In this document: positions 1 to 64,000 of the stretch, one piece after another
How the letters are laid out: every line of letters starts with the position of its first letter
Numbering within the stretch: position 1 is the first letter of the stretch
NCBI RefSeq assembly: GCF_003259835.1
Contig: NZ_QLMI01000009.1
Location: forward strand, 1 to 64,000
Direction of reading: 5' to 3'
Source of the DNA: Flavobacterium aquaticum
Lineage (GTDB): Bacteria > Bacteroidota > Bacteroidia > Flavobacteriales > Flavobacteriaceae
DNA length: 64,000 nucleotides
Notes under the pieces: model-generated
The model's input: only the letters and a program-made list of their open reading frames with translations
The model's database searches: none
What the model was told of the DNA's origin: nothing
Translations under genes and position numbers: made by a program

Positions 1-76
1 TTTTTCAACTTTTTTTAAAGTTTTTTTGATTTGTTTAATCTTCAGCTTGTGTGTGAACTTCTGCTCTAATGCGGGT

Positions 77-107
77 GCAAAAGTAGAAATCTTTTTTGTT
101 CCCACAA
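77..107 (-). promoter_or_regulatory. Leftward promoter, probably of an rRNA operon outside the window
   Basis: Read on the minus strand, TACTTTTGC (85-77) matches the Bacteroidetes -7 box TAnnTTTG, and TTG (107-105) lies 19 bp upstream as the -33 box. The start-site region reads TTTGCACCCGC, a form I associate with flavobacterial rRNA operon leaders. No reading frame follows before the left edge, which fits a long untranslated leader. The rRNA assignment is inference; the promoter match is direct. Confidence 0.55.
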
Positions 108-203
108 GGCTTTTAGCTTCTTTTTTTTGTGTTTTTTTTATTGTTTTTCTTAACATGCTGATAACAAGGATTTAATATGGGAAAGTTTTTTACATCCCCC
201 TAG

Positions 204-219
204 CCCCCTTCGAAGGGGG
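204..219. repeat. 16-bp perfect GC-rich palindrome
   Basis: CCCCCTTCGAAGGGGG is a perfect palindrome in otherwise AT-rich DNA, flanked by GAAAG (181-185) and CTTTC (224-228), which could extend a cruciform or hairpin. It resembles dispersed intergenic repeats of flavobacterial genomes. No gene is attached to it. Confidence 0.5.
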
Positions 220-303
220 AACGCTTTCTAAGAAGGATTCGTTTATTTTGTTTTATACTATATATATGTATAGTTTCAGGTTTCAAGTTTCAGGTGTGGG
301 CTT

Positions 304-394
304 AACTGCGTTAAGCAGTTGCCTGCTACGCAGGAGATTCCTATTCTGCGGAATGAAAACTCGCGGTGCGAGGAAAGAATGCTCGCGGTGCGAG
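304..394. repeat. Chain of five short perfect hairpins
   Basis: Five inverted repeats follow each other: AACTGC/GCAGTT (304-320), CCTGC/GCAGG (322-334), ATTCC/GGAAT (337-354), CTCGC/GCGAG (360-372) and CTCGC/GCGAG again (382-394). The last two are identical in a 14-bp direct repeat, and the GC-rich tract continues to about 420. Local GC content is far above the surroundings. An open frame of 62 codons crosses it but has no protein-like features, so it is treated as noncoding. Confidence 0.55.
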
Positions 395-454
395 GTGTTA
401 GCGCACGCTTCGCGAGCCAGTGGAATGGTTATCTGAAATACTAAACGTCTTGAA

Positions 455-546
455 TAGCCCCGATGGGAGTGGAAATCTTTTTTTGCCATGTTTCGAATTC
501 ACTTAAATATAACATGGCAAAAAAAATTGTAGTGGACAGCGGGACT
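455..546 (+). ncRNA. Flavo-1-like structured RNA element
   Basis: The conserved-looking left part, tagccccgatgggagtgg (455-472), faces a right part ending agtggacagcggga (531-544). Between them is a perfect 15-bp stem: seven T plus GCCATGTT (478-492) pairs with AACATGGC plus seven A (511-525), with an 18-nt loop. CCCG (459-462) can pair with CGGG (540-543) as an outer closing stem. The layout, with paired GGAAATC/GATTGT internal regions, matches the abundant flavobacterial intergenic element that I recall as the Flavo-1 RNA motif. Strand follows that recalled consensus. Its function is not established. Confidence 0.55.
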
Positions 547-610
547 AAAAGTCTTTATGGAAAACTAAAAAGATGCTTCTAATCTTTTTTAACATTATAC
601 CTTATATATA

Positions 611-641
611 TTGTATGGATTTTATTAATGGTTTATATTTG
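611..641 (+). promoter_or_regulatory. Promoter of the thrS-infC-rpmI-rplT operon
   Basis: TTG (611-613), 20 bp, then TATATTTG (634-641) is a full -33/-7 match to the Bacteroidetes consensus. Transcription would begin near 648, leaving about 14 nt before the thrS ATG. No T-box or attenuator hairpin is visible in this short leader. Confidence 0.75.
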
Positions 642-661
642 CAACTTATAAATTTTAAAAA

Positions 662-2602
662 ATGATAAAAGTTACTTTACCCGACGGGTCGGTTAAGGAG
701 ATGGCTCAAGGAGTTACTCCAATGGATGTTGCGAAAAGCATTAGTGAAGGTTTGGCTAGAAACGTGATTTCGGCTTCCTATAATGGTACCACTATTGAAA
801 CGACGACGACCTTAACGACGGACGGTACACTTATATTATATACGTGGAATGACAAAGAAGGTAAAAAAGCTTTTTGGCATTCGACTTCGCACGTGATGGC
901 GCAAGCTTTGGAAGAAATTTTCCCTGGTATTAAATTAACGCTTGGGCCTGCGATTGATAACGGTTTCTATTACGACGTAGATTTTGGTGATAAAAAAATT
1001 ACGGATGCCGATTTCAAAAAGATTGAAGATCGTGTGTTAGAAATTTCGAGAGAGAAACATGAGTTTAAAATGCGTTCGGTTTCTAAAGCTGAAGCATTGG
1101 AAATTTATAAAAATAATGAGTACAAAACCGAATTGATTTCGAATTTAGAAGACGGAACGATTACGTTCTGTGATCATTCGAATTTCTTTGATTTGTGTCG
1201 TGGTGGTCATATTCCGAATACAGGAATTATCAAAGCGATGAAAATTTTATCAGTGGCAGGTGCTTACTGGAGAGGTGATGAAAAGAATAAGCAGTTAACT
1301 CGTGTTTACGGAATTTCGTTCCCAAAACAAAAAGACTTAACGGATTACTTAGAATTATTAGAAGAAGCAAAACGCAGAGACCATAGAAAATTAGGAAAAG
1401 AATTAGAATTATTCCATTTCTCACAAAAAGTAGGTCAAGGTTTACCATTATGGTTACCAAAAGGAGCTGCTTTGCGCGATAGATTAGAGCAGTTCTTGAA
1501 AAAAGCGCAGAAAAAAGCAGGTTACGAGCAAGTAGTTACGCCTCACATTGGGATGAAAGACTTGTATGTAACTTCTGGACACTATGCTAAATATGGTGCG
1601 GATAGTTTCCAACCAATTCATACTCCAGCGGAGGGCGAAGAGTTCTTGCTAAAACCAATGAACTGTCCACACCACTGTGAGATTTACAATGCAAGACCTT
1701 GGTCGTATAAAGATTTACCAAAGCGTTATGCTGAATTTGGAACAGTGTATCGTTATGAACAATCGGGTGAATTACACGGCTTGACTCGTGTTAGAGGATT
1801 TACTCAGGATGATGCGCATATTTTCTGTACGCCTGATCAATTGGATGCAGAGTTCAAAAATGTAATCGACTTGGTATTGTATGTTTTTGGTTCATTAGGA
1901 TTTGAAAACTTTACGGCTCAGGTATCGGTTCGTGATTTAGATAATCCGGATAAATATATAGGTAGCGTTGAAAACTGGGAAAAAGCTGAAAATGCAATTA
2001 TCAGTGCAGCGAAAGATAAAGGATTGAATTATGTGATTGAAGCTGGAGAAGCGGCTTTCTATGGTCCGAAATTGGATTTCATGGTGAAAGATGCTTTAGG
2101 TAGAAGCTGGCAATTAGGAACGATTCAGGTAGATTACAATTTACCAGAGCGTTTTGAATTGTCTTATAAAGGTGCGGATGACAAGTTGCATCGCCCAGTT
2201 ATGATTCACCGAGCACCTTTTGGATCAATGGAACGTTTTATCGCTATTTTATTGGAACACACAGCAGGAAATTTCCCAATTTGGTTGATGCCAGAGCAGG
2301 CTATAATCTTGTCTTTGAGTGAGAAATATGAAAATTATGCGAAAAAAGTTTTAGATTTGCTAGAAAATCACGAAATTCGCGCCCTAATTGACAACCGAAA
2401 CGAAACAATCGGGAAGAAAATTAGAGAAGCGGAGATGAATAAATATCCGTTTATGCTGATTGTTGGCGAGGAAGAAGAGAAAAACGGAACCATTTCTGTT
2501 AGACAACGCGGACAAGAAGGAAAAGGAAATATATCGGTTACTATTGAGCAATTTGCTGCAATGATAAACGAAGAAATCAATAAAACATTAAAACAATTTT
2601 AA
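662..2602 (+). CDS. thrS: Threonine--tRNA ligase
   Basis: Charges tRNA-Thr with threonine in the cytosol. The 646 residues match the usual full length. In order: an N-terminal TGS domain (about 1-62), the editing domain with HSTSH (H73, H77) and a later CRGGH segment, the class II catalytic core with MNCPHH at about residue 335 (zinc-binding Cys), motif 3 around [16 protein letters not shown], and a C-terminal anticodon-binding domain. It is the first gene of an operon with three other translation genes; only 22 nt separate its stop from infC. The ATG lies just downstream of a good promoter. Confidence 0.97.
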
Positions 2603-2624
2603 GTTTAACTAAAATCTTAAAGCC

Positions 2625-3182
2625 ATAGCAATTAGAAACAACAGAGGTTTTCAACCTCGCGAAGAGAAAAAAGCAGCGCACCGTATCAACAATTTGATTC
2701 GTGTACCTGAAGTACGTTTAGTAGGCGAAAACATTGAGCCTGGAGTTTACAAAATAGCGGAAGCCCTTCGTTTAGCTGAAGAGCAAGAAGTTGATTTGGT
2801 AGAAATTTCTCCAAATGCTGAGCCACCCGTTTGTAAATTGATGGATTATGGTAAGTTTTTGTACCAACAAAAGAAGAGAGATAAAGAACTTAAAGCAAAA
2901 TCGACTCAGATTGTAATTAAAGAGATTCGTTTTGGACCTCAAACAGATGAGCATGATTATGAATTTAAGAAAAAGAATGCCCTTAAATTTTTACAAGATG
3001 GTGCTAAATTAAAAGCATTTGTATTCTTTAAAGGTCGTTCGATTATCTACAAAGAGCAAGGACAAATTTTATTATTACGTTTGGCTCAAGAATTGGAAGA
3101 GTTTGGAAAAGTAGAAGCGATGCCAGTTTTAGAAGGAAAACGTATGATTATGTACATTGCTCCGAAAAAGAAAGGAAAATAG
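2625..3182 (+). CDS. infC: Translation initiation factor IF-3, non-AUG start
   Basis: IF-3 binds the 30S subunit, prevents 50S joining and proofreads the start codon. The frame holds both IF-3 domains; the C-terminal part has [18 protein letters not shown] and [15 protein letters not shown]. No ATG, GTG or TTG lies between the upstream in-frame stop at 2610 and TTG 2694, yet the usual N-terminus ([15 protein letters not shown]) is encoded from 2628. I therefore place the start at ATA 2625, giving 185 residues; ATT 2631 is the alternative. A poor start codon is the known basis of IF-3 autoregulation in E. coli (AUU there). A TTG start at 2694 would remove 23 conserved residues. Confidence 0.9.
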
Positions 3183-3292
3183 TTTTAGTGATAAGTAATT
3201 AGTGATTAGTCGCTGAACTATACAAATAGTGATTACCAAGTAATCCTACATGAAAAATAATAAGTAAGATAGATTATAAATACAGGAAGAAA

Positions 3293-3490
3293 ATGCCTAA
3301 AATGAAAACGAAATCTAGTGCTAAGAAACGATTCAAAGTTACTGGTTCTGGAAAGATCAAAAGAAAACACGCTTTTAAAAGTCACATTTTGACTAAAAAA
3401 TCTAAAAAGCGTAAATTAGCTTTAACTCACTCTACATTGGTTCACCCAACAGATGAGAGAAGCATTAAACAACAATTGAATATTATTTAA
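3293..3490 (+). CDS. rpmI: 50S ribosomal protein L35
   Basis: Small basic component of the large ribosomal subunit. The 65 residues are full length and carry the family's start [15 protein letters not shown] and the [20 protein letters not shown]-type basic core. It sits between infC and rplT, the usual order. The 110-nt gap from infC is AT-rich, contains near-repeats of 'agtgatta', and shows no terminator, so the gene is probably co-transcribed. Confidence 0.96.
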
Positions 3491-3629
3491 TCGTTGTTTG
3501 GTTAAAACAATTTAGTAACCCTGGAGTGGGCTGAATGAAGAACAAAGTTAAAAGTACAAAGTATAAAGTATGATGTTCTACGTTTAAAAGTGTTGAGAAA
3601 CCGCCTTACTGCAAAAAACATTTAAAATT

Positions 3630-3974
3630 ATGCCAAGAGCAACAAATTCAGTAGCTACTAAAGCTAGAAAAAAAAGAGTATTAAAACAAGCCAAAGGTTT
3701 CTTTGGAAGACGTAAAAACGTTTGGACTGTAGCTAAAAACGCGGTAGAAAAAGCAATGGCTTATGCTTACCGTGATAGAAAACAAAACAAAAGAAATTTC
3801 CGTGCTTTATGGATTACGCGTATCAATGCTGGTGCACGTTTACATGGTATGAGTTATTCTCAATTTATGGGGAAAGTAAAAGCTAACAACATCGAATTGA
3901 ACCGTAAAGTTCTTGCTGATTTAGCTATGAACCACCCAGCTGCTTTCACAGCTATCGTTAACAAAATTAAATAA
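3630..3974 (+). CDS. rplT: 50S ribosomal protein L20
   Basis: Early-assembling 23S rRNA-binding protein. The 114 residues are of normal length and begin [20 protein letters not shown], with the conserved KGFFGRRKN and [20 protein letters not shown] segments. It closes the translation operon and is followed by a strong terminator. The 139-nt gap from rpmI holds short direct repeats (aaagtacaaagtataaagta); in other bacteria L20 represses this operon by binding leader RNA, but no such site can be named here. Confidence 0.97.
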
Positions 3975-4009
3975 TTACGTCTAACTCAGTTTATCTTACT
4001 TATATATTA

Positions 4010-4036
4010 AACCCCGATGAAAATCGGGGTTTTTTA
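4010..4036 (+). terminator. Terminator of the thrS-rplT operon
   Basis: AACCCCGAT (4010-4018) pairs perfectly with ATCGGGGTT (4023-4031) around a GAAA loop and runs into a T tract. It stands 35 nt after the rplT stop. Confidence 0.9.
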
Positions 4037-4061
4037 TTTGATGTGGTTTTGATTGTGGGGA

Positions 4062-4085
4062 CGGAATGGAATTCCGCGCTATCGG
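4062..4085 (+). repeat. 24-bp dispersed repeat, copy 1
   Basis: Contains ATTCCGCGCTATCGG preceded by CGGAATGG. The same 24-bp word, with one difference (GG versus GT), occurs in reverse orientation at 23031-23054. Both copies sit directly beyond a gene-end terminator, next to a leftward gene. Confidence 0.6.
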
Positions 4086-4125
4086 GATGTATTTTTATCA
4101 TATAGAGAATTTATTGTGAACTCTC

Positions 4126-5817
4126 TTAATTAAAATCAATTTCTTTTGGTATTGGAAAACCAGCTTTTCTATATATTTCTAATTTCCATTTACTATCCTC
4201 AATTTTCCACTTCTTCATTCTAAACTTTGTCCCCGAAATTAATTGTCTCATTTCACTAATTTCTTTTTTATATTCATCAGAAGCTTCATCTTGCTCAGAC
4301 TTAGATTTTTTATCCCATTCTGTAATTAGTTTCCACTTCTGAATTACATTTTCAATACTTTCTCTTTCATTCTGTTTTTGTCTTTCCCATTCAATATTAT
4401 TTCTTTTTAAAACTTCACCTAGTAATGCTTCTCTAACTGGATGTAAGAATACTTTGTTTTTTCCTCTTGAACCAGTAAGTTTTAGAGTAATTTGATCATT
4501 GAGCCATTTACCCAAATATGTTTTTTGTTTTGGAATCGTATTATAATTTTTTTCATCCTCATAATATTCTTCTAATTTTAACAAATTTTCAGCCCACTTG
4601 TCTTCATTTGCAATATTATTAGTACCAAAGTTTTCTGGAACTTCCCATAAAAAATTTATAGATTTCATTTTCTCTTCTTCATAATTCCAATCCCACTTTG
4701 GGGTTTCAAGACCTTTTCGTCTTCTTTTTTGCCTAACACACCAAACACCAAGTTCAAAATATGGCAGACTTTTATTTCTTGTATTTGGTACATATGTGAA
4801 ATCTAAATGACTTTGATATTTATTTTTAAAGGCCACCAATTCAGTAAATCTTATATCCCAAGTGTGTCTAATTTGTCCTTCCCATGCATTTCCTATAGGA
4901 AATCCAGCATCAATTAACTGACTTGCTAATTCATATGGTAACGCATCAGCTTTTATTAATTCTTTGATTCTTTTGTACCAATTGTATAAATCTCTATCCG
5001 AATTTTTTTTAGCAACAGCACCAGTAGATTTTATATCTCTTTTATAAATAATATATTTTTGTAAAAAATAGTTGAAATTTTCAAAGTCGCTTTTTGAAAT
5101 TGAAATTAATTTATTTCTTGATAACTTATTGTCTGGTTCATCACCTTGTCCAAATTCATTTTCAAAAAAAGGTGTGTATATGTATTTTTCAAATGGATTT
5201 TCACCATCATTTGATTGAATCTCATTTGATTGATTGAGAGATTTAAATTGAGAATATAATAAACCCATTTTATCATATTTTTCAATTAATTCTTTGTCTA
5301 ATTTAAAAACATTCTCATCTTTTAAATTTATTATGTCTTGAAAGTAGTCTTTTATCTCTTTTATTAATTTTTTTCCTTGTTTATCGGTTTCTGTTCTAAA
5401 ATCTAGTTGAACTGATGCTTCGATATTGCTTAAAAAACCAGAATTTGTTAAATTTGATGAACCTATAATAACCCTTGAATATGTTTTACCTTCAAATAAA
5501 AAAAGTTTTGGATGATAAGTTATAAACTCTTCATTTTTATGATAAATGAATACATCAATCTTATTTTCTAGTAAAATTTCCAACGATTGTTTTGAAGTTC
5601 CTTTATTATCAACTCCAATGAAGAATACTACTTTTTTATTATTTTCTTTTGCTTCTAATAAAAATTTCAACAATTTATTAACTCCTGAAACAGCTGTAAA
5701 AGCAACAAAACCTGTAATAACATCAAAATTTGGACTTATTAAAGAAGTTGCTATTTGGTCCCCAACGTTTAATTTATTCCTTTTATTTAATCCATGTCCA
5801 ATGAAATCTATTTGCAT
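4126..5817 (-). CDS. PLD-fold (NgoFVII-like) nuclease with helicase-associated repeats
   Basis: A 563-residue protein of uncertain role. The N-terminal third (about 1-165) resembles the phospholipase-D-type restriction endonuclease domain: H102-x-K104 is followed by GSSN (119-122) and a downstream E133, one half of a PLD catalytic site, so a dimer would be needed. Residues about 318-392 (HTWDIRFTELVAF...RQKRRR...INFLWEVP) and 405-480 (WAENLLKLEEYY...LGKWLNDQ...NNIEW) look like two helicase-associated (HA) repeats, but no helicase motors are present. The C-terminus is highly charged. It stands alone, opposite in strand to its flanking genes, with no methyltransferase beside it (the adjacent rlmF is an rRNA enzyme). 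A DNA-targeting defence nuclease is inference. Confidence 0.6.
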   Translation of the reverse strand: MQIDFIGHGLNKRNKLNVGDQIATSLISPNFDVITGFVAFTAVSGVNKLLKFLLEAKENNKKVVFFIGVDNKGTSKQSLEILLENKIDVFIYHKNEEFITYHPKLFLFEGKTYSRVIIGSSNLTNSGFLSNIEASVQLDFRTETDKQGKKLIKEIKDYFQDIINLKDENVFKLDKELIEKYDKMGLLYSQFKSLNQSNEIQSNDGENPFEKYIYTPFFENEFGQGDEPDNKLSRNKLISISKSDFENFNYFLQKYIIYKRDIKSTGAVAKKNSDRDLYNWYKRIKELIKADALPYELASQLIDAGFPIGNAWEGQIRHTWDIRFTELVAFKNKYQSHLDFTYVPNTRNKSLPYFELGVWCVRQKRRRKGLETPKWDWNYEEEKMKSINFLWEVPENFGTNNIANEDKWAENLLKLEEYYEDEKNYNTIPKQKTYLGKWLNDQITLKLTGSRGKNKVFLHPVREALLGEVLKRNNIEWERQKQNERESIENVIQKWKLITEWDKKSKSEQDEASDEYKKEISEMRQLISGTKFRMKKWKIEDSKWKLEIYRKAGFPIPKEIDFN

Positions 5818-5880
5818 ATTTTCTTAAATATTATTTTTATGTGCATTTTTGAAATATACTTGCAGTCAAATAGTACATCT

Positions 5881-5888
5881 CAAATATA
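5881..5888 (-). promoter_or_regulatory. Putative promoter of the PLD-fold nuclease gene
   Basis: TATATTTG on the minus strand matches the -7 box; no -33 TTG at the right spacing was found. It would give a leader of about 55 nt. It overlaps a possible upstream extension of rlmF, supporting a later start for that gene. Confidence 0.4.
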
Positions 5889-5974
5889 ATCAACTTTTCA
5901 ATAATTCTGTAGTAAAAACCTTCTTTATTATTATTCCCCAGAATTCAATACCTTTACACTTTAAAAACATTACT

Positions 5975-6874
5975 TTGAGTACGACCAAAACCATAACCGG
6001 CTTTCATCCGAAAAACAAGCACCACGGCAAATACGATTTTAAAACTTTAATTGCGGCTAACCCTGATTTAGCGCCATTTGTTGCGGTAAATGAATATGGA
6101 ACTGAAACGATTGATTTTGCTAATCCTGATGCGGTGAAAATGTTGAACAAAGCGTTGTTGTTGCATTTTTATGGTTTGAAAAATTGGGATATTCCAAAAG
6201 GATTTCTTTGTCCGCCTATTCCTGGACGTGCTGAATACATTCATCAAGTTGCCGATATTTTAGAAGATACGTTTGGCACGCTGCAAACGAAACATAAAAT
6301 TCGTATTTTAGATGTTGGTATTGGAGCGAATTGTATTTATCCGATTATTGGTGTTTCGGAATACGATTGGCGTTTTGTGGGTAGCGAAGTTGATAAACAA
6401 GCTTTTGAAGCGGCTCAGGAGAATATCAATTCGAATCAAAAATTAAAAGAAAACGTTGCGTTGCGATTGCAAACTTCAAAACGAAATATCTTTAAAAATA
6501 TCATTCTTCCAGAAGACAAATTCGACATGACGATTTGTAATCCGCCATTTCACAGTTCTAAAGAAGAAGCAAATAAAGGTACGATTCGTAAAAATAAAAA
6601 CTTAGGCATTGAAGATTCTAAAAAACCAACCTTAAACTTTGGTGGCGTAAATAACGAATTGTGGTGCGAAGGTGGCGAACTAACGTTCATCAGCAATATG
6701 ATTTATGAAAGCGTGCATTTTAAATCGCAATGCAAATGGTTTTCTTCTTTAGTTTCTAAAAAAGATAATTTGAAACCCTTGCTTTCGCATCTTAAAAAAG
6801 TAAAAGCAACCTACCAAATTACAGAAATGAAACACGGGAATAAAGTGAGTAGAATTTTGTTTTGGAAGTTTTAA
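5975..6874 (+). CDS. rlmF: 23S rRNA (adenine(1618)-N(6))-methyltransferase
   Basis: Methylates A1618 of 23S rRNA with S-adenosylmethionine. It has the family opening GFHPKNKHHGKYDF, then FANPDAVKMLNKALLLHFYG, the SAM-binding segment ILDVGIGANCIYP, and the N6-adenine methyltransferase motif CNPPFHSS. The frame is open from ATG 5849, but the first 42 residues there look unlike the family and would lie upstream of a TAnnTTTA box (5949-5956). I therefore prefer TTG 5975 (299 residues). Sure of function, less sure of start. Confidence 0.9.
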   Translation: MSTTKTITGFHPKNKHHGKYDFKTLIAANPDLAPFVAVNEYGTETIDFANPDAVKMLNKALLLHFYGLKNWDIPKGFLCPPIPGRAEYIHQVADILEDTFGTLQTKHKIRILDVGIGANCIYPIIGVSEYDWRFVGSEVDKQAFEAAQENINSNQKLKENVALRLQTSKRNIFKNIILPEDKFDMTICNPPFHSSKEEANKGTIRKNKNLGIEDSKKPTLNFGGVNNELWCEGGELTFISNMIYESVHFKSQCKWFSSLVSKKDNLKPLLSHLKKVKATYQITEMKHGNKVSRILFWKF

Positions 6875-7016
6875 AAGGTGATGGGTGATGGATGATGGGT
6901 GATGGGTTTTTAAGGGTTCTATAGTTCTCGATACATTTTGCATTTATAAATCTAAGGATTTACAAATACAAAACACTCGAAGTGACGGAAGAAAAAAATA
7001 ATTAATAAAGAACATT

Positions 7017-7475
7017 ATGCAAGAATTACATAAGCTTTTAGATCAATTACAATCGGATATTTCGTCTTTTGATAAAGTGAATTTAGCGGTTTCTTCGGGA
7101 AGTGTAGGTTGGCACATTGCGCATAGCTTAAAAACGATTGACCAAATTGTTACGGCTTGTAAACATTCAAATCCGTCGGAATATCAATGGCATTTTAATT
7201 TTAAACGCTTTTTAATTATGTCAGTAGCGAAAAAGATTCCAAGAGGAAAAGCAAGAGCTCCAAAAATCGTAAGACCTGAAGGTGATATTTCTCCTGAAAC
7301 TTTGGCTTTAAGTTTAGAAAACGTGAGAGAAAATATAAAAAATTGGAAAAGTTTGGATAAAAATACTCATTTTCCACATCCGTTTTTTGGAGTTTTAAAT
7401 AAAAAGGAAACGGAGAACTTTTTAGTATTGCATACCAAACATCATAGGATGATTATTAAGGATATTTTGAAATAA
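7017..7475 (+). CDS. DinB-superfamily (DUF1569-like) protein
   Basis: A 152-residue soluble protein likely to form the DinB four-helix metal-binding bundle. The SVGWHIAHS segment near residue 32 and the C-terminal LHTKHHRMI supply the spaced histidines that bind a divalent metal in this superfamily; HPFFGVLNKKE is typical of the DUF1569 branch. Bacillithiol-dependent transferases share the fold, but no specific substrate can be named. The upstream gap (6875-7016) has a tgatggg microrepeat (6877-6906) and a fragment of the 'tatagttctcga...tcgaagtgac' repeat seen near 60350. Confidence 0.75.
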   Translation: MQELHKLLDQLQSDISSFDKVNLAVSSGSVGWHIAHSLKTIDQIVTACKHSNPSEYQWHFNFKRFLIMSVAKKIPRGKARAPKIVRPEGDISPETLALSLENVRENIKNWKSLDKNTHFPHPFFGVLNKKETENFLVLHTKHHRMIIKDILK

Positions 7476-7479
7476 AAAA

Positions 7480-8544
7480 CTACTCAGATTTTTTATTTAT
7501 TTTTTCCATAATAATCTTTTCCATTTCTCCAATTGAGGGATCAATAGCTATTAGTACTCCTTTATCATCAATTAAAAAAATTGAAGGAATTGCTTTAACT
7601 CCATAGGTTTTGACAACTTCTCCATCAAATTCGCCATTTTCTAAAACATTATCCCATTTCATATTTTCTTTCTGAATGGCTTTAATCCATTTTAATCGAT
7701 CGGCATCTAGTGAAACGCTAAGTATTTTAACATTATGCAACTTAACCTTTTCATATAACTTTGTTAATTGAGGTAATTTTTTTCTACATGGCACACACCA
7801 TGAAGCCCAAAAATCAATAATTAAAATGTTTCCTCTATACGATTCTGTATTAATCAAAATATTATTCTCATTTGGTAATTCAAAATCAGTAATAAAATCA
7901 CCAACTTGTATTTTTTCTCTAGGATAAAGCATCTCTTTTATGTTACTAATTAGATTAGAATTTTGAGCAACTGTATCAATTTTTTGAAAAATCAATTTCA
8001 AATCCTCAAAATTAGCTATTGAATCTTGAGCCGCAAAATATAAAAGTTCGCCAGAAAAATGATTTTTAGGATGTAACGAAACTATTTCATCTATTTTTTT
8101 GTACTTGTTTTTTTGCCAATTTTCGTTTCTAGGTAAAGACGCAATATAACTTGAATATTCTTTTTCTAACTCACTTGTTTGCGTTCCTGAAATATCTTTT
8201 AATACTATCCAATCATACTCGGTTTCATTGTATTTTTTTCTTTGAATTTCAATGGTAACATAAATTTTCTTGTTCTCTAAAAATACATCTTTATCCATTG
8301 ATGATGTTCGATTAGTTAAAAATCGAGTAGCATAAACAATTTCTTCAGACGTAATTCCAGAAAAATAAAATTTATTAGCAACAACTAAACAACTATCTTT
8401 CTTATCATTGTAATTAAAAAACAAATACCCATTGTAATTTCCTTCAATTTGTCCAAAAATCTCGAATTTATTTCTTCCATCTTGAGCAGAAAGTAGATTA
8501 ACAATAAAGAATAATGATATAAATATGGTTTTAATTAAATTCAT
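7480..8544 (-). CDS. Exported TlpA-like thioredoxin-fold protein (DUF4369 N-terminus)
   Basis: An extracytoplasmic thiol-disulfide protein of 354 residues. Residues 1-20 form a signal peptide (hydrophobic, ending LLSAQ). The region to about 205 resembles the DUF4369 module of Bacteroidetes redoxins (GQIEGNYNGYLFFNY...). The thioredoxin/AhpC-TSA domain follows, with C250-V-P-C253 in FWASWCVPC and the cis-Pro segment KAIPSIFLI. It lies 10 nt downstream of the next gene and is probably co-transcribed. The redox role is from family knowledge; the partner is unknown. Confidence 0.88.
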   Translation of the reverse strand: MNLIKTIFISLFFIVNLLSAQDGRNKFEIFGQIEGNYNGYLFFNYNDKKDSCLVVANKFYFSGITSEEIVYATRFLTNRTSSMDKDVFLENKKIYVTIEIQRKKYNETEYDWIVLKDISGTQTSELEKEYSSYIASLPRNENWQKNKYKKIDEIVSLHPKNHFSGELLYFAAQDSIANFEDLKLIFQKIDTVAQNSNLISNIKEMLYPREKIQVGDFITDFELPNENNILINTESYRGNILIIDFWASWCVPCRKKLPQLTKLYEKVKLHNVKILSVSLDADRLKWIKAIQKENMKWDNVLENGEFDGEVVKTYGVKAIPSIFLIDDKGVLIAIDPSIGEMEKIIMEKINKKSE

Positions 8545-8554
8545 AAAAGAAGTG

Positions 8555-9832
8555 TTACGTTTTCAACTTTTTCTTTCTTGCAGCAGGAAACAAGACATTA
8601 TTCAAAATCAAGCGATAACCTGGCGAATTTGGATGTAAGTCCAATACTGTTGGAGCATCTCCTACTCTATGTTGATAATCTTCTGGATCGTGACCTCCAT
8701 AAAACGTAAACATTCCTTTTCCTTTGGTTCCATGAATGTATCTTGCTTCACCATTGATTTTACATTCGCCCATTACTAAGACGTTGGATTTTATTTTCTC
8801 GGCATCAAAAGCGGTAGTTTGCCCCATGAAACCTTTTACTAATTGGGTGTGATTTTGGCACAACATTGTAGGAATTGGATCCCATTTTGCCGAATATTCC
8901 ATTAAAGTGAAATAGTCTTTATCCATAGAAAAAGCACCTTTTCCGTGTTCTTCAGTAGTATCAATATCGGAGAATTCGTAAACCATTGGATTTCGAACTA
9001 AAGTATAATCTTTGAAAGCAAATGTGCTCGTGTAATCTATTCGGGATTGATAATTAGCTTCTGAATCATCACCATCAAACATAGGCTCGCAAATATCAAC
9101 TCCTTCGGCCGAAAGTGCAATATCAAAACTATCGGTTGCCGAACACATCGCAAACATAAATCCGCCACCAATTACAAAATCTCTGATTTTTTTAGCCACA
9201 GCCAACTTTTCCTCCGAAACTTTGTTGTAACCTAACTTCTTTGCCAAAGCTTCAGCATCAGCTTTTTGTTGGATGTACCAAGGTGTATTTCTATAATTTC
9301 CAAAGAACTTTCCGTACTGACCTGTGAAATCTTCGTGATGCAAGTGCAACCAATCATATAACAACAATTGATCAGACAACACTTCTTCATCGTAAATTTC
9401 TGTATAGGGAATTTCAGCATAGGTTAACACCATAGTTACGGCATCATCCCAAGGTTGTTTTCCTTTTGGAGTATAAACTGCAATTTTGGGTGCTTTTTCT
9501 AAAACAACCGTTTCCATATTTTGCGATGGCGAACTGATATCTTCTAAAATTGAATTTGTAGCGGCATCCGATAACACTTCAAAAGTAACACCACGAATTT
9601 GACATTCTTTTCTGATTTCAGGCGCGTCGGGTAATAAAAACGAACCGCCTCTATAGTTTAACAACCAACTTACTTTGTAACTTTTATCTAAAGCCCAATA
9701 GGTAATTCCGTATGCTTTTAAGTGATTTTGTTGTCCTTCAGCCTCCATTGGTAATAAAACAAAAGAAGCTCTACTCGAAAATGAGCAAAGAAAAAAGAAT
9801 ACTATAAATAGGTTGAGTCCTTTAAATTTCAT
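8555..9832 (-). CDS. Secreted protein of the type labelled 'asparagine synthetase B' in Bacteroidetes
   Basis: A 425-residue protein with a clear signal peptide (residues 1-22). Family members in this phylum are, as I recall, often named asparagine synthetase B, but the cytosolic enzyme's N-terminal Cys glutaminase and PP-loop synthase motifs are absent. What is visible is a class I glutamine amidotransferase/ThuA-like pattern: KIAVYTP at about 116, DWLHLHHED (160-168), a nucleophile-elbow-like GGGFMFAMC (222-230), and GMFTFYGGHDPEDY near the C-terminus. A role in the periplasm is implied; the reaction is unknown. First gene of a two-gene leftward operon with an almost leaderless promoter. 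Confidence 0.75.
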   Translation of the reverse strand: MKFKGLNLFIVFFFLCSFSSRASFVLLPMEAEGQQNHLKAYGITYWALDKSYKVSWLLNYRGGSFLLPDAPEIRKECQIRGVTFEVLSDAATNSILEDISSPSQNMETVVLEKAPKIAVYTPKGKQPWDDAVTMVLTYAEIPYTEIYDEEVLSDQLLLYDWLHLHHEDFTGQYGKFFGNYRNTPWYIQQKADAEALAKKLGYNKVSEEKLAVAKKIRDFVIGGGFMFAMCSATDSFDIALSAEGVDICEPMFDGDDSEANYQSRIDYTSTFAFKDYTLVRNPMVYEFSDIDTTEEHGKGAFSMDKDYFTLMEYSAKWDPIPTMLCQNHTQLVKGFMGQTTAFDAEKIKSNVLVMGECKINGEARYIHGTKGKGMFTFYGGHDPEDYQHRVGDAPTVLDLHPNSPGYRLILNNVLFPAARKKKLKT

Positions 9833-9838
9833 GGATTA

Positions 9839-9846
9839 CAAATATA
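9839..9846 (-). promoter_or_regulatory. Promoter -7 box of the exported two-gene operon
   Basis: TATATTTG on the minus strand ends only 6 nt before the ATG at 9832, so the transcript would have almost no 5' leader. The best TTG (9874-9872) is 25 bp upstream, wider than usual. Confidence 0.55.
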
Positions 9847-9901
9847 ATTGACTAATTTATAACATTTCTAACAAATATCATTTATCGAAATGTTAAAGTC
9901 G

Positions 9902-9966
9902 TACCCCCGTAAAAATACCTGGTTACCCCCGTAAAAATACCTGGTTTGAAAATCAGGTATTTTTAC
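9902..9966. promoter_or_regulatory. Perfect 22-bp tandem repeat plus inverted copy, candidate operator
   Basis: The 22-bp word starting TACCCCCGTAAAAATACC occurs twice head to tail (9902-9923 and 9924-9945). Its core GTAAAAATACCTG (9931-9943) is then repeated inverted as CAGGTATTTTTAC (9954-9966), so repeat 2 can form a 13-bp stem with a 10-nt loop. It lies 26 nt before a TAGTTTTG promoter box and beyond the end of a NarL-type regulator gene. Binding by that regulator is inference. Confidence 0.6.
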
Positions 9967-9991
9967 GCTTACACAGGATTTTTTTTTGTCA

Positions 9992-9999
9992 TAGTTTTG
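9992..9999 (+). promoter_or_regulatory. Promoter -7 box of the 45-residue membrane protein gene
   Basis: TAGTTTTG fits TAnnTTTG exactly and stands 25 nt before the ATG at 10025. No -33 TTG is present; the repeat cluster ends 25 bp upstream, as expected if an activator replaced the -33 contact. Confidence 0.5.
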
Positions 10000-10024
10000 A
10001 CTTGTATCAAAATAAGAAAAAAAG

Positions 10025-10162
10025 ATGGACACAAACAGTAGTAATTTATCGTTAATAAACTCGAAAGAAATGAAATTGTTAAAAAGAATCGGATATATTG
10101 TGCTTATTATAACTATCCTGGTGTATTTTGTTTTAGTTTTTCAATTCTGCAGAACTTATTAA
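10025..10162 (+). CDS. 45-residue single-pass membrane protein
   Basis: A short frame starting at ATG and ending at TAA. It encodes a polar N-terminus (MDTNSSNLSLINSKEM), a positively charged stretch KLLKR (17-21), a hydrophobic helix of about 18 residues (GYIVLIITILVYFVLVFQ) and a short tail FCRTY. Charge placement predicts an inner-membrane protein with the N-terminus inside. It has its own promoter box and converges on the response-regulator gene. No family is recognised. It is a plausible target or partner of the adjacent signalling operon. Confidence 0.55.
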   Translation: MDTNSSNLSLINSKEMKLLKRIGYIVLIITILVYFVLVFQFCRTY

Positions 10163-10182
10163 TAAATTTGTAAATACACTTT

Positions 10183-10869
10183 TTAAGACTCTATATCGTT
10201 ATGAGAGTCTTCTAGGTTTATGATTTTGTTTTGTATGGCAAATATGACTAATCCTGCCATATTTTTAGAATTTGTTTTTAGCAAAAGGTTATTTCTGTGA
10301 CCATCCACTGTTCTCGTGCTTAAGCTTAGCATTTCACCAATTTCGGAAGAACTATATTGTTTACAAATTAATTCCAACACTTCTTTTTCTCTTTCCGTTA
10401 AGAAATCTTCATCTAAAACGGTTCTTGAAGTTGCATTTGAAATCATGTTTTGATGAATTACTTCCATCACGATTTCATTGTAATAAAATCCTTTTTGAGC
10501 TACTTCGTTAACGGTTTTAATCATATCAATTGGAGAAGCATTTTTAACTAAATAAGATGCCGCGCCCACATTAATCATATTAGCAATAAACGATTTGGTA
10601 TTGTAACTCGTTAAAGCAATGATTCGAATTGCTGGAAAATCTTTGTGAATTAATTTAGTTGCTTCTACTCCATTTAATAATGGCATTTTTAAATCCATCA
10701 TAATGATATCAGGAAGTTCGGTAGTAGTTTTCAAATGCTCCACTAACTCACTACCATTGGAAGCTTCAAAAATAATTTCAAAATTAGGCTCACGCTGAAG
10801 TAAGAAATAAATTCCTTTTCTGAACAATTCTTCATCGTCTGCTAAAATTATTTTGACTTTATTTTCCAT
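10183..10869 (-). CDS. NarL/LuxR-family response regulator
   Basis: A cytosolic two-component regulator of 228 residues. The receiver domain (about 4-125) has the acidic pocket D11-D12, phospho-acceptor D59 in MMDLKMP and a conserved Lys in YLVKNASP. The LuxR helix-turn-helix (about 158-215) begins LTEREKEVLELI and includes LSTRTVDGHRNNL. Its ATG overlaps the kinase stop by one base, so the two are translationally coupled. The nearby 22-bp repeat is a candidate binding site. Confidence 0.93.
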   Translation of the reverse strand: MENKVKIILADDEELFRKGIYFLLQREPNFEIIFEASNGSELVEHLKTTTELPDIIMMDLKMPLLNGVEATKLIHKDFPAIRIIALTSYNTKSFIANMINVGAASYLVKNASPIDMIKTVNEVAQKGFYYNEIVMEVIHQNMISNATSRTVLDEDFLTEREKEVLELICKQYSSSEIGEMLSLSTRTVDGHRNNLLLKTNSKNMAGLVIFAIQNKIINLEDSHNDIES

Positions 10870-11663
10870 TAATTAAAATTAAATATCATTTTTACTCCTT
10901 CATTTGGTTTAGAAGTAAAATTGAAATTCCCCCCTAAGAAGTTAATTCTACTTTCTATATTCTTCATTCCCAAACCTTTTTGATTTTCTTCACTTGAACT
11001 ATCAAAACCTAATCCATTATCAATATAAGTACAGGTTTTTTGGTTATCGAAATTAGTAAATTGGATTGAAATTTCAGTAGCTTTTCCGTGTCGAAGCGAA
11101 TTATTTAACAATTCTTGTAAGATGCGAAATATATGTAGATGTTTTTCAATAGGATAGCTTTCGAAGTCAAGTTGGTTTTCGTAAGAAACTTTAACAGTTT
11201 TGGTACTGTTAAACTCTTCTACGAGTTCTTCAATTCCGGCATGAAGTCCAAATTTCTCTAAAACGGGTGGTAATAAATCGTGTGCAATACGTCTTGAATT
11301 CTCTAACGCTTTTTGTGTTAATTCGATGATATTATTGGTAATTTCTAATTGTTCCGATTCGCTTAGATTAGGAGTTTTTAATAAATGACTATTTAACGAA
11401 ACTACATTCAATTTTGAACTAATATCATCATGCAAATCTTGAGCAATACGTTTGCGTTCTTCTTCTTGGGTTATTAAAACCGAATTCAACAACTCTTTTT
11501 GGTGTTCAATTTCTAAGTTTTTTTTATCAACTTCAATTTGAACGATTTTTTTTCTTGAAAAATAGAAAAACAAAATCAGTACCAAAAACATGGATATAAA
11601 AGCAAGTAATATGAAAAATACTCCTTGAATTATTTCGCTATTTTCTAAATTAATTGAGTTCAT
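10869..11663 (-). CDS. NarX/DegS-type sensor histidine kinase
   Basis: A 264-residue kinase with a single N-terminal membrane helix (about 11-35), no sizeable sensor domain, a coiled linker, a HisKA_3 dimerisation domain with phospho-acceptor H78 in RIAQDLHDD, and a HATPase_c domain (LQELLNNSLRHG, DNGLGFD, GLGMKNIESR). The missing sensor domain suggests that the signal comes through another protein. Its start overlaps the end of the upstream membrane-protein gene by 14 nt. Pairs with the downstream regulator. Confidence 0.92.
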   Translation of the reverse strand: MNSINLENSEIIQGVFFILLAFISMFLVLILFFYFSRKKIVQIEVDKKNLEIEHQKELLNSVLITQEEERKRIAQDLHDDISSKLNVVSLNSHLLKTPNLSESEQLEITNNIIELTQKALENSRRIAHDLLPPVLEKFGLHAGIEELVEEFNSTKTVKVSYENQLDFESYPIEKHLHIFRILQELLNNSLRHGKATEISIQFTNFDNQKTCTYIDNGLGFDSSSEENQKGLGMKNIESRINFLGGNFNFTSKPNEGVKMIFNFN

Positions 11664-12285
11664 TTTTATTAAAATAAATTAATTTCCATTGGTAAAAGAA
11701 AAATCCAAATTTTATGTATTGAAGTGTAATATTTATTATTGTCATCACATCGCCTATTTTGTCATCAATATCCAAAACAACATATAACCTATAAATTAAG
11801 AAAATAAAAGTACTTGTAAATAAATAAAACAACAAACCAATATTACCGTAATAAAAATCTGATTTTTCGCCAAGATTATTATACAAATGCATACTTGAAT
11901 AAACAATTAAAGGCATTGTTGTTAAGTATGGTTCCAAATGATTATACTCAAAAAACAAATTCGGATCAATAAGATATCGAGACAATAAAAAAACTGGAAG
12001 CACAATTAGTAGAATGTAAACTGTAAGTAACTGTGCTCTTGTTTTTAACAATAAAGAAAAAAAATAACTTAAGATTACAAATTGAAACAATTCATAAAAA
12101 TGTTGCATAAAAACATTATAAATACGAAACCATCTCCATAAATTAGAACTAATAAAATCTATTAATAAAACACCTATTATATAAAATGTAAAAATCTTAT
12201 AGGTTTTCCCACTTTTGAAAAAACCTATAAGATAAAGCGAGCATAATAATGCCGACGTTATGAATAAATAACCTGAAGGTTTCAA
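11650..12285 (-). CDS. Polytopic membrane protein, putative signal input of the kinase
   Basis: A 211-residue protein with about six or seven hydrophobic helices separated by short loops rich in Tyr and Phe. There is no signal peptide cleavage site and no recognised domain. It overlaps the histidine kinase by 14 nt and follows the 102-residue gene by 9 nt, so all four are one transcription unit. Because the kinase has only one membrane helix and no input domain, this protein may serve as its sensor; that is inference from gene order. Confidence 0.75.
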   Translation of the reverse strand: MKPSGYLFITSALLCSLYLIGFFKSGKTYKIFTFYIIGVLLIDFISSNLWRWFRIYNVFMQHFYELFQFVILSYFFSLLLKTRAQLLTVYILLIVLPVFLLSRYLIDPNLFFEYNHLEPYLTTMPLIVYSSMHLYNNLGEKSDFYYGNIGLLFYLFTSTFIFLIYRLYVVLDIDDKIGDVMTIINITLQYIKFGFFFYQWKLIYFNKNELN

Positions 12286-12294
12286 TATTACTAA

Positions 12295-12603
12295 CTATGG
12301 ATTGTAAAGAGGACTCGTGGGATCACAATTCTTTGGACAAGGTTCTGTATTATCATAAATCAAATGGTTAGCATCTATTAAATCTTTACCATTTGCATCT
12401 ACACCTACAAACATTAATTTTTGTGTTCCTGTTTCATCTACTCCCATGTAAGCTCTCACATCAACAACTCCATTTGTTGCTAATAGTTCTGATAATGCTC
12501 CTCCAGGAATTAAATGACCTTTTGCTAAATCTTTTGGGGGGTTAGTTCTCCATGATGTTGCCCATGCTTTGGCTACATCGAGAGTAATTGTAAAATCTGG
12601 CAT
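12295..12603 (-). CDS. Conserved hypothetical protein, first gene of the signalling operon
   Basis: A 102-residue soluble protein with no signal peptide or membrane segment. It starts MPDFTITLDVAKAWATSWR, has a central VDVRAYMGVDETGTQKLMFVGVDANGKD and ends in a Cys/Pro tail (EPCPKNCDPTSPLYNP). I recall similar small proteins in other flavobacteria but know no function. As the first gene of an operon with a membrane protein, kinase and regulator, it could be a ligand, modulator or antagonist of the kinase. A weak TACATTTA box (12638-12631) precedes it. Confidence 0.72.
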   Translation of the reverse strand: MPDFTITLDVAKAWATSWRTNPPKDLAKGHLIPGGALSELLATNGVVDVRAYMGVDETGTQKLMFVGVDANGKDLIDANHLIYDNTEPCPKNCDPTSPLYNP

Positions 12604-12655
12604 ATTTTTAAATTTTTTATAATTGAATTATAAATGTAATAAAAAAGAAATAAAA

Positions 12656-12679
12656 AAAACAGGCTAATTGCCTGTTTTT
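12656..12679 (-). terminator. Terminator after dnaB
   Basis: AAAACAGGC (12656-12664) pairs with GCCTGTTTT (12670-12678) around a 5-nt loop. On the minus strand it ends in a run of T, directly after the dnaB stop and before the signalling operon. Confidence 0.85.
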
Positions 12680-12699
12680 AACTTTTAATCTATTTTTTT

Positions 12700-14247
12700 T
12701 TAAAACGGAACATCAGAATCATCATCAAATGAATTCATGGTACTACCAAAAGCTTCATTAGGCGTAGGTAAATTTGGCGTGATAAATGGATTACTATCAT
12801 CTAAATTCATTTTTGAGGGCAATGCATCGAAAGGCGAACTAAAATCATCTAAATTATCAAACTTTCCTAAGTTACCAATGAATTTCAATCGGATGTTATC
12901 TAAGCCTCCATTACGGTGTTTTGCTACGATAAACTCGGCTTGACCTTGAGTTGGCGAACGCTCTTCGTCATCCCATTCGTCAATTTTATAATATTCTGGA
13001 CGGTAAATAAACGATACGATATCGGCATCTTGCTCAATTGCTCCTGATTCCCTTAAGTCGGAAAGTAACGGACGTTTACTAGAACCACGAGTTTCAACGG
13101 CACGAGATAACTGCGAAAGCGCAATTACCGGAACGTTCAATTCTTTTGCTAATGCTTTTAAATTTCTAGAAATAGTTGAAATTTCTTGCTCACGGTTACC
13201 GCCTCCTTTTCCGTTTCCACCTGCTGTCATCAATTGAAGGTAATCGATTACAATCATTTTGATGCCGTATTGCGATGAAAGTCGTCTTGCTTTTGCACGT
13301 AAATCGAAAATCGATAACGATGGTGTATCATCAATATATAAAGGTGCTTTTTCCAAGTCTTTCACCTTAATAGACAATTGCTCCCATTCGTGTTTTTCTA
13401 ATTTTCCTGTTCTTAATTTCTCAGAAGACAATCCTGTTTCAGACGAAATCAAACGTGTAATTAACTGTACAGATGACATCTCTAATGAGAAAAAGGCCAC
13501 TGGCGCACCATAATCGATAGCCATATTTCGTGCCATTGATAACGTAAAAGCCGTTTTACCCATACCTGGACGAGCTGCCACAATAATTAAATCCGAAGGT
13601 TGCCATCCAGAAGTTAATTTATCTAAATTGTGAAATCCTGTTGGAATTCCACTCAAACCTTCTTTACCTGCAATTTCTTCAATACGTTTTTTTGCCTGAA
13701 TCACTAAACTTTGTGCAGTTTCCGAACTACGTTTGATGTTTCCTTGCGTTACTTCGTATAATTTTGATTCTGCTTTATCTAACAAATCGAATACATCAGT
13801 AGATTCATCATACGATTCTTCAATAATTTCGCTTGAAATTTTAATCAAACTTCTTTGAATAAATTTTTGAAGAATAATACGTGAGTGAAACTCAATGTGA
13901 GCCGAAGATGATATCTTTTGCGTTAACTGAATCAAGTAAAAATCACCACCTGAAAGTTCTAGTTTTCCGTTTTTCTTTAATTGAGCAGAAACGGTTAATA
14001 AGTCGATAGGCTGTGTTTCGTTAAACAACTGAACAATAGCTTCAAAAATGTACTTGTGAGCGTCTTTATAAAAGGCATCTGGTTGTAAAATATCAATTAC
14101 TTCATCTACCCCTTTTTTATCAATCATCATGGCACCAAGTACCGCTTCTTCTAGGTCTAACGCCTGAGGAGGTAGTTTTCCTTTTTCCAAATTGATAATC
14201 GTAGTTTTATCTACTTTTATCGGGTTCATATTTCTGACATTTTCCAT
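12700..14247 (-). CDS. dnaB: Replicative DNA helicase
   Basis: Hexameric helicase that unwinds DNA at the replication fork. The 515 residues comprise the N-terminal DnaB domain (about 25-130), a linker, and a RecA-like motor with Walker A ARPGMGKT (about 225-232), FFSLEM, Walker B MIVIDYLQLM, and the Arg-finger region REQEISTISRNLKALAKEL. The C-terminal tail (GSTMNSFDDDSDVPF) is acidic. No intein is present. It stands between its own terminator and that of accA. Confidence 0.97.
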   Translation of the reverse strand: MENVRNMNPIKVDKTTIINLEKGKLPPQALDLEEAVLGAMMIDKKGVDEVIDILQPDAFYKDAHKYIFEAIVQLFNETQPIDLLTVSAQLKKNGKLELSGGDFYLIQLTQKISSSAHIEFHSRIILQKFIQRSLIKISSEIIEESYDESTDVFDLLDKAESKLYEVTQGNIKRSSETAQSLVIQAKKRIEEIAGKEGLSGIPTGFHNLDKLTSGWQPSDLIIVAARPGMGKTAFTLSMARNMAIDYGAPVAFFSLEMSSVQLITRLISSETGLSSEKLRTGKLEKHEWEQLSIKVKDLEKAPLYIDDTPSLSIFDLRAKARRLSSQYGIKMIVIDYLQLMTAGGNGKGGGNREQEISTISRNLKALAKELNVPVIALSQLSRAVETRGSSKRPLLSDLRESGAIEQDADIVSFIYRPEYYKIDEWDDEERSPTQGQAEFIVAKHRNGGLDNIRLKFIGNLGKFDNLDDFSSPFDALPSKMNLDDSNPFITPNLPTPNEAFGSTMNSFDDDSDVPF

Positions 14248-14334
14248 ATTGCGAAGTTAACCAAAATTTACAAAAAAACGTTTTGAGTTCTTAATACCAA
14301 ACTGTTAATAACTTAAAAAAAGTGTTGATAAGCC

Positions 14335-14369
14335 AAAAAAAATCCGAAACTTATGGCTTCGGATTTTTA
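14335..14369 (-). terminator. Terminator after accA
   Basis: AAATCCGAA (14340-14348) pairs with TTCGGATTT (14358-14366) around a 9-nt loop; on the minus strand it ends in a T run, about 25 nt after the accA stop. Confidence 0.85.
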
Positions 14370-14390
14370 TTTATAATTGGAAACAAGTGA

Positions 14391-15344
14391 TTACTCTTTG
14401 AATTCACCCATTTTGCTATATTTATCCATTCGTTGTGCCACTAAATCTTTTGTTGATAAATCTTTTAACTCGTTAAAAGCCTTAGTTACGAACTCAGCAA
14501 CCGATTTAAATGTAGTTTCTTTGTCATAGTGAGCGCCACCAAGCGGTTCTGGAATAATATCATCAATTAACTTTTGTTTTTTCATATCAAATGAAGTTAA
14601 TTTTAATGCTTCCGCTGCTTGTTCTTTATATTCCCAACTTCTCCATAAGATAGACGAACACGATTCTGGTGAAATTACAGAATACCATGTATTTTCTAAC
14701 ATGTATACTCTATCTCCTACTCCAATTCCTAATGCTCCTCCTGAAGCTCCTTCTCCGATAATTACAGAAATAATTGGAGTTTTCAAACGAGCCATTTCGA
14801 AAATATTTCTTGCAATAGCTTCTCCTTGCCCTCTTTCTTCTGCTTCTAATCCTGGATAAGCTCCTGGAGTATCGATTAATGTTAATACAGGAATATTGAA
14901 TTTCTCTGCCATTTTCATTAAACGAAGTGCTTTACGATATCCTTCTGGATTTGCCATCCCGAAGTTTCTGTATTGGCGCATTTTAGTATTAATACCTTTT
15001 TGTTGTCCAATAATCATAAAAGATTGTCCGTTGATTTGACCTAATCCACCAACCATCGCTTTATCATCTTTGAAACTTCTGTCTCCAAAAAGTTCTAAAA
15101 ACGTTCCATTAGTAATATTAGTAATATGTTCTAATGTATAAGGACGATTTGGATGACGTGATAATTGTACACGTTGCCAAGCCGTAAGGTTTTTGTATAT
15201 TTTTTTCTTAGTTTCTTCTAATTTCTTCTCAATTTGCTTACATGTGTTTGACACATCAACATCTGATTCTTGACCAATGATTTGACATTTATCTAATTGG
15301 TCTTCAAGCTCTTTAATTGGTAATTCAAAATCTAAATATTCCAT
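14391..15344 (-). CDS. accA: Acetyl-CoA carboxylase carboxyltransferase subunit alpha
   Basis: Transfers the carboxyl group from carboxybiotin to acetyl-CoA, together with AccD, giving malonyl-CoA for fatty acid synthesis. The 317 residues are full length: an N-terminal helical region ([17 protein letters not shown]), then the carboxyltransferase crotonase-like fold with [33 protein letters not shown] and [15 protein letters not shown]. Transcribed alone from its own promoter. Confidence 0.96.
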
Positions 15345-15376
15345 AATCGGTTTATTAGGGTTTGTGTTTGTTGTGA

Positions 15377-15384
15377 CAAAGATA
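15377..15384 (-). promoter_or_regulatory. Promoter -7 box of accA
   Basis: TATCTTTG on the minus strand, 33 nt before the accA ATG. A -33 TTG at normal spacing is not visible. Confidence 0.5.
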
Positions 15385-15415
15385 AAATTTTCAATTAACT
15401 TTAGTAAACTTATCG

Positions 15416-16303
15416 TTAATTAGTTGTTACTTTTTTATAACTTTTTACAATTCCGTTAGCTATAACAGTGGCTAAAATTATAATAGCGCCTACATAAAAC
15501 AAGGGTGTCATTTCTTCTCCATCTTTAAATATTAGCAACGCTAAAATGATTCCGTAAATAGGTTCTAGGTTAATGGTTAACATTACGGTAAACGGACTTA
15601 AAAACTTCATTACTTTTACCGATGCTGAAAACGCATACGCTGTACAAATGGATGATAATAAGAACAGCCAAATCAAGTCGTTTACAGAAAGTGCAAAGAA
15701 AGCAGGTGTAAAACTTCCCGCAAAAAATAAGTAAATACTGATGAAGAAAACACCGCTCGATAATTCGTAAAGTGAGATAATATTCGGATCATACTCTTTA
15801 GCATATTTTCCGTTGATAACAGAGAATAAAGCGGATAAAAATGCGGAGGTTACAGCTAAGTAAATTCCAGTGGTATATTTGGTTTCTACATTAAAAATAA
15901 TTCCTAATCCTACTACTACGATGATTCCAAAAAGCAATTCATACCAAATGACTTTTCGTTTGTAAAAAATGGGTTCTAAAATAGAAGCAAAAAAAGCACC
16001 TGTTGACAAACAAGCTAAGGTTATCGACACATTTGAAACTTTAATAGCTTGATAAAACGTAAGCCAATGTGCTGCAATAATAATTCCGGAAACGATAAAT
16101 CCAATTAAAACATTAAACGGGACTTTGATTTTTTCTTTATTGAAAAGCACTACAAAAGTCATAATTACCGATGCAAAAAGCATGCGATACCAAACCAAAT
16201 CTAAAGCTTCTAATGAAATTAGTTTTCCAAGAATGGCGGTAAATCCCCAAATAAATACAATTACATGAAGATGTAAATAACTTTTTAGATTATCGTTTTG
16301 CAT
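15416..16303 (-). CDS. EamA-family (DMT superfamily) transporter
   Basis: A 295-residue inner-membrane permease with about ten hydrophobic helices arranged as two EamA repeats of roughly five helices ([25 protein letters not shown] opening the first; [20 protein letters not shown] opening the second). Such proteins carry small metabolites outward or inward; no substrate can be read from sequence. It overlaps the LptF/G-like gene by 14 nt, so it is in an operon with it. Confidence 0.9.
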
Positions 16304-17378
16304 TTCGAAGTAAATAAGCGGCTAAAATTCCGAAAACAATATTTGGAAACCATACGGCTAAAAATGGAGGAATACTCGATTTCTCTGCTAAGGTTCCGAA
16401 AACTTTGTCGAAGAAGATAAAAGTAAATGCGATTACAATTCCAATAGCAAGATTAATTCCCATTCCGCCTCTACGTTTCATAGAAGAAACTGCCACAGCA
16501 ATGATTGTTAATATGAAAGCAGAAATGGGTAAACTAAATTTCTTATAAAAAACAACCAAATACGTATTGATATTTCCGTTTCCTCTGGCTCTTTCCTTGT
16601 TTATAAATTTATTTAATTCTCCAATTGTCATGGTTTCTGCCACATAAATAACTGGAGTTAAATCATCAGGTTCGAAATTATATGCGACTTCATTTTTGTC
16701 TGAAGAAAGAATTTGATCATTAGTTTGACCAACTATCCTCTTGTTGTATCCGAATAATGTATATTTTTTAGTTTTTACATCATAGCGAATTCGGTTTGCT
16801 GTAACTTTTTCAACCAATACATTATCTTGAAACTTTTCAAAAGTGAAATTAAAACCCGTTTGTGATAAATAATTGTAATTGCTTACATAAATATTTTCTT
16901 CAATTTTTCCATCTTTTTTGATTTGTCTGAAAATATCGGAAGTTTCTCTGGTTTGAGAATTCCCTTTTAAGTTTTGATATCTAAAATCGTTAAATCCTTT
17001 ACTTGCTTTTGGCACTAAGAAAAACCCCATCAATAGAGCAAAAATAGATACGATTACCGCGCCGTACATAAAAGGACGTAAGAATCGACCAAATGAGATT
17101 CCTGAACTTAAAATCGCAATAATCTCTGTATTATTCGCTAATTTCGAGGTAAACCAAATAATCGATAGAAATAAGAAAATCGGAAATAATAAATTAGCAA
17201 AATACACGGTAAAATCACCATAATAAATTAAAATATCCTTCAGCGGAATTTTCTTTTCGATCATTTTGTTTACTTTTTCCGAAACGTCAATTGTAATTCC
17301 AATTGGAATAAACATAATCAACATCACTGAAAAAGTGACCAAATAGCGTTTTAAAATGTATTTATCTATTATTTTCAT
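16290..17378 (-). CDS. LptF/LptG-family permease
   Basis: A subunit of the ABC system that lifts lipopolysaccharide from the inner membrane. The 362 residues have the family layout: two helices near the N-terminus (YLVTFSVMLIMFIPIGITI), a third and fourth around residues 60-130, a large periplasmic beta-jellyroll (about 130-265) and two or three C-terminal helices. Which of LptF or LptG it replaces cannot be decided. Its partner ATPase is not next to it. Downstream it overlaps the EamA gene. Confidence 0.9.
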   Translation of the reverse strand: MKIIDKYILKRYLVTFSVMLIMFIPIGITIDVSEKVNKMIEKKIPLKDILIYYGDFTVYFANLLFPIFLFLSIIWFTSKLANNTEIIAILSSGISFGRFLRPFMYGAVIVSIFALLMGFFLVPKASKGFNDFRYQNLKGNSQTRETSDIFRQIKKDGKIEENIYVSNYNYLSQTGFNFTFEKFQDNVLVEKVTANRIRYDVKTKKYTLFGYNKRIVGQTNDQILSSDKNEVAYNFEPDDLTPVIYVAETMTIGELNKFINKERARGNGNINTYLVVFYKKFSLPISAFILTIIAVAVSSMKRRGGMGINLAIGIVIAFTFIFFDKVFGTLAEKSSIPPFLAVWFPNIVFGILAAYLLRNAKR

Positions 17379-17392
17379 ATTTTAAGTTTCAA

Positions 17393-17440
17393 GTTTCAGG
17401 TTTCAAGTTTCAAACCAACATGAAACTTGAAACCTGAAAC
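17393..17440. repeat. Inverted 'gtttcaagtttcagg' repeat
   Basis: The 20-bp arm GTTTCAGGTTTCAAGTTTCA (17393-17412) pairs perfectly with its reverse complement (17421-17440) across an 8-nt loop. Shorter forms of the same word occur at 272-293 and inside the tandem array near 60380-60402 and 60653-60676. It separates tgt from the LptF/G-like gene and could act as a transcript end. Confidence 0.65.
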
Positions 17441-17445
17441 CAATT

Positions 17446-18576
17446 TTAAAGTCGTTGACTCATTTGAACCACCATTTTATCTTTCCATTCTCTAAATGTT
17501 CCGGCAATAATTTGTCTTCTTGCTTCGCGAACCAACCACATATAAAAACCTAAGTTGTGAATGGTTGCAATTTGTTTAGCCAAAAATTCATCAGCTGCAA
17601 ATAAGTGTCTAAGATATGCTTTTGAATATTCGGTATCTACCCAAGTGTGTCCCATTTCGTCAATTGGCGAAAAATCTTCAGCCCACTTTTTGTTTTTCAT
17701 GTTCATTGTTCCGTGAGCTGTAAATAACATTCCGTTTCTGGCGTTACGTGTTGGCATCACACAATCAAACATATCAATTCCTAACGCAATATTCTCTAAA
17801 ATATTGATTGGCGTTCCTACACCCATTAAATATCTTGGTTTGTCTTCTGGAAGAATGGCAGTAACAATTTCAGTCATTGCGTACATTTCTTCAGCAGGTT
17901 CTCCTACAGAAAGCCCACCAATAGCATTTCCTTGAGCGCCTGCATTTGCAATATATTCAGCCGATTGTTCTCTTAAATCTTTATAAGTACTTCCTTGAAC
18001 AATAGGAAAAAACGTTTGTTCGTAACCGTATTTAAATGGTAATTTATCCAAATGCGTAATACAACGGTCTAACCAACGGTGTGTCATGTGCATCGAACGT
18101 TTTGCATAACGATAATCACAAGGATAAGGTGTACATTCGTCGAAAGCCATAATAATATCGGCACCAATGGTACGTTGAATTTCCATCACATTTTCAGGTG
18201 AAAAGAAATGATAAGAACCATCAATGTGCGATTTGAATTTCACACCTTCTTCTTTAATTTTTCTGTTCGAAGAAAGCGAATATACTTGATATCCACCTGA
18301 ATCCGTTAAGATATTTCTATCCCAATTCATGAATTTATGTAAACCTCCAGCCGCTTCTAAAATTTTGGTTTGAGGTCTTAAATATAAATGATAGGTGTTT
18401 CCTAAAATAATATCTGGATTAATATCATCTCTTAGCTCACGCTGGTGTACTCCTTTTACAGAAGCCACGGTACCTACGGGCATAAAAATTGGGGTTTCAA
18501 TAACACCATGATCGGTTGTTATTTTTCCAGCTCTGGCTTTACTTTTTGGGTCTTTGGTAATTAAATCAAACTTCAT
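17446..18576 (-). CDS. tgt: Queuine tRNA-ribosyltransferase
   Basis: Exchanges guanine 34 for preQ1 in GUN-anticodon tRNAs, the first tRNA step of queuosine synthesis. The 376 residues are full length. The nucleophile-region motifs DSGGYQVYSL and MAFDECTPYPCD, GGLSVGEPAEEM, and FDCVMPTRNARNG are present. The C-terminal zinc site appears altered: the usual CxCxxC stretch reads SKAYLRHLF after FSPIDEMGHTWVDTEYSKAY, with no clustered cysteines. Own promoter upstream. Confidence 0.95.
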   Translation of the reverse strand: MKFDLITKDPKSKARAGKITTDHGVIETPIFMPVGTVASVKGVHQRELRDDINPDIILGNTYHLYLRPQTKILEAAGGLHKFMNWDRNILTDSGGYQVYSLSSNRKIKEEGVKFKSHIDGSYHFFSPENVMEIQRTIGADIIMAFDECTPYPCDYRYAKRSMHMTHRWLDRCITHLDKLPFKYGYEQTFFPIVQGSTYKDLREQSAEYIANAGAQGNAIGGLSVGEPAEEMYAMTEIVTAILPEDKPRYLMGVGTPINILENIALGIDMFDCVMPTRNARNGMLFTAHGTMNMKNKKWAEDFSPIDEMGHTWVDTEYSKAYLRHLFAADEFLAKQIATIHNLGFYMWLVREARRQIIAGTFREWKDKMVVQMSQRL

Positions 18577-18595
18577 ATTGTGCTTTTACTAACGG

Positions 18596-18603
18596 CAAAG
18601 ATA
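18596..18603 (-). promoter_or_regulatory. Promoter -7 box of tgt
   Basis: TATCTTTG followed by C on the minus strand, 20 nt before the tgt ATG at 18576. Confidence 0.5.
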
Positions 18604-18660
18604 AATTAATTTAGAAATATGAATTTAGAATTTAGAATTATTTATGATAAGACAATACAT

Positions 18661-18803
18661 TGGCACGCGGATGAAACAGATTCGCTAATGCGAAACGCGA
18701 ATTTTAACTGATTTTTAATTTTAAAAACTTTATGGCTTTGCGAGCTAAAAAAACTAAATCCGTAATTTTCAGCGTTGCATTGCATCAGCGTCATCCGCGT
18801 TCC
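18661..18803. repeat. Imperfect inverted 'acgcggatga' repeat
   Basis: CACGCGGATGA (18664-18674) faces TCATCCGCGTT (18791-18801) in a gene-free stretch of 340 nt between tgt and the transketolase genes. The interior carries further GC-rich words (attcgctaatgcgaaacgcg; cagcgttgcattgcatcagcg). Related words flank the DUF2971 gene at 51547 and 52351. No gene was seen here. Confidence 0.5.
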
Positions 18804-18854
18804 ATTACTTTCACCAATCACAAATCAATTCTTAATAACTTCTAACAAAATGAT

Positions 18855-18885
18855 TTGTACCACCAAAAAAATAAAATTACTTTTG
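18855..18885 (+). promoter_or_regulatory. Promoter of the transketolase genes
   Basis: TTG (18855-18857), 20 bp, then TACTTTTG (18878-18885), 31 nt before the ATG at 18917. A full -33/-7 match. Confidence 0.7.
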
Positions 18886-18916
18886 CATCCAATTAACACA
18901 TATATATCTTTTTATA

Positions 18917-19762
18917 ATGTCTAACACGCAACAACTACAAGATTTTACAACACAAGTTCGAAGAGATATTCTTCGTATGGTTCATGCCGTAAATTCAGGT
19001 CACCCAGGAGGTTCTTTGGGATGTGCTGAGTTTTTGGTTACCCTTTACCAAGACGTTATGAAACGTAACGAAGGTTTTGATATGAACGGAATTGGTGAAG
19101 ATTTATTCTTCTTATCAAACGGACATATTTCTCCTGTTTTTTACAGTGTTTTAGCTAGAAGCGGTTACTTTTCAGTAGCAGAATTAGCAACATTCAGAAA
19201 ATTAAATTCAAGATTACAAGGTCACCCAACAACTCATGAAGGTTTACCTGGAATCAGAATGGCTTCGGGTTCGTTAGGACAAGGAATGTCGGTTGCAATT
19301 GGAGCGGCGCAAGCTAAAAAATTGAACAACGATAACCATTTAGTTTTTGCTCTTTTAGGTGATGGAGAATTACAAGAAGGACAAAACTGGGAAGCGATTA
19401 TGTATGCTTCGGCAAAAAAAGTAGACAATTTAATCGCGACTATCGACTTAAACGGAAAACAAATTGACGGAACTACAGACGAAGTTTTGGCCATGGGAAG
19501 TGTTAAAGCGAAGTTTGAAGCATTTGATTGGATTGTTTTAGAAATCAAAGAAGGAAACAACATTGACGCTATCAAAGCTGGTTTAGCAGACGCAAAATCA
19601 AAATCAGGTAACGGAAAACCAGTTTGTATTTTATTGCATACTGAAATGGGTAACGGTGTTGATTTCATGATGCACACACACGCTTGGCATGGAAAAGCGC
19701 CAAATGATGAGCAATTAGCAAAAGCGTTAGAACAAAATGTTGAAACTTTAGGAGATTACTAG
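18917..19762 (+). CDS. Transketolase, N-terminal subunit
   Basis: Binds thiamine diphosphate and, with the next gene's product, moves two-carbon units in the pentose phosphate pathway. The 281 residues contain HSGHPGGSLG-type substrate/cofactor residues (AVNSGHPGGSLGCAEFL), HPTTHEGLPGI, and the ThDP motif GDGELQEGQNWEA. Transketolase is one chain of about 650 residues in many bacteria; here it is split into two genes 4 nt apart, as in archaea and many Bacteroidetes. Confidence 0.94.
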   Translation: MSNTQQLQDFTTQVRRDILRMVHAVNSGHPGGSLGCAEFLVTLYQDVMKRNEGFDMNGIGEDLFFLSNGHISPVFYSVLARSGYFSVAELATFRKLNSRLQGHPTTHEGLPGIRMASGSLGQGMSVAIGAAQAKKLNNDNHLVFALLGDGELQEGQNWEAIMYASAKKVDNLIATIDLNGKQIDGTTDEVLAMGSVKAKFEAFDWIVLEIKEGNNIDAIKAGLADAKSKSGNGKPVCILLHTEMGNGVDFMMHTHAWHGKAPNDEQLAKALEQNVETLGDY

Positions 19763-19766
19763 AATT

Positions 19767-20720
19767 ATGAAAAAATATATCAACCAAGGCAGTAAAGATA
19801 CCCGTTCAGGTTTTGGAGCTGGAATGACTGAATTAGGTCAAAAAAATGAAAACGTAGTAGCACTTTGTGCGGATTTAATTGGATCATTAAAATTTGATGA
19901 TTTCAAAAAAAACCACCCAGAGCGTTTCTTCCAAATTGGAATTGCTGAAGCCAACATGATTGGAATTGCAGCTGGATTAACAATTGGTGGAAAAATTCCA
20001 TTTACAGGAACCTTCGCTAACTTTTCTACCGGAAGAGTATATGACCAAATTCGTCAATCGGTAGCGTATTCAGATAAGAATGTGAAGATTTGTGCTTCTC
20101 ACGCGGGATTAACGCTTGGAGAAGACGGGGCTACGCACCAAATCTTAGAAGATATCGGTTTAATGAAAATGTTACCAGGAATGACCGTAATCAACACTTG
20201 TGATTACAACCAAACCAAAGCAGCAACTTTAGCTTTAGCGGATCATCACGGACCAGCATATTTGCGTTTTGGTCGTCCAGTGGTGCCTAACTTTATGCCA
20301 GCTGACGAACCTTTCGTAATTGGAAAAGCGATTATGTTAAATGAAGGAACTGATGTTACGATTATTGCAACTGGACATTTAGTTTGGGAAGCTTTAATTG
20401 CAGCAGAAGCTTTAGAAGCAAAAGGTATTTCAGCAGAAGTAATAAACATTCATACCATTAAACCATTAGACGAAGAAGCAATTCTAAAATCAGTGAAGAA
20501 AACTGGTTGTGTGGTTACTGCTGAAGAGCATAACATTATTGGTGGTTTAGGAGAAAGTGTTTCAAGAACATTAGTTCAAAATCATTTAGTACCACAAGAA
20601 TTTGTAGCAGTAAACGACAGCTTCGGAGAAAGTGGAACACCAGACCAATTAATGGAAAAATACAAATTAAACAATCAAGCGATTGTTGAGGCTGTAGAAA
20701 GAGTTATCAAAAGAAAATAA
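19767..20720 (+). CDS. Transketolase, C-terminal subunit
   Basis: The 317 residues supply the pyrimidine-binding domain (IGIAEANMIGIAAGLTIGG with the catalytic Glu, FANFSTGRVYDQIRQSVAY, SHAGLTLGEDGATHQ) and the C-terminal domain (ADEPFVIGKA...). Together with the upstream protein it makes a full transketolase. Translation is probably coupled across the 4-nt gap. A terminator follows. Confidence 0.94.
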   Translation: MKKYINQGSKDTRSGFGAGMTELGQKNENVVALCADLIGSLKFDDFKKNHPERFFQIGIAEANMIGIAAGLTIGGKIPFTGTFANFSTGRVYDQIRQSVAYSDKNVKICASHAGLTLGEDGATHQILEDIGLMKMLPGMTVINTCDYNQTKAATLALADHHGPAYLRFGRPVVPNFMPADEPFVIGKAIMLNEGTDVTIIATGHLVWEALIAAEALEAKGISAEVINIHTIKPLDEEAILKSVKKTGCVVTAEEHNIIGGLGESVSRTLVQNHLVPQEFVAVNDSFGESGTPDQLMEKYKLNNQAIVEAVERVIKRK

Positions 20721-20740
20721 TATTCTTTTAATTTATATAG

Positions 20741-20770
20741 AAATCCTCAAGTAATTGGGGATTTTTTTTT
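20741..20770 (+). terminator. Terminator after the transketolase genes
   Basis: AAATCCTCAA (20741-20750) pairs with TTGGGGATTT around a GTAA loop, with one G-T pair, followed by a run of T. Confidence 0.85.
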
Positions 20771-20906
20771 ACTCAAAATTAAATTTAACATAAACCAGAG
20801 CAAATAATAAGTGAGAATTTTACTATATTGCACTTCATTAATAAACAAGAAGTTACCGATATTTTTTTATCAACAACAAATTGAATTTTAATTAAAAACA
20901 AATTAA

Positions 20907-22259
20907 ATGAAAAAAATTCTACTCTCTTTATTTAGTTTTTTCAGCATTTACAACTACTCTCAAGGGTGTGTTGATCGAATTGTTTGCTCAGATGATATGA
21001 TAACTTTGTACCTTCTCGATGGCAATTCCTTAACTTGGGGAAGAAACCAATATGGTCAACTTGGTAATAATACAACTACTTTACAAAATACTCCTGTTGC
21101 AACTATTAATGAAGATAATTGGTTGGTTGTTAATCACGGACGAATGCATAGCGTAGCCATAAACCAAGATGGAACACTTTGGACTTGGGGAAACAATGCA
21201 GTTGGACAACTTGGAAACGGAAACACCAATAATAGTTATATACCTGTACAAGTGGGTACAGATTCTGATTGGACAGCAATATCACCAGGAAACCTTCATA
21301 CAGTTGCTTTAAAATCTAATGGTACACTTTGGGGTTGGGGCAACAATGGAGCTTTTGAAATAAATAATAGTGCTTCTACCTATATTACAAGTCCTGTTCA
21401 AATGAGTCTAGATACTGATTGGAATAAAATTTATGGAGGCTACTTCAAAACATTTGTTATAAAAAATAATGGTACTTTATGGGGAATAGGAAGAAATAAT
21501 TCAGGTGATTTAGGAACTGGAAATAATTTCACCCTTCTTAATTTAACTCAAATTGGTACGGATACTGATTGGCTTAAAATTTCTGCTGCACGTGATCGAT
21601 ATACAATTGCATTGAAAACCAATGGTACGCTTTGGGCTTGGGGAAACAATGAAAATGGTCGTTTGGGAGATGGTACAACTATCAACAGACCAGCACCAGT
21701 TCAAATTGGAAATAGTACATGGAAAGATGTCGCAGCTGGAAATTTTCATGTAATTGGAATCAAATCTGATGGTACGCTTTGGCAATGGGGCTCTTATGGT
21801 TGGATAAATGGAATCATGTTAATTCCAAATAGCAATGTACCAGTCCAAGTAGGAACAGATTCAAACTGGAAATCTGTTGCCGCAGGTTACTCTAGTTCGT
21901 ATGCCATAAAAGAAGATAATACTTTGTATGCTTGGGGTTATAACGGAGGTTATTTAGGTGATGGAACGTCAACTTCCTATGCAAATCCAATCTTGTTTCC
22001 ATGTACAACATTAAGTGAAGAAAGTTTTGAAAATACCGATATTTCTATTTACCCAAATCCTGTTAAAGACGAATTAAACATTTTTAATTCAACCGAAATA
22101 TCAAGTTTTGAAATTTTTAACGTAATTGGTCAAAAAGTAATTCAAGGAACAATTCAAAACAATAAAATTAATACCGCCCAACTCTCTGATGGAATGTATA
22201 TTTGTTATTTATATAAAAATAATGGGCAGTTTGTTACGCACAAATTCATTAAAGAGTAA
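20907..22259 (+). CDS. Secreted RCC1-type beta-propeller with T9SS sorting domain
   Basis: A 450-residue exported protein. Residues 1-20 form a signal peptide ([16 protein letters not shown]). About seven RCC1 repeats follow, each with a WGxNxxGxLGxG core: [69 protein letters not shown] and [11 protein letters not shown]. That is enough to close one seven-bladed propeller. From about 370 a type IX secretion C-terminal domain follows ([13 protein letters not shown] ... [25 protein letters not shown]), so it should cross the outer membrane by T9SS. Function unknown; the propeller suggests protein or glycan binding. Confidence 0.85.
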
Positions 22260-22391
22260 TTAAAAAATACTTAAACAAATTAATGATCGGCTAAATTGAA
22301 AAGCACATTTATCTCAAAGGTATTTTTATTTTAAAAAAATTATATTATCATTGTATTCGACTTAACCATTATTAAACCAAGCTCCATAAAT

Positions 22392-22934
22392 ATGAAAAAA
22401 ATTCTTTTATTATTAGCATTGACTACGTTCACCATGAATGCCCAAGATAAATTCGATTTCCCATTGAATGAAAACGGGCAGATTATCTTCTCGGAAGTTG
22501 TATCTGCGGAAGGAAAAACCAAAGATGACTTGTTTAACAACTCCAAAATGTTCTTTGTAAATATCTATAAAGAAACACAAGATAAGATTAAACAGGATAA
22601 GGAAGCTTTATCGGTTACTGACACCCAGTATTCTTTCATGACGATTAAGGCAAACGGAAGTGAGACAAAAGTAAAATTGTTTTATACTATTTCTATTATG
22701 TCAAAAGAAGGCAAATACAAATACGAAATAAAAAATATCTTTATCAAGTCGAGTGCTGAAACAACTGTAGAGAAAATGTTTGATAAATTGGCTTCCGAAA
22801 AAGCGGTGGAAAATCCAAAATTAATGGAAACTCTTAAAGCCTATTATGCAGCAATCAATTCTACAATTGACACCATTAAAAGCGACATTAAAAAGGAAAT
22901 GGCAAAAGCTAGCGCATCTAAAAGCGACTGGTAG
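22392..22934 (+). CDS. DUF4468 domain-containing exported protein
   Basis: A 180-residue protein with signal peptide MKKILLLLALTTFTMNAQ, then a segment starting FDFPLNENGQIIFSEVV that is typical of DUF4468, a TBP-like fold found in Bacteroidetes. The C-terminal part is helical and charged, rich in Lys and Glu. Function unknown. It has its own terminator and no obvious operon partner. Confidence 0.75.
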   Translation: MKKILLLLALTTFTMNAQDKFDFPLNENGQIIFSEVVSAEGKTKDDLFNNSKMFFVNIYKETQDKIKQDKEALSVTDTQYSFMTIKANGSETKVKLFYTISIMSKEGKYKYEIKNIFIKSSAETTVEKMFDKLASEKAVENPKLMETLKAYYAAINSTIDTIKSDIKKEMAKASASKSDW

Positions 22935-22954
22935 TTTGATTACAAAATACACTA

Positions 22955-22985
22955 AAAAAAGCTTCATTAATTTGAAGCTTTTTTG
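22955..22985 (+). terminator. Terminator after the DUF4468 gene
   Basis: AAAAAGCTTCA pairs with TGAAGCTTTTT around a short AT loop, ending in T. It may also serve transcripts from the right only weakly, because menD ends about 90 nt further on. Confidence 0.8.
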
Positions 22986-23030
22986 TTTTCAGATGGTAAT
23001 TTACCGAGCGAAGTGTAAATAGAGTAATTT

Positions 23031-23054
23031 CCGATAGCGCGGAATTACATTCCG
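23031..23054 (-). repeat. 24-bp dispersed repeat, copy 2
   Basis: Reverse-oriented copy of the word at 4062-4085, with one base difference. It lies between the DUF4468 terminator and the end of menD. Confidence 0.6.
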
Positions 23055-23077
23055 TATTCATAAAACTAAAAAAGTAT

Positions 23078-24730
23078 TCACTTCAACCTTCTAAAAAAAT
23101 CCAGCAAAATTCCATTATTCTCTTTTTCTGGAGTGAAAACTTCTAGAATACTTGGTTTTTCGTTTTGGTTTAAGAATGCAGTATATTGTTGTTGTAATGT
23201 CATTTCATCATTTGCTTCAAAATAATCCAATCCGAACATTTTAGCTAAATGGGAAGCGTTTAATTGGTGTGAAGTTTCAAAATACGTGTTAAACGTTTCT
23301 GTTTCTTGATGTCCAGGTAAAATTCTGAAAATTCCGCCACCACTGTTGTTCAACAAAATGATTTTGAAGTTTTTTGGAATATAATTGTTCCACAAAGCGT
23401 TGCTATCGTATAAAAAGCTAATATCACCTGTAATCAAAATTGTTGGCAAATCAGATGCTAAAGCAGCTCCAATGGCTGTAGATGTGCTTCCATCGATACC
23501 ACTAGTACCACGATTGCAAAAAACTTGAATGCTTTTATCTAAATCAAACAACTGCAAGTAACGTATCGCCGAACTATTACTCACTTGTAATTGATTATTT
23601 TTTGGCAGGTTTTGACAAATAAAATCAAACACTTTAAAATCTGAAAACGGAATTTTTGCAGTGTATTCTTGATGTTTTGCTACTCTATCTTTCCAAATAG
23701 TAGAAATACTTGATTTATAAGAACTTTCAATCATTTCTTCAGTCAACAACTGACTCAAAAACGTATTGATTTTAGTTTCAAAATGATTCGTAAGTGCTCC
23801 AAAAGTATCATACGCTCGTAAATCATCCACATGCCAATGGTGTGCTGGTTTGTATTTTCGCAAAAAGGCTTTGATACGTTTCGAAACTACCATTCCACCA
23901 AAAGTCAACAAAATTTCAGGCTGAAACGCTTTGAAATCATCCTCTGCAAATGGCGTAATCAAAGTATCAATTTGGTCGATGAATGTAGGGTGATGTAAAT
24001 TGGATGTTTTTTCAGTTAAAACCACCACACTTGGATCATTCGCTAAAATATCCAAATACTTTTGCTCTACTGAATTTGGGAACAACTCTCCTACTAAAAC
24101 TAATTTCTTAGTCGCTTTATTCCAAGTTTCTATAGTTGAATTTCCTAAAGAGAAAGTTTTGCTTTCAGTATTAAAATCAACTATTTCAGGTTGTACTTGT
24201 AATTCAGAAACGGTTTCATACAAAGGTTCTTCAAAAGGCGCATTGATATGGACTGGTCCTTTTTGGGTAACCGCAACATGCAAAGCCATTTGAATGTGAT
24301 TGTCGTTTTCAACTGAAATCGCTTCTCTTAAATTGGCATTGTATAAACTGTGATTCGCAAAAACATTTTCCTGACGAATGGTTTGTCCATCACCAATATC
24401 AATCTTGCTTTGTGGTCTGTCCGCAGAAATTACAATTAAAGGAATTTGACTGTAAAAAGCCTCAGCTATTGCAGGATAATAATTCAGTAAAGCCGAACCC
24501 GAAGTACAAACAACCGCAACGGGTTTTTGAATTTGTTGGGCAATTCCCAAAGCAAAAAATGCAGCACAACGTTCGTCAGCAATACTGTAACATTTGAAAA
24601 ACGGATTATTAGTAAATCCAATCGTCAAAGGAGCATTGCGCGAACCTGGTGAAATTACGATATGTTGGACTCCTTTTTGTTGGCAAATTTCGATAATGCT
24701 TTGCGCTAAAGGAATTTTTGGATACATCAT
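23078..24730 (-). CDS. menD: 2-succinyl-5-enolpyruvyl-6-hydroxy-3-cyclohexene-1-carboxylate synthase
   Basis: ThDP-dependent enzyme joining isochorismate and 2-oxoglutarate in menaquinone synthesis. The 550 residues have the N-terminal SPGSRNAPLTIGF and DERCAAFFALGIAQ (catalytic Glu region), TSGSALLNYYPAIAEA, SADRP, and the ThDP motif GDISFLYDSNALW...NNSGGGIF. It shows that the organism uses menaquinone, as expected for the phylum. Stands alone here, not in a men cluster. Confidence 0.95.
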   Translation of the reverse strand: MMYPKIPLAQSIIEICQQKGVQHIVISPGSRNAPLTIGFTNNPFFKCYSIADERCAAFFALGIAQQIQKPVAVVCTSGSALLNYYPAIAEAFYSQIPLIVISADRPQSKIDIGDGQTIRQENVFANHSLYNANLREAISVENDNHIQMALHVAVTQKGPVHINAPFEEPLYETVSELQVQPEIVDFNTESKTFSLGNSTIETWNKATKKLVLVGELFPNSVEQKYLDILANDPSVVVLTEKTSNLHHPTFIDQIDTLITPFAEDDFKAFQPEILLTFGGMVVSKRIKAFLRKYKPAHHWHVDDLRAYDTFGALTNHFETKINTFLSQLLTEEMIESSYKSSISTIWKDRVAKHQEYTAKIPFSDFKVFDFICQNLPKNNQLQVSNSSAIRYLQLFDLDKSIQVFCNRGTSGIDGSTSTAIGAALASDLPTILITGDISFLYDSNALWNNYIPKNFKIILLNNSGGGIFRILPGHQETETFNTYFETSHQLNASHLAKMFGLDYFEANDEMTLQQQYTAFLNQNEKPSILEVFTPEKENNGILLDFFRRLK

Positions 24731-24751
24731 TTTTAAAAAATAACTGAACTA

Positions 24752-24759
24752 CAAAGTTA
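24752..24759 (-). promoter_or_regulatory. Promoter -7 box of menD
   Basis: TAACTTTG on the minus strand, 21 nt before the menD ATG. No clear -33 TTG. Confidence 0.5.
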
Positions 24760-24808
24760 CGAAGTTGAAAAGGTTTTTAGTACTTTTACTACGTAATTTC
24801 TTTGCCAA

Positions 24809-25303
24809 ATGGAGATAAAAATTAGAGACTATCAAATGACAGATTGCCCAGCCATTTTAGACATCATTAACGATGCTATTTTAAATTCGACAGCTTTATA
24901 CGATTACAACGTTCGAACTTTAGCTACACAAGAAGCTATTTTTGAAGAAAAACTTCAGAAAGGTTTTCCTGTGATTGTTGCCGAAATGAATAATGAAGTT
25001 ATAGGCTTCGGCTATTATAGCGAATTTCGTTTCAGAGAAGCGTATAAATTCACGGTAGAACATTCCGTTTATGCGAATAAGAATGTAATTGGAAAAGGCA
25101 TCGGAAAATTATTATTAACCGAATTAATCGAAAGAGCCAAACAACAAAACCTTCACACGATGATTGGCGTTATCGATTCTGAAAACACCAACAGTATTGA
25201 TTTTCATAAAAAGTTCGGTTTTGAAGAAGTTGGATTTCTTAAAGAAACAGGCTTTAAATTTAACCGATGGTTACATTCTGTTTTTGTGCAAAAGATATTA
25301 TAA
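24809..25303 (+). CDS. GNAT N-acetyltransferase, phosphinothricin/methionine-sulfone type
   Basis: A cytosolic acetyltransferase of 164 residues. It has the PAT-subfamily opening MEIKIRDYQMTDCPAILDI and NSTALYDYN, the strand pair VIAEMNNEVIGFGYYSEFR, the HSVYANKNVIGKGIGKLLL acetyl-CoA loop (Q/RxxGxG/A type, here VIGKGIG) and FHKKFGFEEVGFLKETGFK. Likely acetylates small amino acid analogues such as methionine sulfone; exact substrate uncertain. Confidence 0.88.
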   Translation: MEIKIRDYQMTDCPAILDIINDAILNSTALYDYNVRTLATQEAIFEEKLQKGFPVIVAEMNNEVIGFGYYSEFRFREAYKFTVEHSVYANKNVIGKGIGKLLLTELIERAKQQNLHTMIGVIDSENTNSIDFHKKFGFEEVGFLKETGFKFNRWLHSVFVQKIL

Positions 25304-25307
25304 AAAA

Positions 25308-25343
25308 GTGTTCAGTATTCTAAAAAAAGAATAGACTGAACAC
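25308..25343. terminator. Shared terminator between convergent genes
   Basis: GTGTTCAGTATTC (25308-25320) pairs with the GAAT and ACTGAACAC words at 25329-25343, with a two-base bulge. It lies between the convergent acetyltransferase and glutathione peroxidase genes. Another copy of ctgaacact follows at 25351. Confidence 0.65.
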
Positions 25344-25368
25344 TATATTCTGAACACTGAATACTAAA

Positions 25369-25962
25369 TTATTTCCCTTCAATCCAATTTACGATTTCAG
25401 CATCTGTAGGCAAAGTTCTTGGAGAAACTACTTTTGCTAATTCACCGTTTTCATTGATTAGGTATTTTTGGAAGTTCCATTGTACTTCGCTGTCTTCTAA
25501 TCCGTTTTTAGCTTTTTGAGTTAAGAATTGATAAACTGGATGCATATCGCCACCTTTTACTGAAATTTTAGCCATCATTGGAAACGAAACACCATAATTC
25601 TTTTGACAAAATGTAGCGATTTGTTGATTAGTTCCTGGCTCTTGCGATCCAAAGTTATTCGCTGGAAAACCTACAATTACGAAATTTTTATCTTTATACT
25701 TTTCGTAAATCGCTTGCAATTGTTCGTATTGCGGTGTTAAACCACATTCTGAAGCCGTGTTGACTACTAAGATTTTCTTTCCTTTTAAGGTGGAAAAATC
25801 AAAAGTATCGCCACTTAAATCTTCAACTTTGAACTGATAAATTGTTTCTTTTGCCATAGGTGTTGTGGTTGCTGTTGCCGTAGTCGTTTGCTTTTTTTGT
25901 GCCTGATTTTGACAACTGAAAAACAAAGCCACTACCGAAAACAAGGTTACTAATTTCTTCAT
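25369..25962 (-). CDS. Lipoprotein glutathione peroxidase
   Basis: Thiol peroxidase of the BsaA/GPx family, 197 residues. The N-terminus is a lipoprotein signal with lipobox FFSC (C17), followed by a Thr-rich linker, so it should be membrane-anchored outside the cytoplasm rather than cytosolic. Peroxidatic C73 lies in NTASECGLTPQY; the GPx signatures GFPANNFGSQEPG and VQWNFQKYLI (Trp/Asn) are present. The reductant is probably thioredoxin-like rather than glutathione; that is family knowledge. Confidence 0.9.
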   Translation of the reverse strand: MKKLVTLFSVVALFFSCQNQAQKKQTTTATATTTPMAKETIYQFKVEDLSGDTFDFSTLKGKKILVVNTASECGLTPQYEQLQAIYEKYKDKNFVIVGFPANNFGSQEPGTNQQIATFCQKNYGVSFPMMAKISVKGGDMHPVYQFLTQKAKNGLEDSEVQWNFQKYLINENGELAKVVSPRTLPTDAEIVNWIEGK

Positions 25963-25975
25963 CTCTTTTTTATTT

Positions 25976-25983
25976 CAAATTTA
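25976..25983 (-). promoter_or_regulatory. Promoter -7 box of the glutathione peroxidase gene
   Basis: TAAATTTG on the minus strand, 13 nt before the ATG at 25962. Confidence 0.5.
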
Positions 25984-26052
25984 GGATTTTAAAACGCAAT
26001 TTTTGATAAACATTTCATAAAAAAAAATGGCCGCTTATTAGCGACCAAATTC

Positions 26053-29000
26053 TTATTTTTTATAATATTTCTTATACGGAAAGTAAGCTATTGCGGCTAT
26101 AACTAAAACAATTGCTAAAATAATGAAGTAATAGGTTACGTTTTGTTTTTCACCCGAAGCGTAACTATGTAAACCACTTAAGTGGAAATTTACTCCAAAA
26201 TACGTCATTAAAATAGAAGCGAAAGCTAAAACGCTCATTACATTATAAATCCATCTTCCTCTTAATGCTGGCACAAAGCGCGCATGAATTACAAATGCAT
26301 ACACCATAATACTGATTAAAGCCCAAGTTTCTTTTGGATCCCAACCCCAATAACGTCCCCAACTTTCGTTAGCCCATTGTCCGCCGAGGAAGTTCCCTAT
26401 GGTTAACATGACTAAACCTACTGTTAGTGCCATTTCATTGATGTATGTGATTTCGTCTATGCTTAATTTCATTCTTTCTTTGTTCTTTTCGTTTGTGAAA
26501 ATCATCAAGAATAATGAAACTAAACCTAAAACCATCGCTAAAGTAAATGGTCCGTAACTAGCTACGATAACTGCAACGTGAATCATTAACCAATACGAAT
26601 TTAAAACGGGTTGTAAGTTTCCGATAGACGGATCCATCCAGTTCCAGTGTGCAATCATCAAAATCATAGAAGTTACAAATGCGGTTGAAGCAACTGTAAG
26701 TTTTGAATCTTTTCCGAAAGCCAATCCAAAGAACATGGTTGCCCAAGCTACGTAAATCATGCTTTCATACGCATCACTCCAAGGCGCGTGACCTGAAATG
26801 TACCATCTAACAATTAATCCTGCTAAATGTAAGATAAAAAACACACCAATTAATCCATGAAAAACATTGATAATCGTTCGAATAGCTTTTGAATTTTTGA
26901 AAATTTGTATAATACAGAAAATCAACATTAAAACTCCTGCCAACATATACAAATAATACAATCTTTTGAAGATATCGTATTTGTTGTAAGTGATTTCAGA
27001 GCTGATTTTACTTTCCGAAAGCATTACGGCTTTTCCGTATTTTTTTTGGTATTCGGTTAGTCCTTTTAAAAGGCTATTTGGTAATTCGTAATTTTTACTT
27101 TGTGATGCTTTATCCAAGGCATTCAAATAAAACGGCATTACATTTTTAATAGAATCCAAAGCAGTTCCTGTAGGCTGATTCACTTCTAAAAATGAAACCC
27201 ATTTGTTCGATTTATCTCCTGGAATTGGAAACACTTTCAAAATTTGTCCACTCAAAGCCGAATATAAAAGGTTTACTTTTTTGTCTGCTTCAATAAAATC
27301 TTTTTGAAATTGATTCGGAACTGGCTCTTTGTAAGCCGTTTCTAAAAATTGAGCCAATTTATAACTTCCAGTTTCATCGAAAAAGGCTACTAAAGGTGCG
27401 TATTTTGCTTCTTTTTCTACACCAATTAATTTACGAATACTATCATTTCCTCTTTTTAAATATATGATTGGCAACGAATACCAATACTGAGGATATTGCG
27501 TCATAGATAAAAACGCTTGATCGGAATTCATTCCTTCATACGTATCACTTTTAGATACTTTACGAAGTAATTCTGATGAAAACGTATTAATAGGTTTCAT
27601 ACGACCACCATCTTGAATTACGATTTTTCCAAATTCATTTGCATGTTCAACGGAAACTTCGTGTTCTTTTAATAACTTCAGAATTTCTTCTTTGCTTGGT
27701 TGGTGATTATGTTGTTGCGCAAAAGTTAATGAAGAAAATAAAATCAAAAACACGCTCAATAAACCTGCTTTTTTCGCTTTCACTTTTTCTAATTTCTCTT
27801 TCAAACTTGAAAAACGACTATTTTTTGTAAACAATATCGCCATCAAACCAAAATACAACAAGAAATAACCAATATAAGTAATCCAAGTTCCCCAGAAATC
27901 GTGACTTACAGAAAGATTAGTTCCTTTTTCGTCAGGGTCGAATCCCGCTTGGAAGAATCTAAATCCTCTGTAATCTAAGATATGATTCATGAAAACACTG
28001 TCTTTGAAGGTTTTCTTTTGTTCAGTATCAATAACTTCGATTTTACTTTTGAAAGCCGAATAACTATTTTCTGTTCCTGGATATTTATCAGCGATAAAAT
28101 CGTCTAATTTCACAGAAAAAGGTGTATTGTAAATTTTACTTCCGAAGAAAAGTGTAAATTCTAAATCACCAATCTTAACACTTTGCGGAACTCCTTGCTT
28201 TCCTCTTGAACCAACTAAAGTTAAGATTTCTTCTTTTCCTTGTGTCTTTATTTTAACTTTCAAAGCATCATCGGTTTGTTTGTCTTTGAAATCATTATTC
28301 GATTTGAAAGTCAATTCTCCTTTTATTGCAGGTTCTGGAAATACAAACTGAGCTCCACCAATATTATATAAAGAACGTAACATTAAAGGTTGCACAGAAT
28401 CTTTCACCACTTTACCTTGTAATTTATCTGCCATTCGCATAAAATCACCTTCAAAAGGCGTTTGAATCGTGTAGGCTTCAGCAATTTTAGTGATATTTAT
28501 TGCGCCCTCAGTATATTTATTAAAGGCAAAAAGTACGTTGTGTAAATTTTGAACTTCGCCTTCTTTTAAGTAGTGTTCGTGACGTGTTCCTCCACTCGAC
28601 TCTACCATTTTAATCATCAATTGTCCAGTTTCAGAAGCTACAACTGTTTCGGTAGCGTTCATAATAAATTCTTGATGTTCTACTTCAAATGGAATGCCAC
28701 TAAACTCGCCTCCCATTGAAAAATGATTACTAGCGAAAGCATTCAAAAAGCCGTCTTCTTTTACTTCTGGGGCTAAATACAAACCTTCTTCAAAAGTTCT
28801 ACGACGCATTTGTCCTTCGTGATTTCCATCCACTAAAACTGTTAAATAAGGTTTATCGGAATAAATCATATTGGCTGATTCGCCTTCTCTGATTGGCATC
28901 ATTCCTTCATAACTAATATAACGCGTAACAAAAGCTCCAACTATAATTAGAATAAAAGAAAGGTGTAAAATTAAAGTCGCCCAATTTTCTTTTTTATGTA

Positions 29001-29211
29001 ATTGATAACGCTTGATGTTACCTAAAAAGTTAATGATAAAAAACACCATAATAACTTCAAACCAAACGGCATTGTAAACAATAACTCTTGCAGTATCAGT
29101 ATTATAAGCATCTTCAATAAATGTTCCAGCTGCCATGGCAAGAGCAAAAAGAATAAACAAAACAGCCATTAAGCGCGTGGAAGATAACAGGGATAGTATT
29201 TTTTTCTCCAT
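26053..29211 (-). CDS. ccsA: Cytochrome c biogenesis protein CcsBA (ResB-CcsA fusion)
   Basis: System II haem exporter and holocytochrome c synthetase. The 1052 residues combine an N-terminal ResB/CcsB half (helices near 12, 45 and 80, then a long periplasmic part), a middle helix near 445-465, a second periplasmic region, and a C-terminal CcsA half with eight or so helices. The haem-binding WWD segment reads WANESWGRYWGWDPKETWA, flanked by conserved His residues (HGLIGVFFILHL, HWNWMD, IMVYAFVIHARF, NFHLSGLHSY). A fused CcsBA of this size is usual in Bacteroidetes. Own promoter. Confidence 0.93.
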   Translation of the reverse strand: MEKKILSLLSSTRLMAVLFILFALAMAAGTFIEDAYNTDTARVIVYNAVWFEVIMVFFIINFLGNIKRYQLHKKENWATLILHLSFILIIVGAFVTRYISYEGMMPIREGESANMIYSDKPYLTVLVDGNHEGQMRRRTFEEGLYLAPEVKEDGFLNAFASNHFSMGGEFSGIPFEVEHQEFIMNATETVVASETGQLMIKMVESSGGTRHEHYLKEGEVQNLHNVLFAFNKYTEGAINITKIAEAYTIQTPFEGDFMRMADKLQGKVVKDSVQPLMLRSLYNIGGAQFVFPEPAIKGELTFKSNNDFKDKQTDDALKVKIKTQGKEEILTLVGSRGKQGVPQSVKIGDLEFTLFFGSKIYNTPFSVKLDDFIADKYPGTENSYSAFKSKIEVIDTEQKKTFKDSVFMNHILDYRGFRFFQAGFDPDEKGTNLSVSHDFWGTWITYIGYFLLYFGLMAILFTKNSRFSSLKEKLEKVKAKKAGLLSVFLILFSSLTFAQQHNHQPSKEEILKLLKEHEVSVEHANEFGKIVIQDGGRMKPINTFSSELLRKVSKSDTYEGMNSDQAFLSMTQYPQYWYSLPIIYLKRGNDSIRKLIGVEKEAKYAPLVAFFDETGSYKLAQFLETAYKEPVPNQFQKDFIEADKKVNLLYSALSGQILKVFPIPGDKSNKWVSFLEVNQPTGTALDSIKNVMPFYLNALDKASQSKNYELPNSLLKGLTEYQKKYGKAVMLSESKISSEITYNKYDIFKRLYYLYMLAGVLMLIFCIIQIFKNSKAIRTIINVFHGLIGVFFILHLAGLIVRWYISGHAPWSDAYESMIYVAWATMFFGLAFGKDSKLTVASTAFVTSMILMIAHWNWMDPSIGNLQPVLNSYWLMIHVAVIVASYGPFTLAMVLGLVSLFLMIFTNEKNKERMKLSIDEITYINEMALTVGLVMLTIGNFLGGQWANESWGRYWGWDPKETWALISIMVYAFVIHARFVPALRGRWIYNVMSVLAFASILMTYFGVNFHLSGLHSYASGEKQNVTYYFIILAIVLVIAAIAYFPYKKYYKK

Positions 29212-29245
29212 GAGATATATAGGAATACGTTTTTTTTAATTGGCA

Positions 29246-29253
29246 CAAATGTA
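29246..29253 (-). promoter_or_regulatory. Promoter -7 box of ccsBA
   Basis: TACATTTG on the minus strand, 34 nt before the ATG at 29211; -33 box not evident. Confidence 0.5.
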
Positions 29254-29317
29254 CTTAAAAACAAAAACTTTTTAACGAAGTTTAACATAGGTTTGAGGAA
29301 TTTATAACGTTCTCATT

Positions 29318-30049
29318 TTAGTACAACATTTTCACCTCTTTGACATCAAAAAATTGAATGGAATCATCTTCTAATAAAACAGCCAACTTTCCTTCTTGCG
29401 TAACTTCCTGAATCTTACCTACAAAGCGATTTCCTGCAACCGATTCAAAAGCGGAAACTACATTTTTTTTAAACAAAATTTGATGATAAGCGTCCCAAAA
29501 ATGAGTTTCTCCTAAAATTGGCAATTGTTTTAAATTGAATTCCAACTGATTTACAATAGAAATTAGCATCGCTTCTTTATCAAAAATTTTATTTTCCAAC
29601 AAAAATAAAGACGACGCTTGAGGTAAATTTTCAAATTGAGATTGATTTACATTCAAACCAATTCCGATTATCGATTGTACTTCGCCTGAATTTTTGAACG
29701 TATTTTCAATCAAAATGCCACCAATTTTTTTATTTTCTGCCAAAATGTCGTTTGGCCATTTGATGACAAAATTTAAATTACTAACTGATTTTAAAGCTTC
29801 AACAATACTCAAAGCTATAATGATATTCAATGTAAAAAGACTCGTAATTCCTTCAACTCTTTGATTATATAAAACACTAAAAGTTAGATTCTTACCTAAT
29901 TCAGAAACCCATCCAGAACCTCTTTGACCTTTACCTTCTGTTTGCGATTCGGTACTTACAACTGTGAAATTTTCGCAGCTTTCTTGAGCAGAAAGTGCTT
30001 TTAAAAAACGGTTGGTTGAATCTATGGCATCGAGTTTGATTATTCTCAT
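29318..30049 (-). CDS. birA: Biotin--[acetyl-CoA-carboxylase] ligase
   Basis: Attaches biotin to the carrier protein of acetyl-CoA carboxylase. The 243 residues hold only the ligase and C-terminal domains: GKGQRGSGWVSE is the biotinyl-AMP loop, followed by FVIKWPNDILAENKKIGGILIE and IIGIGLNVNQ. The N-terminal DNA-binding domain of bifunctional BirA is missing, so it should not act as a repressor. Divergent from rsfS. Confidence 0.94.
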   Translation of the reverse strand: MRIIKLDAIDSTNRFLKALSAQESCENFTVVSTESQTEGKGQRGSGWVSELGKNLTFSVLYNQRVEGITSLFTLNIIIALSIVEALKSVSNLNFVIKWPNDILAENKKIGGILIENTFKNSGEVQSIIGIGLNVNQSQFENLPQASSLFLLENKIFDKEAMLISIVNQLEFNLKQLPILGETHFWDAYHQILFKKNVVSAFESVAGNRFVGKIQEVTQEGKLAVLLEDDSIQFFDVKEVKMLY

Positions 30050-30106
30050 AATATAATAACAAAATTTAATCTTATGTTAAGGTTCAAAAATAATCACAAA
30101 AAATGA

Positions 30107-30114
30107 TACCTTTG
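30107..30114 (+). promoter_or_regulatory. Promoter -7 box of rsfS-ftsH
   Basis: TACCTTTG followed by C, 20 nt before the rsfS ATG. The divergent birA gene begins at 30049. Confidence 0.6.
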
Positions 30115-30134
30115 CATAAATAGAAAAATAATAA

Positions 30135-30506
30135 ATGGCGAAGAAGCAGATTAATAATGATGATTTATTAGCAAACATCATCAAAGGGATTGAAGAAGTT
30201 AAAGGAGAAAATATTGATATTCTTGATTTAAGAGAAATTGACAACACGGTTTGTGATTACTTTGTAATTTGCAATGGAAATTCAAATACACAAGTAAATG
30301 CAATTGTAGGTTCAATTCAAAAAATCGTTTCTAAAGAGTTAAAAGATAAACCTTGGCACGTTGAAGGTGCTGAAAATGGAGAATGGGTTTTAATGGATTA
30401 CGTTAACATTGTGGTACACGTTTTTCAAAGACACATTCGCGACTACTACCGAATTGAGAGTTTATGGGGTGATGCAAAAATCACTACCATTGAATCAAAA
30501 TACTAA
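30135..30506 (+). CDS. rsfS: Ribosomal silencing factor RsfS
   Basis: Binds ribosomal protein L14 and blocks 30S/50S joining when nutrients fall. The 123 residues carry the family core: DILDLREIDNTVCDYFVICNGNS, KPWHVEGAENGEWVLMDY and VVHVFQRHIRDYYRIESLWGDA. It is followed 8 nt later by ftsH in the same operon, a common arrangement in flavobacteria. Confidence 0.95.
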   Translation: MAKKQINNDDLLANIIKGIEEVKGENIDILDLREIDNTVCDYFVICNGNSNTQVNAIVGSIQKIVSKELKDKPWHVEGAENGEWVLMDYVNIVVHVFQRHIRDYYRIESLWGDAKITTIESKY

Positions 30507-30514
30507 AAAATTTT

Positions 30515-32458
30515 ATGGCACAAAATAATAATTCTGGATTTAAGTTTAGTCCGTGGATGAGTATTGTACTTGTCTTGGCTATTTTTTTTACGATAAGTTT
30601 ATTTACCAAAGGTATTGATTTAAGCAATCCTGCGCCTACAACATTATCAAAATTCTACCAATTTTTAGATAAAAATCAGGTAGAAAAAGTGGTGTTTACC
30701 AATACTAAAGCTACTGTTTATTTAAAGAAAACAGCTTTAACAGACAAAACACACGACAAAGTAAAGAATGATGTTTTAAACAAATTAAACACCAAAGGTC
30801 CTCACTATTTCTTTGAAATAGGTGATTTAAAAACCTTTCAAGAAAATTTACAAAAAGCATCTAACGAAGGTAAACTTTCAGAATATGAAAAAGAACCAGA
30901 AAGCATGTGGGGCGAACTTATCTCAATGCTTTTACCAATTGTAATATTAATTGGATTGTGGATTTTCATGATGCGAAGAATGTCAGGTGGTTCTGGAGGT
31001 GGCGGAGGTCAAATCTTTAGCATTGGAAAATCAAAAGCTAAATTATTTGATGAAAAAAACGATACAAGAGTAACTTTTGAAAACGTTGCTGGATTAGAAG
31101 GAGCTAAAGAAGAAATTCAAGAAATTGTAGAATTCTTGAAAAACCCTGAAAAATATACTTCCATTGGAGGAAAAATTCCAAAAGGAGCTTTATTAGTAGG
31201 TCCTCCAGGAACAGGTAAAACCTTATTAGCAAAAGCTGTTGCTGGTGAAGCTAAAGTACCTTTCTTCTCATTATCAGGTTCTGATTTTGTGGAAATGTTC
31301 GTTGGTGTTGGTGCTTCTCGTGTGAGAGATTTATTCAAACAAGCCAAAGAAAAATCACCAGCCATTATTTTTATCGATGAGATTGACGCCGTAGGTAGAG
31401 CTCGTGGAAAGAACAACATGACAGGTGCTAACGACGAAAGAGAAAACACATTGAATCAGTTATTAACTGAAATGGATGGTTTTGGAACTAATTCAAACGT
31501 AATCGTATTAGCTGCAACCAACCGTGCTGATGTTTTAGACAAAGCATTATTACGTGCAGGTCGTTTTGACAGACAAATTTACGTAGACTTACCAGACATT
31601 AGAGAACGTAAAGAAATTTTTGAAGTGCATTTAAAACCTTTGAAAAAATCTGAAGAATTAGACACTGAATTCTTAGCAAAACAAACACCAGGATTCTCAG
31701 GTGCTGATATTGCTAATGTTTGTAACGAAGCTGCTTTAATTGCTGCTCGTAACGACAAAAAAGCTGTTGACAAACAAGATTTCTTAGACGCTGTTGATAG
31801 AATCGTTGGTGGTTTAGAAAAGAAAAACAAAATCGTAACTCCAGAAGAAAAACGCGCTATCGCAATTCACGAAGCGGGTCACGCAACAGTGAGTTGGATG
31901 TTAGAACACGCAGCTCCACTGGTAAAAGTAACAATTGTTCCTCGTGGACAAAGTTTAGGTGCCGCTTGGTATTTACCAGAAGAAAGACTGATTGTTCGTC
32001 CTGACCAAATGCTAGACGAAATGTGTGCTACTATGGGTGGTCGTGCTGCTGAAAAAGTAATTTTCAATAAAATTTCAACTGGTGCGTTGAGCGATTTAGA
32101 GAAAGTTACGCGTCAAGCAAGAGCTATGGTAACCATTTATGGATTGAATGACAAGCTTGGAAATATTACTTATTACGATTCAACAGGACAATCTGACTAT
32201 AATTTTTCAAAACCATATTCAGAAGAAACGGCTAAAGTTATCGATACTGAAATTTCAAAATTAATAGAAGAACAGTACGAAAGAGCGATTCATCTGTTAG
32301 AAACAAATAAAGAAAAATTAACGCAATTAGCTGATATTCTGATTGAAAAAGAAGTTATTTTCAAAGATGATTTAGAAACCATTTTTGGGAAAAGACCTTT
32401 TGATAAAGAAGTTGCTATAACTATTGAAAACACAACCGAAAACACGGTTTCTGAATAA
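30515..32458 (+). CDS. ftsH: ATP-dependent zinc metalloprotease FtsH
   Basis: Membrane-anchored AAA+ protease that degrades membrane and short-lived proteins. The 647 residues show a first helix (about 14-31), a periplasmic domain, a second helix (about 133-152), a Gly-rich linker, Walker A GPPGTGKT at about 229, Walker [12 protein letters not shown], the SRH ([19 protein letters not shown]) and the zinc site HEAGH at about 451-455. Full length. Confidence 0.97.
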
Positions 32459-32485
32459 GTAACTTATCAACAAAATTATATTAAT

Positions 32486-32526
32486 AAAAATCTTAGTTCT
32501 GCATGCAAAGAACTAAGATTTTTTTT
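32486..32526 (+). terminator. Terminator after ftsH
   Basis: AAAAATCTTAGTTCT (32486-32500) pairs perfectly with AGAACTAAGATTTTT (32509-32523) around an 8-nt loop and runs into T. The following promoter box begins inside the T tract. Confidence 0.9.
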
Positions 32527-32533
32527 ATCTTTG
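32526..32533 (+). promoter_or_regulatory. Promoter -7 box of the LUD-cdsA-psd operon
   Basis: TATCTTTG starts at the last T of the ftsH terminator and lies 32 nt before the LUD gene's ATG (32566). A -33 box would fall inside the terminator hairpin and no TTG is seen there. Confidence 0.5.
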
Positions 32534-32565
32534 ATTTTCACACTATAAAAAACGACTAAAGATAC

Positions 32566-33171
32566 ATGAGTCTTTTTAGAAAATTTTTTGGCACATCATC
32601 AGAAGAAGAAGACAATGACAAAAAGCAAGAAGTCAAGAGTCCATATTCACCAGATACTACATTGCCAATAGACGAACAATTTACTTTCAATTTCAAAGGA
32701 AATGGAGGTAAATTTATTTATTGTGAGAATTTAGATGAAATTGCAGAGAATTTTGAAAATATATTAGCAGAAAACGATTGGTTTGAATGTAACGCACAAT
32801 GTTTTGACAACCGATTACTTTATTTACTAAACGATAATAAATTAACTCACGATAATTCATCAACTCCAGTATTTTTTCTTTCTTCTTGCGAAAATTTAAT
32901 TGCTGATGAGGGTTCTATTTTATTCTCTTCTAACCAATTCAAACACTTTAAACCTAACGAACTTCCGACAAACATGATTGTTTTTGCAACAACAAGTCAG
33001 ATAGTAAATAGCAAAAGTGATGGATTGAGGCGAATTAAAAGCACTCACGAAAAAAATTACCCTTCTAATATTACCACCATAAAATATTTTGAAGAAGTAA
33101 AAGAACAAGATTTTCTTCACTACGGAAGTTGCCATAAAAATCTTTATTTACTTCTTTTAGAGGATTTATAA
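32566..33171 (+). CDS. LUD-domain (LutC-like) protein
   Basis: A 201-residue soluble protein resembling the LUD domain found in LutB/LutC lactate-utilisation proteins. The N-terminal 40 residues are charged and low in complexity (SSEEEDNDKKQE). The core has PVFFLSSCENLIADEGSILFSS and VFATTSQIVNSKSDGLRRIKS, a pattern like the LutC phosphate/nucleotide-binding stretch. No lutA or lutB lies nearby, so lactate use is doubtful. Its stop overlaps the cdsA start by 1 nt (TAATG), tying it to phospholipid synthesis. Confidence 0.75.
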   Translation: MSLFRKFFGTSSEEEDNDKKQEVKSPYSPDTTLPIDEQFTFNFKGNGGKFIYCENLDEIAENFENILAENDWFECNAQCFDNRLLYLLNDNKLTHDNSSTPVFFLSSCENLIADEGSILFSSNQFKHFKPNELPTNMIVFATTSQIVNSKSDGLRRIKSTHEKNYPSNITTIKYFEEVKEQDFLHYGSCHKNLYLLLLEDL

Positions 33172-33977
33172 TGAATGAAACGCTAAAAAGAGCATTATCT
33201 GGAGCCGTTTATGTTGCATTACTATTAGGCTGTATTTCTTATTCTAGAGAGGGTTTAGCTATTCTTTTTGGTGCATTTTTAGTGATTGGAGTTTACGAAT
33301 TCTGTAAAATGTGTGGCTTAAATTTCTATATAAGTATTCCAATAGCAGCAGGTTCTTATTATTACTTATGGAATAAGAACTCAGACTTAAACTTAAATAC
33401 CGCTTTAACAGCTATTTCGATTGTTACTTCCATAAAATTATTGTTGTATTTATTTAATGCCAATAAAACTCACTTTAAAATTTACACCAAATACTTTTTG
33501 CTCTTTGGTTACGTAATCCTTCCATTCATTATAGCAAATTATGTAGCAATGGGAGTTAAAGGCTACAATCCAAAAATTTTAATTTCCATTATAATTTTAA
33601 TTTGGGCTAACGACACTTTTGCTTATTTAGTTGGAAAAAACTTTGGAAAAAACAAACTATTCCCAAGCGTTTCTCCTAAAAAAACTATTGAAGGTTTTGC
33701 TGGAGGTTTGATGTTTACCATTATTGGAGGCGCTTTGTTAGCAAATTATTACATTATGGCATCAACACTTTATATTTGGATTGTTATTGCTGCTATTGTT
33801 AGTATTTTCAGTACGTTAGGCGATTTAATCGAATCGAAATTAAAACGTGTTGCTGGCATAAAAGATACCGGAAATATAATGCCTGGTCACGGAGGTATAC
33901 TAGATCGACTAGATAGTATTATATTTGTAATTCCATTTATTAATTTATTTTATTTAATTTTATACTATGTTTCATAA
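33171..33977 (+). CDS. cdsA: Phosphatidate cytidylyltransferase
   Basis: Makes CDP-diacylglycerol from phosphatidate and CTP at the inner membrane. The 268 residues have about seven to eight membrane helices and the CdsA signatures SPKKTIEGFAGG and LGDLIESKLKRVAGIKDTG followed by PGHGGILDRLDS. It overlaps psd by 11 nt. Confidence 0.95.
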   Translation: MNETLKRALSGAVYVALLLGCISYSREGLAILFGAFLVIGVYEFCKMCGLNFYISIPIAAGSYYYLWNKNSDLNLNTALTAISIVTSIKLLLYLFNANKTHFKIYTKYFLLFGYVILPFIIANYVAMGVKGYNPKILISIIILIWANDTFAYLVGKNFGKNKLFPSVSPKKTIEGFAGGLMFTIIGGALLANYYIMASTLYIWIVIAAIVSIFSTLGDLIESKLKRVAGIKDTGNIMPGHGGILDRLDSIIFVIPFINLFYLILYYVS

Positions 33978-34620
33978 AGAAGGTTCAAAAATCATTTTTA
34001 TTACACTACTTATAGTAGTTGCAATTATTTTCTTAACCGATGCATTTGTTTCTATAAATTGGTTACGAACTATTTTATATTTATTTGCATTAGTAATTTT
34101 AGTATTGGTTTTACAATTCTTCAGAAACCCAACACGTGTTGCTGATAATAGCGATAATCATATTCTAGCTCCAGTAGATGGAAAAGTAGTTGTTATTGAA
34201 GAAGTATTTGAGCCTGAATATTTCAAAGATAAACGCTTGATGGTTTCTATTTTTATGTCGCCAATAAATGTTCACGTTACGCGTTATTGTGTAAACGGAA
34301 TCGTAAAATACAGCAAATATCATCCAGGAAAATACTTAGTAGCTTGGCATCCAAAAGCAAGTGAAGAAAATGAGAGAACTACTGTAGTTATCAATAATAG
34401 AATCTATGGTGAAATTTTATATCGCCAAATTGCTGGTGCTTTAGCAAGACGTATTGTAAATTACGCACAAGAAGGCATGCGTGTAGTTCAAGGTAAAGAT
34501 GCTGGGTTCATTAAATTTGGCTCAAGAGTAGATATTTACTTACCATTAGGGACTGAAATCAATGTAAAATTAGGTGATAAAGCTATCGGAAATAAAACCG
34601 TTATTAGTAAAAAAGCATAA
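33967..34620 (+). CDS. psd: Phosphatidylserine decarboxylase proenzyme
   Basis: Converts phosphatidylserine to phosphatidylethanolamine with a pyruvoyl group. The 217 residues are of the short (archaeal/Bacteroidetes) type with two N-terminal helices (about 8-50), PVDGKVVVIEE, SPINVHVTRYCVNG, and the self-cleavage site around G185-S186 in IKFGSRVDIY. Cleavage before that Ser would give alpha and beta chains. Together with cdsA it supplies two steps of phosphatidylethanolamine synthesis; the serine transferase is not in the window. Confidence 0.94.
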   Translation: MFHKEGSKIIFITLLIVVAIIFLTDAFVSINWLRTILYLFALVILVLVLQFFRNPTRVADNSDNHILAPVDGKVVVIEEVFEPEYFKDKRLMVSIFMSPINVHVTRYCVNGIVKYSKYHPGKYLVAWHPKASEENERTTVVINNRIYGEILYRQIAGALARRIVNYAQEGMRVVQGKDAGFIKFGSRVDIYLPLGTEINVKLGDKAIGNKTVISKKA

Positions 34621-34623
34621 AGA

Positions 34624-34905
34624 ATGAGCGAAAAGGATTTAAATACATTATTTGATGAAGCATTTGCTAATGCACAATTGATTCCACAAGAATCAGTGCC
34701 ACAGGATATGCAATTGGTATTGTATGGTTTGTACAAACAAGCTACATCCGAAACTTCAAACCCTTTATTATTTCAAAACCCTCAGGATATTAGAAATGCG
34801 TTCAAATTAAATGCTTGGATGCAAGTAAAAAATCTTCCTCCTGATGAAGCCAAAGCGGAATACATCAAAATCATCAATCAATTACTGAAAGAACGTAACC
34901 TATAA
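34624..34905 (+). CDS. Acyl-CoA-binding protein
   Basis: A 93-residue four-helix protein that carries long-chain acyl-CoA in the cytosol. The ACBP signature is clear: FANAQLIPQ, QLVLYGLYKQAT, and KLNAWMQVKNLPPDEAKAEYI (the Tyr, Lys and Trp of the ligand pocket). ACBPs are typical of eukaryotes and occur in only some bacteria. It follows psd by 3 nt, so it is co-expressed with phospholipid synthesis enzymes. Confidence 0.92.
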   Translation: MSEKDLNTLFDEAFANAQLIPQESVPQDMQLVLYGLYKQATSETSNPLLFQNPQDIRNAFKLNAWMQVKNLPPDEAKAEYIKIINQLLKERNL

Positions 34906-34917
34906 TCTGCATTACAA

Positions 34918-35691
34918 ATGAAAAAGTCACTATTGATTTTGGCTTGTATATCATTTATGATGACGAGCTGTAGAAAAGAAAACGAATTAGAAGAAGTAAA
35001 AATTCCCGACCCTGAAGTAGAAACAAAAATTTCAGCCCTAGGAAATCCAGCAGATGTTAAAGTTACCGAAGGCGGAATCTTTCAAATGCGCGGTTTAAAA
35101 TACGCTTACGACGATTTACAACCTCACATAGATGGACGTACAATGGAAATTCATTATTCGAAACATCATTTGGGTTACGCTAATAAATTAAACAAAGCCG
35201 TTATTGGTACTGATTTAGAATTAAAAACCGTAGAAGACATCTTAAAAAACTTAGATGTCAACAACAAAGAAATCAGAAATAATGCTGGAGGATACTACAA
35301 CCACAATTTATTTTTCGAAATTTTAAACCCAAAAGGCGGCGGCACTCCAAAAGGAGCTTTGGCAGAAGCCATTACCTCAGAACTAGGTTCGTTTGACAAC
35401 TTACAAAAACAACTTACTGAAGCAGCTTCAGGACAATTTGGAAGCGGTTGGGCATGGCTAGTAGTTACTCGTGATGGAAAATTAGCTGTTACTAGTACTG
35501 CCAATCAAGACAATCCATTAATGCCAAATGCAGAAGTTAGAGGAACACCAATTTTAGCCATTGATGTTTGGGAACACGCTTACTACTTAAATTACCAAAA
35601 CAAGCGAAACGAATATTTAACCGCTATTTTCAATGTAATTGACTGGAATGTAGTAAATGCTAAATACGAAACTGCAATTAGCAAAATTTAA
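34918..35691 (+). CDS. Exported Fe/Mn superoxide dismutase (lipoprotein)
   Basis: Dismutes superoxide. The 257 residues begin with a lipoprotein signal (lipobox MTSC, C18) and a charged linker to about residue 50; the SOD fold follows with IHYSKHHLGYANKLN (metal His), NNAGGYYNHNLFFEIL (second His) and DVWEHAYYLNYQNKR (Asp and His of the metal site). Most bacterial Fe/Mn SODs are cytosolic; here surface or periplasmic placement is predicted. Last gene of the LUD-cdsA-psd-ACBP unit, 12 nt after the ACBP stop. Whether iron or manganese is used cannot be told. Confidence 0.92.
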   Translation: MKKSLLILACISFMMTSCRKENELEEVKIPDPEVETKISALGNPADVKVTEGGIFQMRGLKYAYDDLQPHIDGRTMEIHYSKHHLGYANKLNKAVIGTDLELKTVEDILKNLDVNNKEIRNNAGGYYNHNLFFEILNPKGGGTPKGALAEAITSELGSFDNLQKQLTEAASGQFGSGWAWLVVTRDGKLAVTSTANQDNPLMPNAEVRGTPILAIDVWEHAYYLNYQNKRNEYLTAIFNVIDWNVVNAKYETAISKI

Positions 35692-35716
35692 TATCATTAT
35701 TTTTAAATATTTTACT

Positions 35717-35745
35717 AGTCTAGCTTTCGCTAGACTTTTTTTTTA
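35717..35745 (+). terminator. Terminator after the superoxide dismutase gene
   Basis: AGTCTAGC (35717-35724) pairs perfectly with GCTAGACT (35729-35736) around a TTTC loop, followed by a T run. Confidence 0.9.
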
Positions 35746-35853
35746 CAAAAAAGTAGTAAAAAAATACATTTTAGTAAAAATATGCAGAAAAACTACAGCA
35801 ACCACTCCAACAAAACCTCTTAATTTTGACCTATCTAAATTTGAAAGTTGCTT

Positions 35854-35961
35854 CAAAACTATTTTCCTTACAATAGTTTTGGACTAGTTAGTGTTAAATA
35901 ATTTAAGGGGTTAAAAGTATTTCACTAACAAATTGCAATGTAATGAGCATATCATTGCAAT
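35854..35961. repeat. Two inverted repeats in a gene-free stretch
   Basis: CAAAACTATT (35854-35863) faces AATAGTTTTG (35872-35881), and ATTGCAATG (35932-35940) faces CATTGCAAT (35953-35961) across a 12-nt loop. The 370-nt gap between the SOD and carB genes holds these two, plus a terminator at each end, and no convincing reading frame. Confidence 0.4.
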
Positions 35962-36020
35962 GAACTAAGAGCACTTGAAGTATTTTATTAATTTGGGTTT
36001 AAATTCTCAAGTTGCTTACA

Positions 36021-36056
36021 AAAAAATCCCAATCTTTCGATTGGGATTTTCTTTTT
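36021..36056 (-). terminator. Terminator after carB
   Basis: AAAATCCCAATC pairs with GATTGGGATTTT around a TTTC loop, with A tracts on the left that read as T on the minus strand, just beyond the carB stop. Confidence 0.9.
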
Positions 36057-36061
36057 ATGTA

Positions 36062-38917
36062 TTACTTCGTTAAGTACATTTTTCTTCTTGCGTACAAATC
36101 GTAGAATTGATCGTCTTTTAAATCATCTATGAATAAGATACTTTCTCCCGTTGATTTCATTTCTGGTCCTAATGCTTTGTTTACATTTGGAAACTTACTA
36201 AAAGAGAACACCGGTTGCTTAATCGCATAACCATTAAGTTTCGGATTAAAAGTAAAATCAGTTACTTTATTATGACCTAACATCACTTTTGTTGCATAAT
36301 TTACATAAGGTTCTCCATAAGCTTTTGCAATAAATGGAACCGTTCGAGATGCTCTTGGATTCGCTTCGATAATATAAACCGTGTCATCTTTAATTGCAAA
36401 TTGAATGTTGATTAATCCAACCGTTTTTAAAGCTGTGGCAATTTTCTTCGTGTGATCTTTGATTTGTTGCATTACAAATTCGCCCAAGTTAAACGGAGGC
36501 AAAGTTGCATTACTATCTCCCGAATGTACCCCACAAGGCTCGATGTGTTCCATAATTCCTATGATGTACACATTTCCATCGGCATCGCAAATTGCGTCTG
36601 CTTCTGCTTCGATAGCACCATCTAAATAATGATCTAACAACAATTTATTTCCTGGAATCGATTTTAATAAATCAATTACGTGTTCTTCTAATTCTTGTTT
36701 GTTGATTACGATTTTCATTCCTTGTCCACCCAATACATACGAAGGACGCACTAATAATGGAAAGTCTAACGAATCTGCTAATTTTGATGCTTCTTCAGCA
36801 CTTTCAGCAATTCCAAACTTAGGGAATGGAATGTTTAATTCGGTTAACAAATCAGAGAAACGTCCTCTATCTTCCGCTAAATCCAAAGCATCGAATGAAG
36901 TTCCTAAAATTTTGATTCCGTATTTTGCTAACTTTTCCGCTAATTTCAAAGCCGTTTGTCCACCTAACTGAACGATTACACCTTCTGGTTTTTCGTGTTG
37001 GATGATATCGTAAATATGTTCCCAAAAAACTGGCTCGAAATACAATTTGTCAGCTGTATCAAAATCGGTAGAAACCGTTTCTGGATTACAGTTAATCATG
37101 ATGGTTTCATAACCACATTCTTTTGCTGCTAAAACTCCGTGAACACAAGAATAATCAAACTCAATTCCTTGTCCAATTCGGTTTGGTCCAGAACCTAAAA
37201 CCACTACTTTTTTCTTATCGGTAACAATACTTTCGTTGTGAACATATTTTGTTCCGTCTGCTTTTTCAATTTCTGCTTCAAAAGTCGAGTAGAAATAAGG
37301 CGTTACTGCTTTAAATTCTGCCGCACACGTATCTACTAATTTGTAAACACGTTTGATATTTTGTTCGTCACGCAATTTGTGTACTTGACTTTCCAAACAA
37401 CCCATCATGTGAGCAATTTGACGGTCTCCGTAACCCTTTTGTTTTGCTTCTAACAGCAATTCTCTTGGTAACGTATCAATTTTATAATTCGAAATTTCTC
37501 TTTCTAAATGGAATAATTCTTCATATTGCTTTAAGAACCACATGTCGATTTTAGTAATCTCATGAATTCTGCTTAATGGAATTCCCATTGCAATTGCATC
37601 GTAGATTACGAAAACTCTGTCCCAACTTGCGAAAGTTAGTTTTTCGATGATTTGTTCGTAGTTTTTGTAACCTTTTCCGTCTGCTCCTAATCCATTACGT
37701 TTGATTTCTAACGACTGAGTAGCTTTGTGAAGCGCTTCTTGGAACGAACGTCCAATTCCCATTACTTCTCCAACTGATTTCATTTGTAAACCTAAAGTTC
37801 TGTCTGAACCTTCAAATTTATCGAAATTCCAACGTGGTATTTTTACGATTACATAATCTAATGTCGGCTCAAATAAAGCAGAAGTCGATTTAGTAATTTG
37901 ATTTTGTAATTCATCTAAGTTATACCCTAACGCTAATTTCGTTGCGATTTTAGCAATTGGATAACCTGTTGCTTTTGAAGCTAAAGCCGAAGAACGAGAA
38001 ACACGAGGATTGATTTCAATCGCTACGATATCTTCTTTATCATCAGGCGAAACCGCGAATTGCACGTTACATCCACCCGCAAAATTTCCGATAGAACGCA
38101 TCATTAAGATGGCCATATCTCTCATTTTTTGGAAAGTTGTGTCCGATAAAGTCATCGCAGGCGCCACCGTAATAGAATCTCCAGTATGAATTCCCATTGG
38201 ATCCATATTTTCGATTGTACAGATAATTACTACGTTATCGTTGCTATCTCGTAATAACTCTAATTCGTATTCTTTCCAACCCATTAAGGCTTTATCGATT
38301 AAGACTTCATGAATTGGAGAAGCTTCTAAACCGTAAGTTAAAGCCGCATCAAAATCTTCTTTTTTATAAATGATAGCTGCACCCGTTCCACCTAATGTAA
38401 ATGAAGGACGAATTACTAACGGGAAACCAAATTCTTGCTCAATTTCTTTACCTTTTAAGAAAGAGTTAGCCGTTTTAGCTGGTGCTTGAGGAATTCCGAT
38501 TTTATTTAATAAGTTTTTGAATTGCTCTCTATCTTCGGTAATATTGATGGCATTGATATCTACACCAATTAATCTTACGTTGAAATCTTTCCAAATTCCT
38601 TTTTCATCGGCTTCAATCGCTAAATTAAGCGCCGTTTGCCCACCCATTGTTGGTAAAACAGCATCAATTTGTGGATGCGCTTTTAGAATTTCGATAATTG
38701 ATTTAGTGGTAAGTGGTTTTAAGTAAACATGATCCGCCATCGATGGGTCGGTCATAATCGTTGCAGGATTGGAGTTAATTAAGATAACTTCAATTCCTTC
38801 TTCTCTTAATGAACGCGCTGATTGAGAACCTGCGTAGTCGAATTCGCAAGCTTGACCAATAACGATAGGTCCAGATCCAATAATTAAAACCGATTTGATT
38901 GTGGTGTCTTTAGGCAT
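36062..38917 (-). CDS. carB: Carbamoyl-phosphate synthase large subunit, without allosteric domain
   Basis: Makes carbamoyl phosphate for arginine and pyrimidine synthesis from bicarbonate, ammonia and two ATP. Both ATP-grasp halves are present: SVLIIGSGPIVIGQACEFDY ... RPSFTLGGTGAAI, then KVVVLGSGPNRIGQGIEFDY ... RPSYVLGGQGMKI. The protein ends after KALGPEMKSTGESILFIDDL at 951 residues, while E. coli CarB has about 1073; the C-terminal MGS-fold domain that binds UMP and ornithine is absent. The glutaminase gene carA is not adjacent. A (acaaaaca)n tract forms the start of its leader. Confidence 0.96.
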   Translation of the reverse strand: MPKDTTIKSVLIIGSGPIVIGQACEFDYAGSQSARSLREEGIEVILINSNPATIMTDPSMADHVYLKPLTTKSIIEILKAHPQIDAVLPTMGGQTALNLAIEADEKGIWKDFNVRLIGVDINAINITEDREQFKNLLNKIGIPQAPAKTANSFLKGKEIEQEFGFPLVIRPSFTLGGTGAAIIYKKEDFDAALTYGLEASPIHEVLIDKALMGWKEYELELLRDSNDNVVIICTIENMDPMGIHTGDSITVAPAMTLSDTTFQKMRDMAILMMRSIGNFAGGCNVQFAVSPDDKEDIVAIEINPRVSRSSALASKATGYPIAKIATKLALGYNLDELQNQITKSTSALFEPTLDYVIVKIPRWNFDKFEGSDRTLGLQMKSVGEVMGIGRSFQEALHKATQSLEIKRNGLGADGKGYKNYEQIIEKLTFASWDRVFVIYDAIAMGIPLSRIHEITKIDMWFLKQYEELFHLEREISNYKIDTLPRELLLEAKQKGYGDRQIAHMMGCLESQVHKLRDEQNIKRVYKLVDTCAAEFKAVTPYFYSTFEAEIEKADGTKYVHNESIVTDKKKVVVLGSGPNRIGQGIEFDYSCVHGVLAAKECGYETIMINCNPETVSTDFDTADKLYFEPVFWEHIYDIIQHEKPEGVIVQLGGQTALKLAEKLAKYGIKILGTSFDALDLAEDRGRFSDLLTELNIPFPKFGIAESAEEASKLADSLDFPLLVRPSYVLGGQGMKIVINKQELEEHVIDLLKSIPGNKLLLDHYLDGAIEAEADAICDADGNVYIIGIMEHIEPCGVHSGDSNATLPPFNLGEFVMQQIKDHTKKIATALKTVGLINIQFAIKDDTVYIIEANPRASRTVPFIAKAYGEPYVNYATKVMLGHNKVTDFTFNPKLNGYAIKQPVFSFSKFPNVNKALGPEMKSTGESILFIDDLKDDQFYDLYARRKMYLTK

Positions 38918-38918
38918 T

Positions 38919-38953
38919 GTGTTGTTGTTTTGTTGTTTTGTTGTTTTGTTGTT
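38919..38953 (-). repeat. Short tandem repeat in the carB leader
   Basis: On the minus strand the sequence immediately upstream of the carB ATG consists of the 8-nt unit ACAAAACA repeated about three times with ACAAC edges. It is free of secondary structure. Unit number could vary by slippage, but the tract is outside the coding region. Confidence 0.55.
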
Positions 38954-39050
38954 GTGGGTTGTAGTTATATTGTGATTATAAAATTACTAATTTTCAAAGA
39001 GTTGCACTGAAAAGAGCGTTAAAACTTATTCAAATTTTATAAACAGTTTA

Positions 39051-39082
39051 AAAAAAAGCCGCTACTAATAAAAGTAACGGCT
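39051..39082 (-). terminator. Terminator after rpmH
   Basis: AGCCGCTACT (39057-39066) pairs with AGTAACGGCT (39073-39082) with one mismatch; on the minus strand a T tract follows. It lies 25 nt beyond the rpmH stop. Confidence 0.8.
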
Positions 39083-39106
39083 GATATATTGTTTTAAGCT
39101 AAAACA

Positions 39107-39268
39107 TTATTTTTTGTGTCTTGGTTCGCAAGAAACAGTTAACTTATGTCTTCCTTTAGCTCTTCTACGAGCAAGCACTTTTCTTCCATTAGCAGAAGCC
39201 ATTCTATCCATGAAACCGTGCTTATTTCTTCTTTTTCTTTTTGATGGTTGAAACGTTCTCTTACTCAT
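39107..39268 (-). CDS. rpmH: 50S ribosomal protein L34
   Basis: A 53-residue very basic ribosomal protein. It reads [20 protein letters not shown], then [20 protein letters not shown] and [13 protein letters not shown]. The L34 core is unmistakable; the last eight or so residues extend beyond the 44-46 residues usual in proteobacteria, as is common in Bacteroidetes. Own promoter and terminator. The usual neighbours rnpA and yidC are not adjacent. Confidence 0.96.
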
Positions 39269-39342
39269 TGTAGTATCTTTTAAAATCTATAAATAAAAAT
39301 CTTTTTTAAAACTCATAGGTTTCCTATCCTGAAAACCGAGTG

Positions 39343-39372
39343 CAAATATACAAAGACTTTTTTCATTCGCAA
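39343..39372 (-). promoter_or_regulatory. Promoter of rpmH
   Basis: On the minus strand, TTG (39372-39370), 19 bp, then TATATTTG (39350-39343) followed by C. A full consensus match, about 75 nt before the rpmH ATG. Confidence 0.75.
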
Positions 39373-39406
39373 GTACTTTTTTAAAAATATTTTTAATTGA
39401 TTTTAT

Positions 39407-39414
39407 TACCTTTG
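39407..39414 (+). promoter_or_regulatory. Promoter -7 box of the TPR membrane protein gene
   Basis: TACCTTTG followed by C, 21 nt before ATG 39436. It rules out the in-frame TTG at 39397 as a start because that codon would lie upstream of transcription. Confidence 0.6.
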
Positions 39415-39435
39415 CATCAAACAAAAAATAACAAT

Positions 39436-39951
39436 ATGTTTCACAAAAATATCAAATTAGTTTTAGCAGCCTTAGTTATAGCATTCGGAATTTATCAATT
39501 CACAGAAAATAATATAGGTAATGGTATCTTTTTACTATTATTTTCTACCATTTTTATTTTCTTATATTTTAAAAACGAATTCATTTTATTAGCTTTTTTA
39601 AAATTAAGAAAACAAGATTTTCCTGGCGCACAAAAATGGTTGGCACACATTAAAAACCCAGAAGCAGCTTTAGTAAAAAAACAACAAGGTTATTTTAATT
39701 ACTTACATGGCTTAATGGTTTCGCAAACAAACCTTAATGAAGCTGAGCGTTATTTCAAAAAAGCAATTGCTTTAGGATTGTCTATGGACCAAGATTTAGC
39801 TTTAGCTAAATTACAATTAGCAGGAATTGCTATGACAAGAAGAAGAAAAATGGAAGCAACTTCTTTATTGAATGAAGCTAAGAAATTAGACAAACAAAAT
39901 ATGTTGAAAGATCAAATTAAAATGATGAAAGACCAAATGAAAAAAATGTAA
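39436..39951 (+). CDS. Membrane protein with two helices and TPR-like region
   Basis: A 171-residue protein with two N-terminal hydrophobic helices (LVLAALVIAFGIYQF and NGIFLLLFSTIFIFLYF), then a soluble helical part with TPR-like features (LNEAERYFKKAIALGLSMDQDLALAKLQLAGIA). It ends in a Met/Lys-rich tail. TPRs usually mediate protein contacts; the partner is unknown. The start at 39436 is chosen because the promoter box ends at 39414. Confidence 0.75.
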   Translation: MFHKNIKLVLAALVIAFGIYQFTENNIGNGIFLLLFSTIFIFLYFKNEFILLAFLKLRKQDFPGAQKWLAHIKNPEAALVKKQQGYFNYLHGLMVSQTNLNEAERYFKKAIALGLSMDQDLALAKLQLAGIAMTRRRKMEATSLLNEAKKLDKQNMLKDQIKMMKDQMKKM

Positions 39952-39971
39952 TTCACTCATTTTCAACACAC

Positions 39972-39998
39972 AAAAGCACCTTTAGAGGTGCTTTTTTT
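39972..39998 (+). terminator. Terminator after the TPR membrane protein gene
   Basis: AAAAGCACCT (39972-39981) pairs perfectly with AGGTGCTTTT (39986-39995) around a 4-nt loop, followed by T. Confidence 0.9.
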
Positions 39999-40085
39999 GT
40001 TATTTTAACGAGTTATCTTTTCGTTTGACGAGTTTTTTAGTTTTGAGTATTTCATTTTCATAGCTTCGCTAAGTAAAAAAATAAA

Positions 40086-40362
40086 AATTCCCCTAGAATT
40101 GAATACCCACTATAATTTTTATAGGAAGATTTATAAAAAAAAGATGGAAAAGGGGAAATTCCAACTTTAAAAAAATCGACTAAATAAACATGAAAAGATT
40201 AAAAATTATAGTGGCTTTTCAAAAGAAAAAACACTTGCAGATTAAACTTTGCTAGAGTATTTTTATTGATTTAAGCACTAATTCAACCATACAGAAAAAC
40301 ACCGTTTTGAGTCTCTCATAATTCTACTCTACCACTAACTCAAAATTTATTTTCTGTGTGGT
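40086..40362. other. Gene-free stretch with interleaved inverted repeats
   Basis: The 413 nt between two genes hold no convincing frame but several pairings. CCACTATAATTTTTA (40107-40121) is perfectly repeated inverted at 40200-40214. AATTCCCC (40086-40093) can pair with GGGGAAATT (40152-40160) with one bulge; these two helices interleave, as in a pseudoknot or two alternative folds. Further right, ACAGAAAA (40291-40298) faces TTTTCTGT (40350-40357) and TTTTGAGT (40305-40312) faces ACTCAAAA (40337-40344), nested. A structured RNA or a decayed small mobile element are both possible. Confidence 0.4.
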
Positions 40363-40364
40363 TT

Positions 40365-40733
40365 TTATTTGCCCAATAACATTTTACCAGCAATTAATAA
40401 AAGAATAAAACCAAATACTTTCTTCAACATTTTTTGGTCTAAATTAACCGCCATTTTACTTCCAAAATACCCTCCAACAACAAAGAAAACAGCAATTATT
40501 CCAACATAGCGCCAATCGATATAACCTTCTTTATGATAGGTATACACCGCAATTGCCGTTACTGGAACTACTAAAACTGCTAAACTAGTTCCTTGAGCTT
40601 GATGTTGGTTAAAACCTAAAAACAACACTAACAAAGGCACCATAACAACACCTCCACCTACTCCAACTAATCCACTTAGAATTCCAGCTAAAATACCAAT
40701 TAAGACTAAAGACAGAACTACTTGAATATCCAT
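40365..40733 (-). CDS. Half-length TauE/SafE-family permease
   Basis: A 122-residue membrane protein with four hydrophobic helices. It has the TauE/SafE signature near the N-terminus (GILAGILSGLVGVGGGVVMVPLLVLFLGF). Typical members have about 250 residues and two such repeats; here only one exists, so a dimer is likely. I start at ATG 40733 (MDIQVVLSLVL), 7 nt after the upstream stop, rather than at 40781, which would overlap the upstream gene by 41 nt. Substrate (sulfur oxyanion or organic sulfonate) is family-level inference. Confidence 0.8.
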   Translation of the reverse strand: MDIQVVLSLVLIGILAGILSGLVGVGGGVVMVPLLVLFLGFNQHQAQGTSLAVLVVPVTAIAVYTYHKEGYIDWRYVGIIAVFFVVGGYFGSKMAVNLDQKMLKKVFGFILLLIAGKMLLGK

Positions 40734-40740
40734 TGGGCGT

Positions 40741-41631
40741 TTATTGTTTGTTATATCCTGAAGTTGGGATTTCGATTTCATATTTTTTACCTGTTGTAAC
40801 CGTTAATTTTTTATCACGTAACCAAGGATTGTGAATTTTTAAAATTTTATAATTCACTCCTTGTGTTTTGGCAAACTTTGCTAAATCGGTAATCGAAGAA
40901 TCAATTACTATTTTTTTCGTTGGGATATTATAATACAACGCTTCTTTTGGAATTGAAAAACCATACTTATCTGAATTTTTCATAATTTCTTTCAAGGCTA
41001 AAATTCTAAAAACATAACGAGATGTTTCTTCTGTAAGTAACAAATCGTAATAATTATCAACTTGTTGCTCTTCCATTTTTTTGGTAATTCCGTTCATTCC
41101 ACCATTATACGAAGCTGCTGCTAACGTCCAAGAACCAAATTTTTCTTTAGCTACTAATAAATACTTACAAGCCGCTTCGGTTGATTTTTCTAAATGACAA
41201 CGTTCATCAACCTCATCACTTACTTCCATTCCTTTTTCTTTAGCAGTTGCTGGCATAAATTGCCAAACACCTCTTGCTCCAGCTGGAGAAACTGCATTCA
41301 CCAAACTACTTTCAATAACCGCTAAATATTTGAAATCATCTGGAACTCCATATTTTGCAAGAATTGGTTCAATTATCGGAAATACTTTATTCGCACGTTT
41401 AATAACTAAAGTGGTATTCGTATGATAATTCATATTGGTAATCATTTCTTTATCCAAACGCTCTTGAACATCTGCCATAAACGTTGGCACTTCTTCACCT
41501 GAAAAGTCCATTTTCAAACTATAACCTACTGGCGAATATTTCGTATCATTTGAAACTACTCCATAAATTAGAAAACTTGCTAAAAGAGCAACCGTTCCTA
41601 AAATCACTATCTTCTTCATATGCTTTTTCAT
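40741..41631 (-). CDS. Membrane-anchored lytic transglycosylase (SLT domain)
   Basis: Cleaves peptidoglycan glycan strands. The 296 residues begin with one hydrophobic helix (about 8-25), then the SLT domain from about 85: LAVIESSLV with catalytic E107, NAVSPAGARGVWQFMPATAKEKG, and ASYNGGMNGI. The C-terminal part (FSIPKEALYYNIPTKKIVI ... KYEIEIPTSGY) resembles the MltD/LysM-like tail but a full LysM is not clear. In an operon with the hydrolase upstream (4-nt gap) and the TauE-like gene downstream. Confidence 0.88.
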   Translation of the reverse strand: MKKHMKKIVILGTVALLASFLIYGVVSNDTKYSPVGYSLKMDFSGEEVPTFMADVQERLDKEMITNMNYHTNTTLVIKRANKVFPIIEPILAKYGVPDDFKYLAVIESSLVNAVSPAGARGVWQFMPATAKEKGMEVSDEVDERCHLEKSTEAACKYLLVAKEKFGSWTLAAASYNGGMNGITKKMEEQQVDNYYDLLLTEETSRYVFRILALKEIMKNSDKYGFSIPKEALYYNIPTKKIVIDSSITDLAKFAKTQGVNYKILKIHNPWLRDKKLTVTTGKKYEIEIPTSGYNKQ

Positions 41632-41635
41632 TTTT

Positions 41636-42298
41636 TTAATCGTTTAGAATTAATTTAGGTAAATTTTCATTCAACCACTTGAACTTATTAATTATCATGA
41701 TATGAGTTCCGCCTTTTACAACAATACATTTTTCAATGTTTTTGATTGGGAAAACCTCATCCGCATCACCATGAATATGAATTACCGATTCGTTTACTTC
41801 TTTTTGTTTCCAACACAAAATAGTTTCAATAGCCCAATCCAAATAATGCTTATCACGAACCGATAAATATTTTTCATACAACTTTAATCGCTTCGCTACA
41901 ATGTTATCGCCAAATGCATATTTAACCAATTTTTCTATATCAGCTAAAAGTTGGGTTGGAATTAACTTATACGCTTTTGTTGTCTTCGCGACTTTAAAAC
42001 GCTGTGGAAATTCGGCATTGGATTTTACACTTGAAATGATAATTACTTTACGAACTTTCATTTGCTTGGCCATTTCTTGCACCAAAACACCACCAAAAGA
42101 AACGCCAACTAAAACCGGATTTTCATCTTGAATTTTCTCAGTCATTCGAAGTGCATAACTTTCGATACTTTCTTTATCATTGGGCAAAAACCATTCCAAA
42201 AAATGCATTTCAAATTGGTCTTCTGGTAATTTTATATTTTCGAAAATAGTAGGACTTGCAGCCAAGCCAGGCATAAAATAAACCGGAATCTTACTCAT
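41636..42298 (-). CDS. Alpha/beta hydrolase
   Basis: A 220-residue cytosolic hydrolase of unknown substrate. It shows VYFMPGLAASPTIFENI at the N-terminus (oxyanion region), the nucleophile elbow GVSFGGVLVQ, VIHIHGDADEVFPI with the acidic residue, and GGTHIMI with the catalytic His. The frame is open to 42361, but the start is probably ATG 42298 (MSKIPVYFMPG) or 42304, because the upstream part overlaps the divergent promoter and gene. Confidence 0.82.
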   Translation of the reverse strand: MSKIPVYFMPGLAASPTIFENIKLPEDQFEMHFLEWFLPNDKESIESYALRMTEKIQDENPVLVGVSFGGVLVQEMAKQMKVRKVIIISSVKSNAEFPQRFKVAKTTKAYKLIPTQLLADIEKLVKYAFGDNIVAKRLKLYEKYLSVRDKHYLDWAIETILCWKQKEVNESVIHIHGDADEVFPIKNIEKCIVVKGGTHIMIINKFKWLNENLPKLILND

Positions 42299-42322
42299 TA
42301 CCATTATTTTAAAAAAGTTTCG

Positions 42323-42330
42323 TAAATTTG
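42323..42330 (+). promoter_or_regulatory. Promoter -7 box of the small acetyltransferase gene
   Basis: TAAATTTG followed by C, 20 nt before the ATG at 42351. It lies in the 52-nt gap between divergent genes. Confidence 0.6.
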
Positions 42331-42350
42331 CACCTAAATTGAAAGGCATC

Positions 42351-42632
42351 ATGGAAATCAAAGATAATGAACTTTTAAGACAATTTGAAATTATTACCGA
42401 AACTGGCTTAGTTGCTATTGAGTATTCTATTCAAGAACGTAAACTTTTTTTAACCAAATTTTGCAATAATTCAAACGAAGATGAAGAGTTACACAACGAA
42501 TTTATCAAAACTGTTTTAGAACTGGCGCAAGAACGAAAATTAAAAGTCGTTCCAACACACGCAAAATTTATCAGTTTCTTTAGAAAGAATCGAAAATTTC
42601 AAGAAATGTTGCCTCCTGGAATTAAGATTTAA
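42351..42632 (+). CDS. Short GNAT-like N-acetyltransferase (YjdJ type)
   Basis: A 93-residue protein of the compact GCN5-related family (Acetyltransf_CG). It has IEYSIQERKLFLTKF, an EELHNEFIKTVLELAQERKLKVVPTHAKFISFFRKN segment typical of that family's acetyl-CoA-binding helix and C-terminus, and ends EMLPPGIKI. Substrate unknown. Start ATG 42351 follows the promoter box; the in-frame TTG 42339 is less likely. Confidence 0.8.
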   Translation: MEIKDNELLRQFEIITETGLVAIEYSIQERKLFLTKFCNNSNEDEELHNEFIKTVLELAQERKLKVVPTHAKFISFFRKNRKFQEMLPPGIKI

Positions 42633-42640
42633 TTCTAAGA

Positions 42641-42675
42641 AAAATCCCAAGTCTATTAAACTTGGGATTTTTTTT
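42641..42675. terminator. Bidirectional terminator between convergent genes
   Basis: AAAATCCCAAGT (42641-42652) pairs with ACTTGGGATTTT (42660-42671), with A before and T after, so it works on both strands for the acetyltransferase and mtaB. Confidence 0.88.
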
Positions 42676-44002
42676 ATGCTTCTACGTTTATAAATTCCAT
42701 TCTTACGCTTCCGTCTTCGTCAATCTTGGTTAGATTAATTTCGTGCAACGTATTGACTAATTCTGGATTCCAAGGTGTTTTTACTTTTACGTAATTTTCG
42801 GTAAATCCGTGAATGTAACCTTCTTTATTTTCACTTTCGAATAAAACTGTTCTGTTACTTCCAATTTGACTTTCATAAAACGCTCTTCTTTTCTTAACGG
42901 AAAGTCCGCGTAGCATTTTACTTCTTTTCGAACGCACATTAGCTGGCACTACTCCATCCATCTCAACCGCTTCTGTATTATCTCTTTCCGAATAAGTGAA
43001 AACATGCAAATAAGAAATATCTAAATCATTCAAAAAATGATACGTTTCTAAGAAATGTTCGTCAGTTTCACCTGGAAATCCTACAATAACATCTACTCCA
43101 ATACAAGCATGCGGCATTACTTCGCGAATTTTTGCAACACGTTCTGTATACAATTCACGCATATAACGACGTTTCATCTTTTTCAAAATATCATTAGAAC
43201 CCGATTGCAATGGAATATGAAAATGCGGCACAAATGTGCGACTTTGTGATACGAATTCAATCGTTTCGTTTTTCAATAGATTAGGTTCGATGGAAGAAAT
43301 TCGCAAACGTTCGATACCTTCTACTTCATCTAATGCTTTTACTAAATCTAAGAAAGTGTGTTCGTGCTTTTTATTTCCGAATTCTCCTTTTCCGTAATCT
43401 CCAATGTTAACACCAGTAAGAACAATTTCTTTGATTCCTTGTTCTGAAATTTCTTTAGCGTTTTTCAATACATTTTCTAATGCATCACTTCTAGAAATTC
43501 CTCGTGCTAACGGAATCGTACAATAGGTACATTTATAATCGCAACCGTCTTGCACTTTTAAAAACGCACGAGTTCTATCACCAATTGAATAACTTCCTAC
43601 ATAAAAATCGGCTTCTTCGATTTCACATGAATGCACTTCACCCATGTCGTTTTTCGACAAGTCATTAATATAATCTGTGATTTTGAATTTTTCTGTCGCA
43701 CCCAAAACTAAATCTACTCCATCAACTGCAGCTAATTCTTCTGGTTTTAATTGCGCATAACATCCAACGGCAGCAACAAATGCTTTATCATTCAGCTTCA
43801 TTGCTTTTTTTACAATCTGCTTGAATTGTTTATCCGCATTATCGGTAACCGAACAGGTATTAATTACATAGATATCTGCAATTTCTTCGAAATCGACACG
43901 TTCAAAACCTTCATTTTGAAAATCACGTGCAATAGTAGACGTTTCTGAGAAGTTTAATTTGCATCCTAAAGTGTAGAACGCGACTTTTTTCTTGTTTTCC
44001 AT
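42674..44002 (-). CDS. mtaB: tRNA (N6-threonylcarbamoyladenosine(37)-C2)-methylthiotransferase MtaB
   Basis: Radical SAM enzyme adding a methylthio group to t6A37 of tRNA. The 442 residues have the N-terminal UPF0004 domain with C14, C50 and C81 for one iron-sulfur cluster, the radical SAM CxxxCxxC (C154, C158, C161 in GCDYKCTYCTIPLARG), LTGVNIGDYG and the TRAM-like C-terminus. The TLGCKLN opening is typical of MtaB rather than MiaB. Confidence 0.95.
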   Translation of the reverse strand: MENKKKVAFYTLGCKLNFSETSTIARDFQNEGFERVDFEEIADIYVINTCSVTDNADKQFKQIVKKAMKLNDKAFVAAVGCYAQLKPEELAAVDGVDLVLGATEKFKITDYINDLSKNDMGEVHSCEIEEADFYVGSYSIGDRTRAFLKVQDGCDYKCTYCTIPLARGISRSDALENVLKNAKEISEQGIKEIVLTGVNIGDYGKGEFGNKKHEHTFLDLVKALDEVEGIERLRISSIEPNLLKNETIEFVSQSRTFVPHFHIPLQSGSNDILKKMKRRYMRELYTERVAKIREVMPHACIGVDVIVGFPGETDEHFLETYHFLNDLDISYLHVFTYSERDNTEAVEMDGVVPANVRSKRSKMLRGLSVKKRRAFYESQIGSNRTVLFESENKEGYIHGFTENYVKVKTPWNPELVNTLHEINLTKIDEDGSVRMEFINVEA

Positions 44003-44047
44003 AAGTAAAACTCAATTAATGAAATCGTTGTCAAAAAATTGAGAGTG

Positions 44048-44055
44048 CAAAGATA
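44048..44055 (-). promoter_or_regulatory. Promoter -7 box of mtaB
   Basis: TATCTTTG followed by C on the minus strand, 46 nt before the mtaB ATG. Confidence 0.5.
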
Positions 44056-44076
44056 GTTAAATTTGAAAATTATTTC

Positions 44077-44146
44077 ATTTGAAAATTTGAAAATGTAATT
44101 AGAGTCAAAGTAATATTCAAATCAATACATCTTCAAATTTTCAAAT
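44077..44146. repeat. 15-bp inverted repeat after the GlmU-like gene's upstream neighbour
   Basis: ATTTGAAAATTTGAA (44077-44091) is perfectly repeated inverted at 44132-44146, spaced 40 nt. It lies between the end of the GlmU-like gene and the mtaB promoter and may form a weak transcript end. Confidence 0.45.
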
Positions 44147-44150
44147 TATA

Positions 44151-45326
44151 TTACTCTTTTCTATATTTCTTCGTTTCTTCAAAAACGTGTTCTAAAATTT
44201 TAGCGTCTTCTTCTGTGAATTCTACATGACGGCGACTCATTACAATTTTAGCGGTTTCGAAAGCTTTTTTAGTGATATAAGTAGTAAATCCTGAAGCGCC
44301 TCCCCATGAGAAACTTGGCACAAAATTTCTTGGAAATCCAGATCCAAAAATATTCGTTGAAACTCCAACCACTGTTCCCGTATTGAACATGGTATTGATA
44401 CCACACTTACTATGATCTCCCATCATTAATCCACAGAATTGCAAACCTGTTCTGGCAAAACCTTCGGTTTCATAACTCCACAAACGCACTTCTTCGTAGT
44501 TGTTTTTTAAATTGGAATTATTCGAATCGGCTCCAATGTTACACCATTCTCCTAAAACGGAATTTCCTAAAAATCCATCATGTCCTTTATTAGAATACCC
44601 GAATAATACAGAGTTATTCACTTCGCCACCAATACGGCAATGTGGTCCAACAGTTGTTGCTCCGTAAACTTTCGTAGCTAATTTCACTTGTGCTTCTTCG
44701 CACAAAGCAAATGGTCCACGAATAACCGAACCTTCCATGATTTCAGCATTTTTTCCGATGTAAATTGGACCTGTAGAAGCGTTTAAGGTAACGAATTCTA
44801 ACTTCGCTCCTTCTTCAATGAAGATGTTTTCAGGTGCAATTACGTTGACGCTTTTTGGAATGGGTTGGGAAAATCTATCTTCTGTAAGTAATTCAAAATC
44901 TTCACGAATGGCAGCATCATTCTTTGCGAAAATATCCCAAGTATTCTCTACTCGTAAAACCTCACCTTCATATTCAATTAATTCATATTCATCAAAATCT
45001 ATATCTTCTTGTGTATCATTTGTATGAAAAGCGATGATTTCTTCTCCAAAAAGAATTGCTTCTTTAGGATTCAAATTTTGAACCATATCAATTAAAATCG
45101 GATTGGGTAAAAACGAAGCATTAATCATAATGTTTTGTTCCATTTCTACCATCGGATATTTTTCCATCAAATACTCTTCGGTAAGCGTGGTGGTGGTATA
45201 TCCTAGATATTTTTCCCACTTTTCGCGAATTGTTAAAATTCCGATACGAATATCAGCAACTGGACGAGTAAAAGTAAAAGGAAGTAACGCATTGCGAACG
45301 GTTCCGTCAAAAAGTATATAGTTCAT
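44151..45326 (-). CDS. GlmU-like putative sugar nucleotidyltransferase/acyltransferase
   Basis: A 391-residue cytosolic protein with an N-terminal nucleotidyltransferase-like domain (MNYILFDGTVRNALLPFTFTRP, variant of the LAGGxGTR loop, here lacking the GG and R) and a C-terminal left-handed beta-helix built of hexapeptide repeats from about 175 (IYIGKNAEIMEGSVIRGPFALCE...). Bacteroidetes homologues are labelled GlmU family. Because the usual nucleotide-binding loop is degenerate, the first reaction may differ or be lost. The true bifunctional GlmU would be another gene. Confidence 0.85.
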   Translation of the reverse strand: MNYILFDGTVRNALLPFTFTRPVADIRIGILTIREKWEKYLGYTTTTLTEEYLMEKYPMVEMEQNIMINASFLPNPILIDMVQNLNPKEAILFGEEIIAFHTNDTQEDIDFDEYELIEYEGEVLRVENTWDIFAKNDAAIREDFELLTEDRFSQPIPKSVNVIAPENIFIEEGAKLEFVTLNASTGPIYIGKNAEIMEGSVIRGPFALCEEAQVKLATKVYGATTVGPHCRIGGEVNNSVLFGYSNKGHDGFLGNSVLGEWCNIGADSNNSNLKNNYEEVRLWSYETEGFARTGLQFCGLMMGDHSKCGINTMFNTGTVVGVSTNIFGSGFPRNFVPSFSWGGASGFTTYITKKAFETAKIVMSRRHVEFTEEDAKILEHVFEETKKYRKE

Positions 45327-45396
45327 TATGTTGAATTGTTAAAGTGATGCATTGTTTAAAACAATACTCAAAAGTAGGAAGATTTAGGCAATAAAA

Positions 45397-45420
45397 AAAG
45401 CCTCACCTAAGTGAAGCTTT
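45397..45420 (-). terminator. Terminator after rpmE
   Basis: AAAGCCTCAC pairs with GTGAAGCTTT with one mismatch around CTAA; on the minus strand a T tract follows. It separates rpmE from the downstream GlmU-like gene, perhaps leakily. Confidence 0.7.
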
Positions 45421-45444
45421 TCTCTATCTTGAAAAAGCGAAAAA

Positions 45445-45696
45445 TTATTTAGCTTTTTTAGCGTATTTGCTGTTGAATTTATCGATACGACCTGCAGTAT
45501 CAATAAGTTTAGATTTACCTGTGTAAAAAGGGTGAGACGTTCTAGAAATCTCCATTTTGAAAACTGGATACTCAACACCTTCGTGAGTAATAGTTTCTTT
45601 AGTTTCTACTGTAGATTTAGTGATAAAAACATCCTCATTAGACATGTCTTTGAAAGCAACTAATCTGTAATTTTCTGGGTGAATACCTTTTTTCAT
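45445..45696 (-). CDS. rpmE: 50S ribosomal protein L31, type B
   Basis: An 83-residue ribosomal protein. The opening MKKGIHPENYRLVAFKDMSN and the RTSHPFYTGKSKLIDTAGRIDKFNSKYAK end are those of type B L31. The paired cysteines of zinc-binding type A L31 are absent, so it is the zinc-independent form. No zinc-containing paralogue is in the window. The leader is about 100 nt long. Confidence 0.96.
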   Translation of the reverse strand: MKKGIHPENYRLVAFKDMSNEDVFITKSTVETKETITHEGVEYPVFKMEISRTSHPFYTGKSKLIDTAGRIDKFNSKYAKKAK

Positions 45697-45804
45697 TTTG
45701 TAAATCTTTTATTAAGCGATTATAACTTGTTCCGCGGCTTTATTTCTATAAAGGTGTAAACATTTTATAACCTTTTGGTTTATAAACTTTTTTATTTGAG
45801 AGTG

Positions 45805-45834
45805 CAAAATTACATTTAATTTTTAATTTACCAA
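45805..45834 (-). promoter_or_regulatory. Promoter of rpmE
   Basis: On the minus strand, TTG (45834-45832), 19 bp, then TAATTTTG (45812-45805) followed by C. The leader of about 100 nt contains AAAGGT/ACCTTT arms (about 45750-45775), possibly an autogenous L31 site; that is speculative. Confidence 0.7.
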
Positions 45835-45890
45835 TGTTTCTGTAACTTTTTTTTATTTTTTAACTCTTATATTACAACGATTAGAATTCT

Positions 45891-45898
45891 TATATTTG
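45891..45898 (+). promoter_or_regulatory. Promoter -7 box of the DUF4199-glycosyltransferase pair
   Basis: TATATTTG, 25 nt before ATG 45924. No -33 TTG at normal spacing. Confidence 0.55.
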
Positions 45899-45923
45899 TA
45901 AATTAATTAAACCAGAACAAACT

Positions 45924-46463
45924 ATGAACGAAATTATCAAAAAAAACGGAATTAACTTTGGTATTACATTAGGTGTATTAGGTATCGCATCTCAAATGAT
46001 TGTGTATGCAATGGGAGGTATTTCTAAAGAAAATGCAATATTAAATTCAATACTTCAATTTGTGTTTTGGCTAGCTTTCCTAGCAATAAGAATTGTTCAA
46101 TGTAACAAAACAAAAAAAGAGTTTAACGGTTTTATTTCTCTAAAAGAATTATTTACAACACTAACAGTTACTGTAATTATTGGAATCTTGATTTCACAAT
46201 CATTCACTTTTTTATTCAATAATTTTATTGATGTAGAATACGGAAATGCCATGAATGAATTCATGAACGAACAACAGATTGTAGCTCAGAATGCTATGAA
46301 AAGCTTCACAAAAGTTACTAGTGAAGACCTAAAGAAAATTGCAGAAACTAATAATTTTTCCATATTAAATATTCTACAAGGAACATTGATTGCTTTTTTA
46401 CTTTCATCAGTTATGAACTTAATTTTAGCAGCAATCTTCAAAAAAAATCAACCTGTATTCTAA
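45924..46463 (+). CDS. DUF4199 membrane protein
   Basis: A 179-residue inner-membrane protein with four hydrophobic helices (about 10-30, 38-56, 72-96 and 149-170) and a charged loop between the third and fourth. The NGINFGITLGVLGIASQM opening and GFISLKELFTTLTVTVIIGILIS are typical of DUF4199. It is 4 nt upstream of a glycosyltransferase and probably co-translated with it, as in many flavobacteria. Function unknown. Confidence 0.82.
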   Translation: MNEIIKKNGINFGITLGVLGIASQMIVYAMGGISKENAILNSILQFVFWLAFLAIRIVQCNKTKKEFNGFISLKELFTTLTVTVIIGILISQSFTFLFNNFIDVEYGNAMNEFMNEQQIVAQNAMKSFTKVTSEDLKKIAETNNFSILNILQGTLIAFLLSSVMNLILAAIFKKNQPVF

Positions 46464-46467
46464 ATAA

Positions 46468-47415
46468 ATGAATTTATCCATAGTTATCCCATTATTAAAC
46501 GAACAAGAATCGTTACCCGAATTACACAATTGGATTGTGAAAGTAATGCAATCGCACAACTTTTCCTACGAAATCCTATTTATTGATGATGGTAGTACTG
46601 ATGAATCTTGGAATGTTATTCAAAAATTATCTAATCAAAATTCAAATGTAAAAGGAATCCGTTTTCTTAGAAATTACGGAAAATCACAAGCCTTACATGC
46701 TGGTTTTGCAAAAGCTCAAGGTGATGTAGTAATTACCATGGATGCCGATTTACAAGATAGTCCAGATGAAATTCCAGAATTATTCCGTTTAATTAAAGAA
46801 GATAATTATGATTTGATTTCAGGTTGGAAGAAAAAGCGTTACGATTCGGTTGTAGCAAAAAATATTCCGTCTAAATTATTCAATTGGGCAGCTAGAAAAA
46901 CGTCTGGTGTTCATTTAAATGATTTCAATTGCGGATTAAAAGCATACAAAAATATTGTCATCAAAAACATAGAAGTTTCAGGCGAAATGCACCGCTACAT
47001 TCCTGTTTTAGCAAAAAATGCTGGATTTGGGAAAATCGGTGAAAAAGTCGTGATTCATCAAGCTAGAAAATATGGAAGTTCTAAATTTGGGATGAGCCGT
47101 TTTATCAATGGCTTTTTAGACTTGATTACGATTTGGTTTTTATCAACCTTCGGGAAGCGACCTATGCACCTTTTTGGATTATTAGGTTCTATAATGTTTA
47201 TCATTGGATTTTTATTCGCGTTCTACTTAGGAATCGACAAATTATTCATCAACACTACAGGAAGATTAATCACCGAAAGACCACAATTTTACTTGTCGTT
47301 AACCGCAATGTTAATTGGAACACAATTATTCCTAGCCGGATTTTTAGGTGAAATTATCCTACGAACCAAAAACAACGAAGAACGTTATAAGATTAGTGAG
47401 GAGCTGGGAGTTTGA
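46468..47415 (+). CDS. Glycosyltransferase family 2, polyprenyl-phosphate sugar type
   Basis: A 315-residue membrane enzyme similar to dolichyl-phosphate mannosyltransferase and ArnC/GtrB. The GT-A domain has SIVIPLLNEQESLPEL, FIDDGSTDESW, the metal-binding DADLQDSPDEI, and DFNCGLKAYK; two C-terminal helices (about 230-255 and 270-295) anchor it. It likely transfers a sugar from a nucleotide to a polyprenyl phosphate at the inner membrane. Confidence 0.9.
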   Translation: MNLSIVIPLLNEQESLPELHNWIVKVMQSHNFSYEILFIDDGSTDESWNVIQKLSNQNSNVKGIRFLRNYGKSQALHAGFAKAQGDVVITMDADLQDSPDEIPELFRLIKEDNYDLISGWKKKRYDSVVAKNIPSKLFNWAARKTSGVHLNDFNCGLKAYKNIVIKNIEVSGEMHRYIPVLAKNAGFGKIGEKVVIHQARKYGSSKFGMSRFINGFLDLITIWFLSTFGKRPMHLFGLLGSIMFIIGFLFAFYLGIDKLFINTTGRLITERPQFYLSLTAMLIGTQLFLAGFLGEIILRTKNNEERYKISEELGV

Positions 47416-47461
47416 AGTTGAGAGTAAAACAGAATTATTAACTTTTTAAATTATATACGCC

Positions 47462-47962
47462 ATGCAAAAATTAGAGATTATTACACAAAAAATTTATGAA
47501 ATTAGAGGTCATAAAATAATGCTGGATTTTAATCTTGCAGAACTTTATGAAACTGAAACGAGAATTTTAAAACAAGCTGTTAAAAGAAATATTGAAAGAT
47601 TTCCAGAAGATTTCATGTTTGAATTAACTGAAAGCGAAATTATTTTATTGGTGTCACAATCTGTGATACCATCAAAAAGTAAACTTGGAGGCGCCAAACC
47701 TTATGCGTTTACAGAACAAGGTGTTGCAATGCTTTCAAGTGTTTTAAACAATGAAAAAGCTATAGAAATAAATATAGCAATAATGAGAAGCTTTGTTTCT
47801 TTAAGAAAATTTGCTTTAACATATGAAGAGGTAACCAAAAGGCTCACAGAAGTTGAACAAAAATTTCCAGAAATTTACAAAGTATTAAATTATCTGATGG
47901 ATACGCATCAGAAAAAAACAGAACAAAAAGAAAGAAGCAAAATTGGCTTCAAAAAGAAATAA
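47462..47962 (+). CDS. ORF6N-domain protein
   Basis: A 166-residue protein with the ORF6N DNA-binding domain known from phage and Bacteroidetes proteins: IYEIRGHKIMLDFNLAELYETETRILKQAVKRN, RFPEDFMFELTESE, and AFTEQGVAMLSSVL. The C-terminal third is a charged coiled region (EEVTKRLTEVEQKF). It stands between the glycosyltransferase and phosphohexomutase genes, 4 nt before the latter. Such genes are usually mobile or phage-related, so it may be an insertion into a sugar operon. Role unknown. Confidence 0.82.
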   Translation: MQKLEIITQKIYEIRGHKIMLDFNLAELYETETRILKQAVKRNIERFPEDFMFELTESEIILLVSQSVIPSKSKLGGAKPYAFTEQGVAMLSSVLNNEKAIEINIAIMRSFVSLRKFALTYEEVTKRLTEVEQKFPEIYKVLNYLMDTHQKKTEQKERSKIGFKKK

Positions 47963-47966
47963 GAAT

Positions 47967-49694
47967 ATGCATATCGAACAAAATATTTTAAACAAAGTAA
48001 ACGAGTGGTTAACCCCAACATTTGACGAAGCAACTCGAAACGCTATAGAAGAAATGATGACTTCGGCTCCAAAAGAGTTAGAAGAAAGTTTCTATAAAAA
48101 CTTAGAGTTTGGAACAGGCGGAATGCGCGGTGTTATGGGTGTTGGAACCAATCGTATCAACAAATATACATTAGGTAAAAACACGCAAGGATTATCGGAT
48201 TATTTACACAAATCGTTTCCAAACGAACAATTAAAAGTAGCAATTGCTTACGATTGTCGCCATAACAGTGATACCTTAGCTAAAGTAGTTGCAGATGTTT
48301 TCTCTGCAAACGGAATTCACGTGTATTTGTTTTCGGATATGCGCCCTACTCCTGAATTATCATTTGCCGTTCGTTATTTGAATTGCCATGCAGGAATTGT
48401 GTTAACAGCTTCTCACAATCCACCAGAATACAACGGATACAAAGTATATTGGCAAGATGGCGGTCAATTAGTTCCACCACAAGATGCTGAAATTATCAAA
48501 GTAATCGAAGATTTAAAATACAGCGATATCAAATTCGAAGCGAATAACGATTTAATTGAATATATCGATGCTGAAGTAGACGAAGCTTTCGCAAAATCAA
48601 CAGTTGAAAATGCAAGTTTTAACACGCCAGCAGAAGCTAAAGCGAATTTAAAAATCGTTTATACTTCTTTACACGGAACTTCGATTAAAGCGATTCCAAA
48701 CGTTTTAGCAAAGGCAGGTTACACCGATGTAAATATCGTTCCAGAACAAGCGGAGCCTAATGGTGATTTTCCAACCGTAGTTTCTCCAAATCCAGAAGAA
48801 CCAGAAGCGTTGTCGATGGCAATTGCTTTAGCTGAGAAAATTGGTGCGGATATGGTAGTTGGAACAGATCCAGATTCTGACCGTTTAGGTGTTGCTGTTC
48901 GTGATTTAGATGGAAAAATCAAATTATTGAATGGAAACCAAACAATGGTTATCATGACGGCTTTCCTATTAGAACAATGGAAACGAGCTGATAAATTCCA
49001 AGGAAATGAATTCATTGGTTCAACCATAGTTTCTACGCCAATGATGTTAGAATTAGCAGCAGCTTATGATGTGGAATGTAAAGTAGGATTAACAGGATTC
49101 AAATGGATTGCGAAATTTATTAAAGATTTCCCAAATCAGAAATTTGTGGGTGGTGGCGAAGAAAGTTTTGGTTTCATGGTTGGTGATGCCGTTCGTGATA
49201 AAGATGCGGTAGCCGCAATTTTATTAGTGAGTGAAATTGCAGCTCAAGCTAAGGCTTCTGGAAGTTCGTTATATCAAGAATTATTGAATTTATATATTGA
49301 TTTTGGTTTCTATAAAGAACATTTGATTTCGATTACCAAAAAAGGAATTGAAGGTGCTAACGAAATCAAACAAATGATGATTGATTTACGCGAAAATCCA
49401 ATGAAAGAAATCAACGGACAACGTGTGATTTGCATTGAAGACTATCAAGCTTCAAAAGGAAAAGATTTTATGAATAACGAAGAATTTGAAATTAATATTC
49501 CTAAATCTAACGTATTGATTTACTATTTGGAAGATGGAAGTAAAATCTGCGCTAGACCAAGCGGAACCGAACCTAAAATTAAATTTTATTTCAGTGTAAA
49601 TGGAGTTTTAGATACCATTGAAAGCGCAAAATCAGTAGAAAAAGAATTGGATAACAAAATTGCAGAAATTATTTCGGCAATGAAATTAAACTAA
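47967..49694 (+). CDS. Phosphoglucomutase/phosphomannomutase family protein
   Basis: Moves phosphate between C1 and C6 of hexoses. The 575 residues have the active-site Ser loop TASHNPPEYNGYKVYW, the metal loop DPDSDRLGVAV, the sugar-binding GGEESFGFM and the phosphate-binding RPSGTEPKIKFY. The length is that of the PgcA-type phosphoglucomutase. Start taken at ATG 47967; a frame open from 47943 would overlap the previous gene. It abuts the ABC exporter gene. Confidence 0.93.
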   Translation: MHIEQNILNKVNEWLTPTFDEATRNAIEEMMTSAPKELEESFYKNLEFGTGGMRGVMGVGTNRINKYTLGKNTQGLSDYLHKSFPNEQLKVAIAYDCRHNSDTLAKVVADVFSANGIHVYLFSDMRPTPELSFAVRYLNCHAGIVLTASHNPPEYNGYKVYWQDGGQLVPPQDAEIIKVIEDLKYSDIKFEANNDLIEYIDAEVDEAFAKSTVENASFNTPAEAKANLKIVYTSLHGTSIKAIPNVLAKAGYTDVNIVPEQAEPNGDFPTVVSPNPEEPEALSMAIALAEKIGADMVVGTDPDSDRLGVAVRDLDGKIKLLNGNQTMVIMTAFLLEQWKRADKFQGNEFIGSTIVSTPMMLELAAAYDVECKVGLTGFKWIAKFIKDFPNQKFVGGGEESFGFMVGDAVRDKDAVAAILLVSEIAAQAKASGSSLYQELLNLYIDFGFYKEHLISITKKGIEGANEIKQMMIDLRENPMKEINGQRVICIEDYQASKGKDFMNNEEFEINIPKSNVLIYYLEDGSKICARPSGTEPKIKFYFSVNGVLDTIESAKSVEKELDNKIAEIISAMKLN

Positions 49695-51542
49695 ATGGAC
49701 GAAAATTTTAAAAAGATAATTCCGTATTTAAAACCGTATAAAAGTAATGTTATACTCAACATTATTTTTAACATTTTGTATGCGCTTTTCAGTACATTGT
49801 CATTCATTTCATTAATTCCAATGTTGGATGTATTGTTTAAAGATGCAGAAAAAATCGTTGAAGAACCAGTTTATACAGATATTTGGGACATTACTTCATA
49901 TGGTAAAGATTATCTTTATTATTACATTACCAAGTTAACAGAAGAAAACGGTGCACAATACGCACTCTTATTAGTAGTTTGTATTGTAATTTCAACGTTT
50001 TTATTGAAAAACCTTTTTAATTATCTTGGATTAAACTATTTAACTATTGTAAAAAATGGTGTCTTAAAAGATTTGAGAAAAAATATGTTTGATAAAATCA
50101 TCCAACTTCCTATTTCGTATTATTCCGAAAAGAGAAAAGGTGATGTTATGGCTAGAATGTTGGGCGATATTAATGAAGTCAAAAATTCTTTTTTCTCAAT
50201 TTTAGAATTGGTAGTAAAAGAACCTATGACGATTCTTTTTACTATTGGAGCTATGATTTCAATTAGTTTTAAATTAACACTTTTTGTATTTGTTTTTATT
50301 CCAATTTCTGGATTTGTTATTTCGAAAATCGGTAAAAGTTTAAAATCAAAATCAGGCAGAGCGCAACAAGAAAATGGTTATTTGATTTCGGTTGTAGAAG
50401 AAAGTTTAGGAGGATTAAAAGTGGTAAAAAGTTATAATGCTGAAAAAAATATTATTTCAAAATTTAATGATTCAATCAACAGATTATTAAAACTTTCCAT
50501 CAGTATTGAACGCAAAAACAATTTAGCTTCTCCGATGAGTGAATTCATGGGAATTGTCGTAATTGCGATTTTACTTTGGTACGGAGGAAACATGGTTTTA
50601 GTTGATAAATTAGCAAATGGCGAACCTATTCTTGAAGGATCAAAATTCTTAGCTTACATGGGATTGGCTTATAATATTCTAACTCCAGCTAAAGCGATTT
50701 CGAAAGCTTCGTATCAAGTTAAAAGTGGTTTAGCAGCTGCAGAGCGTGTATTCGAAATTTTAGAAGTTGAAAACACAATTACAAACAAAACTGATGCAGT
50801 CGTAAAAACTTCTTTTGAAGATAAAATAGCTATTGAAAATATCAATTTCAGATATGCAGAAGAAAATGTATTGAAAAACTTCTCTTTGGAAATTCCGAAA
50901 GGAAAAACGGTGGCATTAGTTGGGCAATCTGGTTCTGGAAAAAGTACTATTGCCAATTTATTGACACGTTTTTATGATGTTCAAGAAGGAACCGTAAAAA
51001 TTGACGGAATCGACATTAAAGATATGACGTTAGAATCGCTACGTGATTTGATGGGATTGGTTACGCAAGATTCGATTTTGTTTAATGACACCATTAAAAA
51101 TAATATTCGTTTAGGGAAAGAAGATGCAACAGATGAAGAAATTATTGCGGCTTTAAAAGTGGCTAATGCTTACGAATTCGTAAAAGTTTTACCAAACGGA
51201 ATTGAAACTAACATCGGTGACGCAGGCGGAAAACTTTCGGGCGGACAAAAACAACGTTTATCGATTGCTCGTGCCGTTTTGAAAAATCCACCAATCATGA
51301 TTTTAGATGAAGCAACTTCGGCTTTGGATACCGAAAGTGAAAAATTCGTTCAAGTTGCTTTAGAAAACATGATGCAAAACCGAACGTCAATTGTAATTGC
51401 GCACCGTTTATCTACCATTCAAAAAGCAGATAAAATTGTGGTAATGCACAAAGGTGAAATCTTTGAACAAGGAACACACGATGAATTATTAGCTTTGAAT
51501 GGAACGTATTCGAAGTTGGTGATGATGCAGAGTTTCGAGTAA
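49695..51542 (+). CDS. ABC exporter, MsbA-like
   Basis: A fused permease-ATPase of 615 residues, likely flipping lipid or lipopolysaccharide core. Six helices span about 17-345; the ATPase has Walker A GQSGSGKST (about 412), Q-loop LVTQDS, signature LSGGQKQRLSIARA, Walker B PIMILDEATSALD and switch His in IAHRLST. It starts immediately at the end of the phosphohexomutase stop codon, so the two are translationally linked. Confidence 0.92.
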   Translation: MDENFKKIIPYLKPYKSNVILNIIFNILYALFSTLSFISLIPMLDVLFKDAEKIVEEPVYTDIWDITSYGKDYLYYYITKLTEENGAQYALLLVVCIVISTFLLKNLFNYLGLNYLTIVKNGVLKDLRKNMFDKIIQLPISYYSEKRKGDVMARMLGDINEVKNSFFSILELVVKEPMTILFTIGAMISISFKLTLFVFVFIPISGFVISKIGKSLKSKSGRAQQENGYLISVVEESLGGLKVVKSYNAEKNIISKFNDSINRLLKLSISIERKNNLASPMSEFMGIVVIAILLWYGGNMVLVDKLANGEPILEGSKFLAYMGLAYNILTPAKAISKASYQVKSGLAAAERVFEILEVENTITNKTDAVVKTSFEDKIAIENINFRYAEENVLKNFSLEIPKGKTVALVGQSGSGKSTIANLLTRFYDVQEGTVKIDGIDIKDMTLESLRDLMGLVTQDSILFNDTIKNNIRLGKEDATDEEIIAALKVANAYEFVKVLPNGIETNIGDAGGKLSGGQKQRLSIARAVLKNPPIMILDEATSALDTESEKFVQVALENMMQNRTSIVIAHRLSTIQKADKIVVMHKGEIFEQGTHDELLALNGTYSKLVMMQSFE

Positions 51543-51546
51543 ATTA

Positions 51547-51567
51547 GCACGCGGATAAAACGGATGC
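51547..51567 (+). repeat. 'acgcggat' repeat, left of the DUF2971 gene
   Basis: A 21-bp word (gcacgcggataaaacggatgc) lies 4 nt after the ABC exporter stop; the same word with two changes occurs after the DUF2971 gene at 52352-52372 in the same orientation. Related words form the inverted element near 18661-18803. Confidence 0.55.
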
Positions 51568-51644
51568 TTCGCAACGCTAATTTAAACAGATTTTGCTCTT
51601 TGAGGAATAATTTTGATTTTTGAACTTGTAATTGAACTTTAAAA

Positions 51645-52346
51645 ATGTACATAAACCATCCAAATATCACTTTACCCGATGACAATGAAACCATTGTTTG
51701 GAAATATTTGGATTTGTCTAAATTTTTAGACATGTTGTTGTCGCAACAGTTGTTTATGTCGCGTTCGGATAAGTTTGAAGACCAATATGAAGGCACCTTT
51801 TCAGAACCTACTTTTGAAGAAATAAAGAAAATTGCCGCTAACAATCCAAAGTTTTTAGATTACTATAAATCACATCGCGAAAAAGTAGTGATTAGCAGTT
51901 GGCACATTAACGAATATGAATCGTTTGCTATGTGGCAGATTTTCACTCAAAATACAGAAGGTTTAGCGATTCAAACTACAATTGGCAGACTAAAAGAAGC
52001 TTTACAACCTGAAAGACAAACCGAACAATATATTGGCGCTGTAAATTACATCGATTACAAAAAAGAGTTTATTCCGTTTGAAGATACATTCTTTCCGTTC
52101 TTATTTAAACGTAAAAGTTTTCAATACGAAAGAGAAATTCGTATTATTTCAGACGTTTCGGCTAATGGAATGAAAATCGACAACGGATTAAAAGTAGATG
52201 TAAACTTGAATCAATTAATCGAAAAAATATATATTCACCCTAAAAGTGAAAACTGGTACAAAAAATTGGTAATTGAATTGGTTTCTAAACTAGGATTTGA
52301 TTTTGAAATTGAAAAATCGGATTTAGAGAGTGATATTTTGATTTAG
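51645..52346 (+). CDS. DUF2971 domain-containing protein
   Basis: A 233-residue soluble protein of the DUF2971 family: IVWKYLDLSKFLDMLLSQQLFMSRSDKFEDQYEG is its standard opening, followed by VVISSWHINEYESFAMWQIFTQNTEGLAIQT and YIDYKKEFIPFEDTFFPFLFKRKSFQYEREIR. Function is not established, although relatives occur beside defence and phage genes. It is flanked by direct repeats and a REP-like element, suggesting a small accessory insertion. Confidence 0.85.
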   Translation: MYINHPNITLPDDNETIVWKYLDLSKFLDMLLSQQLFMSRSDKFEDQYEGTFSEPTFEEIKKIAANNPKFLDYYKSHREKVVISSWHINEYESFAMWQIFTQNTEGLAIQTTIGRLKEALQPERQTEQYIGAVNYIDYKKEFIPFEDTFFPFLFKRKSFQYEREIRIISDVSANGMKIDNGLKVDVNLNQLIEKIYIHPKSENWYKKLVIELVSKLGFDFEIEKSDLESDILI

Positions 52347-52351
52347 AGTTG

Positions 52352-52372
52352 GAACGCGGATGAAACGGATGC
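52352..52372 (+). repeat. 'acgcggat' repeat, right of the DUF2971 gene
   Basis: Same-orientation partner of the copy at 51547, with two changes over 21 bp, starting 6 nt after the DUF2971 stop. Confidence 0.55.
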
Positions 52373-52412
52373 ATTGCAGCTCGGATTAAGTCGGATTTTC
52401 TTTCATTATTTT

Positions 52413-52569
52413 AATGTCGTCCCTATGGGACTTTATTTCTATTTTACTTTATTGTTACCAAAATATCGTTCCTACGGAACTTTATTTACTTTGGAATTTA
52501 AAAATGCTGTTAGGCATGAAATATTGGTAAAAAAATCAATAGCAACTAAAATCCCGTAGGGATGACATT
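52413..52569. repeat. REP-like element with three hairpins
   Basis: Three short palindromes of the same type follow each other: GTCCC-tat-GGGAC (52419-52431), GTTCC-tac-GGAAC (52468-52480) and ATCCC-gta-GGGAT (52551-52563). The outer two lie in a longer inverted repeat: AATGTCGTCCCTATGGGAC (52413-52431) matches the reverse complement of 52551-52569 at 16 of 19 positions. This resembles REP sequences moved by REP-associated tyrosine transposases. A 61-codon frame across it is not credible. Confidence 0.6.
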
Positions 52570-52570
52570 A

Positions 52571-53284
52571 TTAATTCGGAGTATACATTTCCACTTTCCA
52601 CTCATCTGCTAACAAGTTTACATAGTGGTAGTGTACTTTGTCGTTTTTATCAAAAGCACCGTTTTTGTTGATGTCTTCAATGCATCTAAAATACAAACGA
52701 TTTTGAGCTTCAATGATATTCCAATCGATTAATTCAAGAAGATTTTCTGAAAGTTTAGTAAAATTCTCACCACTTGCCGAACTCAAATACAACGAACGAA
52801 TATCATTTTGATTGATTTTTCCATCTTTATTAGTATCGGAATCTACTAATGTATAAACTATAATTTGCTTTTTAGTTTTAGTAGCAATTCCGTCTAAAAA
52901 AGTTGCGGTTTGAATTTGGATTTTCTTATCGGTTAAAGGTTTAACAGTAATTGAATCGATATGCTGAAAATTCAAATTATCGAAATAACCTGTAATTTCA
53001 AATCGGTTGTAATTAGAAATGGCATAACTAACCTGATTGGTTTTACTGCTTCCATACACTTTACTATTGGTATCATACACACGAACATCACCAACAGGAT
53101 GAATTAAATATTTCGTTCCTTCCATCAAAATTGGCAAATCGGCCACTTTGATAGACGACGTATCTTTAGCTTCAACTTCTACCTTAGTTTTTCCTTCTTC
53201 GTAGATAACCTTTGGAGTTTCTGCTTCTTTCTTACAACTCATTAAAGTTGCAACCAAGCTAAAAGTAAAAAGAATACGTTTCAT
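52571..53284 (-). CDS. Lipoprotein with two EF-hand loops
   Basis: A 237-residue exported lipoprotein: MKRILFTFSLVATLMSC gives lipobox LMSC (C17). Residues about 150-161 (DTNKDGKINQND) and 204-215 (DINKNGAFDKND) are two canonical EF-hand calcium loops. The central beta-rich region is unrecognised. It follows the TonB-dependent receptor by 43 nt and probably works with it at the outer membrane. A start 57 nt further upstream is possible but would put the lipobox too far from the N-terminus. Confidence 0.78.
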   Translation of the reverse strand: MKRILFTFSLVATLMSCKKEAETPKVIYEEGKTKVEVEAKDTSSIKVADLPILMEGTKYLIHPVGDVRVYDTNSKVYGSSKTNQVSYAISNYNRFEITGYFDNLNFQHIDSITVKPLTDKKIQIQTATFLDGIATKTKKQIIVYTLVDSDTNKDGKINQNDIRSLYLSSASGENFTKLSENLLELIDWNIIEAQNRLYFRCIEDINKNGAFDKNDKVHYHYVNLLADEWKVEMYTPN

Positions 53285-53327
53285 CTGTTTAAATTTTATA
53301 GTCAAATATACTAAAATAATAATTGGC

Positions 53328-55790
53328 TTACAATCGGGCAACTAATTTGATATTGAAAACACGAGTAGTCATGTAGTTTGGAATTCCGTATTGTGATTTG
53401 GTGTACACATCGCGAACCCATGTATTCGTAATCGAATTTTGATTGTTGAATAAATTGAAAATTTCCAATCCTAATGATAGCTCATTAAACGGTTTTAACC
53501 AAACTTTACTTGATTTGATTTTTTCATCTTTAAACACAAAAGAGAATCCAACATCAGCTCTACGATAATCGTTTAAACGTAATTGATAATTGTAAGGATC
53601 AGCATAAGCAGGAGAACCACCTGGTAATCCTGTATTGTAAACCAAATTAAGATACAATCTCAAGTTTGGAATATTTGGCATATAATCTTGAAACAAAACG
53701 CCAAATTTTAATCGTTGGTCTGTTGGACGAGCAATAAAACCTTTTCCGTCTTGATTTTCTTCTGTTTTTAAATATCCGAAAGTAAACCACGATTCTGTTC
53801 CTGGTACAAACTCTCCGTTTAATCGAGCATCAAAACCATAAGCATAGGCTTCGGCATCGTTGTTAGCTCTGTAACGAATACGAACGTTATCAATTGTATA
53901 GGTGTTTACATCGGTAATGTTTTTATAATACGCTTCAGAAACCAATTTAAATGGTCTGTTCCACATTTTAAAACTGTAATCATTACTCAAAACAACATGA
54001 ATCGATTGTTGTGCTTTTACATTGGTTTGCACTACTCCATCATAATCTCGCAATTCTCTGTAAAATGGTGGTTGATGATACAAACCGCCAGATAATCGAA
54101 ACAACATATCTTTATTCCAATTGGGTTTAAATGCAAATTGAGCTCTTGGTGAAAATGTAATTTGGCTATCACCTTTTGGTCTACCATCAGCTTCAACTTG
54201 CCATTGATGAGCACGAACTCCGGCATTTATCCAATAATCATGTTCACCTATATTACCTCTATAATTCCATTGTGCATAACCCGAAAATCTATTTATTTTG
54301 GTAAAATTTGTAGCTCTTACATTTTGATAAGGCGCTAAGGGTCCAACATAAGGATTATAAGGCTGATCGTTTTGATAATCTAAAATAGGATTTGGCAATG
54401 AAAACCCAGCTGAATCTACAACTTCCCATTCTACAATTCTATCACGAATATCTTCTTTTGTGAATTTTGCGCCCCATTCAAATTGGGATTTTTCGTTTAA
54501 TTCGTGAAAACCTTTTACTTCAGCATTTACGATTAAAGCATCTAAATCGTTACGTGCGTGATTTAATTGCGAACCAATTCCGCGAGTAAAAACAACATCA
54601 CCAAAGGTTTCCGAACCAATATTTGCATCTACTTCACCCAAACGATATTGTGCTAAAATATCATAATATTCTTGCTCTTGCGTGTGATATCCTGAAAGGA
54701 TGAATTTTAATTTATTTTTTTCGTTGTATTGATAAACGGCTTTTCCGGCACCAAAAAACGTTAGATATTTATCTTTTTCTTGTCCTTCATAAAACACCAA
54801 AAGCGCAATTGGTTCATCGATAGTTCCAAAATTGGTTTGACGTGTTAAAGGTTCGTAGTTATATCGATTTTGCGAAATGTTTCCTAAAAAACTAAAATTC
54901 CATTTGGTTGAAGCATTAAAATTCAACAAAGTTTGGACATCAAAAAATGTAGGTCTAAAATTAGTTTCTGTTTCCTGACTATTAACTAAAAGACTGTTAT
55001 TTCTGTATCGAACACCTGTGATATTACTCCATTTTTGATTTTTGGAAACACCTTCAACAGTAAGACTTCCTCCTAACAAACTAGCTTCTAAACTCGCACC
55101 AAAACGTTTTGGATTTCGGTAGGTAATATCTAAAACCGAAGACAATTTATCGCCATATTTGGACTGAAATCCTCCAGCTGAGAAATCTACATTTTGAACC
55201 ATATCGGTATTGGTAAAACTCAAACCTTCTTGTTGTCCTGAACGAATTAAAAACGGACGATAGACTTCAATTTCATTTACATATACTAAGTTTTCATCGT
55301 AATTTCCACCACGAACAGCATACGAAGTACTTAATTCGTTATTAGAATAAACACCCGGAAGCGTTTTAATGATATTTTCGATCCCGGCATTAGCTCCAGG
55401 AATTTTTCTTACAATTACCGGATCAATTGTGGTAACACCTTCGATTCTTTTTTTGCTATTTCCTGTTACTGTAACTTCTCCAAACTCCTCTACTTTTGAA
55501 TTCATAACTGGGTTTAACTCAAAATCTTCATTGGATTTCAAATTTACATCAATTGTAATTTTCTTTAATGAAATGTGAGAAAAAGTAATCGTCACTTTTT
55601 TATTGGCATCTATTTCTAAAATATAAAAACCATTTTCATTAGAAACGGTTCCTTTGTCGCCCACTTTTACCGTTACATTTTCAACAGGATTATTAAATTC
55701 GTCTAAAATAACACCTTTAATACGTGCTTTTTGAGCCGAAACAGTCAAAGAAAAAAGACCTATAATGAATACAAAAATTATATTTTTCAA
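53328..55790 (-). CDS. TonB-dependent receptor with carboxypeptidase-like N-terminal domain
   Basis: Outer-membrane transporter of 820 residues. A signal peptide (1-19) precedes a carboxypeptidase-regulatory-like beta-sandwich (about 22-105: ARIKGVILDEFNNPVENVTVKVG), the plug domain (ANAGIENIIKTLPGV ... SYAVRGGNYDENLVYVNEIEVYRPF) and a 22-strand barrel ending VFNIKLVARL. There is no SusD gene beside it, so it is not a typical polysaccharide locus; the partner is the small EF-hand lipoprotein. Substrate unknown. Confidence 0.92.
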   Translation of the reverse strand: MKNIIFVFIIGLFSLTVSAQKARIKGVILDEFNNPVENVTVKVGDKGTVSNENGFYILEIDANKKVTITFSHISLKKITIDVNLKSNEDFELNPVMNSKVEEFGEVTVTGNSKKRIEGVTTIDPVIVRKIPGANAGIENIIKTLPGVYSNNELSTSYAVRGGNYDENLVYVNEIEVYRPFLIRSGQQEGLSFTNTDMVQNVDFSAGGFQSKYGDKLSSVLDITYRNPKRFGASLEASLLGGSLTVEGVSKNQKWSNITGVRYRNNSLLVNSQETETNFRPTFFDVQTLLNFNASTKWNFSFLGNISQNRYNYEPLTRQTNFGTIDEPIALLVFYEGQEKDKYLTFFGAGKAVYQYNEKNKLKFILSGYHTQEQEYYDILAQYRLGEVDANIGSETFGDVVFTRGIGSQLNHARNDLDALIVNAEVKGFHELNEKSQFEWGAKFTKEDIRDRIVEWEVVDSAGFSLPNPILDYQNDQPYNPYVGPLAPYQNVRATNFTKINRFSGYAQWNYRGNIGEHDYWINAGVRAHQWQVEADGRPKGDSQITFSPRAQFAFKPNWNKDMLFRLSGGLYHQPPFYRELRDYDGVVQTNVKAQQSIHVVLSNDYSFKMWNRPFKLVSEAYYKNITDVNTYTIDNVRIRYRANNDAEAYAYGFDARLNGEFVPGTESWFTFGYLKTEENQDGKGFIARPTDQRLKFGVLFQDYMPNIPNLRLYLNLVYNTGLPGGSPAYADPYNYQLRLNDYRRADVGFSFVFKDEKIKSSKVWLKPFNELSLGLEIFNLFNNQNSITNTWVRDVYTKSQYGIPNYMTTRVFNIKLVARL

Positions 55791-55805
55791 AAGAATGGAT
55801 TTTAA

Positions 55806-57488
55806 TTATCTAAAAAAGTAAGATTCAAAGGTAGTAGAATTTTGTAAATTATCAGTCACAACAATCTTTAAATCGTTTCTTCCTTGAACGCAAATATTAT
55901 CATCTAAATTGTGTACCAACTTTTTTGTCTTATAATCGTATTCCATTAAAATCCATTTTCCATTTAAATAAGCATTGTAAGAATCAATATCGGAATGCAA
56001 ATCTGTAATGGAAACACTAATTGTTTTTTGCTCTTTAATTGTCTTTCCTTCTACAAAATTTACGTTGTAAATTCTTGGTGGAGTTGAGTCTTGCGCTAAT
56101 TTGAATTTACCTAAAGACTTTGTTTTAAGAGAAAATGTATTCCCTTTTCGATATGTTTTATTGTATTCTAATTTATAACCGTCTAAAGTTGCAATGTAAG
56201 TTTTTGCTAATTGCTCTTCGGTTAAGCCTTGAACATTATTGAATGTAATTGTAATATTTTTATGAACCGGAACACTATCATCATGCAACGTAAGAATATC
56301 GTTACTAACATCAAAATTCAAATAGAAATTAGAATAAAATGCATTTTCTGGAATTTGAACTGAAACATTATTCTTTTCAAAAATAGATTCGTTTTTAGCT
56401 TTTACATAGTAAGGTGTTTTTTGAATCGTATTTTTTACAGTGGCTTGCGTATTATAAAATTCGATTGGAATAACTAAATCTACCTTATTTCCATGAAAAT
56501 CATATACTTCTACTCGATAGGTGTAATTTGTTGCAGGTTGTACTTTTATTGTACCATCTTTTTTATTTCCAGCCACAATAGATAAGGGATAATCAGACAA
56601 TTGAAACAATTTTTGAACGCGTTGACCCATCAAATGAAAACGTTCGTAATCAATAAAATTATTAATGTAGCGCGATTCATCAAAGGCAAAACCATCAAAA
56701 CCATACTGGTAGTACAAAACACCATTCAGATAGGCTTTTACCTTATACAATCCGTTTTTATTGTAGGCATTGGTACAAAAATCGTAAGCATTAATTCCGA
56801 ATGCAACTTTACCATTAGCTCTAACTTTTGTACTCAAATAACTTCCATCGGCTTGTTTAGAAAATGAAATATTAATTGGCTTTTGAGAAGTATTTACTAC
56901 TGTTGAATCTAAAGGATAAGCCACAACACCTTGAATAACAGGTTTTCTATCATCATTGATAATTTTCTTAAACCCAAAATGCATTGGGTTAAGTATTTCT
57001 TCTGATTTGGTATTTCGGAATTCAAAATGCAAATGAGGACCACCACTTCCACCTGTATTTCCGGTAAAAGCAATAATATCACCTTTTTTTACTGGTAATT
57101 CTGTTGGATACAAATACATTTCTACTTCATAGGATTGTTCTTTGTATTGTCTAGCTTTAATGAAAGATTCTATAGCACCATTTGCTTTTTGGAGATGTCC
57201 ATAAACAGATGTATAACCATTTGGATGTGTAATATAAATGGCTTTTCCATATCCAAAAGTTGAGATTTTAATCCTTGAAATATAACCATCACCGGCAGCA
57301 TAAACGGGAAGACCTTCTACTCCTTTTGTTTTAAAATCCAAACCAGAATGAAAGTGGTTACTTCGTAATTCTCCAAAAGAACCCGATAAATCGAGCGGAA
57401 TATCTAAAGGAGATTGAAAATAATCTTGAGGAAAATCTTGACTAAAAATAAAAAGAGGGGCGAATAAAATGGCTAATACGAATCTCAT
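55806..57488 (-). CDS. M23-family metallopeptidase, periplasmic
   Basis: A 560-residue exported peptidoglycan peptidase. After a signal peptide (1-16) the LytM/M23 domain occupies about 30-160, with zinc ligands H47 and D51 in HFHSGLDF and H152-L-H154 in GGPHLHFEF. The long C-terminal remainder is beta-rich and shows an Ig-like module (DSTPPRIYNVNFVEG). It lies 15 nt from the TonB receptor gene, so the three leftward genes may be one transcript. Confidence 0.88.
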   Translation of the reverse strand: MRFVLAILFAPLFIFSQDFPQDYFQSPLDIPLDLSGSFGELRSNHFHSGLDFKTKGVEGLPVYAAGDGYISRIKISTFGYGKAIYITHPNGYTSVYGHLQKANGAIESFIKARQYKEQSYEVEMYLYPTELPVKKGDIIAFTGNTGGSGGPHLHFEFRNTKSEEILNPMHFGFKKIINDDRKPVIQGVVAYPLDSTVVNTSQKPINISFSKQADGSYLSTKVRANGKVAFGINAYDFCTNAYNKNGLYKVKAYLNGVLYYQYGFDGFAFDESRYINNFIDYERFHLMGQRVQKLFQLSDYPLSIVAGNKKDGTIKVQPATNYTYRVEVYDFHGNKVDLVIPIEFYNTQATVKNTIQKTPYYVKAKNESIFEKNNVSVQIPENAFYSNFYLNFDVSNDILTLHDDSVPVHKNITITFNNVQGLTEEQLAKTYIATLDGYKLEYNKTYRKGNTFSLKTKSLGKFKLAQDSTPPRIYNVNFVEGKTIKEQKTISVSITDLHSDIDSYNAYLNGKWILMEYDYKTKKLVHNLDDNICVQGRNDLKIVVTDNLQNSTTFESYFFR

Positions 57489-57621
57489 AGTGCTTGTGTT
57501 TAGTGCTAAAATACTAAAATAATTTTACATAAAGTAAACAAAAACCATACCTATAATAATTATTTAATAATCAATTAGTTATAAATAATAAAAATTAATT
57601 CACAAAATTTAATAAAAAGTA

Positions 57622-57652
57622 TTGCAATTTTTGAATACTAATGCTAACTTTG
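57622..57652 (+). promoter_or_regulatory. Promoter of the coiled-coil protein-zapA genes
   Basis: TTG (57622-57624), 20 bp, then TAACTTTG (57645-57652), 28 nt before ATG 57681. Confidence 0.65.
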
Positions 57653-57680
57653 TGAAATAATGAAATGAATTTTATCATTA

Positions 57681-57971
57681 ATGAATGGATTATCTGAATT
57701 AATTGATTCTCTCGAAGTTAAATTTTTTAAGCTGAACCAAAAAGTGGCACAGCTAGAAAAGAAAAACCAAGAGTTGCAGGATGAATTGTTGCTTTCTAGA
57801 AAAAATCAACAACAGCAATCAGGTGAAATTGAAGCTTTGAAGAACCAGTTAGATACTCTAAAAATGGTAAACTCATTACTAGGCAGTGAAGAAAATAAAC
57901 GAGAAACAAAACTCAAAATAAATTCATTAATCAGAGAAATCGATTATTGTATAGCCCAACTTTCGGATTAG
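57681..57971 (+). CDS. Coiled-coil protein upstream of zapA
   Basis: A 96-residue cytosolic protein that is almost entirely heptad-patterned (VKFFKLNQKVAQLEKKNQELQDELLLSRKNQQQQ ... EIEALKNQLDTLKMVNSLLG), ending EIDYCIAQLSD. It is 7 nt before zapA. Its size and shape recall ZapB-like division factors, but no similarity can be claimed by eye; a role beside ZapA at the Z-ring is inference from position. Confidence 0.75.
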   Translation: MNGLSELIDSLEVKFFKLNQKVAQLEKKNQELQDELLLSRKNQQQQSGEIEALKNQLDTLKMVNSLLGSEENKRETKLKINSLIREIDYCIAQLSD

Positions 57972-57978
57972 AAACCGC

Positions 57979-58272
57979 ATGAGTGAAAAACTGAAAATTA
58001 AAATATCGATAGCAGACCGCGTGTATCCCTTAACGGTAGATCCATCGCAAGAAGAAGGACTTAGAAGTGCTTCAAAAAAGATAGATGCTATGATTAAACA
58101 GTTTGAACAAAGCTATGCTGTAAGAGACAAACAAGATGTTTTAGCAATGTGTGCCTTGCAATTTGCAGCTCAGGTTGAACAAAAACAAATCAATAACTCT
58201 CAGGATAATGAAAGCAACATAACCAGATTACAAAATTTGGATAAAAAACTGAGTGAGTTACTCTCAAAATAA
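57979..58272 (+). CDS. zapA: Cell division protein ZapA
   Basis: Binds FtsZ and bundles its filaments. The 97 residues show the ZapA globular head (LKIKISIADRVYPLTVDPSQEEGLRSASKKIDAMIKQFEQSY) and a C-terminal coiled coil. The 6S RNA gene follows, the same order as in E. coli (zapA-ssrS). Confidence 0.9.
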   Translation: MSEKLKIKISIADRVYPLTVDPSQEEGLRSASKKIDAMIKQFEQSYAVRDKQDVLAMCALQFAAQVEQKQINNSQDNESNITRLQNLDKKLSELLSK

Positions 58273-58302
58273 ATACGTTCTTACATAACAAACAAAGATA
58301 CT

Positions 58303-58460
58303 GCCTACATTAGTATATATTTGATAAACTCAACACTAACAAATTAAACGAGTGAATCTTTGCAACTATAACAGGCCCTTAAGTGGGAAGTTTGAACTGC
58401 AGGTTAGCTCAAATCTTGTATAACAGAGTTTATACAAACACCTAATGTAGGCTTTTTTTT
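58303..58460 (+). ncRNA. ssrS: 6S RNA (6S-Flavo type)
   Basis: About 150 nt forming a long hairpin. The closing stem is GCCTACATTAG (58303-58313) with CTAATGTAGGC (58442-58452); inside it TTTG-ATAAACTC (58320-58331) faces GAGTTTAT-ACAAA. A large central open region (58332-58425) follows, as 6S RNA needs to mimic an open promoter, with a small CCC(TTAAGT)GGG hairpin near the apex. Eight T after the stem (58453-58460) make a terminator. It lies between zapA and rny. The family is known in Bacteroidetes as 6S-Flavo; it traps the housekeeping RNA polymerase. Confidence 0.82.
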
Positions 58461-58482
58461 ATATAAATTTTTTAACACACAC

Positions 58483-60045
58483 ATGGATATACTAAGTATA
58501 ATAATTGGAATTGTTGTTGGTCTTGCAGGAGGTTTTGGAATTGCTAAATTTTTAGAGAAAAGCAATGTTTCTAACCTAATTAAAAATGCCAAAAAAGAAG
58601 CAGCTTCGATTTTAAAAGACGCTAAAACAGAAGCTGAAGCAGCAAAAAAAGATAAAATTTTACAAGCTAAAGAGAAGTTTTTAGAATTAAAAGCAGAACA
58701 CGAACAAGTAATTTTAGCACGCGATAAAAAAATGGCGGAAGCTGAAAAAAGAACGCGTGATAAAGAATCTCAAGTTTCAAATGAATTAGCAAAAGCTAAA
58801 AAAATCAACGATGAAGTTGAAGCTAAAATTGCAGATTACAACAATAAAATCGAATATTTAGACAAGAAACAACAAGAAATTGATAAACTTCACAGAAGCC
58901 AAGTAGAGCAATTAGAAGCTATTTCTGGATTATCTGCTGAAGATGCTAAAAATCAATTAGTAGAAAGTTTAAAAGCGGAAGCCAAAACAAATGCTATGTC
59001 ATTCATCCAAGATACTGTGGAAGAAGCAAAAATGACAGCGCAACAAGAAGCTAAGAAAATCATCATCAATACTATTCAACGTGTGGGTACTGAAGAAGCT
59101 GTTGAAAATTGTGTTTCTGTATTTAACATTGAATCAGATGATGTGAAAGGTAGAATCATTGGTCGTGAAGGTCGTAACATTAGAGCTTTAGAAGCAGCTA
59201 CAGGAGTTGAAATCATAGTTGACGACACACCTGAAGCTATCATCTTATCTTGTTTTGATCCGGTAAGGAGAGAAATCGCTCGTTTAGCCTTACACAAATT
59301 AGTAACTGACGGACGTATTCACCCAGCACGTATTGAAGAAGTTGTTGCTAAAACAGCAAAACAAATCGACGAGGAGATCATCGAAACTGGAAAACGTACG
59401 GTAATTGATTTAGGAATCCACGGATTACATCCTGAATTAATTAAAGTGGTAGGTAGAATGAAATACCGTTCATCTTACGGACAAAACTTATTACAACACT
59501 CAAGAGAAGTTGCTAAGTTATGTGGTATCATGGCGGCTGAATTAGGATTAAACGTTAAATTAGCTAAAAGAGCTGGTTTATTACACGATATTGGAAAAGT
59601 ACCTGATACAGAAAGTGAATTACCTCACGCAATCTTAGGTATGCAATGGGCTGAGAAATACGGAGAAAAAGAGGAAGTTTGTAACGCAATTGGAGCACAC
59701 CACGACGAAATTGAAATGAAATCATTGATTTCTCCAATTATCCAAGTTTGTGATGCTATTTCTGGAGCACGTCCTGGAGCAAGAAGACAAGTATTAGATT
59801 CTTACATCCAACGTTTGAAAGACTTAGAAGACATCGCTTTCGGATTCAACGGTGTTAAAAATGCTTATGCAATTCAAGCAGGTAGAGAATTACGTGTTAT
59901 TGTAGAAAGTGAAAAAGTATCTGACGATGCAGCGGTAAACTTATCGTTTGATATTTCTCAAAAAATTCAAACTGAAATGACATATCCTGGTCAAGTAAAA
60001 ATCACGGTTATTCGTGAGACTAGAGCCGTGAATATTGCTAAATAG
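58483..60045 (+). CDS. rny: Ribonuclease Y
   Basis: Membrane-tethered endoribonuclease starting mRNA decay. The 520 residues have an N-terminal helix (about 3-21), a long charged coiled coil (to about 170), a KH domain ([30 protein letters not shown]), and the HD domain with [18 protein letters not shown] and GAHHDEIE (metal ligands). It begins 22 nt after the 6S RNA T tract, so read-through from the RNA gene may supply part of its transcription. Confidence 0.95.
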
Positions 60046-60068
60046 TCTTAAGTTATAGAAATTAAATG

Positions 60069-60098
60069 CCGTGTTAATTCATTTTAGCACGGTTTTTT
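60069..60098 (+). terminator. Terminator after rny
   Basis: CCGTG (60069-60073) pairs with CACGG (60088-60092), with GTTAA/TTTTAGC sides helping, and a T run follows. Confidence 0.75.
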
Positions 60099-60273
60099 TA
60101 TGCCCATTTTTATCATTCCATTAGGAATCTCTTTAGTGAGTGATTATTGTTGTTTGTTTTAAACATATAAGTCATATAAGTTTTATGTTGAACTAAATTC
60201 CAATTTGAAGTTCACAAAAGAGATACTTGACAGCATAACAAACGAAACGCCTTATCTAATTGGTTATAAAAGT

Positions 60274-60752
60274 CTCTGTGTAGCTCTCTCAACACAAAGT
60301 ATTTCAAAAAAACTCCGTGCAGCTCTGTGTAAAAACTTTTCTATAGTTCTCGACTTCGCTCGAAGTGACAATAAGTTCAACTTCAAACTTGAAACCTGAA
60401 ACAAGTGCAACGCCTCTGTGTAACTCTCTCAACACAAAGTATTTCAAAAAAACTCCATGCAGCTCTGTGTAAAAACTTTTCTATAGTTCTCGACTTCGCT
60501 CGAAGTGGCAATAAGTTCAACTTCAAACTTGAAACAAGTGCAACGCCTCTGTGTAACTCTCTCAACACAAAGTATTTCAAAAAAACTCCATGCAGCTCTG
60601 TGTAAAAACTTTTCTATAGTTCTCGACTTCGCTCGAAGTGACAATAAGTTCAACTTCAAACTTGAAACCTGAAACAAGTGCAACGCCTCTGTGTAACTCT
60701 CTCAACACAAAGCATATCAAAAAAACTCCGTGTATCTCTGTGTAAAAACAAA
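60274..60752. repeat. Tandem array of 133-140-bp units
   Basis: Four copies begin with ctctgtgta at 60274, 60414, 60547 and 60687, spaced 140, 133 and 140 bp; the last is partial. The 133-bp unit lacks a 7-bp piece (cctgaaa). Each full unit carries an acacaaag word, a palindromic tatagttctcga...tcgaagtg segment and an aacttgaaacctgaaac word. A related inverted copy lies at 63704-63829. Short frames across the array are not credible. 60099-60273 holds nothing recognisable. Confidence 0.85.
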
Positions 60753-60754
60753 AA

Positions 60755-61654
60755 CTACTTCCTCGGATGATAATTATTCAAAACTTCCGATAAGAATTTT
60801 CTATCCAAATGCATATACACTTCGGTTGTAGTAATGGATTCGTGCCCGAGCATTAATTGTATCGAACGTAAATCGGCACCATTTTCTAATAAATGTGTTG
60901 CAAAAGAATGTCGGAATGTGTGTGGACTAATGGTTTTATTTAAATTGATTTTTACCGCTAAATCTTTAATTATGGTAAAAACCATAGCTCGTGTTAATTG
61001 CTTTCCTCTCCTATTTAGAAAAAGCGTATCCTCGTGTCCTTTTTGTACCGGATAATGCACTCGTATTAAATTTACATAAGAAGTTATGTATTTAATTGTA
61101 GAGCCTCCTACGGGCACAAAACGCTGCTTATTTCCTTTACCTGTGATTTTGATAAAACCTTCTTCAAAAAACAAATCGGAAATCTTTAAACTTACTAATT
61201 CTGAAACACGCAAACCGCAACTGTACAAGGTTTCTAACATAGCTTTATTACGTTCACCTTCTGGAGTAGATAAATCTATTGCCGAGATTAACGCATCAAT
61301 TTCTTCTGTTGCTAATGTATCGGGTAATTTTCTGCCTGTTTTAGGAACTTCAATTAATTCAAGTGGTGTATCTTTTCGATAATCCTCAAAAACTAAGTAG
61401 TTGAAAAAACTTTTTAATCCTGAAATAATTCGCGACTGACTTCGAGCATTTACTTGAGATGAAATTTCGTAAATGAATTGCTGAACCGTTTCTTCTGTAA
61501 TTGTAACAGGAGAAACCTGTATTTCATGTTGATGTAAGAACAACACTAATTTTTCGATATCAAACGTATAGTTTTCAATGGTATTTTTAGAAAGACCACG
61601 CTCTAAACGAAGATAATTTTGATATTCTTTAATATACGATTGCCAAGTACTCAT
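60755..61654 (-). CDS. xerD: Site-specific tyrosine recombinase XerD
   Basis: Resolves chromosome dimers at dif with its partner XerC. The 299 residues comprise a core-binding SAM-like domain (about 4-95) and a catalytic domain with R149 (SCGLRVSE), K173, H245-x-x-R248 (HTFRHSFATHLL), H271 and nucleophile Y280. All six catalytic residues are intact. The promoter box is only 4 nt from the ATG. The adjacent repeat array is not needed for this housekeeping role. Confidence 0.93.
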   Translation of the reverse strand: MSTWQSYIKEYQNYLRLERGLSKNTIENYTFDIEKLVLFLHQHEIQVSPVTITEETVQQFIYEISSQVNARSQSRIISGLKSFFNYLVFEDYRKDTPLELIEVPKTGRKLPDTLATEEIDALISAIDLSTPEGERNKAMLETLYSCGLRVSELVSLKISDLFFEEGFIKITGKGNKQRFVPVGGSTIKYITSYVNLIRVHYPVQKGHEDTLFLNRRGKQLTRAMVFTIIKDLAVKINLNKTISPHTFRHSFATHLLENGADLRSIQLMLGHESITTTEVYMHLDRKFLSEVLNNYHPRK

Positions 61655-61658
61655 ATAT

Positions 61659-61666
61659 CAAATGTA
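61659..61666 (-). promoter_or_regulatory. Promoter -7 box of xerD
   Basis: TACATTTG on the minus strand ends 4 nt before the ATG at 61654, so the transcript would be leaderless or nearly so. Confidence 0.5.
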
Positions 61667-61685
61667 GGCAAATTACAGCAATAAA

Positions 61686-61709
61686 AAAATCCCGCCTAAG
61701 CGGGATTTT
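61686..61709 (-). terminator. Terminator after the leftward beta-barrel gene
   Basis: AAAATCCCGC (61686-61695) pairs perfectly with GCGGGATTTT (61700-61709) around CTAA; A tract at left reads as T on the minus strand. Confidence 0.9.
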
Positions 61710-61731
61710 TGACTTATTTGTTTTTTACAAA

Positions 61732-62340
61732 TTAGAATTTGTAAGTTAAACCAAATTGAGCAGTTGTAAAGAAGTTATTGAAAACATTTACATTTGCATT
61801 GAATTCAGATACATTCTCAGCACCATCCCATTTTTGAGAAGAGTAAGATAAAACATCTGTTAAAGCGAAGTTGATAGCAAAACTATCAGAAACGAAATAG
61901 TTCATTCCTAATCCTGCACCAAATCCAAATCCAGAATACTTAGCATCTCCTAAACCAGCTTTTCCTGATTCCATACCTAAACCAGCTTCAGCATAAGTTT
62001 TGAATCTTTTTCCTAAATCTAAGAAATAATAACGACCAAAAACACCTGCATCAAAATTTGAATTTTTGTCAGTTTCTGTTCCTGCTACTTCTTCTTTGTC
62101 TGAACCAACACCTAATTCAACTCCAACAACAAATTTGTCAGTTAAAAAGTAACCAACTTTTGGATTGAATTGAAAACTGTTAGTTTTTTCTTCAGTGTTT
62201 TTGTCATTAGTAGATGAAAAACCTAAGTTACCTTCTACAATAACATCACCTTTAGCGAAACCAAATGCTTTTTCTTCTTCTTGTGCGTTAGCAAAACCGA
62301 AAGCCAATAATGCTACAGCAGATAATAAAACTTTTTTCAT
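61732..62340 (-). CDS. Outer-membrane beta-barrel protein
   Basis: A 202-residue exported protein: signal peptide MKKVLLSAVALLAFGFANAQ, then an OmpW/OmpA-like eight-strand barrel pattern with alternating aromatic residues (VIVEGNLGFSS, FNPKVGYFLTDKFVVGVELGVG, GVFGRYYFLD, AEAGLGMESG, GFGAGLGMNYFVSDSFAINF) and a C-terminal phenylalanine in AQFGLTYKF. Probably a small outer-membrane structural protein; no ligand can be named. Confidence 0.85.
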   Translation of the reverse strand: MKKVLLSAVALLAFGFANAQEEEKAFGFAKGDVIVEGNLGFSSTNDKNTEEKTNSFQFNPKVGYFLTDKFVVGVELGVGSDKEEVAGTETDKNSNFDAGVFGRYYFLDLGKRFKTYAEAGLGMESGKAGLGDAKYSGFGFGAGLGMNYFVSDSFAINFALTDVLSYSSQKWDGAENVSEFNANVNVFNNFFTTAQFGLTYKF

Positions 62341-62368
62341 GTTTAGTTTAAATTTAAAGTTAATAGAG

Positions 62369-62376
62369 CAAATTTA
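62369..62376 (-). promoter_or_regulatory. Promoter -7 box of the leftward beta-barrel gene
   Basis: TAAATTTG followed by C on the minus strand, 28 nt before the ATG at 62340. Confidence 0.5.
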
Positions 62377-62571
62377 TAGCATTTTTTTATACGAAATAAC
62401 ATATTTTGTTATGTTATTAACAATTTTATTAACAAGCAAAAACGATTATGTTCATAATCAAGCAGTTGAAAGTTTTAAAATTTAAAATTTTAAACTTTTT
62501 TTAATAAAAAGTAAACCTTCAAAAAACAACAAAAAAAACATAAACACCTCATAATCAACAAAATCCAAAAA

Positions 62572-62595
62572 TCGATAAAAAGTGCATTTTATCGA
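62572..62595. promoter_or_regulatory. Inverted repeat upstream of the second beta-barrel gene
   Basis: TCGATAAAA (62572-62580) faces TTTTATCGA (62587-62595) across 6 nt, 50 nt before ATG 62646. A candidate operator. The rest of the 305-nt divergent gap (62341-62645) is very AT-rich, with homopolymer A runs, and shows no gene. Confidence 0.4.
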
Positions 62596-62645
62596 CAATC
62601 ATACTAAAAAGCGCTAGCAAGCGTTACTACTCTAAAGATTTTAAT

Positions 62646-63200
62646 ATGAAAAGAACAATTGTAACATTGATTTTACTGGTTCTAGGAACTGGTTTTTCGC
62701 AGGCTCAAATGCTAAAATTTGGTGTAAAAGGTGGGGTAAATTTTGCTAACTACACAGGCGGAGATGTTTCGGGTGTAGATTTTAAAACTATTACAAGCTA
62801 TCATGCAGGTGCTGTAATGGAATTAAAAGTATTTGAAAACTTCGCCATTCAACCCGAACTCTTATATTCTACACAAGGTGCAGAATTGGAAGGTTTAGGC
62901 GAACAAGTTAAAAATGAGTTGGGTTATTTATCACTTCCAGTTCTTGCTAAATTTTATTTAACATCTAATAAGCTTAGTTTAGAATTAGGTCCACAAGCTT
63001 CTGTATTAGTAAGCGAACGAAATGAAGTTGATTCAAACGACACGAATACTTTCGACTTTGGCTTAGCTGGTGGTTTAAGTTATAAGATTACAAACGGATT
63101 ATTTGTATCAGGGCGTTATGTTGCGGGTTTAACAGAAGCTAAAAAAGATGCTGATGTGAAAAACTCGGTTATTCAATTTTCAGTAGGTTATATGTTTTAA
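62646..63200 (+). CDS. Outer-membrane beta-barrel (PorT-like) protein
   Basis: A 184-residue exported protein with signal peptide MKRTIVTLILLVLGTGFSQAQ and the outer-membrane-beta pattern opening LKFGVKGGVNFANYTG, FAIQPELLYSTQGAEL, and SYKITNGLFVSGRYVAG, ending in F after VIQFSVGYMF. Length and strand pattern suggest eight strands. Related in fold, but not close in sequence, to its divergent neighbour. Specific function unknown. Confidence 0.85.
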   Translation: MKRTIVTLILLVLGTGFSQAQMLKFGVKGGVNFANYTGGDVSGVDFKTITSYHAGAVMELKVFENFAIQPELLYSTQGAELEGLGEQVKNELGYLSLPVLAKFYLTSNKLSLELGPQASVLVSERNEVDSNDTNTFDFGLAGGLSYKITNGLFVSGRYVAGLTEAKKDADVKNSVIQFSVGYMF

Positions 63201-63224
63201 CACTAAAAGTTATAATATTTTGCT

Positions 63225-63255
63225 AAAACCATTCTCAAAAAGAATGGTTTTTTTA
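63225..63255 (+). terminator. Terminator after the second beta-barrel gene
   Basis: AAAACCATTCT (63225-63235) pairs with AGAATGGTTTT (63241-63251), followed by T. A TACTTTTA box for aroQ (63254-63261) begins at its end. Confidence 0.88.
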
Positions 63256-63275
63256 CTTTTACAAAAACAATTCTC

Positions 63276-63689
63276 ATGAAGCTTATCATTATAAATGGTC
63301 CAAATCTTAATTTATTAGGAAAGAGAGAACCCGAAGTTTACGGCAATGCCACTTTTGAATCGTATTTTGAAAAATTACAAAGTGAGTTTCCAGCTATCAC
63401 ATTAGAATATTTCCAAAGTAATATTGAAGGAGAAATTATCAGTAAAATTCAAGAAGTAGGTTTTAGTTATGATGGTATCGTTCTAAATGCTGGTGCTTAT
63501 ACCCATACTTCTATAGGAATTGGTGATGCTATTAAAGCGATTACAACTCCAGTTGTAGAAGTTCATATTTCCAATACATTTTCAAGAGAATCTTTTCGTC
63601 ATCAATCGTATATTTCGCCAAATGCTAAAGGTGTAATTATTGGTTTTGGACTGCAGAGTTATAAGTTGGCATTAAGAGCTTTTGAGTAG
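63276..63689 (+). CDS. aroQ: 3-dehydroquinate dehydratase, type II
   Basis: Third step of the shikimate pathway. The 137 residues contain INGPNLNLLGKREPEVYG with the catalytic Tyr at about residue 22, QSNIEGEIISKIQE, NAGAYTHTSIGIGDAI with the conserved Asn and His, and VEVHISNTFSRESFRHQSYIS. Full length, dodecameric type. In many flavobacteria it is found next to xerD; here two beta-barrel genes lie between. Confidence 0.95.
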   Translation: MKLIIINGPNLNLLGKREPEVYGNATFESYFEKLQSEFPAITLEYFQSNIEGEIISKIQEVGFSYDGIVLNAGAYTHTSIGIGDAIKAITTPVVEVHISNTFSRESFRHQSYISPNAKGVIIGFGLQSYKLALRAFE

Positions 63690-63703
63690 CGTTTTACTTG
63701 TTT

Positions 63704-63829
63704 GTTACACAGAGATGGAGAGGCGTTGCACTTGGTTTTATACACAGAGATGCACAGAGGCAAATGAGATTCACGGAGGGTTTATATGCTTTGTGTTGAA
63801 TGTGAGAGATGAAAAGGACGTTGCACTTT
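63704..63829 (-). repeat. Inverted, diverged copy of the 60274-60752 repeat unit
   Basis: Read on the minus strand it contains aagtgcaacg twice, cattcaacacaaagcatat, ctccgtgaatctc and ctctgtgtataaaacc, the same words in the same order as the array unit at 60687. No gene overlaps. Confidence 0.6.
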
Positions 63830-63866
63830 TTTAAATTAAGAATATAAATAAAATTGAAATACTTTT

Positions 63867-64000
63867 ATGGAAATTGATAAGTTAACAGAACAAGTTATTG
63901 GCTTGGCTATTGAAGTTCATCGCCATTTAGGTCCGGGATTATTAGAATCTGCTTATCAAGAGTGTTTATATTATGAATTAAAAAAAGCTAATTTAAAAGT
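63867..64000 (+). CDS. GxxExxY protein, truncated by the window edge
   Basis: The first 44 codons of a gene continuing beyond the window. It begins MEIDKLTEQVIGLAIEVHRH and has LGPGLLESAYQECLYYELKK, the GxxExxY signature (GLLESAY). Family members of about 120-130 residues are common in Bacteroidetes with no firm function; a PD-(D/E)XK-nuclease-like fold has been suggested for them. Its upstream neighbour is a repeat, consistent with an accessory gene. Confidence 0.85.
   Translation, partial: MEIDKLTEQVIGLAIEVHRHLGPGLLESAYQECLYYELKKANLK

Follow-up and report, generated by a model that had tools for sequence, protein, structure and literature searches.

The closest described systems to the gene reported here are restriction enzymes built around a PLD nuclease domain. 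BfiI (type IIS) has a B3-like DNA-binding domain at its C-terminus and a cognate methyltransferase, as part of a restriction-modification (R-M) system, and HA repeats are otherwise known as appendages of helicases. SauUSI (type IV) carries an SF2 ATPase and an SRA recognition domain, and its nuclease domains dimerise so that both HxK motifs build the catalytic site, in a manner reminiscent of BfiI (available text of PMC7913695). NgoAVII and CglI are multi-gene R-M systems in which the R protein (PLD plus B3) is accompanied by a separate ATPase subunit (available text of PMC7913695 and PMC4267653). Aba4572I and CbaI are described as single-chain PLD-winged-helix (PLD-wH) fusion endonucleases of a proposed type IV, with the winged helix as a 6mA reader, and the terms “helicase” and “HA domain” are absent from the searched text of that source (PMC11037411). 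Our literature searches found no paper on a fusion of a PLD nuclease with HA repeats; these searches cover subscription journals thinly, and novelty is not thereby proven. Here we describe such a fusion, PLD-HA, in the window (the whole 64-kb stretch of Flavobacterium aquaticum DNA analysed), and propose, with a probability of roughly 0.6, that it is a one-gene restriction-type nuclease against foreign DNA that would be dimeric and guided by its HA repeats.

The gene is an intact open reading frame of 563 aa (4126..5817, minus strand), and all features of the protein given below lie on that strand. Its N-terminal PLD nuclease domain (residues 1-165; 5323..5817) matches Pfam PLDc_2 (34.9 bits versus a cut-off of 27, E 1.6e-8) and RE_NgoFVII (24.1 versus 23.8, E 2.6e-5), and its C-terminal part matches HA (PF03457; 43.7 bits versus 28.4, E 3.4e-11, two stretches). 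An earlier reading of this DNA from its letters (the sequence-only reading) had predicted profile matches to both PLD nucleases and HA repeats, and all three profiles are indeed over their cut-offs. It had also named one half of a PLD catalytic site (H102-x-K104, GSSN, E133), which holds up: H102, K104, N122 and E133 align with H, K, N and E of BfiI, positions that we take to be its catalytic residues, and all four are invariant in 40/40 members of an alignment of the window protein with 39 loci. These residues fall in the motif H102-P-K104 (5506..5514), in S120-S121-N122 within the GSSN motif (5452..5460), where S120 is likewise invariant in 40/40, and at E133 (5419..5421), the fourth residue of the BfiI-type set. 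A PDB sequence search at E 1 returned BfiI as its sole match (E 0.007).

The HA segments claimed by the sequence-only reading are present, although their number has to be revised from two to three on the basis of the structure model and of relatives. HA-like repeat 1 (residues ~241-307; 4897..5097) is recognized from model helices and from a Pfam HA match at the equivalent site in L050 and L055, and is not among the two Pfam-passing stretches of the window protein. Repeat 2 (residues ~311-393; 4639..4887) contains the best Pfam HA stretch (318-369) and exceeds the cut-off alone with 28.9 bits in the genome profile search, while repeat 3 (residues ~402-479; 4381..4614), found by the same search and by the model, scores 22.7 bits alone, under the cut-off. 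Before the repeats lies an acidic linker (residues 188-235; 5113..5256; net charge -5), whose charge averages -5.8 over the 40 members and is zero or positive in 7/40; it is a possible autoinhibitor of the nuclease. The protein ends in a helical tail (residues 480-563; 4129..4380; model helices 479-503, 506-510, 514-534 and 539-551). The window protein has no Pfam match to an SF2 ATPase or an SRA-type recognition domain, and a B3-like C-terminal domain is absent, as Pfam gives HA only in the C-terminus and the C-terminal model is helical. Two other identities were rejected: DrmC of DISARM, since the score of 15.1 bits is far under the NCBIfam equivalog cut-off of 133, and ZacB of PADLOC, since the match covers just 61 residues of the PLD core (the literature search returned no relevant paper for the name ZacB).

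In the AlphaFold2 model of the window protein (mean pLDDT 81.6, pTM 0.44), a loose linker connects the PLD domain to three HA-like units and the tail, all of them helical. Its top Foldseek matches are SauUSI, BfiI and NgoAVII, and by VIA-align the nuclease domain superimposes on SauUSI (7CLG) with Z 20.0 and rmsd 2.0 over 172 aligned residues (24% identity) and on BfiI (2C1L) with Z 17.0 and rmsd 3.2 over 181. For the C-terminal model, the fold search reached a best Z of 4.4 and matched no solved fold, by which a new fold is not shown; in a profile search, positions 165-245 of the C-terminal alignment match 2KTA, the HA domain of a putative helicase (E 0.0018).

To define the family, we used a genome-contig scan that returned 52 loci, 40 of which encode proteins of at least 500 aa; these 40 and the truncated or broken L044, L057 and L058 make up a family of 43 loci, from which L056 (no HA match) and L059-L066 (279-390 aa, PLD part only) were dropped. 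L015 was left out of the alignment (A3) because its reading frame shifts near the C-terminus. PLDc_2 is found in 40/40 members and HA in 39/40 at E 0.01 (the exception is L054); Pfam recognises the HA unit six times in L046 and L047, twice in the window protein and L022, and once in L050, L055 and L037. L005, L006 and L056 have a PLD domain of the same kind and a C-terminus without a Pfam match, so the nuclease domain is joined to various C-terminal modules. All 43 family loci carry the names of Bacteroidota organisms, and those placed in the gene tree are assigned to that phylum. Presence is patchy: of 199 relatives, 12 have some match and four (G000, G030, G051 and G056) have PLD and HA together, whereas HA domains of any kind occur in 7/199, the remainder being a helicase-like protein in G112 and two short HA-only proteins. 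The latter (L164 4560-5153 and L165 5092-5688) contain three HA matches each, leave no space for another domain and sit between unrelated genes.

Whole-gene dN/dS was 0.05-0.16 in 12 close pairs, some of which share members. In the HA region it was 0.01-0.16, higher than in the PLD domain in 6/12 pairs and equal or lower in 6. We read these values as purifying selection on this region; the strong diversification of the HA repeats that we had considered is not seen. One linker value reached up to 0.51, on 75 codons. Between the window copy and that of F. frigoris, dN was 0.19 and dS 1.22 over 484 aa. In a quick tree, the window copy clusters with Sphingobacteriaceae copies (SH-aLRT 92) and not with other Flavobacterium copies; the Sphingobacteriaceae clade includes a Flavobacteriaceae MAG, the end branch of the window copy is long and L015 is not in the tree, and the placement thus suggests, and does not prove, movement of PLD-HA between families. 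A phage origin was rejected, with no relative in viral contigs (two peptide patterns) or in phages, as was a plasmid origin, with 8 plasmid records covering at most 32% of the query.

The gene is flanked on both sides by plus-strand genes, which read from their sequences as rplT (left neighbour; 3630..3974) and rlmF (right neighbour, an rRNA methyltransferase-like gene; 5975..6874 from the open reading frame and relatives, its listed start at 5849 being probably too early). The insertion opposite to these genes that the sequence-only reading had described is confirmed by the two closest relatives by rplT that lack PLD-HA and keep the right flank (G023 and G032): sequence identity is 92-94% in the flanks, which stop at 4096 on the left and resume at 5928-5931 on the right, and the segment between them (4097..5927) is missing in both and replaced by another gene. 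In these genomes the slot holds a 343-aa protein in the same orientation as PLD-HA, and that of G023 matches TIR_2 and the PADLOC model SpbK (7.5e-54). SpbK is an NADase that protects via abortive infection, according to the available text of PMC12847820 and PMC11984713. The 24-bp dispersed repeat that had been noticed beside the gene (4063..4086, plus strand) is real, with 2 window copies at up to 3 mismatches versus 0 in 100 shuffles and 4 genome copies of its first 23 bases at up to 2 mismatches. It lies in the left flank common to relatives and is older than the insertion, because G023 and G032 carry it in the equivalent flank beside their different gene.

A survey of the slot covered 36 genomes (our own and 35 fetched, some regions being short), and in 8 of them rlmF lies within ~9 kb of rplT. 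These 8 slots hold PLD-HA (1), the TIR gene (2), nothing (3; G011, G038 and G039), transporter-like genes identified by reading (G009) and other genes (G012); that only 3/8 hold PLD-HA or the TIR gene counts against our reading. In G020, where rlmF is out of reach, AbiL-like genes and an integrase piece follow rplT. Insertion linked to a tRNA was rejected, as no tRNA is present in window positions 1-20000. As separate observations, the G012 slot (L103 484-2203) contains three genes without Pfam or PADLOC matches at E 0.01, which are candidate defence genes, and a Bacteroidales PLD-HA copy (L029 2737-9001) lies ~6 kb from an rplT gene. Together with the rlmF neighbours of the window copy and of G051, this Bacteroidales copy may hint at favoured insertion places.

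The proximity of two family copies to an rRNA methyltransferase-like gene also bears on a different possibility, that the protein cuts RNA with its PLD domain and binds it through the HA repeats, so that translation is stopped in infected cells. Zucchini, which acts in the piRNA pathway, is among the PLD relatives in the structure match list, and HA repeats, otherwise parts of helicases, might bind RNA. However, DNA restriction enzymes head the structural matches, and rlmF adjoins PLD-HA only in the window and G051 and in 0/43 other loci, whose flanks are uneven in length; we thus consider an RNA-cutting effector unlikely.

Around relatives we noticed series of genes on one strand, spaced ~150 bp apart, and intergenic sequences that recur, which led us to scan for attC sites. 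Versions 1 (3/37 downstream and 5/40 upstream exceeding the 99% control level) and 2 (11/41 loci; controls 4/419, shuffles 43/1580) of the scan were weak because pairing was required through the entire R box and spacer, and the final version 3 was designed once these results were known. With it, an attC-like site directly flanks the gene in 23/41 loci, in 14 of these on both sides, versus 0/211 and 0/207 in controls from 35 Flavobacterium rplT regions; at a lower threshold of 7, the counts were 26/41 loci and 3/211 and 3/207 controls. Gene ends of L015 and L057 were set manually in the final scan, and the downstream result of L057 was discounted because its gene end had been set 48 bases short. 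Relatives thus carry, behind the stop codon, attC-like sites whose R and L boxes pair, and L015, the closest known relative of the window copy, has an attC-like site immediately 3' of the gene.

Across 19 aligned attC-like sites, 93.4% of cells pair and covariation is 0.743, versus 0.175 in shuffled and at most 0.131 in slid alignments (10 sites of a second type, A8, being excluded from the covariation count). A covariance model at E 0.01 found 92 sites in 28/43 loci, 92/92 of them on the strand of the nuclease gene. As the covariation test and the model were built from sites that the scan found, they are not independent of the choice of scan, and 19 of the 92 matches built the model; the better evidence is the other 73, likewise all on the gene strand, together with zero sites in the window and the 35 rplT regions. 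The matches are not all independent, because some loci repeat segments (L046), and those in L003 and L004 fall on contigs that are apparently those of L046 and L048. Even at E 1, the model finds no site in the window, the 35 control regions, L136, L002, L005 or L006. Many PLD-HA copies are therefore integron-like cassettes, whereas the window copy is not a cassette at present; the cassettes would be expected to move. Copies of the Pedobacter group sit in arrays, and the nearest upstream gene in L046 matches HEC-06 and is flanked by attC-like sites. No Rfam family was found in L016, L027 or L046. In F. aquaticum itself, 11 attC-like sites have E values of 1.5e-4 or lower.

Cassette arrays might also maintain a selfish or toxin-like nuclease of no benefit to the host. 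The arrays hold many genes without an assigned use, and toxin-antitoxin-like pairs (Gp49 and HTH) occur near the copies in L018, L019 and L041. Yet these pairs are self-contained and confined to 3/43 loci, and whole-gene dN/dS is below 0.2 in each tested pair, which makes a nuclease without host benefit improbable.

Among the neighbours of PLD-HA, cluster 1 comprises eight tyrosine recombinases. In five loci (L016, L020, L034, L043 and L054), a related recombinase lies ahead of every detected attC, and in L043 it is encoded on the opposite strand. L032 and L056 have a recombinase of a different type, located after the detected attC in L032, and L022 has a fragment. The L020 recombinase passes NF040815 and that of L054 falls short by 0.6 bits, while against TIGR02249 (cut-off 265) they score 219 and 207 bits in two pieces, below the level of the canonical integron integrase IntI. 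The F. aquaticum recombinase also matches TIGR02249 as two separate parts, which score 115 and 99 bits; the unmatched middle is presumably the IntI-specific part. This 592-aa tyrosine recombinase lies at a contig end (C5 885-2663, minus strand; L172). Behind it come a gene of 205 aa and, less than 1 kb from the recombinase, an attC-like site (89-220); the locus is probably the start of the cassette array of the strain. Elsewhere in the window, a 300-aa frame (60794-61603, minus strand) with a tyrosine recombinase match in two pieces is probably a Xer protein.

Among 100 relatives, at least 59 have attC-like sites and 40 have the recombinase at E 1e-70. Counting the sites listed, the two are associated over all 100 genomes (35/40 versus 24/60, p 1.5e-6, a value that shared ancestry inflates) and outside the genus (5/7 versus 3/32, p 0.0017), and not significantly within the genus (30/33 versus 21/28, p 0.16). 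On 12 contigs, all 31 tabulated sites within 40 kb are downstream of the recombinase and on its strand, again among the sites listed; the count omits a far site at 2116036 on G045:C1, and many sites are on other contigs. Of three further contigs with both, G026:C4 agrees (same strand, ~32 kb) and G019:C23 and G022:C1 disagree (>100 kb). Integrons in the phylum are not new, since a review counts Bacteroidota among integron phyla (available text of PMC8618304), while the one complete integron in Bacteroidetes proper named in the available text on IntegronFinder 2.0 is that of Salinibacter ruber (PMC9024848). Vibrio integron cassettes are reported as anti-phage stores (available text of PMC12444791). 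The recombinase under the integron-integrase cut-off is the boldest, the most tentative and perhaps the most novel lead from these sequences. Our tentative view, which we hold at less than even odds, is that Bacteroidota have a widespread integron-like cassette system with a Xer-like recombinase without the integron-integrase-specific part, that PLD-HA would be a recurrent cargo of it, and that how many HA repeats a protein has (one, three or six) would set the DNA that is read.

PLD-HA has no regular partner. As the sequence-only reading had stated, no helicase or DNA methyltransferase is adjacent to it in the window, as judged from the open reading frames. Of the 140 genes located one or two positions away from a family locus (43 loci), at most 5 share a Pfam family (HTH, three overlapping models), no PADLOC family occurs more than once, and one gene matches a model for type II methyltransferases and one a model for type I specificity. 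A constant association of homologues with known restriction systems, which would have refuted the sequence-only reading, is therefore not seen. A motif scan found methyltransferase-like genes in the flanks of 3/43 loci, each of a different type by reading: D12-like in L022, m5C-like (183 aa) in L052 and, 3-8 kb away, a type I-like set in L058. The L058 copy itself (3-5941) is cut by the contig end and lies 3 kb after this type I R-M-like set, which includes an OLD-like ATPase.

These flanking genes are what might be expected if PLD-HA were a classical restriction enzyme with its protecting methyltransferase encoded elsewhere in the genome, as its structural relatives BfiI and NgoAVII sit in R-M systems (NgoAVII: available text of PMC4267653). 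F. aquaticum does have at least one DNA methyltransferase, on a 4-kb contig (C14; L181) where a type II methyltransferase and restriction enzyme (245-2375) are followed by an attC-like site (2387-2512). However, methyltransferase-like flanks in just 3/43 loci, each of another type, argue against this arrangement, and if the gene has moved between families, as its tree suggests, it would often lack an unlinked protector; we give this arrangement a low probability. Even less likely is that the HA repeats dock onto an unlinked helicase to form an ATP-dependent nuclease. NgoAVII and CglI do split nuclease and ATPase over two subunits (available text of PMC7913695), but the window protein is the only HA protein that the HA profile search found in its own genome, a single HA protein among the 199 relatives (G112) reads as a helicase, and SF2-like genes were found by motif scan only near L015 (SecA-like), L021 and L058 and differ in kind.

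We therefore return to the one-gene restriction-type nuclease as our preferred explanation. This reading is supported by the profiles, the invariant active site, the SauUSI, BfiI and NgoAVII folds, the HA matches in 39/40 members with up to six stretches, the low dN/dS, the patchy presence, the lack of a regular partner, the slot swap with an SpbK-like TIR gene, the attC-like sites, and the R-M pair and HEC-06-like gene near attC. The stand-alone defence nuclease proposed by the sequence-only reading is thus strengthened by restriction-enzyme folds, TIR swap and cassette context, while its dimer, DNA substrate and phage protection keep the standing of predictions. Mechanistically, the PLD domain would dimerise, with two HxK motifs forming one metal-independent active site in the manner of BfiI and SauUSI; the HA repeats would form a helical array that grips DNA, providing recognition in place of a B3 or SRA domain and an ATPase; and the acidic linker may hold the nuclease inactive before it binds its target. 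That target would more likely be an unusual DNA structure or a modified base than a sequence guarded by self-methylation, because there is no regular methyltransferase companion and purifying selection acts on the HA region. In many Bacteroidota, PLD-HA would move as an integron-like cassette, and here it fills a slot that a TIR gene takes in two related species. Several observations count against this explanation: neighbours mostly share no common PADLOC family, 7/10 cassette or neighbour proteins tested individually have no PADLOC match, the C-terminal model resembles no solved fold, the linker is non-acidic in 7/40 members, the window copy lacks attC, and 3/43 flanks do have methyltransferase-like genes.

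Compared with known systems, PLD-HA belongs with the PLD restriction nucleases, as a variant. It shares with BfiI the PLD domain and the H/K/N/E positions, and differs in having HA repeats and no adjacent methyltransferase. SauUSI has the closest fold to its nuclease domain and is likewise a single polypeptide, whereas the window protein has no profile for an SF2 ATPase or SRA. NgoAVII and CglI resemble it in combining a PLD nuclease with a recognition module, but are multi-gene systems with an ATPase subunit, while the window nuclease is a lone gene. On the HA side, 2KTA is an isolated domain of 74 residues named as a putative helicase and without a nuclease, which the window protein has. If our reading is true, one small gene that reads its target through repeats would suffice for restriction-type defence and need neither ATPase nor methyltransferase. 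The HA repeat, a helicase appendage, would then gain a testable DNA-reading role, and the cassette context would indicate that Bacteroidota harbour a large stock of candidate defence genes. Aba4572I and CbaI offer the nearest parallel in architecture, a PLD nuclease fused to a small DNA reader in a single chain, with the difference that their reader is a winged helix for 6mA and that of the window protein would be its HA repeats.
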